64,000 nt of DNA, from assembly GCF_008831285.2 (NCBI RefSeq), contig NC_045150.1, positions 16,367,362-16,431,361 on the forward strand. The letters are read 5' to 3'. How positions within the stretch are numbered: the stretch's first letter is position 1; each line of letters starts with the position of its first letter. Under the pieces are notes generated by a model. The model ran no database searches. It had not been told where the DNA came from and saw only the letters and a program-made list of their open reading frames with translations. Shown in pieces: positions 1 to 64,000 of this stretch. Source of the stretch: Nymphaea colorata (Eukaryota > Streptophyta > Magnoliopsida > Nymphaeales > Nymphaeaceae). The position numbers and the translations under genes are program-made.

Positions 1-150
1 AGTGAATTTCTTTAAAATTTACATGTAAATTTTAATTTTTTTTTTGAAGTGGGCCCACGACCAGGGCCCATGCGGGCCCTACCTTGGTTCTTCCCCTGCA
101 TAAGGATAGTCATGCAAGCTTGATGGTTTTTGTAAGCCCATCTGCAATCT
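1..150. mobile_element. Edge of block A: MITE-like remnant
   Basis: This stretch matches, in reverse orientation, about 63,510-63,720 in block C. The shared parts are a run like agtgaattt..aaaatttacatgtaaa, then a gggccc-rich patch, then ctgcataagga and gtttttgtaagcccatctgca. In block C this lies inside and beside an element bounded by GGCGGAGCC-type inverted ends, so here it is probably the same element cut by the window edge. Relative to block C, about 2.6 kb of degenerate retroelement sequence is missing between this stretch and the CT-rich tract that follows. No coding potential is seen. Confidence 0.5.
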
Positions 151-540
151 ACTCTTTTCTCTCCCATAAAAATCTTTACATTCTTCTCTCCCTCATTTTT
201 TCTTAAAATTTTTTGCTATTATACTAGTTTTTCTCTTTTGATTTATTTTCTTTATTTCTCTTCAAATTCTTTATCTCTCTCTCCCTCTCGCACACATTTT
301 TCTCTTAAATTCCCTTGTTCTTCTACTAGTTTTTTTTCTCTTAAAAATATTTATCTCTTTCTCTCTCTCTCTATCTCTCATTTTTCTCTTAAAATCTCTT
401 GCTCTTCTACTAGTTTTTCAATTAAAATCTCTTTCTCGTTCTGGCTTTATTTCCTTCATTCGCTTTATAAAGTTTTAACTTCTTTACCAAATACCACACC
501 ACATATAAGTTGAAGATGATGTTTGGGTAAATATGAAATG
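150..540. repeat. CT-rich degenerate minisatellite (block A copy)
   Basis: The tract is pyrimidine-rich and built from imperfect copies of a unit like tctcttaaaatctcttgctc followed by ttctactag. Counterparts occur at 13,370-13,950 and, inverted, at 60,480-60,900. It lies at the same place in each RLK segment, beyond the copia scrap on the 3' side of the kinase gene. The 91-codon ORF across it is a composition artefact rich in Ser, Leu and Phe. Confidence 0.7.
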
Positions 541-599
541 CATGGAGAATGAACATAGCCTGCCTTAAGATTAGTTCCTTTTTTATATTTACATTTTTT

Positions 600-960
600 A
601 ATACACTCCAAAAATAAAACTAAACAAATTTTGGGATGCAACCAAACCTATCAGAAAGCAATATCAAGCTGGGTGGGGGACACATATTGCAATGCTCCCA
701 CAATACTTCAATTCAAAGTAGGATCCTTGAGCTTCGAGCTGTGACCGGCAAATAATTTTATGAATGTGGCCATCGTGTTCACGGGTTTGGCTTCATGCAC
801 TTTTGTATGCTTGAAAAGATTAAAGATATTACTTTCTTTGAGACAACACCAAGTTTCCTTTTAACAATGGTGGATTCATTTCCTAGGAAATAGAATGAAG
901 ATTTTCCAAGTTTCACTTTTGCTTGTAGATGGAGAGGCCTTCTATTTAACTAACAGCATC
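600..960 (-). mobile_element. Ty1/copia reverse-transcriptase remnant (block A)
   Basis: Read on the minus strand, the sequence gives broken stretches of the copia RT tail: a segment like HEAKPVNT-MATFIKLFA, then SSKLKDPTLN and SIVGALQYVS. This corresponds to the region before the Ty1/copia RNase H domain, where ALQY(V/L)TLTRPDI is typical. Frameshifts and stops break it throughout. Equivalent scraps lie at 14,170-14,470 and 59,950-60,260 in the other two RLK segments, so the insertion predates the triplication. No LTRs are visible beside it. Confidence 0.7.
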
Positions 961-1560
961 ATTTTGGTCTTTTTGATCACTTTTTGTCCATAACACATGG
1001 TCCTTTGTTAGAGGGCCATCACATATAGCATGCTCCAATAACACATGATGCTCACAACATAAAATTCTCATCCTCCTCGTTCAAGGGCTCTTCCTTTGAT
1101 AAAATTGAATTCAGTATAAAACTTACTGGAATTGTGCATTTTTGTTGATTTTTCTGATAGGTTTGAGAAATTGTGCTGATGATTTATATGAACTATGGCA
1201 AATGAGGTGTCCTTACTTAGAATAACGCTGCAATAATGGACAAAGTTCCAACCCTCTTTCACGTAACTTGCACTGGAAGTGTGCGAGTGTTCTACAAGAT
1301 TAGTCACCCAAATGCCTTGGAAATAGAACACACAAGCATATTAAGCATATCTTTATTAAATCCTACATGCAACTGTAATTGAGAAATGCAAGTGAGAGCT
1401 CTCAATGAAAGCAATCAAACTACATTTCCACCTCCTACTATTTAGCCTCTTGGAATCCACCTTCTGAACATTTTAGCCAATGGCTGGTCGCGCCCTGGAA
1501 TTAAATCTCATGGTATATATAGATATATTTGAATTATCCTTCTATCATTCTTGTCTTCTG
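960..1560. other. 3' flank of RLK-A shared by all three RLK segments
   Basis: No gene is seen. The sequence (for example around 1,180-1,400, with tattaaatcctac and gtaattgag) is repeated at 14,700-15,060 and inverted at 59,340-59,880. It includes a possible polyadenylation signal region downstream of exon 2. In block C the matching sequence reads ggatttaataaag. The short ORFs on the minus strand have no recognisable domain. Confidence 0.5.
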
Positions 1561-2710
1561 TCATATCCTTCTCAGCCCTACAACCACTTCCTTCATGTCT
1601 ATTCTCTCATTTGGACACACTCTTGAACATGACAAGCCTATCTCCATGATCATCACCAACAGATCATTCATAGCAACTGATCTTTCAGATGGAGTAATAT
1701 TGTTTTCGTTCAAAAGATGGCTGTCAATGACATCTGAAATTGAAACAGGAAATGCTTCAGCCACCCATTGCCTCAAACTAAAATCTCCATCAAACTGTTC
1801 ATCAGTAGGCTTTCTTCCTGTAAACACCTCAAGGAGGAGAATTCCGTAGCTGTAGACATCGGCTTTCATTGACAGCTGTCCAGCCATCCCAAATTCTAAC
1901 TCAACCATTCAATAATATTATACATGATTAGTGAGCACAAAATAATTGGATAATGCTAATGTATGACACAATAGCATTGATTGCTCCTTAATGGACTTAA
2001 GATCAATTGAACCTCCAATCCTGCCTTTCTCATTTTGTATTCTGATACACATCTAAAAAGAATACAAGCTTATTATTTAGAACTGAAGTCCAATATAATT
2101 GATGTTCAAGTACCCTTAAAAGAAATCAAACATGTATCCATTTTTTTTATTGTGGAGCCTGTGACGTTGGTGGAGATTCATTAATTGTATGGTGTTGTTT
2201 TAATTCTCCTGTGACACATCTCCAGGTTCTCCTAACTATCTCATAAATTATGTGAATTATTTAATAGTGTCAATTGTCAGCCAATCTTAAGCCATTTGGT
2301 AGACAGGCATGTGTGATTAGGGATTTTTAATACAAAAAAGGAGAAAAAATTACAACTTATGTTAAAGGAAAAAGAACAATTGAAGACTATTGCTTGTTGA
2401 GAACATGTCACCAACGCATATTTGTGTACATGAGCACAAAGGAAAGCAAAAACTATTATCCAGCACCACAAGCCATATGAAAAACCAATAGTTCGTCCAG
2501 GTAGAATAGTTAATCAATGGCCTTTACATTATTGGGCTAGGAACTGCTTGTGGACGCCTTTATGTGTGAACTATTAAATCGTGATGATTAGATGGATTAT
2601 GAATGTTTGCACAACAATTATTATATTTATTGATATTATATTGCAAATCAGACACACGCATACACACACATAAGAGTATAATTACCTAGACCACATAAGA
2701 AAGGGCATAT

Positions 2711-2886
2711 ATTTTTTATTTAAACTATTTTTGAAGCAAAATATTAAAGTGTCTGGCTTTTACCAATTCCTCTCTCTCTCTCTCCCCTACATATATGTAT
2801 ATATGTAGGGGGGAGAAAGAGAGAGAGGAATTGGTAAAAACCAGACACTTTAATATTTTGCTTCAAAAATATTTTAAATAAAAAAT
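2711..2886. repeat. Near-perfect 176-bp palindrome in RLK-A intron
   Basis: The left arm (2,711-2,796) starts attttttatttaaac and ends ctacatatat. The right arm (2,799-2,886) is its reverse complement. By hand alignment the arms differ at about three bases plus a 2-base gap, and only 2 bases separate them. The right arm, including tggtaaaaaccagacacttt, has a counterpart in the RLK-B intron near 16,305-16,385. No left arm exists there, so the left arm looks like a newer inverted copy. RNA from either strand could fold into a hairpin with a stem of about 86 bp. Confidence 0.9.
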
Positions 2887-3337
2887 AAACATCCTAATAT
2901 ATTTATAAAACTATTTTGATATAAAACATGCTTTCAGTCAGGTTGTTTTTATAAAAAAAGTTGAATTTTCTACGATCAAAATGTTGATGCAATAATAGCC
3001 ATTTATTTTTGCTAATTATGAAAGCACTAGTAAAACCTAAGAAATGATCAACTTCATATATATTTTGTGTCAACCTATCCTTAAGATTATATTGATAAGG
3101 TTAGATTAAAAAAAAAAAAACTTTAAATAACATAATAAAAGGGTCTGGTTTTGTCCCTGACATGTTGATCAGGGTTCTACCAATCATTCTAAAAAAAATT
3201 TTTTGTGTTCCTAAAAACAATCACAATGCTTAAAACTGTAGCCAAGTGATTAACTATCTTCAGTGCATTTATTTAAAATGTTTTTAGTGATACAAAATAA
3301 AAGAAAGACATCTGGAGGTAGTCCGCCATTCCAATTC

Positions 3338-3344
<7 letters not shown>

Positions 3345-3403
<59 letters not shown>
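3345..3403. repeat. (TA)n microsatellite in RLK-A intron
   Basis: An almost pure TA run. It lies at the same intron location, next to the agaactggcaaaa block, as the much longer run at 16,687-16,818 in RLK-B. In RLK-C the same place holds a CT run and only a short TA stretch (57,605-57,620). Confidence 0.95.
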
Positions 3404-3406
<3 letters not shown>

Positions 3407-6284
3407 AATGGAGAGAAATAAACGAGAGAAAACAACCCGCTAGAACTGGCAAAACTTCTCACTCACTTCACCTCTCTTTATTTCACCTCACTCCTCCTGG
3501 ACCCATCCCATACACTACCCCCTCCTTTCTCAATCTATCTATGAGAGCATTATTGAAGAGAGAGAATGCACACAAACATACATATGCACACACATATGAG
3601 AACAGGAAGCCAGGGTGTGTTGATTTAAAGAAACGGACTATAATACTCGTATGACGACAAAGATAAAATTGATAAAAAGAAAAAACATTAAGAGATAGTA
3701 CCTGGCGCAACGTATCCCATGGTTCCAAGGGTGGTGGTAAGAGTCGATGACTTGTGACCAACTATGAACTTTGCAATGCCAAAATCACTAATGTATGAAG
3801 TCATGCTTTCGCCTAGAAGTACATTACGTGACTTCAGATCACAATGAAGTATGGTCTCTGAGTAACCATGGTGAAGATACTCTAAAGCACAAGCGACATC
3901 AATCATGATATCCAACCTTTGGAAGAGATTCAAGTGATAGGCACCCTAATGTAGACAGACTTCGAGGCTCCCAGGGCATGTATTGGAGAACTAGAGCCTT
4001 GAAATCTTCATTAGAGCAAGACGTAATGACTTTAACAGGGTTTTGGTGCCTGATTTGGCGCAAGATAGTGCATTCAATGTCAAAACTAAATTTAGATGCT
4101 TCCTCAAATGACAAATTAAGGACTTAACAGCCACTCTCGTTCCATTTCTAGAATTCCTTTGTGCACTGAACCAAAGCTTCCGCTCCCAAGAACGTTTGCA
4201 TCACTGAAATTGCTCATTGCATGCAATAGCTCTCTGTAAGAAATCACTGGGAGTGCATTTTTTGTAATCTTTCAATGTTGTAAGGACATTTCGACAACCC
4301 CCTCTTTCTACAGCATGAGATACCAATGAGTGTGCAAATAAAGACCAAAAGTGTTCAGCCTCCAATTGTGCAAGCGGCAATGATTCTGGCCGCATTGCTC
4401 TTACTTTGCCTCTCTGTTTTGTCTAAGCACAATGGGACATGGAATTTGCGAGCTCCATAGAGTTCATAGTTCCCTAGGAACGACTCGGCAGAAAGGTTTG
4501 CAAACATTCCACCAGTTGGAGTCTCTCCTTCCAATAGATTGAAGGACAAGTCCAAGACCTGGATGTGTTGAAGCTTCTCCAATTATTTTGGTATCTCACC
4601 GGAAAGCTTGTTATGGGAAAGGTCAATAGTGTCAAGGTTTAGCATGTGATCAAGTTGTTCAGAAATGTGACCATCAAATGTGTTCCGAGAGAGATTCAAA
4701 GAATCTACATTTGGAGCTTTGATAATGATGCAGGCAACTCCCCACTCAGCTTGTTTGCAGAGATATCCATGTGGTTCATCGTGGCAAAATTCCCTAGACC
4801 CAAGGCAGGTGACCAGTGAAGGAGTTGTCCTGCAAGTATAGCTCCCACAAGTCCTTCAACTCACAAAGACCAGGCGGTAGTGTTGATGAAATTTGTTTGT
4901 GCTTGAATACAGCCTTTGCAAACTAGTGAGATTGTTTATAGAGCTTGAAATTGACCCAATTAGCATGTGTGTCCAAATATTAAAAGTATACATGTGGACC
5001 AACTGGTAGATTGCTAGTGGGATTGGGCCTTCTAATATATTGTCGTAAAGAAACAACACCTGTAAGTATAGCTTCAACAAGTCCTTCAACTAACAAATAC
5101 TAGGCAGTAGTGTTGATGAAAAATTGTTTGATGTTAGATCCCCTCTTGAAAACTAGTGAGATTGTTTATAGAGGTTGAAATTGACCCAATTAGCATGTTG
5201 TGATCAATATAAAGAACATACATGCGGACCAACTGGTAATCGATAGTGGGATGGGGCCTTCTGATGCATTGTTATCAAGATACAACAGTTGTAAGCTGTG
5301 CATTTGTCCTATATTTGGTGGAATGAGCCCTTTTATTTTGTTGGAACTCAAATCTAAGGAAATTAACTTGGTCAAGTTGGCTAAACCCAATGGGATAGTA
5401 CCTTCAATCAGATTAGAGGGAAGGTGAAGTCTACACAAGGTAGTTGTTAGGTTTCCAACAAAGGCCAGAAAATGCCATTCAGAAGGTTTTGTGGCAGATC
5501 AACTTCCTCTAGCAGTCGACAGTTGGTGAAGGATGTGAGAATGGAGAGCTCACGGTTGCAGGGACATTGGTCAACATATTTCCCCAAAGGATAAGGTGCC
5601 TGAGTTGTGGCAGACTACCTAATTCTAATGGTATCGTACCACTAAATTTATTGTTTTCTGCAGCAAGAAGTTGAAGTCTTGTAGCATTAGAAAGAGAAGC
5701 CGGGAGCAGGCCATCAAAATTGTTTGTACCCATATAGAGTGTTTGGAGATTGGGCAGGAAGCAGCCAGCATCGTTTGGGAGATGCCCTGTTAGTTGATTG
5801 GTCATGAAACTCAAAGTCTCAATAGCATATAGGTTAAACAAGCTCTCAGGCAATGTATCAGTGGGATTGTTCATTTCCACACTAAATAATGTCAAGCAGG
5901 TTATGCTTCCCAACTCGGGAGGGATGTACCCGTGCATATGATTTTGACCAATATTAAGGTGCTCCAGCTTTGAGAGGTTGACAAAAGTGACTGGAATGGT
6001 GCCGGTGAGCCTGTTACCATAAAGTTTATGTGCTTCAGTTCCAGCAAACTGCCTAGGAACTCTGGAATGCTTCCACAGAATTCGTTTTCTATTACCAAAA
6101 GTACTTGGATACAAGGACAATGGCTCAGCGTTTGCGGGATCAACCCTTCAAAATTGTTTTTGCTTATGAAAATATTCTCTAACAGTGGGAGATGGCTATC
6201 CGATTTTTGAATCAATGGGCACTCAGTACACCTAGCCATCATGGTGAGATGGCATGTCTTGAAAGTCCGAAAAGGCAAAGCCAA

Positions 6285-8702
6285 AGCTTTGCTGTCTTGC
6301 TAACTGGCAAATTCTTCAAAGACTGGCTGGCCTTCAACTTTGAATGACATGACTTTGAAATTTGCTCATGACTTGACAAAATCAGCTTTTGAAACAAGTG
6401 GATGAAGTCGCCTAGCAAATTCCATGTTGTCGGCCGATCTGGTGATTTAAATGACTTCTTTGTGAATCAACATAAAATATGAAAAATTATATTCTTTTTG
6501 AAAAATAAATAAACAGTATAAAAAACTAATTAAAAGCAACTTTTTTTTTAAACAGGTGGGCAATTGACAACTTTGGTTTGAAATTGAATAGAGTTGAAAA
6601 GTGGTAAAATGAAATAAGATACCAGCAAGACCAAGAAAAAGACTCATGCATCAACACAACACATAGTACCTAGTTTAAAAATGGTTTCTCGGTTATGCTG
6701 GAACTTTTGAATTCATGAAAGAACTTTGGGATTAATTTGAGGCAAGTAATGCATCCTGTTGCTGCTTGATCAGGACAAGGAAACAAACATTCAACAGTCG
6801 ACGGAAGAATCACCACCAAATGTCTCAAAACAGAAGTGAAAGAAATGCTCTCTGTCATTTGATCGTATTACTTGTTACTTGTTAGTCAAAAGCAGAATTT
6901 ATGTTGCATGAACAGCTTGCTGGGGAACTAATCGTCAAGCAAAATCAATCTGTGCAATGGAGAAAGATCAGCAGAGCTGCAATTAACTAATGCTGATATA
7001 CAAGGTGACTTTGCCAAGAATTGACTCAACCCTTTATAGGCACACGAAAGGAAGCAAAGCAAAACACACAGATACATGTTAGCGGTTAAACTGCACAAAA
7101 AGAGAGCTTAATTTCTACGTAAGACTGAAGGTGCCAAAAAGCATATTATTTGACAATCATTTCTTTGGCAACTTATAGCATAACTGATACTCAAATATTT
7201 AATCCACAAGAAAAATAGGATCAACATTACTTGCACAAGCATATCAGTGCTCTATATGTTAAAATGTGTGTGTCAGAACCAAACTATAGTTTCAAAATTT
7301 TAAAGAGACCAAAGTAGAATTTTTCAATTTTTTTTGAAATTTACATATCAATGTTTGAATTTCTTGAAACATCCTTCCCTGGTGTGTATTGTAACTGTGG
7401 GTCTGTCTTAAGTACTACTAGCAATTTTGGCTTGATACATAATATCCTGTTAGATGTTGTGGAATTTTAATAGCTTAATGATTTACCCAATAATAAAAAG
7501 GCAAAAGCCAAAAATCAACAATCGAAAATCATAGCAACAAAAGAACATGAATAATGAGCTTCATTTTGGCAATGTTTTGTAACATATTCTATTGATGTTT
7601 TAATCAATTGAATGAATTTCACTTTTATCGAAGTGCTTCCTAAATGTTGTTTGTCACATTCAGGCCTGTACATGAGTATAAAAATTCGATCACGCACCTA
7701 GTATGCTGCACATATATTTCAGAGACTTATATCTTGCTTCAGGCTAGTAATCAAACCTGGTGATTGGTCATACATATTATAGCTGATAAAAATCACTGAT
7801 CCAGTAGATGTGACCATCACATACAGATTCTAGTATTTGGATCACTATGTTACTGGAATGACAAGAATCCAGTATGCATAAGTTAAAGCACATAAATAAG
7901 CAATTATTTCACATAAGACTTCAAAATATACAATCATATATACCTGTGGAAGATAAGGTGATGCTCCAAAAAAATAAAAAATCATAATATCATTTACATG
8001 CTTGCAGCTCTAGGAACAAAGCATTAAGTACGGGTCGACTGGTAATCACAACAGTATATCGTTGTGGTATGTATCTGCCCTAATATTTAGTGCAGATTCA
8101 TGGAATGTTGTAACATAATATTACATAAATCAGCATAATATTTGCAACAGATATATAGAATAGTTACATACTGTTATTGTTGTCAAACGGTAACCAAAAT
8201 CAAGATAAGATATAAGTATATTCAGCTCTGTTGGCTCGAACTTCACTCGAACTCAAACTGCTGATGCTAAACTCAGGCCAAGATTGGGCTGCAACTTAGC
8301 CGGGCCATTATTTAAAAAAAAATCAATTTGGACATGAGTAGAAACAGCCGGATTGAGTTGGAACTTGCTAGCAAGGGGGAAATCTGATGTAGCTGTTTAT
8401 TGTCGTGATGATATTGTAAATAATTTTTACATGTTATCTTATTGATCTTACTCAAGTTGAGCTTGCCAAGCTCGAACTCTACTCGTTTACTTAACTTTAA
8501 ACCAAACACGGCTCATTTATTAGATAAGTTGAGCTCGATCCGAGTTTAACTAAGAGAGGCCAAGAGTGAATCGGAGTTGGCTTGCTTAAAAAATCTGAAC
8601 TCTTTGCTTCAAATAATGAAAACCACAGTTGTTCAGTCGATTCCAACGTTCCATAATTCATTAGCTTTGTAAAAAATTATTTTTAGATGGAACTAGGATA
8701 GA

Positions 8703-8735
<33 letters not shown>

Positions 8736-9064
8736 AGTGGGCCATTTGCTTGTTCACAGCAGACGGTAGAGGTAGAGTGCCACCAACAAGTATATTTTTA
8801 GCTGTCACGACAGAAGCAACTCTACAAAGTTTGAGAATGACAGTGCAAGTGTTTGGCCCAATATGGCTGGCTGGATAAGTCCATCAAGATGATTGGTTCA
8901 GAGTATTTAGGTCAACATCTTTCATTCGCTTGCCACCAAATAATCCAAAATAATGAGACCAAAAATAGAAATTTATTTATTTATTTATTTTTTTGCTTAT
9001 TGGTAGCGGCAATTTAGCTGCGTTTAATTATAATTAATTATACATTGTCCTTATGGTGTATCAG
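6285..9064. other. Gene-poor stretch between RLK-A and the P450 scrap
   Basis: I see no complete gene here. Just 5' of RLK-A, the minus strand at 6,300-6,430 gives a coherent-looking run (NMEFARRLHPLVSKADFVKS, a stop, then VMSFKVEGQPVFEEFAS) that I do not recognise. It may be an unrelated fragment joined at the RLK-A break. The rest is AT-rich, with oligo-A and oligo-T runs, a tract of gaactcgaa/gagctcga-like words near 8,235-8,560 of the sort common in plant repeats, and a short TA run near 8,703-8,736. Confidence 0.5.
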
Positions 9065-9210
9065 GATGTGATGTTTGGTGGCACCAAGACGGTGGCGTTG
9101 GCCATAGAATGGGCCATGGCTGAGCTCCTGCACAACCCCAGGGAGTGGTCAAGCTGCAGGAGGAGTTGAAGAGGGAAGTGGTTCTGGACCGCCATCTAAA
9201 AGATAACTAA
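9065..9210 (+). pseudogene. CYP84-like cytochrome P450 fragment (I-helix)
   Basis: The reading frame gives DVMFGGTKTVALAIEW followed by AMAELLHNPRE. After a one-base shift it continues VVKLQEELKREVVLDRHLK and then stops. The I-helix oxygen-binding motif with DVMFGGTET is characteristic of CYP84A (ferulate/coniferaldehyde 5-hydroxylase, in syringyl lignin synthesis). Here the motif reads GGTKT, with Lys replacing Glu. The sequence before it (tggtgtatcag) resembles a splice acceptor, so this looks like the start of an exon. No haem-binding loop (FxxGxRxCxG) or N-terminal exon was found nearby. It is a truncated, frameshifted relic. Confidence 0.75.
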
Positions 9211-9430
9211 GCGGCAAGACAGAGGCAGTGTCCTGGTATGGAGTAATTGAACATCCGGTGGGTCACTGCAACCCCATTCAGCCCAAGCCCATTTCTCTGA
9301 AGAAGATACATCATGCCTTGGGTTGTCCAAGAAACGCTGCAATACTTCATGCAGTGAACAAATAAGACCATCTAAACCGAGAAGGAAAGCCGTAATATGG
9401 ACCATGCTGGTGCACAAATTTTCATGTGCA
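9211..9430. other. Unassigned sequence between P450 scrap and block B
   Basis: The minus strand carries a 73-codon ORF (9,196-9,417) including a run like VLQRFLDNPRHDVSSSEKWA. I do not recognise it and see no homologue elsewhere in the window. From about 9,405 the sequence matches 47,790-47,960 and the end of block C. Confidence 0.35.
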
Positions 9431-10289
9431 ACTATGATTAATAATTAAATACCCTTAGTTCACACACAAAAAAACCTTTTTGTAAAGACAAAGAAAGAAA
9501 TAAAAAAATAAAAAGATTCTAAAGGACATTTCTTTTAAACAAATAACCAAAATGTCCTTCCATTCTTTACCCACACAACTTTCTCTCTGTCTAAGAAGTA
9601 CCAAACCCTTAGGTGCTGAACCCATAAGGACGGAAGATTGCAGATTGCGGGGAACTCATAGGGAAGAAAATGGATCACTTGGGATGTGGGTGGATGGCAC
9701 TTACACCAAGAGGTAGAAGCCCGAGAACCAAAACAGAGCAGTCAACCGTTAGGCCAATGGCCACACCAAAAAAATGTCCAAGGGTTGAAAAACTATGCGA
9801 ATTGATCACTACAAGTTCTTTTGAACTCCGTCAGTTTAGAGTAAGCACAACTTACGTCGAAACTTCAAACCAAGACGGAGTTCCAAATAGAGAATCGCTA
9901 TTTAAGTCGAAACTTCAAACCAAAATGGGGTCAGCTGGAACAAACCACAAAGGTGGGACCTCCTGTGCCTTTGTTAACTTTCAATCCTCAAACCCAAGCC
10001 TATCTCCCCATGTAGGGCTAAGCATCCAGCAGGTCAAAAAAATTGGATGGGTTGATTTGACAGGGCTCCATTCAATATATTTTTTAATATTATTTTTATT
10101 TTAATAATGATATATATTTTATTATTAAAAATATCTTTTCTAGTAAAAATTTTATTTTATATTTAATATTTTTTTATTTTAATCGAATCAAGCCCGAACT
10201 CAAGTTTTAGGTGTCATGCTAGATTAAGTCCGACTCTTATCTAACCAGCCAGCTTGATGCTCAAGCCTATCCCAACAGTCTTACCACTA

Positions 10290-10450
10290 AGATTTGATTA
10301 CCTGCAACCAACTTCAATCTGCTCTTTGGATGGTGTATCTCACAACAATGGTGCCTTGAGCAACTTTGCCCCCAACAAAATGAACATCCACTTCAATGTG
10401 CTTGCTTCTATTATGAAAAAGTTGGAATAGCTGCTAAATATTTTGCACTC
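10290..10450 (-). mobile_element. Copia RNase H scrap (block B)
   Basis: On the minus strand the frame reads SKHIEVDVHFVGGKVAQG followed by TIVVRYTIQRA. This matches the Ty1/copia RNase H tail, whose usual form is (T/S)KHIE(V/I)D-HF(V/I)R-K and then an ADIFTK-like end. The inverted counterpart is at 63,380-63,500. It is too short to have any function and is a marker of an old insertion shared by blocks B and C. Confidence 0.75.
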
Positions 10451-11419
10451 ACATTGTCACACCATATGGATGGTGGATTTTTTTTGTTCTTATTCCAAGT
10501 TCAAATAGAAATATGTCTATCACGTTGCATCTTCTTATATGTTTGTTGGCCACTTCAATGTACATCATCTTTCTTTTGTTCTTATTTCAAGTTCAACTAG
10601 AAATGTCTACCACGTTGCATCATCTGCTAGACTGAGAAAAAACTTGCTGTTTCTTTGAACTTCCTGCAACAAGATTCAGTCCCAAGAAGGCTGCATAAAT
10701 GTTGACCATCGATCAATCATTTGGGCATTTGACCCTATCCGCGTCACTATATATATGAACTTTTTGTTCTTGGATGGTTTGAACATAGTAACAGAAAACA
10801 TGTTTACTTCTTAAAAAATGGCAGTTTAAAACTTTAAAAACACGTTTTTTTTTAAAAAATGTTAAAAACAAAAAAATGCATTTAGACCCTTACCGGCAAA
10901 AAATGTTAAAAAATAGTAACGCGTTTTTTTGTTTTTTCACTTTTTTCATTTTTTTAATTCCAAACAGTTTTTTTTATTTTCTATTTTTTATTTGTTGCAA
11001 ATCTATTTATCTTGTGATGTTTGTGTTATTAGTTTCACACTTATTTTATTTTTTTCCATTTCTAGTTTTTTAAAATTTTTAATAATTTACCATATTTTTT
11101 TAAGCTCGCCGTACTATACTTGAGAAAAGAGTTACCATTTAAAACTACGAGACATTATTTGTAACTATGTTTTTGAAATTTGAAGATTACACCATAATAA
11201 ACGGTAGCTTTTAAGAATCTTAATATTCCCTTGAGCGCTCCCCATTGAGATTCCATAGGGTCCTAAATAAATTAGTTGAACCTTGTAGTTATCCCCAAAT
11301 TTCCAAGTTTCATATATATCTAGCATTTTCACAATTATTTTCAACAATTTTGGGTCTGAAATACTTCAATTTAGCGCAGTTCTGATCCAATTACACTCTA
11401 ATTTGGTTATCGACTATAT

Positions 11420-11790
11420 TTTGGAACTCATCTGAATTTAAATCTAAACATCCAACCCAAGCCCCAAACCAATCTAGGACGATAATTCATGTCAAATCTA
11501 GATCTATACCCAATCCCAAGTCAAGATCCAAAAACCAAGCCTTAGATCCAAATCTGGATCCAAATCCCAACTTTAGATAAAAAATAGATCCCTAGATCCC
11601 AATATGGATCTAAAACTGAGCCCTAAATCTAAAAGTAAGCCTCAGATCCAAATTCAAAATTTTTTATCCCAAGTAGAATCTTAGATCTAGACCCAAAACC
11701 AAATCCATGTCCCGGATCCGAAATCCTGCTCTAGATCCAAAAAGAAGGTTAAAAACTCACATAGACTCAAGAATCAAAGTCCGGCCTAAA
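11420..11790. repeat. Degenerate GATCYAGATCCAAA-rich tract
   Basis: Words such as agatccaaat, tctagatc and ctggatcc recur roughly every 15-25 bases with no fixed period. The counterpart in block C is 62,690-63,020 (reverse complement). It probably derives from a tandem repeat inside a retroelement. Confidence 0.6.
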
Positions 11791-13369
11791 ATAGGAAAAT
11801 AGATTCAGAAAATCGCCCACATATCTAGGTTAAATAAAAGAACCAAAAATCTAGATAAAAAAAAAATTTCAAACTCAAATGTTTGTAGTGGAGCTCAAGA
11901 ATCAATTCCCAACGTCATTCGCAAGCTCGCCCTCGCTTTTCAATTTGACTCAGCTTCGTAAAATCCAAATCAGGATGTACATCCATATTTCAAGCCTAAG
12001 CACCTATCTAATCCATGATCCAACCTTTGTCATCGATCTGGACCCTCCCATTCAAGGAATTACATCCGGATTGAAAGCAAACCTGGAATCATAAAAAATG
12101 TTGCTAGACCCGTTTTATAAAAGGAATATTTTACCTCTTAAAAGTATTACATATTTTTGTTGCTAAACTTTTATTTTTTAGTGCGGGACCTACCTGGGGA
12201 AGCAACAAATTTTGGCAGCGCTTGGAACACAGCCTAGAGCTCTTGGTGCGCTACTAAGTGCTCTGGCATAGGGTGTTTGCATGGGCCAAGGGCTAATCTC
12301 CACAAGTCAAAACCTATAAAACAAAATAAAAATAAAAATAATTCAAAAAATGAAAAATTCATAAGAAATCTTGAGAAATTAAAACTCTTTCAAATGTTGA
12401 ATTTTGGCTTTATTTATTTTTACAAGCTAACCTTTGAGGAACTTGATCCTTGGGTATAAGCTAACCTTTGAGGAACTCCTTGAGCCCTCTAGCTAAGAGA
12501 TTGGAAGTCCTTTTTATCTCTCTTCCTTCATCTATTCTTCTCTCACTCTTTCAATACTTCTTTATCTTCAACCTTTGGATTCTCCTTCTTTTCCAACCTT
12601 CATCTTCAACCAGTGGAAAGGAGAGCATGTGGAACACCCTTGGAAAGCTTCTTCAACAAGTCAGAGTTCTCATCTCTTCTTGAACTATACCATCTCGAGG
12701 CATGTAGTCTCATTTTCTCTTGTTATTCCCTTCTTCCTTCCATTTACATCTCTATGAATAGATAATGTGGATGTATGGCTAGTTGATTGTTCTATTGATA
12801 GATGGATGAACGATGAGGATGAGAGCTTGAGGTGGGATTTATTTTTTCTTTTACATTGATTTTTTAGGTTGAGGATTGTCCAAACTCAAGAAAAACACCA
12901 TGAATACCGAGATGTTAAATGCATTTTAGTATTATCACTACGGTTAGTTTTGACATCTTTCAAATCTCATTCCATTGATAAGATACCTATTGATCGTCCT
13001 ATTAGTAGTCTTAAAAGAGTGATCCACCTTTAAAAGAGTGTCTTCCTAACGGGATTGAAGCACAAGAGAAGCCTTCTTCAACGATTGTTGTTTTTTTCTT
13101 TCATAGTTTAGTCTCTCTCTCCGGCACCCAATGGTGGGAAAGGCATACTTTTTTGCAATACATAAGAGTAAATGAAATATTTTTAATTTTGTCTATATAA
13201 CTTATTTTTAAAAAATTTTAAAAATAGGTCCTCCATCCATGAGCCCAATTGCTCTCCTGCCTACATAAAAATATTGAAGTTGAAAATTTTCAAATTTATC
13301 TCCTTAATCTTAATTTCTATATAAAAGAAATTGAGGGGTTAAAATATCACGTTATTATTTCATTTTTCT

Positions 13370-13950
13370 TCCTTCTTTTATCCGCACTTTCTTATTTTTC
13401 TTTTTTTCTCTTAGAATCTTTAATCTCTTTTATTATTCTCTTAAAATCTCTCTTTACGGATTTTCCTTTGTCTATTTCTTTTCTCTCCCTTAAAAATCTT
13501 TACATCTCTCTCACTTTCATTTTTTTCTTAAAATCGTTTGCCATTCTACTAGTTCTTCTGTCTTTATTTCATTTCTTTCTTTTCAAAATCTTTATCTGTC
13601 TCTCTCTCCCTCTGGGCACACATTTTTCACTTAAGCACCCTTGCTCTTCTACTAGTATCTTAAAAATATTATATATATATCTCTCTCTCTCATTTTCCCC
13701 TTAAAATCTCTTGCTCTTCTAGTAGTTTTTCTCTTAAAATCTCTCTAACTTCTACTAGTCTTTCTCTTTATTTCTTTCCACCCACCTATAAATCTTTCAT
13801 CTCTCTCTTAATTTTCTCTTAGAATCTCCTGCTCTTTTACTTGTTTTTTTCTGTCTATATTTTATCTCTTAAAATTTTTATGTCACCCTCTCTAACTTTT
13901 TCAATAAAGGTTTATGAAATACTTTCCTTTAAAAAGAATTTCCTTCCTTC
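13370..13950. repeat. CT-rich degenerate minisatellite (block B copy)
   Basis: Imperfect repeats of a unit like tctcttaaaatctcttgctc plus ttctactag, longer than the block A copy. It ends at the shared sequence ttcgctttataaagttttaa (about 13,950), which also occurs near 455 and, inverted, at 60,470. Confidence 0.7.
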
Positions 13951-14059
13951 GCTTTATAAAGTTTTTAACTTCTTTACCAAATAACACACCACATATAAGT
14001 TGAAGCTAACCTTTGGGTAAATATGAAATGATGGAGAATGAACATAGCTTTAAGATTAG

Positions 14060-14480
14060 TTACCCATGATAAAGGTGTCAGGAATGGCCAAGCCTCATAA
14101 TGACGGTCTAGTTCTTTTTTTTTTCTATTTACGTTTTTTAATACACTCCAAAAATAAAACCCAAACAAATTTTGGGATGCAAACAACCTTGTTTGCAGAG
14201 GAGGCAATGTCAAGCTGGGTGAGGACACATATTCCAATGCTCCACAATACTTCAATATAAAGTAGCATCCTTAAACTTTGAACTCTTACTGGCAAATAAT
14301 TTTATGAAAGTGGCCATCAGCGTGTTCATGGGTTTGGCTTCATGCATTTTTTGTATGCTTAAAAGGATTGAAGTTTTTACTTTCTTTGATATAACACCAA
14401 GCTTCGTCTTGACATTGGTGGATTCACTTCCTAGGAAATAGAATGAAGATTTTCCAAGTTTCACTTTTACTTGTAGGGGG
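14060..14480 (-). mobile_element. Ty1/copia reverse-transcriptase remnant (block B)
   Basis: A minus-strand ORF (14,252-14,464) reads KTKLGVISKKVKTSILLSIQ, then KMHEAKPMNTLMATFIKLFA and SKFKDATLY. This is the copia RT/RNase H junction, where K(M/F)-DAKPV-TP and SKFKDATLYRSIVGALQY are typical. It breaks immediately after DATLY and continues in other frames toward 14,066. Its copies in blocks A and C are broken differently. Confidence 0.75.
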
Positions 14481-15646
14481 AGGGGTCTTCTATTTAACTA
14501 ACAGTGTCATTTTCATCTTTTTGATCATTTTTAGTCTATAACACATTGTCGTTTGTTAGAGGGCCATTACACATAACATGGTCCAATAACACAATGTTGC
14601 TCACAGCATATAATTATCATCCTCCTCATTCAAGGGGTTTCTTTTGATAAAATTGGACTTCAGTCCAAAACGTACTACATTGTTCATTTTCATTCATTCT
14701 TCTTGTTGTGCATGTTTTGGTAGGTTTGACAGACTGTGCTGAGCATATAGTACACCAAAATTTTAGAAAATTGAAAGGATTTATGTGAGCTATGGTTATT
14801 GAGGTGTCCTTACTTACAATAAGGCACAAACATATGCAATAATGGACAAAGTTCCAAGCCTCTTTCACGTAACCTGCATTGTAAATGTGTGAGTTGTTCT
14901 ACAAGATTGGTCACCCAAATGCCTTAGGAATAGAACACACAAGCATATTAATCATATCTTTATTAAATCCTATATCCAACTGTAATTGAGCAATCCTAAA
15001 TCCTATATCCAACTGTCATTGTGTCTATGGATATATTTGAATTATCCTTCTATCATTCTTGTCTTCTGTTGTATCCTTCACAGCCCTACAACTACTTCCT
15101 TCATGTCCATTCTCTCATTTGGATACACCCTTGAACATGACAGGCCTATCTCCATGATCATCACCAGCAGATCATTCATACCAGCTGATCTTTCACTTGG
15201 CATAGTATTGCTTTCATTCAAAAGAAGGCTGTCAATGACATCTGAAATTGCAACAGGAAATGCTTCAGCCACCCATTGCCTCAAACTAAAATCCCTGTCA
15301 AACTGTTCATCAGTAGGATTTCTTCCTGTAAACACCTCAAGGAGGAGAATTCTGCAGCTGCAGACATCAGCTTTGGTTGACACCTTTCCAGCCATTCCAA
15401 ATTCTAATTCAACCATTCAACAATATTAAACATGATTAGGGAGCCCCAAAATAATTGGATAATGTTAATGCATGACACAATAGCATTGATTGCTCCCTAA
15501 TGGATTTAAGATCAATTGAACCTCCAATCCTGCCTTTCTCATTTTGTATTCTCATGCACATCTAAAAAGAATACAAGATTATTGTATAGAGCAGAAGTCC
15601 AATATATATGATGTTCAAGTACCCTTAAAGAAATCAAACATGTATC

Positions 15647-15669
15647 CATATATATATATATAGGGATAC

Positions 15670-15719
<50 letters not shown>
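15647..15719. repeat. (TA)n microsatellite in RLK-B intron, acceptor side
   Basis: Two TA runs separated by tagggatacatatg. The equivalent position in RLK-A (about 2,140-2,150) has only an oligo-T run, so the expansion arose after the copies separated. Confidence 0.9.
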
Positions 15720-15722
<3 letters not shown>

Positions 15723-16270
15723 GGAGCCTGTGAGGTTTGTTGAGGTTCATTAATTGTATGGTGTTGCTTTCAACTCTCCGGTGACAGATCTCCACGTTCT
15801 TCTAAATATCTCACAAATTGTGTGAATTATTTAATAGTGTCAATTGTCAGCCAATCTTAGGCCATTCGGTAGACAGGTACGTGTGATTAGGGATTTTTAA
15901 TACAAGGAACAAAAATTACAGCTTATGTTAAGGAAGAAGATCAATTGAAGACTATTGCTTGTTGAAAATATGTCACCAACACATATTTGTGTACATGAGC
16001 ACAAAAGAATGCAAAAACTAGTATGCAACACCACAAGCCATATGAACAACAAATAGGTCATCCAAAAATAGTTAATCAATGACCTCTACATTATTGAGCT
16101 AGGAACCGCCTGTGCATGTCTTTATGTGTGAACTTACCAAATCATGATGATTCGATGGATCATGGGTTTTTGCACATCAATTAATGTATTTATTGATATT
16201 ATATTGTGAATCATACAAACACACACAGAAACACTGAAAAGAGTATAATTACCTGGACCACATAAGTCAG

Positions 16271-16305
<35 letters not shown>

Positions 16306-16686
16306 GATAGAGAGAGAGAAAAAAATTGGTAAAAACTAGACACTTTAACATTTTTTCTTAAAACATATTTTAAAATAAAATATTTACAGCCTAAATATTT
16401 ATAAAAATATTTTGATATAAAAACATGCTTTGAATCAAGTTGTTTTTTGTAAAAAGTTGATTTGTCTATTATCAAAATATTGATGCTATGATAGCCATTC
16501 CTTTTTGCTAATTATGAAAACACTATTAAAGCCCCAAAATGATCAACTTAATATATATTTTGTGTTAATCTATTCTTATACTTAAGATTATATTGGTAAG
16601 GTTACATTAAAAAAAACACTTTAAATAACATAATTAAAGGGTCTGGTTTTTGTCCCTGACGTGTTCGTCTGGTTTCTACAAATCAC

Positions 16687-16821
<135 letters not shown>

Positions 16822-18763
16822 AGAGAGAAAACAGTCCACTAGAACTGGCAAAACCACTCACTTTCTCTATCTCTCTTTATTTCACCTCACCTTCTCTTGG
16901 GCCCCTCCCATACACTCCCCCCTCCCTTTCTCAATCTCTCCATCAGAGCATTATTGAAGAGAAAGACTGTACACACACATACTCACACATCGAGACAGAC
17001 AAAATTTATAAAATTAAGAGATAGTACCAGGTGCAATGCATCCCATGGTTCCAAGGGTGGTGGTAAGAGTCGATGACTTGTGACCAACTATAAACTTTGT
17101 GATGCCAAAATCACCAACCTATGCAGTCATGCTTTCGTCTAGAAGTACATTACGTGACTTCAGATCACAATGAAGTATCATCTCCGAGTAACCATGGTGA
17201 AGATACTCTAAAGCACAAGCGACATCTATCATGATATTCAATCTTTGGAAGAGATTCAAGTGATGGGCACCCGAATGTAGACAAACTTCCAGGCTCCCAA
17301 GAGGCATGTATTGGAGAACTAAAGCCTAGAAATCTTCATTACAGCAAGACGTAATGACTTCAACAAGGTTTCGGTGCCTGATTTGGTGCAACATTGTGCA
17401 TTCAATGTCAAAACTTTTAGATGCTCCCTCAAATGACAAATTAAGGACCTTAACAGGCACTGTTGTTCCATCTGCTAGAATTCCTTTGTACATTGAACCA
17501 AAGCTTCCACTCCCAAGAAGTTTGCATCACTGAAATTGCTCGTTGCATGCGATATCTCTCTTTAAGAAATCACTGCGAGTGTAACTCCTCGTAATCTTTC
17601 AATGTCGTCAGGACACTTTGACAACTCCCTGTTTCTATAGCATGAGTACCAATGAGTGTGCAAACAAAGACCAAAAGTGCTGAGCCTCCTATTGCGCAAG
17701 CAGCGACGACTCTAGCCGCATTGCTCTTACATTGCCTCTCTGTTTTGTCTAAGCACAATGGGACATGGAATTTGGGAGCTCCACATAGTGCATAGTTCCC
17801 TAGGAACGACTCGGCAGAAAGGTTTGCAAACTTTGCACAACTTGGAATCTCGCCTTCCAATAGATTGAAGGACAAGTCCAAGGCCTGGATGTGTTGAAGT
17901 TTCTCCAATGATTTTGGTATCTCTTTGGAAAGCTTCTTTTGGGAAAGGTCAATAGTGTCAAGGTTTAGCATGTGATCAAGTTGTTCGGGAGTGTGACCAT
18001 CAATTGTGTTCCAAGAGAGATTCAAATACTCCAGCATTTGGAGCTTTGATAATGATGCAGGCAACTCTCCACTCAGCTTGTTTGCAGAGATATCCATGTT
18101 GATCATCATGGCAAAATTCCCGAGACCCAAAGGCAAGTGACTAGCGAAGGAGTTGTCCCACAAGTATAGCTCCCACAAGTCCTTCAACTCACAAAGATCA
18201 GGTGGTAGTGTTGATGATAAATTGTTTGAGCTTAGACCCAGCCTTTGCAAACTAGTGAGATTTTTTATAGAGCTTGAAACTGACCCAGTTATCATGTTGT
18301 GTCTAATATCAAAAGCGTACATGTGGACCAACTGGTAGATTGATAGTGGGATTGAGCCTTCTAATGCATTGTTGTCGAGAAGCAACACCTGTAAGCTGTG
18401 CATCTGTCCTATATTTGGTGGAATGAGCCCTTTTATTTTGTTGGAACTCAAATCTAAGTCAATTAACTTGGTCAAGTTGGCAAGGCTATGGATAGTACCT
18501 TCAATCTGATTAGAGGAAAGGACAAGTTTCGACAAGGTAGTTGTCAAGCTTCCATCAGAGGCAGGAAGAATACTGTTCAAAAGGTTATCTAATAGATAAA
18601 CTTCGTCTAGCATCTGACACTGGGTGAAGGATGTGAGAATGGAGAGCTCACGGTTGCCAGGGACATTAGTCAACATATTTCCCCAAAGGGAAAGGTATAT
18701 GAGTTGTGACAGACTACCTAGTTCTAATGGTATTGGACCACTAAATTTATTCCTTTCTGCATA

Positions 18764-19577
18764 GAAAAGGATAGAAGGGCATGCCTAGTTTACTTCAAGG
18801 CCGCCTTCAACATTCACCGTATCCATCCAGAACCTGTTGTAGACAGTACTCTTCACCATCTCAGTTCCAGGCAATCTTGATGCTCACTTCTTGACACCAG
18901 AAGCATCCCTTCCAGCAGAAACAATATCCTGGACATCGACATTTTCTCCAATATATTCTTCCTTTTGGCAAGATACCATCATTTACTGATTACAAGATTA
19001 GCTCTTGACAGAATTATAATGAAAGATATTTGGAAAATGGAAACAGATCTACCGCAAGTGGTAGGTGCGAGAAGCCCTAGTCGTCCTACTCTTCAGTCTT
19101 CACATTCATCTTTTTCATCAGGCCTTGTTAGTTAATAGAGGCATCATTATGTCTGATATTGATCGATCTCAAACAATTTGATATGAAAAAAATTTAATAT
19201 CTGATTAAGAAATCAGATCGATTCAGATTTAAGAAATGACATCTGATTGAATTCAGATATATATAAATATGTGGATTTAGATCAAATTTAATTGTAAATG
19301 AATATCATATATCCAATGCTCTTACATGAAAATTGGCCAAATATGGTTCAAAATAATTTGGAGTCGAATTCTATGAATGTAAAAAATGAATTCAGATCAA
19401 ATTCAAATTTACATTAAATCCCCCCATCCACCTGCCACTTGTTAAAAGCCTCCATTAATGTCAAATGAGTTCCAAAATTCCATATCAAGCTATAAGTTTT
19501 CCCACTCAACTTCGGCCTCTGTAGGTAGGACCTGCTGTTGCCCCAAATATATTGTTCACTGTCCATTCAATGAACCT
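18764..19577. other. Sequence 5' of RLK-B, with an unidentified coding-like scrap
   Basis: Homology to the other RLKs ends abruptly here. On the minus strand 18,790-18,960 gives EEYIGENVDVQDIVSAGRDA, a stop, then LPGTEMVKSTVYNRFWMD and TVNVEGGLE. This has the composition of real protein but I do not recognise it. The rest (19,140-19,440) is AT-rich with repeated atctgatt/aattcagat words and looks like decayed repeat. Confidence 0.4.
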
Positions 19578-19690
19578 GGCATCAATTAATGGCAATATTA
19601 TTTGATAGAGTCAACAACTACTTTTCTAATGGGCCATTTTTGGACTTCGCCATTTTGAATGATTGCCAGAAGGGAGATCCCACCTTATTT
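19578..19690. repeat. Direct repeat R1 (pair with 23,682-23,790)
   Basis: The sequence containing aatattatttgatagagtca and acttttctaatgggccattt recurs in the same orientation about 4.1 kb away. No target duplication or terminal inverted repeat was found that would make the interval a single element. Confidence 0.7.
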
Positions 19691-19754
19691 ATGTCAGCAC
19701 TTGATGCCTTCCTAGGCAGTTATGTCGCCCTACTTATGCAGCTGCTCAAGTTGT

Positions 19755-19890
19755 TGTATATAAAACATTATTATGTGGCTATTTGTCACTACTGACGCCT
19801 TTTTGGACATATATAAAACATTAGTATGTATCTATTTGTCACTAGTGACGCCTTTTGGACATACATAAAACATTTGTCACTAGTAACTGC
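19755..19890. repeat. Minisatellite, unit about 55 bp, roughly 2.5 copies
   Basis: The unit contains ataaaacattagtatg, ctatttgtcactagtgac and gccttttggacat. The third copy has an internal deletion. Confidence 0.8.
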
Positions 19891-19899
19891 CTAGGAAGG

Positions 19900-21580
19900 C
19901 ATACAGGTATGACACCATTTCCGAAGTCACTGGTAGTACTGTTGATGACTCGTTATTATCGTGCCTATCCTAAATAATTGTCATTTCTAATATGATTTTT
20001 CACTAAATTAATCCAATCAAATATGTAAATCATGCATTCATTATTTCCCACGTCTTGTAGATATGCTTTAATTGGTTTTGATTTAGATTGTTAGAAAAGT
20101 GGTTCTTTTCCATCATGAAGTTCCTTTTTTTTTTGCCTAATTATTTACGGCCATTCAGGTTTTCTCACTTAATTAGAAATGCTACTATGGGCATTAAAAA
20201 TATTAATCGCTTATATTAACATCTGTTGATTTTTAAGCTACAAAGTGGGTACTTAAAAATTCTTGCTAAGGGTATAAACAGAATTTTACAGGACAAAGCT
20301 GTAAAATGTCAAACCATTGGTTTTCACATACTTTTATTTAACGTCTTATCTGTACAATAGGCAATTACCTTTTTAGGTAGATCATTTATAGGTTTTCACT
20401 AGAGATCAATATGAATCACTTAGTTCTCGTGGAAAATTACACCTTATCTGTAACTTTATATAACCAACTTCCAAAAACATCCATATTTTTCTCTTCAAAA
20501 TTGTCCTTAAATTACATAGTCCAACTTATTGACTCTTGACCTTGAGGACAAATTTGTCCAAGTTACAAAAGGAAGGGGAGGATGGAATAGGATAACTTGA
20601 CAAACAAGGAGATGAATCTGGAGCATAGGCAATAAAGTCAAGACGATTTTACGAGACCGAGCATGTTCGACATAAAACAAATATCTGATACTTTACAGAA
20701 AGGCTTTCACTACCAACTTGCTCAAAATAAAATTCAGTTCACTTGGAACGCTTGAATTTCAAATGATAGAGAGATGTTTTTGTGATGAATTACAGAGAAG
20801 TGAAACAAGTATTCATCACAGCAATCGGCCTGCCAATTCCTGCTGGCCCAACCCCTGCAGGTTCAGGCCTCTGCTTCCAAGGCTTGGTTGACTCTTCGTC
20901 CATCCCTAATCTCATGCGTCATTTCGGTAGCGGTGATTCCTATGCACAACAGGAGAACTACTTCATCGGACAGTCGACTGTCCTGCCTAGATTATCAAAG
21001 CCTTCATGCAGCAATATAGGTGAAAATGAGGGCCCTAAATTTAACTTAGATCCAAGCCCGAACAACTTATACAGAGAAAAACCGTAAGGTGTCTCAACGT
21101 TCAAAATAATTTTTAATAATAAACTTATCAAAGTTTACTTAATAAAAGCTCAATTACCAAACAAATAAAAGTTCAAAAAATGATCTCAACCAATGATGAC
21201 ATAAATGCACCAAGTACACTTAAATAATATACTTGCACTATTTGTCAAGATGAAACTTACAAAAGTGAAGTACAAGAACTCACCTCAACAAGCTCATGTA
21301 GTGAACTATCACCCAACATCCCCGCACTTGAGCACACACTTGAGACTCTCACACTCCAACTCACAAAGTGAGCACATGAACTCACTAAACTCTTGCTCAA
21401 GAGAGTCACCACTCTCTTGATAATAGACACAAAGGCCAGCACCCCTATTTAAAGGGATTGAGAAGGTCGTTGGTGAAGGTTCCACCACTTTACAAAAGGA
21501 GGCTTATGATTTTTTGCGGGAGTTGGTGATGACTCTTTACAATCTCCCCCTCATTACCGACTCTCTACTCTTGACTCTTA
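19900..21580. other. Intergenic, no gene recognised
   Basis: AT-rich sequence. A 101-codon plus-strand ORF (20,782-21,087) contains a Pro/Gly-rich run (GLPIPAGPTPAGSG), but it has no recognised domain and no homologue in the window. I would not call it a gene. At 21,290-21,400 there is a patch of repeated cacactc/gagcaca words. Confidence 0.4.
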
Positions 21581-21584
21581 ACAT

Positions 21585-22030
21585 TTTTCTAAGCTTAGTG
21601 ATTGTTTGTACTAGCAAAGCCATTGGTATAGATGTTAGCGACTTGATCTTTTGAAGCGATTGAATGCAACTGAATCTCTCATTTGAGTACATTCTCTCTG
21701 CTAAAATGATGTTTCACATCTATATATTCCATTTGAACATGAAAGACATGATTCTTTGAAAGTCTAATTGCACTTTGATTATTGCAGTAGAGCCTCATTA
21801 CAATTCTACATCTTATTTAATGTCTTTTAAAAGGTCGCATAAACCACACACATTCTTTTGCTGCTCTATACTCTGTTTTTGTTGTAGGCAGTGAAACTGT
21901 TGGTGGTCTCTTACTACACCATGAAATTGCACTACTTCCAAGACTGGATGTATATCCAATGGTTGATCTTCGAGTCATTAAGTCTTCAACATAATTTGCA
22001 TCACAATGACCAGCAACTTGACAAGTTGAT
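21585..22030 (-). mobile_element. Ty1/copia RNase H remnant
   Basis: On the minus strand the sequence gives GHCDANYVEDLMTRRSTIGY, then SSAISWCSKRPPTVSLPTTK and TEYRAAKECVWF. These correspond to the copia RNase H motifs GY-DADWAG, RRSTTGY, ISW-SKKQPTVS and EAEYRA. The first catalytic Asp region (DAN) and the TEYRA Glu are recognisable. Later it continues as RLSKNHVFHVQMEYIDVKHH (the usual form is NPVFHARTKHIDI). Stops and frameshifts are frequent, and no LTRs are found at either side. Confidence 0.8.
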
Positions 22031-23681
22031 CCTATGTGTGCTTAAGGACTAGTAACAAACTGTTACTACTACCAAGCACCTTTATGTATGTAATAGCTAT
22101 AAAGAGATTGGAAAAAAAAAAAACAAAGCCATCCTTCTCAAAGGGATCGGATGACATTAAGAGAGGGCTGGGTAATTCTGGACAGCCAGAGTCACCATTT
22201 AATTTTTTCATATATAAATATATAATTATACATAGGTCGCATGTTGTAAGAGCACCTATCCAATGAGTTCATTAGGTGGGTGGAAGGGGAGTCATGGGAA
22301 CCATGCCATGTGGGTCCACAACAAAGAAAAGCTGATTTTTCAGCCTGTTTTTGTTTTAATTAATATGAATATATCTTTCTCTCTCTCTCTCTCTCAAATA
22401 TAATATAGTAATCACACCCTCTTAAAATGGGCCAGTTCCACCTCCATTAAAAGCATCCCATTTATTTTTAGCATGGATGTTAGTTTAGACTCAATTTCAA
22501 CAACACCTTAACTCATTCCATAACATAACAACTCTTTCACATGAGCCGAGGGTAATCAAAGCAATTTCTACATCTCATATGCCAATATTTCCTTTATGTC
22601 TCTCATGCCATGTATATTTCTTAAGCAATTGCTATGGAGACTAAGATCATCCCCTAGAGCTCTATTACATGTCTGGTTTGTTTGGATGGACAAGTTTCAA
22701 TCATAAAAGAACTTGAAGTTGAGAAATGATCTAATGGGAGTTAATTTGTGCTAAGTCGAAATGTTTGTACACAATTAGAAGAAAACGATTATCTTCTGCA
22801 TGTTCCATTTTGGAAACATAGCATATTACTTCACAATCTAGATGACATGCACATTGAACGGAATGTATCACAACATCATAGTTAGGCTATTGATCTTGAA
22901 TAAGAAATCCAAAGATCATTTGAATGCTCATTAGACATGAAAGGAATGAACATAAGGCCATCACTTGATAAGCAACATCAGACAGAGTTGCACCTTCTAT
23001 GTGTTCGCCTACTTGAGTATGCATGTTTTACCCTTTATAACATAACTAGTGGACGATCGAGTTGGTCCTTCATCGGCCATCGACCATTATTTGCATGATC
23101 ATATCCAACAGTAAGATAAATTTCTTGGTGATTCATGTTCATGATTTCATCTTACTTTAGGTAGCTAAATGAGTCTAGATTCAAGACTTGATGCCTTCAT
23201 TAGCAACTGCATAAGATTTTATATATACAATATCTCACACATTCATTATCTTAGCACAATATCTCAAACACGTTGCCTCATACACATTACATATGTTATG
23301 AGACTATTTTAAGCTGATTAAACGCAACAAGCACTTTTCTATGATTTATTGGAGCCCAAAAGTAGCCAAATTCAGCGGATTGAGATATGTCTAGTGGGGA
23401 TGGTGATACTAATATATACATACCTATCTTACTAACCTCCAAATCGGACATATACCTAAAGCATAATATTTATGCATGGCTACCTCATGATTTCCAAAAT
23501 TAACATGATGCCATGAAACTTCTTGCTAGTGACATAGTTTTATGTGCTTTTGATGATTTTTAATGGACGAGATGGCAGATGAGTCTGTTTCTATAGGATT
23601 GTCTATACTTTCAGGACTAGCAGCAGTTGTAGCAAACATGAATTAGTTGAGTAATAATATCGCATATGATTTTTCGAATTT
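22030..23681. other. Intergenic, no gene recognised
   Basis: AT-rich sequence without any ORF I can support. There is a short (CT)n run at 22,376-22,396 and scattered oligo-A runs. Nothing conserved elsewhere in the window was noticed except the repeat at its right edge. Confidence 0.4.
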
Positions 23682-23790
23682 GGCATCTATTGATGTCAAT
23701 ATTATTTGATAGAGTCAACAACGACTTTTCTAATGGGCCATTTAAGAAGTTCACCATTCCGAATGATTGCTAAAAGAGAGACCCCACTTG
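23682..23790. repeat. Direct repeat R1' (pair with 19,578-19,690)
   Basis: The second copy of the aatattatttgatagagtca element, diverged by small changes. A poly-A stretch with GA interruptions follows at 23,922-23,970. Confidence 0.7.
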
Positions 23791-24251
23791 GGAATGAAGA
23801 GCAATTAATAGACCCAACAACCACACGGTAAGTCAAGTCAGCCTGTTTGTTGTTTAATAAAAACAAGTGGCCGATCTGTTCATGGTAAGTCAAGTCTTTT
23901 ATCATATGTTTGAATGAGAAGCCCAAAAAAAAAAAAAAAAAAAGAAAAGAAAAAAGAAGAAAAAACAAAGAACCGAAGGACTCTCAATTCTTCCTGCCTC
24001 TTAGTCATGGGTTGTGTCCAGACCTTAGTCAAGCTCTCTCACAATGGCAGGAGAGCTCCTGCCAATGCCTTACGCGGATCTCAGCATCCATGTTGTTATG
24101 AAATCTACAAACTACATATGCATGATTTGATAAAACATGTTGGATCCTAGGAAAGATTCGACCCTCGGATCTCAGATCCAAGGCAATACAAGGAAGGGCA
24201 CATATTTTATACATGGATTTGGACTATATAAACCTCACTCCTTAAGGGTTG

Positions 24252-24440
24252 ATAATTGTCATTTTCAAAAAGTGTTAATGAAGCCAAATGAATTTTGGCT
24301 GCTGTACCCCTAACCCACTTTTTCTAAGGGTATAGTATAGTGATGCTAATTGTCATTTTCAAAAAGCTTTACTGAAGCCAACTGAATTTTGGCTGCTTTA
24401 TGACTGATCCATTTTATTTGATGGGTGTAGTATAGCTGAT
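24252..24440. repeat. Two-copy tandem repeat of about 95 bp in D1
   Basis: Each unit starts aattgtcattttcaaaaag, passes through aatgaagccaa and ttttggctgct, and ends at tagtatag-tgat. The same two units are present in D2 (42,383-42,570), so they predate the D duplication. Confidence 0.85.
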
Positions 24441-24621
24441 CTGATTGACGGGTTGATCAAAGTTCAGTCATCAATTCCATTTTAATGGGTGCTATTTTTT
24501 TGTATTGTAAACAGTGGATCCTCTTTCGAGTATCTCCTCTTCATCTGACAAACACTTGTTCCAATGATGCAAACTTTTTGCTCATCTCTGCTGTATATAG
24601 CCAACCTTTTTCTCATCTCTG

Positions 24622-24672
<51 letters not shown>

Positions 24673-24811
24673 AACACATGCATGCCCATTTTGTTGTTCA
24701 ATTAAAGGCAACATTGACTTCTTCCGTGTATCTATTTGCTCATTGGATGCTTGAGCAGGCAAGAAGGAAAATAGAGAGAGAAGCGGTCGTGCAAATCATC
24801 TCAGCTCACGG

Positions 24812-24853
<42 letters not shown>

Positions 24854-25682
24854 GTGTCCTTGTGCTGATCAATAGTTTCAAGAGGACCACGTGAACTAGA
24901 AATTACCCATTTTTGAAGATGTCAATAGTAAATTTACATTTTCGTTTAATGGATTATGTTGCAATGAAAAAACGGGCAATTATGTGTTGGGAACCCGCAG
25001 GGAGTGGAAAACCGTGGATGCATGAAAGGAAAACAATGGAATGTTGGGCACCCAAAAAGAGTGAAAAACTGTGGATGAAAGGAAAAACTATGGAAAGTTA
25101 ATGACAATATTCAAACAACCCCTTACCAAACAGAAAAGGCGGACATCTCCTTTAGGATGATCCCAAGTTACGTTCCGGACGATCTACAGATCATCTTACC
25201 TTCTTAACCCAGGCCTCATGAAACTCATGCCTGTCCCCACCTTACCTGCTCAACTCAGGCCCCATGAAAGTTGAATCTCTCAAGATCCACGCTATTGGCT
25301 CTCGGGTCGCAATCCATATGATGAATCAGCCTAGTCTGACCTGCACATTTCTTAGTTCAAGGTGTTAAAATGGATAAAGGATCATAATGACAACTATTTG
25401 CTTGTCAAACCTAGTTTACATGGGAAACTACTTTTACCATTGGGTTTCCAATCGTAAAAACGTATCACTTCTTACTGCTGCCTACAGTTGCCTAGTAGAG
25501 GAACTTCATGGTGTGCTAAAGGGTGCAAAGTGGCTGGTCGAGCTGGAGAGCCCATAAGAGTTTGGTAGTTAGCTCGATTCTTATAGATGCCATTTCTTTG
25601 AAGTACAAAAGGCATCATACAGTACTCTTGAGTTAAACGAAATAACCATCAGTTCACGGCTGTGAACCCAAGACAAGGGCAA

Positions 25683-25982
25683 TCAGTACAGGAATGGATG
25701 TGGGTTCCATTCCACTCCCCCAAATCCTAGAATTTCTTTATTATATTGTATTAGTGTTTTTAAACATTTGCTACAGATACCAAACATGGAATGGACCCTA
25801 GATCCAAATTCCTTCCTTGCATGATCCAGGTTCAAACAAATGCCGGTGTTAAATAGTGGTTCCAATTTCCAACACGATGCAAGCTTTGTGGCAGCAATAA
25901 GGAGATTCCTGAAAGGTGGATCATTTGTTTTCTGGTCTTCCAAAGGTGGTCGCATGTCGTGGAAGATATGACTCATGTCCAC
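25683..25982 (-). other. Conserved-looking ORF in D1, function unknown
   Basis: This 99-codon ORF includes SHIFHDMRPPLEDQKTNDPP and FRNLLIAATKLA. The D2 copy (44,009-44,221) keeps the first 45 codons but is then frameshifted. With only two copies, similarity by shared descent cannot be told from coding constraint. I see no domain, signal peptide or membrane segment. It is probably non-coding. Confidence 0.25.
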
Positions 25983-26559
25983 CTGATGGTATGATATGCA
26001 GTGTGCAGAAAGTGATGCAGTCTACAAAGGGATGAAGTTTGATGTTGCAAGATCGCCATTCATGTCCTTCCTGACTCCACCATTTATAGGTGGATTTTCG
26101 TGATCATGATATCATGTCGATTCTTCGATGTCCCAAGTACTGCTTTACCTTCCCTACTTTTTATTTGGACGGTAAATAATGAATGTTATTAGATGATTTC
26201 TCTCTCTCTATATGCGTGTGTGTTTGTGGTATGTCGATAACCTTCGGTTCTTAATTTTCACCAGACTGATTCCATATCTCCAATACCAATAATTTCATAA
26301 CATATGATTCTAAGACCAATGATCCGAAACTTCAAAATATTTTAGTCCTTAAACGGGTGTAAGAGGTGTAATCCACAAGAATATAATATTTAGGTTGAAA
26401 ATATTAAGATCAATATGGGAACTTGACGTAATCTCACATACCCTGTTCTTTTTGAAATATGGGAACATTTCGCCCCACAAATGAATCAGGACAAAATGTG
26501 ATTCGGGCCAAACCCCTAACTCTCTGCACCAATTAGAAGTCGATAAATTAAGCATATTA

Positions 26560-26688
26560 AGATCAATACTCCAATTATACATCCAAATGTTGAAAATAAA
26601 AGAAAAGATCAATACTCCAATTATACATAAAAATGTTGAAAAAAAAGATCAATACTCCAATTATGCATCCAAATGTTCAAAATAAGAA
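26560..26688. repeat. Three-copy minisatellite (unit about 43-45 bp) in D1
   Basis: The unit is gatcaatactccaattata followed by catccaaatgttgaaaata. D2 has the same three units at 44,809-44,933. Confidence 0.9.
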
Positions 26689-27370
26689 AGTGCAGCAGTG
26701 GTGTTCGAGGCCAATAAAAGTACAGCCAAAATTTTCTTGCAGTTCTTGAGGGGCATAACATAGCTGCTCGCATTTGCAGGCCAATAAAAGTCTAGTCATC
26801 ATTTTGGTTCATGTGAGTGTTTTTTTTTTAATACTGCAAATGGTGGATATGGGACAATCTAGTTCACGGATGTCCTACTCTCCATCCAAGTCATGAAGCA
26901 GCCATAGATTAGATTCTAGTGTAATAGAAAAAGGGGAAGGGCTTCAGTCAGGATATCAAAGGAACCTTTGTAAACTGAGTAAGAAGTAATGACTGGAGAC
27001 CAATATAATTCTTCGTGGTTCAACTTTTTTCTGTGGGTTTTTTGGGTAAAATTATGGCACATTTGATGCACATAAAGTGGTTGAATTTTTTGAAATTGGT
27101 TTATAATTATGAATCATCATGAATTAAGAAGGTAAGGTGTAGACTGATCAACTCCGACCCACAGTTTTCCATATCCAATTAAGTCAATCTTCCTTACTTA
27201 ATTCAAATTCATATTTGATGAGACTTGGAATTTTGAAACCAAAGTTCCAACTTTTATGTAAAATTGGGTCGGATCCTTCAAAGATTTCCTGCTCAAATAG
27301 GAAACCTTATTTATATACTAAGACATGATGACAAGGTCTTATACTAATTACTAATACTTGTTGGGTAGAG

Positions 27371-28373
27371 TCTGAAGCAATCAAAATTTTTTGATAACAT
27401 ACAAATCATGATAGTAACTGAAATCTGAATCTGATTTCCAACAAATTTGACTTCAAATGATGCCCCCTCATGATCTTCCTCCTCTGCATGATCATGCTTC
27501 AACTCCTAGCTGTATCTTTTCCATTCCTCGCCAGTAAAAGAAAAGGTCATGCCAACCGTGGTCAGGTTTGAGGTGTATGCCAATACCAAAATTGTTGCAT
27601 GACTGCTAGTCCTCAGACGCTCTTGTATTTCATCTTCCTTTCCAAAATTGACTTCATAATCGCTCGATACGGTGGAGCGTTCATGCCTCCAATGAATGAA
27701 GCATGGCAGGCTAGCCAGAAAGTGAGGGACGCGGTTAGGTTGGAAGACCTATGATTTGTTTAAAATTCAAACAATCCTTCCTTAATTTTTTAATTTCTAC
27801 AATCATTTCTTTCTCCTTTGTTGAGCATACGTTGCCACTTTTCTTGCCTACCCTGTCTCGTGAGGTGTTCTTCCTTGATTTATCACTCCAAATCTAACGG
27901 GTATAGTTGCCTTTTTGTTTGATTTGTCATGATCTTCATAATTTCCTTCATTCGTTGAGCTGGCATGATCTTCGCAATTTCCTTCATCCAGTGAGCAGCA
28001 GTTACAGCTGGGACCGAAGAAGTTCTTGATTATAGGACGTTGAACTTCGAGTGTGGACTCAAAGACGACACAGTCGTCTTCCAAGAGTTGTACATGAATG
28101 GGTGATAGGACCTTATTTAACACTACTCTCTTTATCATTAGCTCAGGTTTGATGGCATCTGCTGTATTTGGAAACATGAAAGGCAGCTGCTAGTGGCCAG
28201 TAACAAACCCATGAGACAGACTTCCCGATATCTCGAATCGATGCAAACGTTCAAATGCTAGTTCCTGCAACAAGAAAACAAGAGCATTGATCAAGCAGCT
28301 GCAGCAACAAACAATGCCCTCAAACTACTCCTACAACTAGTAATTGATGACTAGCAGTTTGTGAGGTCATGCC
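27371..28373 (-). pseudogene. Orphan TNL C-terminal exon (copy 1), 3' half of a TNL gene
   Basis: A splice acceptor (TTGCAG|GAACTAG, exon start 28,264) opens a frame that matches the TNL C-terminal exon at 36,251: ELAFERLHRFEISG, then one stop (TGH-stop-QLPFMFPN). An open run of about 110 codons (27,848-28,177) follows with KPELMIKRVVLNKVLSPIHV, VFESTLEVQRPI and an acidic EGNCEDH/EGNYEDH double repeat. Further 3' (27,450-27,680) a second conserved piece reads LRTSSHATILVLAYTSN and GMTFSFTGEEWKRYS. I infer a post-LRR C-terminal domain of a TNL, of the kind often found after the LRRs. The retrotransposon cuts the preceding intron at 28,373, so no LRR or NB-ARC is attached. Confidence 0.65.
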
Positions 28374-28835
28374 TGTAAGGATCGTTTGGTGGGTCAGCTT
28401 ATGTCAATGAGAAATTTTAGACATTATGGCTATCTTAATGTAAATATTCGATTAAGTGATTGCGTTTTGGGATATCACGTCATTTAACATGGTATGAGGT
28501 ATTTTTATAATATATAGATACCTATACGCAAGCACGGACTCTTTGATGGGTTGAATCTGAAATTGCTCATAATATAAAATGTAGTGTCCCTAAGGTCGTG
28601 CAGAGAGTTGAAACATCATTTTCTACGGTTGTCTCTTTTCCATCGGAGAGAAACCGCATGTACTCCGCACAGACCCTGGAAGATCCTACTGCAACAACAT
28701 CGTCCGCTTGTTCAGATGGATTCAGGTACGTCTCTGCTACAGTTAATGTTTTGATTCAGTGATTTAGCATGAACGAGATCTTGTTTTAGGGCATATTCGT
28801 TTGTTTGTATATGCATGAGGAAATATCTCCTATCA
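28374..28835 (+). repeat. 5' LTR of the copia element
   Basis: 462 bp, TG...CA ended. It contains the LTR segment with gtttgtatatgcatg near its 3' end. It was aligned by hand to 34,818-35,281 along its whole length. Confidence 0.93.
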
Positions 28836-28837
28836 AT

Positions 28838-28849
28838 TGGTATCAGAGC
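28838..28849 (+). promoter_or_regulatory. Primer-binding site (tRNA-iMet)
   Basis: TGGTATCAGAGC, two bases after the 5' LTR. This is the standard plant copia site complementary to the 3' end of initiator methionine tRNA, where minus-strand DNA synthesis begins. Confidence 0.95.
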
Positions 28850-29204
28850 CGTTATTTATTATTGAATCATTGGATTTTTGGATGAATTTTGTGCGATCTT
28901 TCTTTTTTCGAATCTTCCCCTTTTGAGAACCGCCGCGTTCATCTCCTTTCCCCATTTTGTTCATCTTCCCTCTCTTCTGTCATTACTGCTGCTCATTCTC
29001 CTCCCCCCTCTCGCCTGGTTGGTTGGGGGTGAGGGGCAGGGTCTCCGGGCTTCCATTGCAGGAAGACATTCGCCTGCCGTTTAGCGTTTGGCAGCCGAAC
29101 GGTGGCACAAATTGCTGCTTGAAACCGCTCACGCGGTCGAGCGGTAGGCGGACGGACCAGGGTCAGGTCATGAGAGAATTGCCGCCTACTACTTGCAGTA
29201 AGAA

Positions 29205-29490
29205 TTTCGGATCAGGGTCGGGTCGTGTTGGACCCGACCCGTATCCATATGATTTGAATTTTGAAAATACGGTTCTTTTGGATTCGGGTCGGGTCATGTC
29301 ATACCCGACCCATACCCATACGGTTTAAATTTTGAAAATACGGTACTTTCTGATCCGCGTCAAGTCATGTCGCACCCGACCCGTATCCATACGGTTTAAA
29401 TTTTTTAAAATACGGTTCTTTCGTATCCGGGATGGGTCGGACCAGACCCATATCTATACAGTTTGAATTTTGAAAATACGGTTCTTTTGT
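29205..29490 (+). repeat. Leader array 1: about four copies of a 70-bp unit
   Basis: Each unit contains (g)gatc-gggtcgggtc, a half-palindromic acccgaccc(g/a)tatccatac, then ggttt(a/g)aattttgaaaatac and ggttctttt. It lies between the PBS and gag, outside any supported reading frame. The complementary gggtcgggtc and acccgaccc arms allow each unit to form a small hairpin. Confidence 0.9.
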
Positions 29491-29800
29491 CAAACCGATT
29501 CTAAAAAGAATGAAACCAGTTCATTCGGTTTAAGACCAATTCAATTTGATTCAGAACTGGTTCGTACTTTTTCGAGCTGATTCATTTCAATTTTAGGACG
29601 GTTCTTACCGATTCAAACCGTTTTGAGACCGGTTCAATTGATTTTCAAACCGATTCAGGGATTTTCAGACCGGTTCATTCAGTTTTGGAACCGATTTTAA
29701 CCATTTTTCAACTGGTTCAATGGGTTTCAGAACCCATTTGGTTTATTTTTGACCGGTTCGTCCAATTTTTAAACCGGTTCCACCCTATTTAGGGCCATGT
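29490..29800 (+). repeat. Leader array 2: degenerate ACCGGTTCA-rich repeats
   Basis: About ten imperfect copies of a unit of roughly 30 bp, with gaccggttca(a/t)t, caattttcagacc and gattcaaacc. The array follows array 1 directly. The function is unknown. Confidence 0.85.
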
Positions 29801-30479
29801 GGGTGTTTTAGTTGCGGTTTAAGAACAATACGGGCCGTTTTAAGGCCGATTCAGTAGTTCTTGACCGACTTAAGCATAATTATGGTACCAGTTTATAAAT
29901 CTTTGGACTCTTTTGGGCCTATTTCATTGAATCATTTAGTTTTGGTTTCAATGTAAGATAGTTTTGTATGTCAATTTTAATATATGTATCATGTTTTGCA
30001 TGTTATTAAAATTGTGGGTGTACCTTAGATGAATATTTGAACTATAAATTTGATTTTTGGTCATGTCTATTGTTCAAAATGAGTAGATTTATACTTTATG
30101 TCGCAAAAGTAACCTCTGTTGTAGGAATTTGTTTGTTTAGAATATTAGATGATAGTATACTTAATGCATACGGGTAATGGTCAACCCAAAAAAGGATTGT
30201 TGCTTGGTGAAGTTTATGCATACAGGGCAATGAATATGTGATAATTTTCTAGTTTCCATGTGAATAGTGAGTCAATCCAAAGATGGGCTCATTATTTGAC
30301 ATGGCTAATTATCTATATTCATTGTCGACCAAGAATACCACTTGCAATTAATATTTCAATCCAAAGTTTAGATATTAATATAGCATCGATACCTTTTGAT
30401 GGGATTTAGGCCATTGTATTTAAATTCATTTATATTTGTTATTTTATTTATGCACATGTAACAGTGAGTTCTGCTTCTA

Positions 30480-31315
30480 TGATATCTGCAAATTTGAGTA
30501 CGATTTGGTTCGAATTTTAAGGATTGAAAAGAAACTATTATGATTGTTCTAGGTTGCATCGATTTAGACCTTGCATTTAGGGAGTCGTGCCCACCTGAAT
30601 TAACAGATGAAAGTTCTCATGAGGATAAGCAGAACTTTGAACGATTGGAGCGCTCAAACCGCATGTGTCTAATGATCATGAAGAAATCAATCCCAGAAAA
30701 TTTTACGAGCTGATTACTGAAAAGGCTAGCGCCAATGCGTTTCACAAAGAAATTGAAAAGTGTTTTGCTAAAAACGAAGAGGCTGAAACAAATACTCTTT
30801 TGAGTAAACTTGTGATGCTGAAATATAAAGGCAAGGAGAACATACAAGAGCACATTATGGAAATGTCTCATCTTGCTTCAAAACTACAGGCATTAGGTCT
30901 GAAATTACTTGAAGATTTCATAGTGCATATGGTTCTCCTTTCTCTTCCACCACAATATGGACAATTTAAAATTAGATATAACTATCAGAAGGAGAAATAG
31001 ACTCTTAATGAGCTCATTTTGCACTATGTGGATGAAGAGGAGAGATTGAAGCATGATAAGATAGAAAGTGCTCACTTGGCTACTACGCATAAAAGTAAGA
31101 AAAGAACGACTATTAAGGAAGTTGCAGTTGACAATTCATCCATTAAGAAACAGAAGAAGCATAAGGAAGGTAAATCAGGTTGCTTCATTTGCAAGGGTGA
31201 AGGTCATATGAAGAAGGATTGTACCAAGTATCATGCATGGCGTGAAAGGAAAGGTACTCTTCTCACTTTGGTTTGTTCTGAGGTTAATTTAATTAAAGTA
31301 CCCAGACACACTTGA
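30480..31315 (+). pseudogene. copia gag (degraded)
   Basis: The capsid-like region begins near 30,480 with a read like NFKD-stop-KETIMIVLGC and LDLAFRESCPPELTDESS. It shifts frame near 30,690 and continues as ITEKASANAFHKEIEKCF, then NTLLSKLVMLKYKGKENI and EHIMEMSHLASKLQALG. A stop at 31,000 (QKEK-stop-TLNEL) is followed by the zinc knuckle CFICKGEGHMKKDC at about 31,180-31,222, which has the expected CX2CX4HX4C spacing. These motifs match the plant copia family in which LDLAL, MSHLASKLKAL and WTLNELISH are typical. Gag would form virus-like particles in the cytoplasm. This copy has a nonsense codon replacing a Trp, at least one frameshift and one internal stop. Confidence 0.85.
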
Positions 31316-34300
31316 TGGGTAGATTCGAGGGATAATACTCACATAAGTGTTTCTATGCAAGGCAACCTAAATTGTCAGATGCCTAATGATGCTGAAAGAT
31401 TCGTTTATGTGGGTGATGGCAAGAAGGCGAAAGTTGAAGCCATAGTAGATTTTTGGTTATTGTTAAAGACTGGTTGTTATTTAAATTTGACAGAAACTTA
31501 TGTGGTACCATCTTTTAGACGGAATTTGATTGCCACTGGTTCTTTGTCTGGTATCGATAACGTCCTCTATTTTATTGATACGGTTGCTTCATATCATGAA
31601 ACCTTGCATGTTACGTCTAGTCGTACTAAAAAAAAATTAGTCAATGAGAATTCTGCTATGTTGTGGCATAGGTGCTTAGGACATATCTCTGAAATAAGGA
31701 TAAAAAAACTTATGTCAAATGGAATTCTCAAATGTCTTGATTTTATAGACTTTAATGTTTGCATTGAATGTATAAAGGAAAACGAACAAACATTAAGAAA
31801 ACAATTACAAATATAGCTTCAGACGTCTTAGAACTGATTCATACATATGTTTGTGGTTCATTCCTTACGGCTTGTTGGAATGAACAACAATATTTTATCA
31901 TGTTCATGGATGATTATTCTCGTTATGGTTACTTGTATTTGATTCATCACAAGTCCCATCCTTAGACATTTTCAAATCATTTAAAGCCGAAGTTGATAAT
32001 CAATTAGGCAAAATGTTTAAAACCCTTAGATTTGACCATGCTGGTGAATACTATGGTAGATTTGATGGATCATGTGAACAACGTCCAGGCCCTTTCGCTA
32101 AGTACGTAGAAGAATGCGGTATCGTCCCTCAATACACCATGCTAGGTTCTCCTAGAATGAATGGTGTAGTTGAAAGACGAAATCAGACTCTTATGGATAT
32201 GGTGAGAAGTATGATAAATCATTCTACCTGACCGGAGTCCCTCTGGGGAGATACATTAAAGACTGCAGCTTATATTATCAATAGAGTGCCATCAAAAGCA
32301 CTAACGAAAACCCCATATGAATTATGGATAGCCAAAATGCATAATATGAAGCACTTTTATGTTTGGGGATGTAGTGCTGAAGCGAGGCCATATAAGCCAA
32401 ATGGTAGGAAACTGGACTCTAAGATGGTTAGCTGTTATTTTGTTGGATATTCAGAAATATCAAGGGGTTATAAGTTTTATAATCCAATCAGTAAGTCTTT
32501 CTTTGAAATGGTAAATGTCCATTTCTATGAGGATATTGAGTTTGGGGGAGGTGATAAGGTTAGACGTATTGCCTTTGAAGAGGGATCTGAGTTTACTCAT
32601 ACAGATGTTGTAAGCAATAGTCAGGTGTTTATTCCTGCCATTGTCCCATCAACAAATTCAAAAGAAGGTAATGATGAGGGTCTCCTTATTCAAACCACTG
32701 AAGAACAAACTCAACAACCTCAAGAAATTCAAGTAGAGGTGCCATTGAGGAGATCCACTAGAAAGAGGAGAAACACAATTTCAAATGATTTTGTCTATCT
32801 CCAAGAACATGATGTTGACATGAGCTTAATGGAAGATGATCCTATTAACTTCCAGCAAGCGATAAAGAGTTCTAAATCTCATAAGTGAATAGAAGCCACG
32901 AATGAGGAAATAAAGTCCATGATGGATAATGACGTATGGGATGTTGTTCTCTTCCCTGAAGGTGTGAAACCCATTGGCTGTAAATGGATATTTAAAACCA
33001 AGAGGTATTCATTAAGAAACATCGAAAGGTATAAGGCACGTCTTGTCGCAAAGGGCTTTACTCAAAAGGAAGACATTGATTATACAAAGACTTCCTCTCT
33101 AGTTTCGTCGAAAGACTCTTTCAGGACCATAATAGCACTTGTGGCTCATTTTGACTTAGAGCTCCATCAAATGGATGTAAAGACAACATTTCTAAATAGA
33201 GACATTGATGAAATGATATATATGGTGCAACCAGAAAACTTTGTTTCAGGGGATGCAAAAAAAAATAGTCTACAAACTCAAGAAATTCATCTATCGGCTA
33301 AAGCAAGCTTCCCGTCAAAGGTATTACAAATTTCATCAAGTTATAGTTTCATTTGGTTTCGAGACTAATATGGTTGATGAATGTGTATACCAAAAGTTCA
33401 GTAGAGGTAAATCTTTTTGGTTTTATATGTCGATGATACATTGCTGACAAGTAATGATGTGAGTATATTTCATGAAATTAAAAAAATTTTGTCAACAAAG
33501 TTTGACATAAAAGATCTTGGTGATGCATTTTTTTGTATTCGGGATCCAGATATTTGGAGATCGTTCTCGGAATATTCTTGGATTATCACAAAAGACCTAC
33601 ATTGATAAGGTGCTTCAGCGATATGACAAGAAAGATTGCGAACCAGGAGATACACCAATTGCTAGAGGAGACAAGTTTAGTCTCAAGCAGTGCCCTAAAA
33701 ATGAACTTGAATATAAAGAAATAGAAACGATTCCCTATTCATCTATTGCGGAAAGCCTTATGTATGCTCAAGTTTGTAATCGTCCGGATATTGCATTTAT
33801 CATAGGAATGTTAGGCAGATACTTAAGTAATCCTGGTATGGATCATTAAAAAGTAGCCAAGAGAGTATTGAGATACTTACAAATAACAAAAGATTTTATG
33901 CTCGCATACAATAAGTCAAACCAGTTGGAGATCATTGGGTATTCAGATTCTAACTTTGTTGGGTGCCAAGACAATAAAAAGTCTACTCCAGGCTATGTAT
34001 TTCTATTGGCTGGAGGAGTTATCTTATGGAAAAGTATCAAACAAACACTAGTAGCTACTTCAGCCATGGCAGCAGAATTCATAGGATGTTACGAGGCATT
34101 GAATCATGTTTTGTGGTTGTGAAATTTTATCACTGGGCTGCGTATTATGAATGGTGTAGAAAGAAACTAAGGTTATTGTGTGACAATAATTCAGCAGTTA
34201 TGTACTCTAATAACAGCCATAGTTTGTCAAAGTCGAAACACATTGACCTTAAGCTTTGGCCATCAAGTGGGATACTGAATGGGCAGGTGTTTTTAGAGCA

Positions 34301-34415
34301 TATTGGGACAAACTCTATGATTGCGGATCTGCTTACTAAAAGTTTGACACCTAAAGTCTTTCACAAGTATGTTGATCGTATAGAGGTTTTATCCTTAAAT
34401 AATGTGCTGGTGTAG
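31316..34415 (+). pseudogene. copia pol (protease, integrase, RT, RNase H), degraded
   Basis: The protease active site reads WVDSRDNTHISVSMQG where DSGA is expected, so it is mutated. The pre-integrase motif is LWHRCLGHISEIRIKKL, followed by CIECIK. The integrase core keeps MDDYSRYGYLYLI, RFDHAGEYYG and GSPRMNGVVERRNQTL, so the D-D-E residues appear present. In the RT, CKWIFKTK, RYKARLVAKGFTQ and LHQMDVKTTFLN precede LYVDDTLL (33,420-33,440, catalytic YVDD kept). RNase H has IGYSDSNFVGCQDNKKSTPG, AAEFIG and SKSKHIDL. Domain order (integrase before RT) identifies Ty1/copia. Frame breaks occur near 31,770, 31,960, 32,230 (stop), 32,888 (stop), 33,270, 33,420, 33,520, 33,847 (stop) and 34,120 (stop). 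Confidence 0.9.
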
Positions 34416-34799
34416 TGGTAGTTTGTATTTTGTATTTTGTTTGCTCTTATGTATATACACATATTCAGTTTTCTGTAGAATATAGTTTAAAGTTCTTTGG
34501 TTCCATTCGGTTTTGTGTTCTTTTTATCTCTATAAGGTTTTAAAGTAGGACCAGTTGAGAATAGACATGTTGCAATCACATTACATGTAATTCTCATGCT
34601 ATACAGCCATACCAGATCTACGTCATTGACTATGTCAACATTTGTGATCATTGAAGGTTTAGCTGATTTCAATATAGCGAAAGTCGCATTGGTTCTGTGT
34701 TCATATGATCAGGGACGAGATTGATGAAAATGACGTTTAATAAGATAGCAGTTAAGAGCTCCGAAGTTTTATGTAATGTTTGAATGTATAATGATATAT

Positions 34800-34817
34800 T
34801 TGGCCCAAATGGGAGAT
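34800..34817 (+). promoter_or_regulatory. Polypurine tract
   Basis: The sequence ggcccaaatgggagat lies immediately before the TGTAAGG start of the 3' LTR, in the position where plus-strand DNA synthesis is primed. Confidence 0.8.
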
Positions 34818-35281
34818 TGTAAGGATCATTTGGTGGGCCGACATATGTCAATGAGGAATTTCAGAGATTATGGCTATATTAATGTAAATATTCCATTAAG
34901 TGATTGCATTTTGGGATATCACGTCATTTTATATGGTAGGGGTATTTTTATAATGTATAGATACTTATACATAAATACGGACTCTTTGGTGGGTTGAATC
35001 CGAAATTGCTCATAATATAAAAGGTAGTGGTCCCTCGGGTCGTATAAAGAGATTGAAACATCACTTTCTAGGGTTGTTTTTTTCCGTCTAAGAGAAACCG
35101 CACATTTCCGCACAGACCCTGGAATATCCTACTGCGATATATATCATCGTCCACTTGTTCGGATGCATTCAGGTATGCTTCCGCTACAGTTAAAGTTTTG
35201 ATTCAGTGATTTAGCATGAACGAGATCTTGTTTTAGAGCATATTCATTTGTTTGTATATGCATGTGGAAATCTCCCCATCA
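34818..35281 (+). repeat. 3' LTR of the copia element
   Basis: 464 bp, TGTAAGGATC...CCCATCA. The next bases, tgaagcactcaaaa, match the sequence at 27,371 in the left copy of the TNL 3' region, not the sequence beside the 5' LTR. Confidence 0.93.
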
Positions 35282-36251
35282 TGAAGCACTCAAAATTTTT
35301 TGATGACATACAAATCACAATAGTAACTTTAAACTGAATCTGATTTCCAACAAATTTGACTTCAATGATGCCTGCAAATGATCTTCCTAACTTTTTCATT
35401 CCTCGCCAGTAGAAGAGGAGGTCATGTCAACCGTCGTCAGATTTGAGGTGTCTGCCAATACCAGAATTGTTGCATGACAGCCAGTCCTCAAACGCTCTTG
35501 TATTTCATCTTCTTTCCAAAGTTGACTTTGTAATCGCTCGATACGGCAAAGGGTTCATGCCACCAATGAATGAAGCGTGGCCAGCTAGCCCGAAAGTGAG
35601 CGACGTGGTTAGGTTGGAACACCTGTATGATTTTGGGGCCATAAGCTCCGATCTCATTCCACCCCCATGGTGCTCATCTTCAATCTTCCTGTCATGACCT
35701 CCACCATTTTCATGGCCATTTTCCGCCAACTCCTCTTGAACATTGATGAATACTTAAGGCTCCCTGTTTGCTTCCTCTTCAACCTCAGTTTCATTGTCAC
35801 GACCTGCGTCGTCTTTGTGGCCATCTTCCGCTGCCAACTCTTCAACCCGTTCGCTTCTGACCAAGTGCAAGACCAAAAAAATGCACACACCTCTTGTGAA
35901 AGGGCACGCCGATCTTACCCGTCCCATCTTCATTTACCGTTTGGCCTCGGTAGCGTATCCAATATTTCGAACCTCTCGGTAAAGGATCAAGACGGGACGG
36001 AAGAAGTTCTTGACTATAGGACGTTGAACTTCAAGTGTGGACTCAAAGACGACATGGTGATGGTCTTCCAGGAGTTGTATATGAATGGGTGATTTGACCT
36101 TATTTAACACTAGTTTCTTCATCATTAGCTCAGGTTTGAGACCATTTGCTCCATTTGGAAACATGAAAGACAGCTGCTGATGGCCGGTAGTAGACCTAGG
36201 AGTCAGAATTCCACATATCTCGAATCGACACAGACGCTCCAATGCTAGTTC
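35282..36251 (-). pseudogene. TNL C-terminal exon (copy 2)
   Basis: The acceptor is GTCGCAG|GAACTAG (36,252/36,251). It reads ELALERLCRFEICGILTP, QQLSFMFPNGANGLKPEL and VVFESTLEVQRPIVKNFF, then becomes frameshifted around 35,934. The 3' part (35,360-35,560) still resembles the GMTFSF.GEEW segment of copy 1 but with more breaks. This is the direct duplicate of 27,371-28,264. Unlike copy 1 it lacks the early stop at TGHQQ but has lost the acidic tail frame. Confidence 0.75.
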
Positions 36252-36393
36252 CTGCGACAACCAAGAACAATGAACAAGAGACTTTCATGAAGATTGAGCA
36301 ACTTCGTGCCCCACGGCAGCACCATTAGACTGCTCGTACTACTTGTAAATAAACCAATGAGGGCTAGCAGTTAATTTGTTAGACCATACATAC

Positions 36394-37666
36394 CTTGAAA
36401 ACTTGCTCTTTGAAGTCATTGTGAGGCAGCTGCAACCGATGGAACCGTAGGGCCCTAGCAAGAATAACTCTTCCATGTTTTGAGTGGCATTCTCAATGCC
36501 TTGAACATCTTCAAGCAGCCGACAACCACCGAGGCGTAACTTCTTCAAACATTTCAAGTTTGAAATATCCAGTGTCTTCTCTAAGTCACTGCAGTTATAT
36601 GCATCATGTATTAGCAAGGAAGAAGGGAGCAAAGGAACCAACCGGATCCTCTTGCAACCCTTTAATGAAAGCTCTTCAAGTCCAGAAAGGTTGCATATGC
36701 ACAATGGCAGTTCTGTGATGCACTCACAAGCCTCAGACTTTAAAAATTCGAGGTTCTTAAGTGATCCGATCCACTCGGGCAAAGCTCTGAGGTTCTTGCA
36801 TCTCAAACTAAACGACTTTAGGTTTTCAACAAAGCTTTCAGCCATGGCTGCAGGTAGCTCTTTGAGGACGGCACAAATAGTGACAATGATTAAATGCTCC
36901 TCAATGAGAAGTTCTTATTGATCGGTGTGAGAGATTCACAATCCGCTTCAAAGGTCTTAAGGTTCTTTCGATATGGAAGCCAATTTGGTAGGGCCATAAG
37001 ATTCTTGCACCTCAATGACAACTGCTCAATGTTTTCCATTGCCTCTATGGATTCTGCCAACTCTTTAGCTGTGCCATCAGTGATACAGAGAGATCTTGCT
37101 TTCTTCAACAAAGAAGCAGGCAAAACAGTAAGGTAGTTTCATGATGAGATCTCCGATCGTTCAATGTCCATGAGATCCACACCGTCTATCTTAATTCCTT
37201 TTAGGTCGGTGCCTTCAACATTGAATAATTGCAAAAATTCAAATTACTAACTGAATCAGGCAAACTCTGCAACCTATCTAACTTCCTCAAATACATCTCA
37301 CGAGCTTGATTAGCTGTCCTATTAAAGAAGGTATACTTTGATTTCCAACTCCTCAAGTTCAAGTGTATTCAACAACTTCAAGTTTCCCAACCGCTCTGGT
37401 AGAGATTCAAGTCTTGGGAATTGTTTTATGCAAAGAGTTTGAAGTGAAGTTAATTGACAAATGGCATCGGGCAACTTCTCCAAATTCAGAAATTGGTGAA
37501 ATATTAGGTACTTCAATTTTGTCAACTGTCCAATGGATTCATGAACTTCAACTAAAGATGGACAGTAGGAGAACTCCAACGTTTCCAGGTGTGGCATATT
37601 GGAGAAATCCGGCGTTTCTCTTATTGAATGACAAGAAATCACAAGAACTTTCAACGCGTTGAAGAC
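36394..37666 (-). pseudogene. TNL LRR exon
   Basis: The acceptor is TTTTGCAG|GTCTTC (37,667/37,666) and the donor TTCAAG|GTATGT (36,394/36,393). Repeats include FNALKVLVISCHSIRETPDF, LKYLIFHQFLNLEKLPDAI, LDRLQSLPDSVSNLNFLQLF, SLRCKNLRALPEWIGSLKNL and LEELSLKGCKRIRLVPLLP. A frame change lies near 37,335-37,215, a TGA near 37,140, and another frame change near 36,870. The SLRCKNL.ALP..I repeat occurs twice, hinting at an internal LRR duplication. Confidence 0.82.
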
Positions 37667-37754
37667 CTGCAAAAGAGTTTTATTTCTTAGATGGGACTCA
37701 GGAAGGCAAACATAATTATTTTGAAACGACAGAAAAATGGGAATAAAAGTAAAC

Positions 37755-38033
37755 CTTCGATGTGCTTTCCCTAATAAGATATGGAATCATATCGCCCTGT
37801 TCTTGTAACTGAAGGGAGACGAGATTCTCAAGGTTGCAGCTTGAAAGGGATTCAAATTTTGTCGTTCCCAAGTATAATAGTTTGAGAGCCTTCGGAAGCT
37901 TGAAGTTTTCTCCTTCTAAGTTCAGCTTATTAGCCAAAGAGCTCTTAGGCTTGTCATCTGTCCAAAGGCTCCAGCACTTAAACATTCTTCCCCAGTCCCG
38001 CCAAGACCGTGCCTTCATGATATCGTTCCTTCG
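37755..38033 (-). pseudogene. TNL exon 3: start of LRR region
   Basis: The acceptor TATACAG|CGAAGG lies at 38,034/38,033 and the donor CGAAG|GTTTAC at 37,755/37,754. The reading frame is open throughout: RNDIMKARSWRDWGRMFKCW, LPKALKLLYLGTTKFESL, ENLVSLQLQEQGDMIPYLI. This is the usual separate exon that begins the LRRs in TNL genes. Confidence 0.75.
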
Positions 38034-38179
38034 CTGTATAAATGGATGAACAAATTGTAATTATTGTTATATCCTACCCAGCGCCAAAGCCAGAAAATTT
38101 TCATATTCAAAAGGAAATCATATACGTAATAAAAAAATTGTTTGAAGATATTAATTAAAAACAAAAGAACCTTGAGGGC

Positions 38180-38395
38180 ATGGTGTGGGCACATCATCAG
38201 CGGAGGGCAGAGGGCTGGTAGAGGCCATGCCGCACCCCCCGCCAAATTTTTAAACGATTCAAAAGTTTATATGTCAAATTCAAAAAATTTGGTTTAATGT
38301 ATATTAAAAAAGTTGAAAAATTCTATTTCAACGCATGTTAAAATAAACTATAGTTTGACCCTGCAACAAAAAATTCTTAGCGTCCTTCTCGAATA
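38180..38395. mobile_element. Short repeat in TNL intron, related to GGGGCGGAGCC elements
   Basis: The segment runs gagggcagagggctggtaga, gccatgccgcaccccccgcc, an AT-rich centre with aaaaaatttggt, and then tttgaccctgcaacaaaaaa plus ttcttagcgtcct. The order of parts resembles the elements at 50,967-51,162 and 63,590-63,805, but the right end is decayed. Confidence 0.45.
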
Positions 38396-38649
38396 CTACC
38401 AAAGTTGATTCTTCGTATGCATGTTTTTTCCATGCATATTAAAATATTGAGCATGGTTAAGTGGCATGGGAATTGGTTGTGGCAGTGGGTGGGAAGTGCT
38501 TACTGTCAAGGATAAGCCGATTATTGATCTGGAAGATGAGAACTGATGAGCAGATAGGCCTATAGGGATATGGAGTAGGCGAAGTTGTTGAGAAGCAAAG
38601 ACCATGATACAAGAATGCTCTATACGAGATATAGAGAGAAGGCACTTAC

Positions 38650-39699
38650 ATTTTCCTTTAATGTTTTCAATGCGTGCTCAGCTGTGCATAGCCTGCTCCA
38701 CATCCAAGGTTTGTATGGTTTGGCTTGGGAACTACGTCTCTTCCCATGTCCCTTATAAGGTCGTGCATGTCAAGTTTTCCATCATCACGAACCGTAATGA
38801 GACTCTTCTTTTGAAGGGCCTTAATTGCGGATCTTGGTTGCCAATTTAAACTTTCCCACATAACAGATGCTTGTACTTGATCATGGCCAATGAAGAAGCA
38901 TGCGATGTCCAAAAATATCTCTTTCTCAACTCCATACAGTCCATCATAACTTATTTGCAAACATTTCTGGATGTCTTGTTCTGGGGTCTGTTGCAGCATA
39001 TCCAAATAATCTTTCCATTCATCCCGGTCGATCTTATCAGAGAGGTACATCCAAAAACTCTTAGGGCCAATGGCAACCCACCAACGACTACAACAACCTT
39101 CCATTGTATGTCCTCGTACATGTCCTGTTGTTGTTGATGACTGCTCTGAAAAGCATATCTCCTGAAGAGACGTGTGATCCGATTACACAGTGATATCACA
39201 CTTTCATCTCTGGTTGTCGTAATTATCCGACTCCCGATGCGAAGCACTGTCTACCAGCAATTAGAACCATGAATTGATCCAGATGGTCAACATCATCCAA
39301 TACTATTAGAACTTTTTTGGGAGGAATTCTATCTCTGAACAGGCGCTGCCCAGCATCAAGGTTGTGTATTTGTGTGACTCTGGCGTCCATGATCTCTTCC
39401 ATGAGTTGCTTCATTAGTTGCATCTTTAACAATGCATGTTTCCAAGACTCCCTAATATTTTAAAGAAAGGTGGCTGCCCCAAATTTTGGGCGCAATTCGT
39501 TGAAAACAGCCTTGGCAATGGTTGTTTTCCCAATGCCGCCTGTACCCACAAGTCCAAGAATCTTTACACCATTTCTTTCAATTTGCAGCAGCTTCATCAT
39601 GTCCTTGATGCGAGAGTCCATCCTGCAACAAACAGATGGCTACTGTCTAGATGGCGCTGGAGGTGGTGGACAACTTTCTCGACCAGCATTGCTTCATGC
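38650..39699 (-). pseudogene. TNL NB-ARC exon
   Basis: The acceptor is CTTGCAG|GCATGAAG (39,700/39,699) and the donor GAAAAT|GTAAGT (38,650/38,649). It codes for HEAMLVEKVVHHLQRH, the nucleotide-binding P-loop, Walker B-like LIVLDDVD, RNBS-B, GLPLAL, the ARC2 hinge and MHD. The MHD is intact as MHDLIRDMGR. The final part changes frame at about 38,740 and ends RLCTAEHALKTLKEN. The exon contains at least four frame breaks and one stop. Confidence 0.88.
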
Positions 39700-41108
39700 C
39701 TGCAAGCAGTCCAAATTAAAGTACACCATCAATTTTGCTGCCTGTCCATGTGGGTAGTCACACAGGAGGGAAGAATAATCAATTCAGACAAGCAACATTA
39801 ATTTCCAAATGATTTACACATCCCTCGAAAAATAACCTCTCTAGTGAAGGACAGTTGGTTGCCTTTTACATCCGCAATATCGTCAGTAGAAATGACATTT
39901 CTAACATCGTCCTTGAGTAAACAGGTGGCAACTTGATTTCATTTCAGATAGAAACATGGTCCTTTATTATGCCTTTTACCGGACTGTGACACCCCCAATC
40001 TTTCCGTCGGCGAACACATGAATATGGCCCACTAGAAACATGGCCGTGTCTAATGAGCAAGATAATTCTTGTTAATTCTGTGAAAATTCTCTTAAGTATG
40101 CAAGGACTAATCAAACTCCTATACAATTCTCTAAAATAATTTTCTCCCTTTATATTACTTTTTAATGCCGAATAATAAACAAAGAGAAAGTCGGCTCGAT
40201 AAAATGTCCAAGTTTCGTCCTTGGATATCATATACCCTCGTGTAAAAAACTATGCAGAATAATTCTACCACTTAATTCAGTTTTATTCAGTAAAGAATGT
40301 TATTGAGCACAACAGCCAACCCAAACATCATTAAACATGTATTGAATCTCTCTCAAGGTAAGGGGTACAAGACTACAAGTAGGACATGAGTAGGCCTAAT
40401 TACTTGTTGATAAAGGGCATGAAGAAGAAGGAGGTTAGAGGTGCAAGACTACAACGCGACTCGAATCAACAGTGATTCCCAAACCCACATTTATAGTGCG
40501 TGAATGACGGTGGATAAAAAATCGAGAATATCGGTGAATTACGTTCTACAATAATGTCAGTGCATGAAGCTTCTTTGAAAGTCCAGTTTATCTGGACACT
40601 TGTACATCAATTAAACTCTATATACATTAAAAAAAAATGATAGCGGGAACCGAGTGATACAGAAATTGGTAACTGACTAGAGTGGTTGTCTAGCTATCAT
40701 ATGGAAACAAAGAACAAAATTAATTCGACCCCGTCCGGGACACGTTCCTATGTGATCCCTCAATAGATTCAGCAGGGCCTATGACGTGCCCAATTCATAC
40801 CATACCATTGCATAATTACGTACGGACTGCTACCTATTTATGTTAAAATTCAATCACAGTGAAGATCACCTTCACTTAGACCATGGCTATTGCTTGTTCT
40901 CAAATAAGCTTTACTCTTTTCAGAAAATGGGGTAATTAAGAGGAAATTGGAGTTTCTTGAAGCTGATATTTAATTTTGACTACCAGCATGTCTATCGGAC
41001 GAAGGCACATGACCAATTTAAATCAGGAGCGGCTAGCTTCGCTGATCTAATTTTTAGATCTAATTTTCAGAGAGTGAGAGAGAGAAAACAAGATGAGTGG
41101 ATATATAC

Positions 41109-41310
41109 CAAGTGGCGTCGTCCTTGAGGCTGTAGCCTGAAATATTGGCTACTGTCTTGAAGACATCTCTCCACTTGTCCACTTCTGCTTTGTCCACTTT
41201 CTTGTCATTGTGGTATGATTTAAAGGCAGGTTGGAAAGGCTCAGCCTGGTGATGAACATGAGAAGGCTCGACGCCGAAGAAGATGGGAACGATCAGCCTC
41301 CCAGCCGCGC
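41109..41310 (-). pseudogene. TNL exon 1 remnant: C-terminal half of TIR domain
   Basis: The frame reads AECAAGRLIVPIFFGVEPSH then VHHQAEPFQPAFKSYH and VDKWRDVFKTVANISGYSLK. The IVPIF..VEPS strand and the WR-(A/V)L--VANISG helix are typical of the TIR domain end. The donor is TTG|GTATAT at 41,109/41,108. The first half (DVFLSFRG, catalytic region) is absent. At the break a 23-bp sequence (ggcaggttggaaaggc plus cagcct) is repeated at 41,226 and 41,312, which may mark the site of a rearrangement. Confidence 0.8.
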
Positions 41311-41593
41311 ACTCGGCAGGTTGGAAAGGCCCAGCCTCCGTTCTTTATATTTTATTTCTATTTCAAATCTACAAAACAAATTTTCCCTCCCTGGACTTTG
41401 TGTCACACAGTTCTTGTTTGTGAACCTGCATATTTTTGGGTGAAGGCCACTGGTTTCTTATGAGAGAGAAAGTACAAAAATAATGGGCAGACAATCCCTC
41501 TACTAGCCACCGTTAATATGGTCTATTTAACCACACCCACCCAATACAATGTATCAGACAACTATGATCGACAAAAGTTCTGATGGTTAGAAG

Positions 41594-41657
<64 letters not shown>

Positions 41658-42174
41658 TTTTCTCTCTTGTGTGTCGAAGTTCAAGTTCAAACTCAAGTCC
41701 AGGGAACTCAATCCCATTAGCAATTCCGAACCAGGTTTTTATCAAATTGGACTAAACAGTAGTTTCGAATACTATTTGGTAATAAGATATTTATTATGTT
41801 GGGATTGGATTCGGGCTCGTAGTTGTACAGAATTAAGTTTCTATCACTGATTTAGGATACCAATTTTCATTAGCTTATATTGGCATGCAACAGATTGAAT
41901 GGCTTTGTGGACGGTGTGGGGCACTCATGACTAAATATTGCAAAATGAAAAGAAGGTGATCTGCGACAGGTGATTAGCTTTTGGGAAAGCACATGATCGA
42001 ATTCAGCATGGAACTGCGGATCAAAGCTTTGGCTTCTTTGTGAGGAATCCCGGCCGTCGGTGGAGGGCTCTTTGCTTGTCGCCATCTCTTCTGATTTCAC
42101 ATCAGGTGTCGAGCAAACTCCCAAAGGGCGAGAATCTCAATCTCTCAGTTTGGTTCCACAGGCCAGCCGATCGA
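41311..42174. other. Upstream of TNL remnant; possible N-terminal scrap
   Basis: No complete gene. A (TA)n run lies at 41,599-41,653. On the minus strand 41,870-42,124 is open, with MATSKEPSTDGRDSSQRSQS then FDPQFHAEFDHVLSQK. The FDHVLS resembles the TIR opening (Y/F)DVFLS and the Ser-rich lead would suit a TNL N-terminus, but the match is too short to rely on. Confidence 0.35.
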
Positions 42175-44979
42175 GCTCTCTCACAAAGGCAGGAGAGCTC
42201 CCACCAATGCTTTACGCGGATCTCAGCAGCCATGTGGATATGAAATCTACAAACCACATATCCATGACAGATAAAACACGTTGGATCCTAGGATAGATCT
42301 GAAGATCCAAGGCAATACAGGGAAGGTCACATATTTTATACATGGATTTGGACTATAAAAACATCACTCCTTAACAGGGTTGCTAATTGTCATTTTCAAA
42401 AAGCTTTAATGAAGCCAACTGAATTTTGGCTGCTTTAGGACTACCCACCTTTTATATGGGTGTAGTATAGCTGATGATAATTGTCATTTTCTCAAAGCTT
42501 TAATGAAGCCAACTGACTTTGGCTGCTTTATGATTGACTGGCTTTTTCTAATGGCTATAGTATAGCTGATTAGATTGGCAGGTTGATGAAAGTTCAGGCA
42601 TCAATTCCATTTCAATGGGTGCTATATTTCTGTGTTATATGGGTACACTATATTCTAGTTGAGGGGTATACTACTCCCACCAGTCCCAAAGTAGCACTAG
42701 ACCTCACGAACAAGAGAAAAGAAGAGAGGCTTTGGCCTCTTTCCGATATCTCCTCTTCATTGACAAACACTTGTTCAAATGAAGCCAACTTTTTGTTCAT
42801 CTCGACTGTAGACAGCCAACCTTTTTTTCATCTCTGTACTATATATGTATATGCATATACACGTGCTAGCCCATTTTGTTGTTCAATTAAAGACAACATT
42901 GAATTCTTCCGTGCATCTATTTACTCATTAAATGGTGGAGCATGCAAGAAGGAAGATAGAGAGAGAAGCGGTCGGACAAATCATCTCAGTTCCTTCAAAA
43001 GTAAACACAATTATATATATATATATTCTGTGTCCTTGTGCTTGTGTGTGCTGATCAGTAGTTTCAAGAGGACCATATGAACTAGATATTACCCATTTTA
43101 GAAGATGTGACTAATACATTTACACTTTCTTGTAATGGATTATGTTGAGGCGAAACGCAGAGCAAGTATGTGTTGGGTACCCGAATGGGTGGAAAACCGT
43201 GGATGCATGAAAGGAAAACAAGGGAGAATGTTGGGCGCCCAAAAAGAGTGAAAAACTGTGGATGAAAGGAAAAACTATGGAAAGTTGATGACAATATTCA
43301 AACAACCCCTTAACGAAAAATAAAAACGGACATCTCCTTCAGGATGTGCCCATGTTACGTTCAGGAGGATCCACCATTACATATTTATTTGTAATATGGC
43401 AAGGTCTACCTGCCCTGATTTTACCTTCTTAACCCTGGCCTCATGAAACCCAGGCCTGTCCCAATCTTACCTGCTTAATTCAGGCCTCATGAAAGTTGAA
43501 TCTCTTAAGATCCATGCTATTGGCTCTTGGGTCCCAATCCCTATGACGGACCAGCGTAGTCTGACTTACACATTTCTTAGTTCAAGGCGTTCAAATAGGT
43601 AAAGGATCATAATGGCAACTATTTTTTGTCAAACCTAGTTTGCATGGGCACCTACTTTTACCGTGGGTTTCCAATTATAAAAATGTACGACTTCTTACTG
43701 CTGCCGTGCAGTTGCCCAATAGAGGAGCTACATATAGACTGATGTGTCAAAGGGTATAAAGTGGTTCATCATGCTGGAAGGCGGATGAGAGCTTGGTTAG
43801 TTAGTTTGATTCTTATATATGCTATTTCTTTGAAGTACAAAAGGCATCAAACCGTACTCTCGAGTTAAAGGAAATAAACGTAAGTTCATGAACCCAAAAC
43901 AAGGGCAATGAGTAGGATTCTGCCTCTCACCTAGGATGTGGGTTCCTTTCCACTCATCCAAATCCCAAAATTTCCTTGTTATATTGTATTAGTGTTTTAA
44001 AACATTTGCTACAGCTGCCAAACATGGAATGGACCCCAGATCCAAATTCTTTCCTTGCATGATCCAGGTTCAGACATATGCAGGTGTTGAAATAGTGATT
44101 CCAATTTCCTAGACGATGCAAGCTTTGTGGCTGCAATAAGGAGATTGCTGAAAGGTGGATCATTTGTTTTCTGGTCTTTCAAAGGTGGTCGCATGTCATG
44201 GAAGATATGACTCTTGTCCACCTCATGGTATGATATGCAGTGTGCAAAAGGTGATGCAGTCTATAGAGGGATGAACTTTGATGTTGCAAGATCGCCATTC
44301 ATGTCCTTCCTGACTCCGCCTCACTTGTTAATTCGCCCATCCTACTGTCGGTGGTCATGCTCAGTATGTCATTTCGATTCTTCGATGTCTCAACTACTGC
44401 TTTACCTTCCTAACTTTTTATTGAGAGGGTAAATAATTAATGTTATTAGATGATTTCTCTCTCTCTCTCTCTATATGTGTGTGTTTGTGATACGTTCTTA
44501 ATTTTCACCAGACTGATTCCATATCTCCAATACCATTATTTTCCTGACATATGATTCTAATACCAATGATCCGAAAATTCAAAATATTTTAGTCCCTAAA
44601 CTAGGGTAAGAGGTGTAATCCCCAAGAGTACAATATTTAGGTTGAAAATATTAAGATCAATATGGGATCTTGACGTGATCTCACATACGCTGCTCTTTTT
44701 GAAAGAAATATGGGAACGTTTCGCGCACAAACGAATCAAGATAAAACGTGATTCTGGCCAAACCCTAACTCTCTGCAACAATAAGAAGTCCATAAATTAA
44801 GCATATTATGATCAATACTCCAATTATACATCCAAATGTTGAAAATAAAAAAAGATCAATACTCCAATTATACATCGAAATGTTGAAAATAAAAGAAGAT
44901 CAATACTCCAATTATGGATCCAAATGTTCAAAAAAAAAAAGTGCAGCAGTGGTGTCTGAGGCTACGGGATCCCATGCCC

Positions 44980-45270
44980 CTACTGGTGTGGGTTGCCTAG
45001 GGGCTGTTCCGGTGGAGGATACTGCCGCTTGCTAGAGGACCATGGATACAGCCGCTCCACAGCTGCCTGACCCGTCTCTGAGTATTTCCGGAGAGTACTA
45101 CACCTCCATTCTCCGGCATGGAGACTATAATATTCGTCCCCAACTTTCCAGCTTCTGCCATAGCAGTGGTGATCATGGGCAGCTTTCGCTGTTAGGGTTG
45201 CTGGTGCAGAATAGCTCATTACAAGCATGCCAGTGGCCATCAAAAGGGATATCTTGAGTATGCTACCCAT
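44980..45270 (-). CDS. Putative small secreted peptide (SSP-1), 96 aa
   Basis: The ORF starts MGSILKISLLMATGMLVMSY and continues SAPATLTA, a good signal peptide (short basic start, hydrophobic core, small residues before a likely cleavage after about residue 28). The mature part has two cysteines (residues 36 and 57), CYGRSWKVGDEYYSLHAGEW and a C-terminus rich in Pro. I chose this Met rather than the upstream one at 45,420, because the upstream part runs through a TA microsatellite. The homologous ORF at 48,642-48,725 begins at the equivalent Met, which supports the choice. The product would enter the secretory pathway; the family is not recognised. It lies in the insertion that separates the two parts of D2. 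Confidence 0.5.
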   Translation of the reverse strand: MGSILKISLLMATGMLVMSYSAPATLTAKAAHDHHCYGRSWKVGDEYYSLHAGEWRCSTLRKYSETGQAAVERLYPWSSSKRQYPPPEQPLGNPHQ

Positions 45271-46300
45271 TGACAGAGAGTGAGAGGTCAGAGATATCCA
45301 ACCATTGAAAGGTTGGTCCAGTATACTAAAGTGTTCGTGTATATATATATATATATATATATATGCGGAGCTAAAGGTGAGAGTTGATGTCCTCTGGTTG
45401 TGGGTGGGCCATCGAGTCAAGGGTTATGGTCACCGCACTATGTTTTGGAACGTAGAAGATGACCGTCACAACTTTTGGCACGCAGAATTCCGTTTTAAGT
45501 GTCATCCAGATGAGGCAATTTTTTACAACAAATAAGTTTTTCTTCCTTTTTTTTTAATCTTGTAAACCATATGTGATTAAATTGGGCTGGAGATTTACTG
45601 TAATGAAAGATGAAACTCGAATCTGAATCTGATTAGTTGCCGGATCCAGTTTCTTTTACTCTTTTGAAATCCAGTTAAATGTTTTAGAACATTAACTAGT
45701 CAAACCACACATGTCCGACTGAAAATTTATAAACCCGCCACCAAATTTAACGGAGAGGGTCCGGTTCATATTTGAAGACAAGTTCGGTGTAAAAAAAAAT
45801 TCACCGGCAACAGTACAACTGGAATATCAAATATCACCACCTATATTAAAGCCATATCAAGAGAAGCACGTTGAATTGACTGAACCATATAATTCATGAG
45901 TGATGATGACCATTGAAGTTGTTTCACACGCATACGCAAACTGAAACGAAGCCTTCTTTTTAACCTGTTAATTTAGAAATTTTTGAGTATATATATTCAG
46001 GCAATGGTATCAATCGTGCAGCATGATTCCTGGCACTAATAATCTGCTTCGTGGGTATCTTGTGCAGTTTGTGCTTAATATTTCTACCATTAGAAGCAGT
46101 GGCGGAGCCACGTCTGCATGGTTCATTGTGGGCAACTGCCCTCACGGCCATTGCAGATTCTAAATTGATAATGCGCTGGCTGGACGCCAACCAACCATAT
46201 GAGGTAACCTGCTACACTCTGGTTGCTCTTCTGACCGTTATATTTATTTGTGAAACCAAGCCAAAATTTTCTTTCACCTGTCATATAAGGTAGTTTTTAG
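45271..46300. other. Insertion in D2: upstream region of SSP-1
   Basis: Sequence at 45,290-45,540 (with gagtcaagggttatgg and atgttttggaacgtagaaga) matches 48,720-48,900 upstream of SSP-2, so the two peptide genes share a promoter-side region. A plus-strand ORF (46,051-46,293) begins inside an agtggcggagccacg word typical of dispersed plant repeats. I do not regard it as a gene. Confidence 0.45.
45341..45364. repeat. (TA)n in the SSP-1 5' region
   Basis: A 24-bp TA run about 70 bp upstream of the chosen SSP-1 start. In the related SSP-2 5' region (48,735-48,900) it is absent. Confidence 0.8.
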
Positions 46301-46540
46301 AGGCATAACATAGCTGGTAGCACTGGTAGGTCGATACATGTCTGGTTGTCATTTTGGTTCATGTGGGTGCTTTTTTTTTATTGCAAATGGTAGATATTCA
46401 ACAATCTAGTTGACAAGTGTCCTACTTTTCATTTAAATTTGAAACAACCCTAGATTCTGAGGTAAAAGGAAAAAAGGGAAGGGGTTTCACTCGAGATATC
46501 AAAGCAACATCTGTAAAAATGAGTAAAAAATAATGGTAGG

Positions 46541-48641
46541 GCTGGTCGAAGGAAGATCCAGCCCAAAAGCAGAACATATCAATCAAAGATATATGCAACT
46601 GTCGAACCCTCACATCAAGGAAAGAAAAATCTCCTTCCTTCATTATCTATAACGTGAACTGGTTTTAATGGAACATATGTGGAGAAATAGAAGAGTCTGG
46701 AAGGTTTTAGAAAACGAACTATATAGAATAATCAAGGCCTTCCATAAGTGATTACAATTCGGCTGAATAAGTATGGAACATAGCGTGTGATGTATAAGTA
46801 TGGAACATTTCTTTCCGATAAGTTGAGAAAATGCATCTTCGAGCCATGGAGTTCTCTTCCAAAGCTATTTGAAATTTGTCTCTAATTTTCCCTGTTCTTC
46901 CTCTCTTCTTCACTAACCTGTGCAACTTGAGTTAAGGATCTAGCAATCATCCTCCACCTGAGGACAAACGGTTGAAAAATGATGAACAATGCATGAGGTC
47001 TCATGTTTAGGACTGACTGGAGACAGAAAAAGCAGACTCCGATCGATATTCTCCTGGCACGCACAAGTATTCAGAAAAAATAAAATATAAATGAATGGGA
47101 CAATGTGTCCGTGACCGCCGGTGATGAAGTCCTCAGGTTGGAATAGCTAGGGTGAGCTTAATGCCTTCAAGGTTTCAGCTTACTTTGGGGTCTCTATGGA
47201 TCTACAATACGTTATTCAACTTAGTCATTCAGCTTACGTGTTGTACTTGTTATCTTTTCTGGCTCACGAAAATAATGCACTAGAGTGTCAACAGCCAAAG
47301 GATTCAGACATCAGGTTCATTGAGTGTGAATCGCACTAGGTACATTTCTTGAAGCTAAAAAAGTAAAAAAAAATAAAACTTGAAGATGTACAGACCAAAC
47401 GAAAAGCAGCAGACAGTTTTTTGCGTTGGCTGAAGGGATGCAACATAACTGGTCGGATAGATGGATGTGTAGAAAGCACATCGTCGATCTGTTTGATTCT
47501 CGTGGGTGTTATTTTCTTGAACTTTAAATGGTAGAAACATGACACTTAAAATTGAAGGATGAAGTATACCCTACCCAATTTCCAACGCAGCACAAGACCC
47601 GAAGGGAGGGAATTTGGGCACTGGGGTTATAACCCCAAAGAAAGACTTTGAGTGTTTTCAAAAAACCATAATCTGTGGATTTTGGTCATCAGAAGAAAGC
47701 CAGAAAGTGGGCAATAGTGAAGACATACAATATTAGAAAAGTGCACAAAACCCCTAAGCTTTTAGCATGGACCTGCCAAACCTGGTCATATGTGCCATAT
47801 TGGTGCACAATTTTTTGTGTGCCAATATAGTTAATAAATAAAATACTTTTAGTTCACATTTTTTTTTCAAGACAAAAATAAAAATAAAAAAAAGCCTATA
47901 AAGAACATTTTTTTAATAAATTACCAAAATGTCTTTCCCTATTTCACTGCTTGCACTCAACCTTTGAGGGCCTGCAGGGTGCACACAACCTTTGGTTCTA
48001 TCACATCCCAGATCCCGTACATTAACTTCTCCTTTTCACATTAATTCGTAGCAATCATTTTTTTAATTAGTTTTTAAATCCCATGGGTTTATGTTCCTGT
48101 CCCTTAAGGTGGTAGGGCGCGACATCCAAGTTGATGGGTGCACCATTGTTATCCCTGACACCAGTGTACCTCAGGACCCCGGAGGAAGGGGAAATGGGGG
48201 CCTTCTGGCCTTTTTAGGACGGTGGGACTAAAACCTTTCGCTCACCCGAAAGTATGCTGAAAAACATTTTCTCTTTGACATTTTTAACTTCATCTCAGCC
48301 CCTCCAACAGTGAAAGTCACATGAGTCACAGCCAGATCCTGCCTGGCTACACATTAAACATTTCCAATCGGAGTTTGGAAATAATATATATACAAAGCGA
48401 CTAAGCAGGATAAAACAAAAAGTAGTTAACCGTGGCAGCAGACATCTTTAAGGGATGTTGCGATTTTACATGGTGTAAAATAGAGACGTTGAAAAGAATA
48501 TCAAACAATACTGTGTATAGCTGACCATTCCTAAAAGCAATATCATTCTTCTTTAAGTCAAGCAGCAGAGGAAAAGCCATGATACGGGTTGACCGACTCT
48601 CCTCGTGGTCCAACTTTTTCCTGTGCACTTTTTGGGTAAAA
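46541..48641. other. Intergenic, repeats only
   Basis: No gene is recognised. At 47,430-47,560 there is a diverged version of the gcataacatagctgg..ttcatgtgggtg unit seen at 26,749 and 46,310. At 47,790-47,960 the sequence gtgcacaattttttgtgtgc..ttagttcacat..accaaaatgtc matches 9,405-9,560 and the end of block C. At 48,585-48,650, gtggtccaactttttcctgt matches 27,015-27,060 in D1. Confidence 0.5.
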
Positions 48642-48725
48642 TTATATTGCTGTTGCTACAGCAGAATTGCTCATCAGAAGTATGGCCATGGCCATTAATA
48701 TGGATAACTTGAGAATCCAACCCAT
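48642..48725 (-). pseudogene. SSP-2: truncated relative of SSP-1
   Basis: MGWILKLSILMAMAILLMSN followed by SAVATAI and a TAA. It aligns to the SSP-1 signal peptide (MG-ILK-S-LMA---L-MS-SA-AT), then stops exactly where the mature peptide should begin. The 5' flank is homologous to that of SSP-1. The reading frame after the stop bears no clear resemblance to mature SSP-1. It is either a disabled copy or an ORF whose mature part is encoded after an intron I cannot see. Confidence 0.5.
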
Positions 48726-49055
48726 TGAGAAAGTGAAGGATGGGAGTCGAACTCTTCCAGTTGGCAGAGATCCACTGAGTCAAGAGTGACGCGAGTGTTA
48801 ATGTTTTGAAACATAGAAGCAGATGCCCTCAAACTTCAATGAAGGATAATCGATCCACAGTTGGCAGAACTTGGACCGAAAAGTCTTTTTGGAACAGACA
48901 GATTTCTTTCCAATGAAACGTTTCCAGGAAATTTGAGCAATCAATATTTCTCCAAAGAAACCTATTAGTCAAAACCAAACAGACATGGATGGTCCAACGT
49001 CTATCGATTTGATCCTGTCTATATTCTTCGATTCACGCTTGTTATTCTTAGAGTA

Positions 49056-49425
49056 ATTTTTATATTCTTCGATTCATTTTTCTGAAAGAAAATTTGAGTT
49101 TTTAATATTTTTTTTAGCTGATTTGCATCTAAATCATTTGTATTATTAGGTTATTGGATTGCACTGCCATTTGGTGAACGGGCCAATTCGATAATCTAAA
49201 TGATTTAGATGCAAATCATAAAAAAAACTTAATTAATTCAATTTTTGAGAAAATGAATGGAAGAATATATATATAAATTATATATATTTGGCAATGTATG
49301 CTGCCAATTCAGTGTAAATGATTTAGATGAAAAATAGCAAAAAAAACAAAAAAAAAAAACAAAAACAGGAAACGAAAAACAATGTTTGGAAAAAATGAAT
49401 GGAAGAATATAAAAACTAATTAAGA
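49056..49425. mobile_element. Foldback MITE-like element
   Basis: The outer ends are tatattcttcgattcatttt (49,059 on) and aaaatgaatggaagaatata (about 49,392-49,413), which are inverted. Inside, gatttgcatctaaatcattt (49,123) faces aaatgatttagatgcaaatc (49,199). A third, direct copy of aaatgatttagatg lies at 49,317. A related end (aaaaaaatgaattgaagaat) occurs near 54,657. No coding capacity. Confidence 0.65.
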
Positions 49426-49429
49426 ACAA

Positions 49430-50060
49430 AAATCTTTTTATATCTTTTAAGAAGTGCGATGTTAGAAAAGGCGCCTTATAAAGAATTGGTGAAACATTTA
49501 TTATTTTTTATTTTACATTACTGCAGATCAAGTTAATAAGATCATTTGACCAAAAGTTGCTTTAAGCTTAGGTGTTCTTTTTTTAACGTCAGTGGCACTA
49601 GTATTATTGTCATTTTTTATGTTGTTCCCAAAAAATCACTAAAAGAAGGAAAAAAAAAAGAGAGAAGTTGGATTGTTAGATTTTGAATGAGCAGCATTAA
49701 CAAAATAAACACGTCAATGGTTTAAGTCATTAGGATGTAGCATCGAACACCCTGTTCTAAAAACCATTGGCATAAAAAAAATTCAAGGAATATGTGTGCC
49801 ATGCTGTGAAAGCTGGTTGCGTAGGCGTATTAAAAAACTTATGTTAAAAAAATGAGAACATTTAAAAAATTAATGAAAATATAATTCTCAAATTATTGAA
49901 AATATTTTAGAAAAACCCCTGGCAGTGACATCCTTCAATCGTTCATCAAACCGACCTATGCGATTCAAATTGGCAGATTCATACTGGTTTTGGCATATAT
50001 CTTTTATATGAAAATATATGACCATTTACTTTTAGCAATAAATTTCTAAATGTTATTCAT
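49430..50060. other. Intergenic, nothing recognised
   Basis: AT-rich, no supported ORF, no repeat noticed other than short oligo-A runs. Confidence 0.4.
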
Positions 50061-50115
50061 ACGTCAATTATCTAGCATCTAGCATCTGACAGCACTGACA
50101 TTTCTTTTGTGTGTG

Positions 50116-50158
<43 letters not shown>

Positions 50159-50443
50159 TGAGACCACGTAAGTAGAAATAATAATTTGTGTCTGAACCTT
50201 GATTTGGATATTCCCTTTAGGTTTGAGCTTGAACTTTTTGTAATTTCATCAACTAAGACATGGTGCCTTAAAGCAAAGGAATGAAACTTTAACAAAAACA
50301 AGTTTGACTTCGATGAAATTACAAAAAGTACGCTTCCACTTAACAGCTTGTTTCGGGAGAGTGGGAAACCCTTAACAGCTTGTTTTTGGAGAGAAGGAGA
50401 CCATTCCACTACCCAAGTGAAGGCCAAAGCCTCCTCCCTCCAC

Positions 50444-50626
50444 CTACAATGGTCCAGCCTGCTTTTCTAGTGCTTCGGGTGGTGCCCCTGTTAATGCTTC
50501 AACTTGCTTATTGGTACCTCTTTTTACACTACAAAGAATTGACATCATAGGAGTCTGAAACGAAGACTGGCGGCCTGCCAGCCCTGCCCCGACCATAGCA
50601 GCAAATACAATTGCAAACAGTAGCAT
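50444..50626 (-). CDS. Putative small secreted peptide in F1, 60 aa
   Basis: The ORF starts MLLFAIVFAAMVGAGLAGRQ, a plausible but short signal peptide, followed by SSFQTPMMSILCSVKRGTNK and QVEALTGAPPEALEKQAGPL. One cysteine. The paralogue in F2 keeps the first 15 residues and QVEA but stops early. A TA run lies about 300 bp beyond its 3' end. No family is recognised, and with only two diverged copies coding status is uncertain. Confidence 0.35.
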   Translation of the reverse strand: MLLFAIVFAAMVGAGLAGRQSSFQTPMMSILCSVKRGTNKQVEALTGAPPEALEKQAGPL

Positions 50627-50966
50627 GAATATATTTTTGTAAAATTCTCATATATTTAACTATGCACAGCGTTATACTAAGTCAGAACAATAAACCTTTT
50701 GGATGAGATATTGCTTGATCACGGATTCAACTTGTCCCATGAATAAAGAATTAATTTCACAAAATTAGGTTTATGATTTGATAGCACAAAGCAGGCCTGT
50801 ACCTTAAGAGGATGGGGGGAAAGGTGGGGGTTTCAACCCAACTATGATATTGGACCGCGCAGGTTGTGGGTGTTATAACTTGAGTAGAACAGCCATAAAA
50901 ATGATTTTCTCACCATTTCACCAAATTGAACGAATGGTGCTAGAATCCATTGCATTCTGCCAACAT

Positions 50967-51162
50967 CAGGGGCAGAGGGAGGGGGAGGGCCACCTAGGCC
51001 ATGACCCTACCCCAGCCAATTGAAAAAAAAAATACATTGAAAAAATGAAAAATTGTTAGTTGCACCATGTCTTGTTTGGATTCGAATTCAGTTTGGCCCT
51101 ATCCAGGTACAAAGGTTCGACGATTCGGCCCGCCCCTAAAAAAATCCTGGCTCCGCCCCTGG
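50967..51162. mobile_element. MITE-like element with GGGGCGGAGCC inverted ends
   Basis: The left end is caggggcagagggaggggga and the right end is ctggctccgcccctgg, the reverse complement of ccaggggcggagccag. Internal gcccgcccctaaaaaaatcc is typical of this common plant repeat type. It is not present in F2, so it inserted after, or was lost from, one copy of the tandem unit. Confidence 0.65.
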
Positions 51163-51789
51163 TTAACATGACATCAAATGCTTGTTACAAGTAGCTAAAC
51201 TGGACAAACTATCATACAAGGAACAAGAGAGATTGTTTCAAACCTTGGGTTCCCAAACAAATTAGTTTAAAAAACTCCCTTCAATGCCCTTACTAGACTT
51301 CAATTGTGAGTAAGTGGGTGATAAAATTCCTTGGGCCTCTTTTAAATACCCACCAACAATATGCATTGAGTCAATAAACGTCAAGCATTTCCAATTCTAT
51401 CAAACTTCCAAGCATTGACATTGAGAATGTGAGAGTAAGTGAGCCATAAATGTCTATGACCCCTCCGCACTAAATTCAGCGTACTCAGCACGACCCTTAA
51501 TTTTGTGTCAATAAATTTAAATTTAAACCTTCGTCCTGAACCTATTTTTTGATCCTGACATATTTGGACATTTTTATTCAATCATTCGAGTATTAAAAAA
51601 GATAAGGTTCCAAAAACATTAATTGGCCGTTAAAGGCATTTAAGGCAAGAAGCAAGACATTGAGCCCATCACAAGGTGAAGTGTAAGCTTCAAAATAAAA
51701 TTGGTAAAATATATATTTCAAAACAAAAAGGCATAAATTAAGAACGTACAACTAATTAAAATAACAAGTAATAATAAACAACAATGCCA

Positions 51790-51869
51790 AATTTATGGTG
51801 GATGACTATTTACTTTTTAGCAACGAATTTCTAAATTTTATTCATATGGAATTTGGCAGCATTGACTTC

Positions 51870-51929
<60 letters not shown>

Positions 51930-52640
51930 CACTTAATTAAGAATAATAATTTGAGTCAAAACCTTGATTTGGATATTCCCTTTAGGTTTTAGCTTAGACA
52001 CGGTGCCTTGAAAGCAAAGGAATGAAGCTTTACAAAAACAACTTTAGACTTTTGATGAAATTACAAAAAATACACTTTCAACTAACGGCTTGTTTCGGGA
52101 GAGACTATTCCCACTGCTTGAGTGAAGACCAGAACAAAAGGGGTCCAGGACTGCTTTTCTGGTGCTTTAGGCTTCAACTTGTATGTTGGTGTCACTTTTT
52201 GCAGCACATGAGTTGACGCCATAGAGTTCGAAATGGAGACTAGTGCCTACCAGCCCTGCCTCAACCATTGCAGCAAACATAATTGAGAACAGTAGCATGT
52301 TTTTGCCATCCATCAAAGCATGAACATATTTTTGTAAATTCTTATACATTTCAGTATGTGTAGCCTCACGCTAAGGTCATTAGACGGTAAGATGAAATAC
52401 TCCTCCGGATCACCCAACTACGAAATCTTTGGACACTTTTCTCCCATCTTTTCAGCATTAAAAAAAACAGAAAACCAATAACTTTAATTGGCTGTTAAAG
52501 GCATTTAAGGCAAGAGGCAAGACATTGAGCCTATCACGAGGTGAATTGTAAGCTTCAACAGGAAATTGGTAAAAGAAGAACAGCTAATTAAAATGATAAG
52601 TAAGCAATAAATGACAGTGCCAAATTAAACACTGCCAGAT
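51790..52640. repeat. Tandem unit F2 (paralogue of F1)
   Basis: TA run (51,872-51,926), ccttgatttggatattccct (51,962 on), acggcttgtttcgggagaga (52,085 on), a peptide ORF, then gttaaaggcatttaaggcaa (52,493 on) and gacattgagcc. The last segment also occurs at 51,630 between the two units. Confidence 0.75.
52167..52298 (-). pseudogene. F2 peptide ORF, shortened relative of the F1 peptide
   Basis: MLLFSIMFAAMVEAGLVG aligns to the F1 start (FAIVFAAMVGAGLAG). The frame then reads LYGVNSCAAKSDTNIQVEA and stops, where F1 continues QVEALTGAPPEALEK. A longer ORF starts upstream at 52,349, but that lead (MYKNLQKYVHALMDGKN) has no counterpart in F1. Confidence 0.35.
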
Positions 52641-54718
52641 AATATCAACGCTTGATTTTCACTTGGGCCAAATGCTATTTAATGGAGGTTAGTTCAATAA
52701 CTCATTAAAATCAAACTAATTAAACAAGCTTGACAAAAACTAAATCAAGTCAAATCATGAGCTGCTCGGTTCAACAAGAACTCGGCATAGATAATTCTTT
52801 GGACCAATTTACCTGAGTGGAAATAATTAACTAACAATGGAAAGGAAGGGACCGGGTCCATATAGTTTTTGTACCAACTCATGGACAACTACTTTGGTAG
52901 GAATGAGGAAACATGGTTTTAGGCACTCCAAATCTTCCATTTCTAAAACCACATGAAATTGAGTTATAAAAAATGTTGGGAGCGTTACATTCATTTAAAT
53001 TTAATTTCAAAAGAAGAAGAGCAATGCCAAAAATTGACATTGAGTGCAGTCGAAATACAAGTTTAGTGTTACCTTTCACCATAGAAATGTGAAGCTTAAG
53101 GAAGTCAGTAGTGTTCATTTATGCAATAATCCATATTGATGGTGCTTGTTAGCTGCCAAAACTATGCAAAATAAGCAATATTGAAGACTGGTCAGGTTTT
53201 GAATATATTCGCTTGGCTGCATATCTACTTTTTAGTTGGATACCATCAAGAATAAGGGAACTCAACCTGCACAACAAGGGTAACCAAATTGGTAATGCAT
53301 GCTAATTAAACAGGGCAAGCTTGACGAGGAGGATGAGATCTAGACACGAGAACTAAAGCAGCAAAAGATCTTCAAACCTGTTACATTAATGTTAGTCCAG
53401 AAATCAGCTGATCCTACGGACTATTTGTATCAACTGTACAAAATGCATTGGTCAGTGCTACTCACTCGGCTTGTAATTGACATGTTATTTAAATAATTAG
53501 AAAACTGAAAAATAGACTTATTTTGAATTAATATAGGGCATGCAGTGCCCATTATCAACAAAATATGTGTGGATTTGGGAAGAAATTTACAACGACTAAA
53601 TGCAACATGTTGTTACCTTTTTGGTTATGGACAGCTAGGCACTACGCACAACACACACATACGTATATATAGATACAAAGAAGTTCTTACCATCTTACTG
53701 GAAAAGCTTTGGGATGTGGAAGTATGTATAAATGAAAGGGGGAAGAACTTAATTTTTACTATGATAACTTGTCCCTTGATCAGATAGAACGATGCTTATT
53801 GTTCCTCACATTAAATGTCATTGGAACTAAGGGTGTGTTTGTTTCACTGCAAATTTGAGACCCACGGTGACCTGAGATCACCAAGATTTCAAATATATGA
53901 ATTTTGGCTTGAACACCCCCATCCGACTTTAAATCCATAGTTTTTTACATGATATAAGATCCACATTACTAAATCCTTAGTTTGTTTAGACTGAAGATCT
54001 TACAATGCAGACTCGAAATGGAGGCTATCAAATACTACCTAATCAAATGCGACAACAAGAAGGAAAATGAGATATCGATCTACAGCGTGTGGTGCACAAA
54101 TATGTTACTTTAAACATTTCCCTATAGTCGGCCTGGTTGATGGGCTAGAACATTAATTGATAAATCGCCGCCCCCTCAGAATGGTATTTTTGCTAGTAGT
54201 TGAGTGATTAAAGTTTTTTGAGCCCTCCTACTAACTGCCACCAAATATGGAGTTAATACACGTCAAGCATTCCCTGTCCTATCTTGAACCGTTCTACATT
54301 ATTCAAGCTGCCCTGATAGTTGAGTTAATTCTTGGCAAATTTTTGATGGGGAGCTCACAAGATTCTTTAGGAGATTCGAAGCCTGACAAGTGTAATGGCT
54401 ATGCGCTGCACAGCGCATTTACTTAGATTGACTCATTGAAGCCTTTGGCATTGAAGACGCTGGCCGGAGTAGCTCAGCAATAAATGCAGCTGTCTCACTC
54501 AATATTAGTCAATTCTTTGGAGGTCTTCGGTAGGACATTCTACTTAATCCTCATCATATTTGGATCAGAGATAAGCCTTAGGTCTGAACCTGGCTTTTGA
54601 ATATTATCTCATCTTTGGATGAAGAAAAAAATTAAAAATCCAAATTTCCTTTCAGAAAAAAATGAATTGAAGAATATAAAGAAAAGGACAAATTTTCTAG
54701 AAGAGAATCTATACATAA
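52641..54718. other. Intergenic between F2 and RLK-C
   Basis: No gene is recognised. Short ORFs at 52,879-53,118 and 53,545-53,787 have no domain. Near 54,657-54,690 (gaattgaagaatataaag) there is a relic resembling the end of the foldback element, and a TATA-like aatataaag about 100 bp before the RLK-C start. Confidence 0.4.
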
Positions 54719-57302
54719 ATGGACGACCTTAAATTCCTGCTCATGCATGTTCTGGGTAACAAATTGGACAGGCATGGCCACCACCAGTCCGTCACCTCAG
54801 CCGCTCGTCTTTCTTTTGTGTTTGTCCTCCTTCACCTTGATTGTGGTTCTTGGCCAAGGGGATGTGCCCTCTGCGCTTGTTTTTCTGAGCAATGTGACTT
54901 ATCAATTCGCATTGCTGTCTTTCAAATCCCTTGTCACTAAAGACCCTTATAACATGTTATCAAATTGGAATTCCAACATCTCTTTCTGTGACTGGAATGA
55001 AGTTTCATGCAGTCGTGGTTCACAAAGGGTAGTTGCTCTAAACCTCTCCGGAAAGGCACTTGGAGTACTATCTCCCCATACATCAGCAATCTCTCCTTCT
55101 TACAGGTTCTGTCATTTCCATGGTCACCTTCTCGTTGATTTAGTAGTCTCCCTCTATTAAAAAATTTTCTATAAGAAAAAACAATTTTGAGGGGTTGATT
55201 CCACAAACACTGAGCCATTGTCGAGGTCTCCAAATACTGTGAGCATGATATAACCAATTCTATGGAAGCATCCCAAAGTTTCTAGCAGTTTGTTAGAACT
55301 CAAGCGCTTACACATTGGTGATAATAGGCTCACCGCACCATTCCAGTTGCTTTGGCTAATCTCACAAAATTGGAGTGGTTTAGTATTGCCCAAAATCAGA
55401 TACAGGGGAAATTTCCTCATGAGTTGGGAAGCCTAACCCACTTGATGGGCTTTAACATGGAAATGAACAATCTCACTGGTACAAGCCTAAGAGCTTGTTT
55501 AACCTATCGCTCTTCAGGGTTTGAGTTTTGCGCCAATCAACTAACAGGGCATCTCCCAAAAGATGCTGGCCTTTCCTGCCCAATCTCCAACAACTCTATA
55601 TGGGTGAAAACAATTTTGATGGCCCTCTCCCGGCTTCTCTTTCTATGCTACAAGTCTTAGAGTTCTAACTGCAGACAACAATAAATTTAGTGGTCCGATA
55701 CCATTAGAATTAGGTAGTCTGTCACAAATCAGGTGCTTGTACCTCGATCACAATATGTTGACAATGTCCCTGGCAACCATGAGCTCTCCATTCTCACATC
55801 CTTCACCAACTGTCGAGTGCTAGAGGAAGTTGTTCTGTCACACAACCTGACAACCACCTTGTGGAGACTTTACCTTTCCTCTAATCTGATTGAAGGTACA
55901 ATCCCATTGACCTTAGCCAACTTGACCAAGTTAATTGTCTTAGATTTCAGATTCAACAAAATAAAAGGGCTCATTCCATCAAATATAGATCAATGAACAG
56001 GTTACAGGGGTTAGGCCGTTTTGGCAATGCATTAGAAGGTCCAATTCCAGACTCACGTTACCAGTTGGTCAGCATGTATGTTTTTTCTATTAAACACAAC
56101 ATGCTAATTGGGTCCATTTCAAGCTCTAATCTCACTAGGTTGCAAGCGCTGGATCTAAGTTCAAACAATTGTCAACAACACTACCATCTGGTGTTTGTGC
56201 GTTCAAGGAATTGTTGGAGCTATACTTGCAAGACAACTCTTTCACTGGTCACCTCCCTCTGAATCTCAAATTTAGCCATGATGGTAACATGGATATCTCT
56301 GCAAACAAGTTGAGTGGAGAGTTGCCTGCATCATTATCAAAGCTCCAATGCTAGAGCATTTGAACCTCTCTCATAACAATTTGATGGTCACATTCCTCAA
56401 CAACATCACATGGTAAACGTTGAAACTATTGACCTTCCCACAACATGCTTTCGGGTGAGATACCAAAATCATGGGAAAAACTTCGAACATCAAGGTCTTG
56501 GACTTATCCTTCAATCTATTGGAAGGAGAGATTCCAAGTGGTGGAAAGTTTGCAAACCTTTCTCCCAAATTCCATGTCCCATTGTGCTTAGACAAAAAGA
56601 GAGGCAAAGTAAGAGCAATGCAGCTAGAGTCATTGCTGCTTGCACACTTGGAGGCTCAGCACTTTTGGTCATTGTTTGCACATTCATTGGTATCTCATGC
56701 TATAGAAAGAGGAGATCATTGAAACATCCTGATGACATTGAAATATTACGAGGAATTACACTTCCAGTGATTTCCAAAGAGAGCTATTGCATGCAACAGC
56801 AACTTCAATAATGCAATTTTCTTGGGAATGGAAGCTTTGGTTCAGTGTACAAAGGAATTCTAGCAGATGGAAGACAGTGGCTGTTAAGGTCCTTAATTTG
56901 TCATTTGAGGGAGCATCTAAAAGTTTTGACATCGAGGGCACTGTCATGCACCAAATCAGGCACTGAAACCTTGTTAAAGTCATTACGTCTTTCTCTAGTA
57001 GAGATTTCAAGGCTTTAGTTCTCCAAACATGCACTTGGGAGCTAGAAGTCTGTCTACATTAGGTGGCCATCATTTGAATCTCTTTCAGAGATTGGACATC
57101 ATGATTGATGTGGCTTATGCTCTAGAATATCTTCACCATGGTTTCTCGGAGACTATAGTTATTGTGATCTAAAGCCAAGTAATGGTGCTTCTAGATGAGA
57201 ACATGACAGCATACCTCAGTGATTTGGCATTGCAAAATTTAATTGGTCTGAATTCTTCTACTCTTACGGCCACTCTTGGAACCACTGGATACATTGCACC
57301 AG

Positions 57303-57799
57303 GTACGTACTATCTCTTATTTTTCTATCTTTTATAAATTGTGTCTATTAAGTGTGAGTATAATTGCCTGAACCGTTTCTTTAGTCAACCAGGCCTGGCT
57401 TTGAGTTCTTATATGGTGTGTGCATGTGTGAACACACTCTCTTTCTCCTCAATAATGCTCTCACGGTCATATACAAGTCAAAGACGATGAGAATTGCATG
57501 GGAGGGGCCAGAGAGGTGATGAGGTGAGATAAAGAGAGAGAGTGGGTGGTTTGCCAGTCCTAGTGACTCTCTCTTTCTTTCTTTCTCCCTCTCTTTCTCT
57601 CTCTCTCTCTATATATATATTCATTCATTTATTTATTTATATGAAATCAGCTGACTAAGTTTTTTTTTTTTTTTGTATTGTTTAAAACATCGCAAAAAAA
57701 TGCATTGATGATAGCCAATGTTTTGGCAACCATAAGAAAGGAGTCATCAGTAACATAGGTAGCCCACTGAATATATATATATATATATAGGTAGCCCAC

Positions 57800-57835
<36 letters not shown>

Positions 57836-58974
57836 AGTCCTGACTTATGTGGTTTAACTAATTACACTCTTCTGTGGTTTGCAATATAACATCAATAAAT
57901 ATATTAATTGATGTGAAAACACCCATGATCCATCTAATCATCATGATTTGGTAGTTCACACATAAAGACATGACAAGTGGTTCCTAGCTCAATAATGTAA
58001 AGGTCATTGAATGTAAACTATTTTACATGGACAATGCATTCATTCTTCTATGGATTATGGTTGCATGCTAGTTTTTGCATTGTTTTGTGCTCATGTACAG
58101 TCTGTTGTTTGCATGTCCTCAACAGACAAGATCTTCAATTGATCTTCTTCTTTTAACTGAAGTTATAAAAGAATCCTAATCATAAATACCTTTCTACCTA
58201 ATGGCTTAAGAATGGCTAACAATCCGGCTACTGAATAATGCACTCGATTGAGCCATTAAGAGAGCCTTGAGATATGTCACAGGAGAATTAGAAGAAAAAT
58301 GAGTTTAATTAGGCCTTTATGTTGTGAAGTCACTGCACCATACAATTAATGAAACTCAACAAATTTCACATGCCCCAGAGAAAAAAATCTGGATACATGT
58401 TTGAATCTTTTAAGAGCACTTGAATATCATATATATAAGACTTGAGTTCTAAATATACCTGAGCATTGGGCCAGCCCGGCCTAATAAGAACCGGGTCCAG
58501 GCCGGCCTAATGTCCAAAATCCGAGCCAGGCCCAGTCCGGTAACATAAAAAATTATTTTTTAAATATAAAATAATTTTTTGAATATAAAATGTATTTTAA
58601 ATAACAATATATATGATTAATAAAATAAAATTAATATTTAAAAGTTATTGGGATGGATCGGGCCTCGTCGGGCTGACCCGGGCCGACCCGACACATTATC
58701 ATGCGGGCTCGGACCCGGGCCCGATTGGGCGGGGTACCCATCGGGTACCTGGCCCGATAACCGCGTCTAGTTCTAAATCATAGTCTTGTATTCCTTTTTA
58801 GATTATATATGAGAATACAACAAGAGAAAGGCAGGATTGGAGGTTCAATTGATCTTAGGACCATTAATTTCCAGGCCTCTTCCCGAAACCACTTATGCAA
58901 TTGTGCATAGATGAGCATTAGCCAATTATATTGTGCTTGCTAATCATGTCTAATTTGTTGAGTGGTTGAATTAG
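57303..58974 (+). other. RLK-C kinase intron (1,672 bp)
   Basis: The donor is CCAG|GTACGTAC (57,302/57,303) and the acceptor GAATTAG|AATTTGG (58,974/58,975). It contains short TA runs (57,771-57,831 region, including a repeated ggtagcccactgaatatat) and a CT run at 57,570-57,612. A GC-rich repeat at 58,470-58,770 (gggcctcgtcgggctgaccc, cgggcccgattgggc) is absent from the RLK-A and RLK-B introns. The palindrome of RLK-A is not present. Confidence 0.85.
58465..58775. mobile_element. GC-rich repeat insertion in RLK-C intron
   Basis: The edges are ggccagcccggcctaataag and ggtacctggcccgataaccg, with an AT-rich middle (aaatataaaataattttttg). Words such as gggcccgg and cgggccgacccg recall the short dispersed repeats common in plant genomes. 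The neighbouring sequence resumes homology with RLK-A/B, so this is an insertion unique to copy C. Confidence 0.55.
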
Positions 58975-59333
58975 AATTTGGGATGGCCGAAATGTGTCAG
59001 CCAAAGCCGATGTCTACAGCTAGGAATTCTCATCCTTGAGGTGTTTACAGGAAGAAAGCCTACTGATGAACAGTTTGATGGGGAATTTAGTTTGAGGCAA
59101 TGGGTGGATGAAGCATTTCCTGTTGCAATTTCAGATGTCATTGACAGCCATGTTTTGAATGAAAGCAACACTACTCCAACTAAAGATCAGCTGCTATGAA
59201 TGAGCTGCTGGTGATGATCATGGAGATAGGCTTGTCATGTTCAAGCGTGTCTCCAAATGAGAGAATGGACATGAAGGAAGTGGTTGTAGTGCTGAGAAGG
59301 ATACGACAGAAAACAAGAATGATAGAAGGATAA

Positions 59334-60480
59334 TTCAAACATATCCATAGATACAATGAGATTTAATTCGAAGGCGCGACCGGCCATTGGCTAAATAGTT
59401 GGAGGTGGAAATGTAGTTTGATTGCATTCATTGAGAGCTCTCACTTGCATTGTTCAATTACAGTTGCGTGTAGGATTTAATAAAGAAATGCTTAATACGC
59501 TTGTGTGTTCTATTCCTAAGAAATTTGAATGACTAATCTTGTAAAACAACTCACATTTCCAGTGCAAGTTACGCGAAAGAGGCCTGGAACATTGTCCATT
59601 ATTGTAGTTTGTGCTTTGTTCTAAGTAAGGACACCACTATAGCCATAGTTCACATAAATCCTTTCAATGTTCTAAAATTTTGATGTACTATATCCTTAGC
59701 ACAATTTTCAAACCTACAAAAAAATGAACACAAGAAGAATGAATGAAAATGAACAATTCTAGTAAGTTTTGGACTGAAGTCCAATTTTATGAAAAGAGAA
59801 TGAGGAGGATGATAATTATATGCTGTGAGCAACATTGTGTTATTGGAGCATGTTATATGTAATGGCCCTCTAACAAAGTACCATGTGTTATGGACTAAAG
59901 ATGATCAAAAGACCAAAATGACCCCGTTAGTTAAATAGAAGACCCTCCCCCTACAAGTAAAAGTGAAACTTGGAAAATTTCATTCTATTTCCTATGAAGT
60001 GAATCCTCCACCAATGTTAAGAGGAAGCTTGGTGTTATCTCAAGAAAGTAATATCTTTAATCTTTTCAAGCATGCAAAAATGTATGAACCAAACCCATGA
60101 ACACGCCGATGGCCACATTCATAAATTATTTGCCAGTAACAATTCAAAGTTCAAGGATGCTGCTTAATATTGAAGTATTGTGGAAGCATTGCAATATGTG
60201 ACCCTCACCCAGCCTGATATTGCCTTATGTGCAAATAGGGTATTTGCATTCTAAAATTGTTTAGGTTTTGTTTCTGGAGTGTATTAAAAAATTATTTTTA
60301 TTTTCAAAAAAACAAAAAAGGGACTGGCCTGTTGGTACGAGGCTTGGCCATTCCCAGCACATTTACCACGGATAACTAATCCTATGGCTAAGCTCATTCT
60401 CAATGCATTTCATATTCACCAGAACATCATCGTCAACCTATATGTAGTCTAATACTTGGTAACAAAGTTAAAACTTTATA
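59334..60480 (+). mobile_element. RLK-C 3' flank with copia RT remnant
   Basis: First comes the shared 3' flank with ggatttaataaagaaatgc (possible polyadenylation region, 59,475). At 59,950-60,260 on the plus strand a copia RT scrap follows, including SKFKDAA and EALQYVTLTQPDIALCANR. The ALQYVTLT(Q/R)PDI motif is diagnostic for Ty1/copia. It is the best preserved of the three RT scraps. Confidence 0.75.
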
Positions 60481-60717
60481 AAGCGAAGGAAGGAAATTCT
60501 TTTTAAAGGAAAGTATTTCATAAACCTTTACCAAAACAGTTAGAGAGAGAGATATATACAAAGATTTTAATGAGAGAGAAAATATGGACAGAGAAAAACC
60601 AGTAAAAGAGCAAGAGATTTTAAGAAAAATTAAGAGAGAAAAATAAAGATTTATAAGAAGTAGGAAAGAAATAAAGAGAAAAACTAGTAGAAGAGCAAGA
60701 GAGTTTAAGAGGAAAAA

Positions 60718-60756
<39 letters not shown>

Positions 60757-60905
60757 AGAGAGATGTAAAGATTTTTAAGGGAGAGAAGAACTAGAGAAAG
60801 GGAAATTAGTAAAACAGAGATTTTAAGGAATAATCAGAGAGATATAAATATTCTAAAAAAAGACAAATTAAGAACGAGCGAAGAAAAGAAGGAGAAAAAA
60901 TGATC
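60480..60905. repeat. GA-rich degenerate minisatellite (block C copy, inverted)
   Basis: The reverse complement of the CT-rich tracts in blocks A and B, with ctagtagaagagcaagagag and tttaaga words and a local (GT)n(GA)n run at 60,720-60,752. Confidence 0.7.
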
Positions 60906-60949
60906 TAATAACAAGATATGTTAACCCTCTTTTATTATTATATAGAAAT

Positions 60950-63900
60950 TAAGATTTAGGAGATAATTTTGAAAATTTAACTTCAATATTTATGTAGGCA
61001 ATAGAGAAACTTGGGCTCATGGGAGAGCCTAGGGTAAGTCTCCATAGCCTCCTTAGGGAGGACTTATCTTTTGAAATCCTTCAAAAAAAGTATGTCCCTC
61101 CCACCATTGGGTGTGGCGAGAGACTAACTTCAAAAGAAAAAACAACTATCAATAAAGAGTACTCCTCTTGTTCTTAAATCCGATTGGGAAGACACTCTTT
61201 TAAAGGTGGATCACTCTTATAAGGCTACTAACAGGATGACCAATAGGTATTTTATCAAGGAATGTGGATCCAAATGATGTCAAAACACATTTTAACATCT
61301 ATATATTCATAGTGTTCTTTTTGGGTTGGACAAGCCCCAACCTCAAAATTCAACTAGCTATACATGCATATCATCTGTAATGATATAACAAAGCATACAT
61401 CAATTGAAGGTTAAAAAAACACATATCATGCCCATTTGAATTTCTTAAACAAACAAGACATGCTTCACCTTCCTCATATTTTCAGTACACTCAAACGTGG
61501 CTCTTGGCTTTGAGGAGGAAATTTCAATAGAGCTCTTACATGGCCATGGGGAGATGATGAAGGGAAGATTAGGAGAAAAATGATACTACATACCTCGAGA
61601 TGGTAGAGTTGAAGAAGAGATGAGTCCTTTACTTTAATCAAACAATGAAGCTTCCAAAATGAAAACTCTGACCTGTTGAAGAAGCTTTCCAAGGTTGTCC
61701 ACGTGCTCCCTTCCTACTCATTGAAGATGAAGGTTGGAAAAGGAGAATCCCAAGTTTGAAGATGAAAAAATGTTGAAAGTGGGAGAGAAGAATAGATGAA
61801 GGAAGAAAGATAAAAAGGACTTCAAAGCTCTTAGTTAGAGGGCTCAAGGAGTTCCCCAAAATTTAGCTCATTCCCAATGATGAAGATGTGGGGGTATTTA
61901 TAAAAAAAAAACAGCTAAAATTCAGCATTTGAAAGTTTTTTAATTTGTCAAGATTTCTTATGAATTTTAAAGTTTTTGAATTTATTTTATTTCTATTTTC
62001 TTTATAGGTTTTGACATATGGAGATTTGCCCTTAGCTCTGGAAACATCGTTTGAAGGGGGTTGGAAGGGCTAAAGCCCACCCAAGAGGAGCAAAACCGCT
62101 TTCTTGGGGCCAATTTTTACCAAAAAAGGAGATTGTCAATGTAGCAGGCCTGTCTGGGCACATGACTGTGCATTGCGCTTGGTGCTGCCGTGCACTCTCA
62201 ACCTTAGCACTCGATAGCACCATGCACCCTAGGCCAGAGCACTTAGTAACACAACAAGTGCTCTAGGCAGCGCACCAAGCGCTGCCAAAACTTTGCGTAA
62301 GGAGGCAAATTAAGGGTGGCCTTTGCCCCTCTGCCGTCCCCAGGTAGGTCCCACCTAAAAAAATAAAAGTTTAACAACAAAAAATATGTAATACTTTTAA
62401 GAGGTATAATATTCCTTTTATAAAACGGGTCTGGCTCCATTTTTTATGATTCCAGGTTCGTTTTCGATCTGGAACTAATTCCTTGAATGGGAGGGTCCCA
62501 GACCCATGTCAAAGGTTGGATCATGGATTGGGTAGGTGGTTAAGCTTGAAATATGAACTGTACATCCAGATTTGGATTTACGAAGCTGAGTAGAATTAAA
62601 AAGTCAGGGCGAGCTTGCAATGATGTTGGGAATTGATTCTTGAGCTCGATTTCAAACATTTGAGTTTGATTTTTTTTTATCAGATTTTTTGTTTTTTTAT
62701 CTAATCTAGATCTCTGGGCGATTTTCTGAATCTATTTTCCTATTTTGGGACTGACTTTCATTCTGAAGTCTATGAGTTTTTAACCTTCGTTTTGATCTAG
62801 AGCAGAATTTTGGATCTGGTACTTGGATTTGGATTTAGGTCTATATCTAAAGTTCTACTTTGGATCTAAAACTTTGAATTTGGATTTAAGGCTTAGTTTT
62901 AGGTCTAGAGCTCAGTTTTAGATCCAAATTGGGATCTAGGGATCTATTTTTTAATCTAAAGTTGGGATTTGGATCCAGATCTGGATCTAAGCTTGGTTAT
63001 TGGATCTTGACTTTGGATTTTGAATTGGGTTTAGTTCTATATTTGACATGAATTATCAGCGTAGACTGAGGTAGGGTTGGGTTGAAAGTTTAGATTTAAA
63101 TTCGGAACTGCAATAAATTGAAGTATTTGAGACCCAAAATTGTTGAAAATAATTGTGGAGACGCTAGATATATATGAAACATAAAAATTTAGGGGTAATT
63201 ACAAGGTTCAGCCAATTTATTAGGATCTTGTAGAATCTCAATGGGGAGCTGTCTACCGGGGCCGAATGCCATGCAGTGGCCCACATAACAGAATATGCAA
63301 CGTAGTAGACATATTTCTAGTTGAACTTGTAATAAGAACAAAAAAAATCCACCATCCATATGGTGTGACATTGTGAAGGCAAAATATTTAGCAGCTACTC
63401 CAACTTTTTCATAATCGAAGACAGCGCATTGAAGTGGATGTTCATTTTGTTAGGGACAAAGTTGCTCAAGGCACTATGTTGCGAGACGAACATCATTTGA
63501 AGAGCGGATGCAGATGGGCTTACAAAAACCATTAAGCTCTCATGGCTATCATGTTAATCAAAGCAAGCTTAACATAGGAGCATCCTTATGCAAGGCGGAG
63601 CCATGGTACGTCTCACAAGGGCCCTGGCCCAACCTAAAATAATAAATATATATAATATATATATATATAATATTTTACATATAAATTTTAAAAAATTTCA
63701 CTTGTTCTATATAAAAATTTTGAAAAATGATATTTCAGCCTAGTAAACAAATTTAAAAATTTTAATTTGGCCTGCTTGATGAAAAATTCCTAGCTCCGCC
63801 CCTATCCATATGGGTCCAACACCAAAGGGTTTGGTACCTCTTTCTTAGACAAAAATACCAAAGTCGCTGCCCAGGTGACTGTTACTTGAGAGAGAAAGTT

Positions 63901-64000
63901 GTGTGCATCGTGCACATGTTAACTAGTAAAGGATGGAAGGATATTTTGGTCATTTGTTAAAAAGAAATGTCATTTATAGTTTTTTGCTTTTTACAAAAAG
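60950..64000. mobile_element. Block C distal half: degenerate retroelement sequence
   Basis: An inverted copy of 9,430-13,240. It contains a segment at 62,160-62,350 rich in gcgct/gcactt words, the agatccaaa-type tract (62,690-63,020), and a copia RNase H scrap on the plus strand (63,380-63,500: HNRRQRIEVDVHFVRDKVAQ). It also has an element with ggcggagcc inverted ends (63,590-63,805) that block B lacks. ORFs here (61,474-61,859, 62,032-62,440) are not preserved in block B. The homology runs to the window edge. Confidence 0.65.
63590..63805. mobile_element. MITE-like element with GGCGGAGCC inverted ends
   Basis: The left end is gcaaggcggagccatgg and the right end is attcctagctccgcccctat, whose reverse complement is ataggggcggagctaggaat. 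The centre is AT-rich. The same element, inverted and truncated, opens block A at 1-100. Confidence 0.65.

Follow-up and report, generated by a model that had tools for sequence, protein, structure and literature searches.

Introduction

Short-range template switching often yields perfect inverted repeats, and AT-rich surroundings are enriched among such events, as far as the accessible part of the published account goes (PMC7954356). The accessible portions of three further reports link the MITE families MuTAnT, SaTar, Micron, and Ac-mMITE to Mutator-like elements (PMC4486113, PMC5907723, PMC8449440). In the accessible main text of a survey of 207 plants, Micron is reported chiefly from Poaceae and Rosaceae, and Nymphaea is not mentioned (PMC12550479). 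In maize, an inverted duplication of Mutator sequence, Mu killer, can silence in trans, according to the available text of the study (PMC3440606). Our search of the literature combining Nymphaea, MITE, transposable element, small RNA, and hairpin found no report. New small-RNA loci have been proposed to arise through template-switch events, and a paper of about 2023 is said to give miRNAs such an origin.

Here, we analyse a palindrome in a stretch of 64,000 nucleotides of the genome of the water lily Nymphaea colorata (hereafter the window, to which all plain coordinates refer). It lies in an intron of RLK-A, a receptor-kinase gene copy with two paralogs in the window, RLK-B and RLK-C.

Results

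A long hairpin within a probable pseudogene

The palindrome is near-perfect and spans 178 bases (2710-2887); local alignment of its two arms shows 3 mismatches and one 2-nt gap (Table 1). The original prediction had placed it within the kinase intron of RLK-A, which our analysis confirms, with coordinates corrected by one base at both ends. The exon pieces on either side of this intron match positions 102-169 and 173-241 of the Pfam Pkinase model. Folding of the RNA, proposed earlier as a check, gave a stable long hairpin on the plus strand (-124.8 kcal/mol) and on the minus strand (-127.5 kcal/mol), with z close to -24 on each, and none of the 200 shuffles per strand folded equally well. The palindrome was also the sole hit when the window and 40 loci (183,540 bases in all) were scanned for ungapped palindromes, with a spacer of up to about 80 nt allowed and dinucleotide-like arms left out. 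A chance origin was rejected on these two results, the fold shuffles and the single scan hit. Rfam gave no match at gathering score within the window, and ARAGORN reported no tRNA. We read the apex, CTACATATATGTATATATGTAG, as the leftover of a (TA)n tract.

Table 1. Positions of the palindrome, the element, and the homologous places within the window.
Feature	Position	Strand	Remarks
RLK-A kinase intron	1896..3701	-	GT...AG, 1,806 nt, splits GYVAP/E; read from sequence
Outer junction CATATAT	2706..2712	+	TAT is a 3-bp flank/arm microhomology if the ancestor was L011-like
Left arm	2710..2796	+	Most likely an inverted copy of the right arm; RLK-A only, absent from the 40 other places read
Palindrome apex	2788..2807	+	Read as remnant of (TA)n tract
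Right arm	2801..2887	+	Read as ancestral; consists of a GA-rich tract and the end portion of the MITE
MITE-like element, ~380 bp	2807..3188	+	Right arm forms its left end; position of left border approximate
(TA)15 in RLK-B intron	16273..16302	+	Homologous place, putative pre-event arrangement
Same element in RLK-B intron	16303..16688	+	Bordered by (TA)n at both ends; has the right arm alone
RLK-C intron, homologous place	57755..57830	-	(TA)n plus perfect 32-bp tandem duplication (57755-57821), no element

The gene that hosts the palindrome appears to be broken. In the RLK-A region (1510-6300), stop-free stretches of the minus strand reach at most 212 aa, the coding region is in short frames, and the kinase and LRR pieces fall in different frames. 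RLK-A is therefore probably a pseudogene. Its LRR region also carries a tandem duplication of about 230 bp (4829-5295). At a larger scale, the RLK region and its flanks recur in a third, inverted copy, that of RLK-C (55147-63486 versus 449-6192 and 10338-18766). Other duplicated blocks of about 84-89% identity pair 24029-26711 with 42171-44962 and 27373-28835 with 34818-36260, the order being rearranged in the latter pair.

Paralogous introns carry a single arm

The homologous place of RLK-B (16247-16416) consists of the flank, (TA)15, GGGG, and the right arm alone, after which the sequence continues as in RLK-A. The alignment thus bears out the earlier observation that the RLK-B intron has only the right arm, at a homologous place. 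RLK-C, a third paralog (minus strand, about 57.2-58.5 kb) that was absent from the original prediction, has the flank and a (TA)n tract in its intron and neither arm nor element. Farther along, its sequence resembles RLK-A 3189-3337 (score 70.5, against 51 for the largest of 500 shuffles), and the comparison with the element is at shuffle level (43.5, against a shuffle mean of 43.0). RLK-C thus has the appearance of a related empty site, though the element may have been lost from it.

We searched the host genome (407,766,735 bases in 783 contigs) with window positions 2680-2920. Forty of the 490 first-look candidates were scored, RLK-A among them, and the other 39 were read together with RLK-B (L009-L048). 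Among the 40 candidates scored, RLK-A alone had the full palindrome with opposite-strand hits, the others having a single arm; a second palindrome would presumably have ranked near the top of the candidate list. Each of the 40 places read has one right-arm match, and none of them, RLK-B included, has a match in the orientation of the left arm (0/40, from the 40 of 490 candidates scored). The RLK intron flank is present in 39 places, L031 being the one without it. A TA tract, counted when at least 4 units lie within about 70 bp, precedes the right arm in 32 of the 40 (31 RLK places and L031). The tract and the near flank are missing in L036, L037, L038, L039, L041, L043, and L047, and the arm is shortened in L046, so these eight places say less about the junction.

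Over flank and element, L009-L014 are 3.5-4.8% diverged from RLK-A, and RLK-B is 11.9% diverged. In a tree built from RLK-A and 15 of the 40 loci (16 rows, midpoint root only), RLK-A groups with these six loci with 100/100 support. Their inner order is partly open, and the positions of L014, L015, and L020 are rough because each has only part of the element. All six tree-mates are arranged as flank, (TA)n, and right arm.

The right arm as the terminus of a dispersed MITE

The right arm is no ordinary intron sequence but represents one end of a (TA)n-associated MITE that is dispersed in the genome, about 380 bp long and of the Micron/MuTAnT/SaTar type, a point that the original prediction had missed. 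The left border of the RLK-A element is approximate because a GA/G tract lies there. In RLK-B, the block that follows (TA)15 measures about 386 bp and ends at another long (TA)n tract. We rejected the idea that the palindrome is itself a complete MITE: all 40 other places read are one-armed, and the right arm extends into a longer element.

At L031 (1072-1880, on G000:C7), two copies of the element stand head to tail with only (TA)n between them, as in published SaTar arrays. With the second of these blocks as query, 1478 first-look candidates on many contigs were obtained and 40 were scored. From those 40, we read 16 dispersed copies, distinct from the places described above, and left C13:16356224, C480:4232, and C8:892894 unread. 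None of the 16 matches RLK sequence, and they are hence non-RLK places. A TA tract (at least 4 units, within 70 bp) adjoins 14 of the 16, on both sides in 8, and none was found within that distance at L063 and L064. The inverted ends scored above all 300 shuffles in 14 of the 16 copies (L063 and L071 fail), a result that is partly inflated because some test windows include repeat tracts. The inverted ends of the RLK copies are weak (13 of 500 shuffles for RLK-A and 17 of 500 for RLK-B; 2 and 21 of 1000, respectively). For L031, the corresponding counts are 0 of 1000 for the first copy and 39 of 1000 for the second. On this point the dispersed copies were more informative than the RLK copies. 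By eye, candidate target-site duplications can be seen at L063 (8 bp, TTAAATCA, in a copy that fails the inverted-end test) and at L064 (10 bp with 2 mismatches). The element fits the MuTAnT, SaTar, Micron, and Ac-mMITE group and is perhaps of a Mutator-like class.

Direction and age of the change

A gain of the left arm is the strongly supported direction of change. The arm was most likely created on RLK-A's own lineage, because it is absent from all 40 places, 32 of these show (TA)n before the right arm, and the six tree-mates lacking it are so little diverged from RLK-A. The view, drawn earlier from RLK-B, that the left arm arose later as an inverted copy is thereby supported by 39 further places.

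Across the 63 columns of the arm core, the right arm of RLK-A is identical to those of L009, L010, L012, and L014, and the left arm has 2 differences from each of these five sequences. Because it is equally near to all of them, sequence alone leaves the template copy undecided. RLK-A's own right arm is the likelier template, over a sister copy, because it is nearby. One of the left-arm changes is shared with L031 and, depending on the alignment, with L027. The third difference between the arms, in the GA tract, sits on the right arm (in comparison with L009).

The divergence between left and right arms is 3/77 (95% CI 0.8-11%), or 2/63 in the core (0.4-11%). It is lower than that between the right arms of RLK-A and RLK-B (12/79; Fisher p 0.027). 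Halved, these point estimates give about 0.016-0.02 per lineage, which approximates the terminal branch of RLK-A (0.019); the event may thus date from roughly the time when RLK-A became a separate lineage, though the uncertainty is wide. Correction of one arm by the other could make the palindrome look younger than its true age. The original prediction had called it fresh. The later copying that this implies stands, but the arms differ about as much as RLK-A does from its five nearest paralogs (3.5-4.1%), and the age is moderate and uncertain.

A template switch and its alternatives

A four-point template-switch model beats one-way alignment with each of four proxies of the ancestor, with gains of 207 (L011), 193 (L009), 211 (L014), and 151 (RLK-B). 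These gains are inflated by linear gap costs on (TA)n tracts of variable length, since controls (90 ordered pairs among 10 paralogs) have a median of 13 and reach 113, not 0; we read the control gains as arising from the same cause. Template switching, which had been named earlier as one example of a mechanism, is the best that we found and is well supported, its gains of 151-211 exceeding the control maximum. When L011 is taken as the ancestor, the segment copied in reverse corresponds to RLK-A 2710-2787, and TAT is shared with the flank at the outer junction. With L009, the segment is 2707-2787 and the switch point is elsewhere (2706/2707).

The reading that we prefer, with a probability of about 0.85, joins two events: insertion of a MITE into a (TA)n tract of an ancestral RLK intron and, later, a template switch in RLK-A that made the palindrome. 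In an ancestral receptor-kinase gene, a small, non-autonomous, microsatellite-associated MITE would have entered a (TA)n tract of the kinase intron, and the element would then have been passed on to dozens of gene copies. For the polymerase-level steps, we infer that, in RLK-A only, a strand copied from the element into the self-complementary (TA)n may have folded back on itself or switched to a sister template, after which some 80 nt of the element end would have been copied in reverse. Synthesis would have resumed on the original template in the AT-rich flank, with the loss of most of the (TA)n, leaving a near-perfect palindrome centred on the remnant of that tract.

The direction of the change would be reversed if the palindrome were ancestral to RLK-A and RLK-B, as a fold-back element, with its left arm deleted elsewhere between short AT repeats and the arms of RLK-A kept alike by inter-arm copying. 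The CATATAT repeats that flank the left arm of RLK-A would permit such a deletion, and the alignment join falls there. This history requires both the loss of the left arm in all other sampled lineages (0/40) and arm-to-arm correction, and the arms are closer to one another than RLK-A is to RLK-B (3/77 against 12/79, p 0.027). We consider it highly unlikely. Just as improbable, in our judgement, is that the left arm derives from a second, truncated transposon, inserted head to head into the same (TA)n in the style of SaTar/Micron arrays. The family does include at least one (TA)n-joined array (L031), and SaTar arrays have been described in the accessible text of one report (PMC5907723). Yet the left arm is the version of the RLK-A clade, the non-RLK L031 being 84% identical over 75 right-arm bases, and it ends inside the element, short of a second end. 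Moreover, among the 40 arm rows, a set distinct from the 16 dispersed copies, none is closer to the left arm than the right arm of RLK-A, with which four RLK copies are tied.

Fold-back reads are known from long-read data, and an artefact of this kind, in the assembly or the library, could in principle produce a palindrome. A fold-back read should give nearly identical arms, but those of RLK-A differ by 3 bases and the 2-nt gap, and both the flank and the right arm continue as in the paralogs. We regard an artefact as extremely unlikely, and the template switch in RLK-A remains our preferred explanation.

Predicted targets of the hairpin

Non-repetitive 21- and 24-mers of the hairpin were compared with six hand-set exon spans of RLK-A, RLK-B, and RLK-C, all within the window, and had no site there even when up to 4 mismatches were allowed. 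All of the 987 non-self k-mer sites lie outside these spans, the largest groups being in TA tracts and in the RLK-B copy. The suggestion in the original prediction that the hairpin yields small RNAs against RLK transcripts is thus not supported so far, and RLK-A itself looks frame-broken. Since the exon spans have no k-mer sites, any small RNAs would act, if at all, on the introns or chromatin of RLK copies and on transposon copies, and not on the mRNAs tested. When up to 2 mismatches are allowed, between 8 and 43 of the 43 core 21-mers match per RLK place (39 places), and all 43 match in L009-L013, among others. The dispersed copies are matched by 0-12 each (n=16), and L031 by 10. Our default assumption is that the hairpin would have no function at the RNA level.

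Discussion

The locus offers a clean natural case in which a microsatellite beside a MITE seems to have given rise to a long hairpin in one step, with dozens of paralogs that keep the putative pre-event state. A (TA)n-associated MITE family is thereby documented in a water lily, and the palindrome, as a candidate new small-RNA locus, can be tested against small-RNA reads. One such role, which we think very unlikely, is that of a miniature Mu-killer-like locus, whose hairpin would give 21-24 nt RNAs acting on copies of the element, including those in related receptor-kinase introns. RLK introns would be the main targets, because the 21-mers match them much better than the dispersed copies (8-43 versus 0-12). 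If true, the chromatin state of a whole family of defence-type genes would be coupled to a single broken gene.

The resemblances to described systems differ in kind. Our element is like the microsatellite-targeting MITEs, as these appear in the accessible text of the reports (PMC4486113, PMC5907723, PMC8449440), in its length of a few hundred bp, its inverted ends, its (TA)n flanks, and its (TA)n-joined array. Unlike MuTAnT, SaTar, Micron, and Ac-mMITE, it has its own end sequence, about ATTGGTARAAACCAGAC. The proposed origin of the left arm resembles short-range template-switch mutation, in which, according to the accessible text, one event in AT-rich DNA turns a flank and unique sequence into a near-perfect inverted repeat and then returns to the template (PMC7954356). 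The cases given there differ from ours, which would have started in (TA)n beside a transposon end, comprises about 80 nt, and concerns one gene copy of a plant. As in the origin of plant miRNA genes by inverted duplication, an inverted copy creates a hairpin; unlike in those genes, the copied sequence is an intronic transposon and not a coding target gene. Maize Mu killer, as described in the available text, is likewise an inverted duplication that includes terminal-repeat sequence of Mutator, and the palindrome, like it, could be transcribed from a gene (PMC3440606). Mu killer, however, contains transposase sequence, has a proposed hairpin of about 4 kb, and silences MuDR (PMC3440606), whereas the palindrome of RLK-A, known from DNA alone, has as its arm less than 90 nt of a non-coding MITE end.
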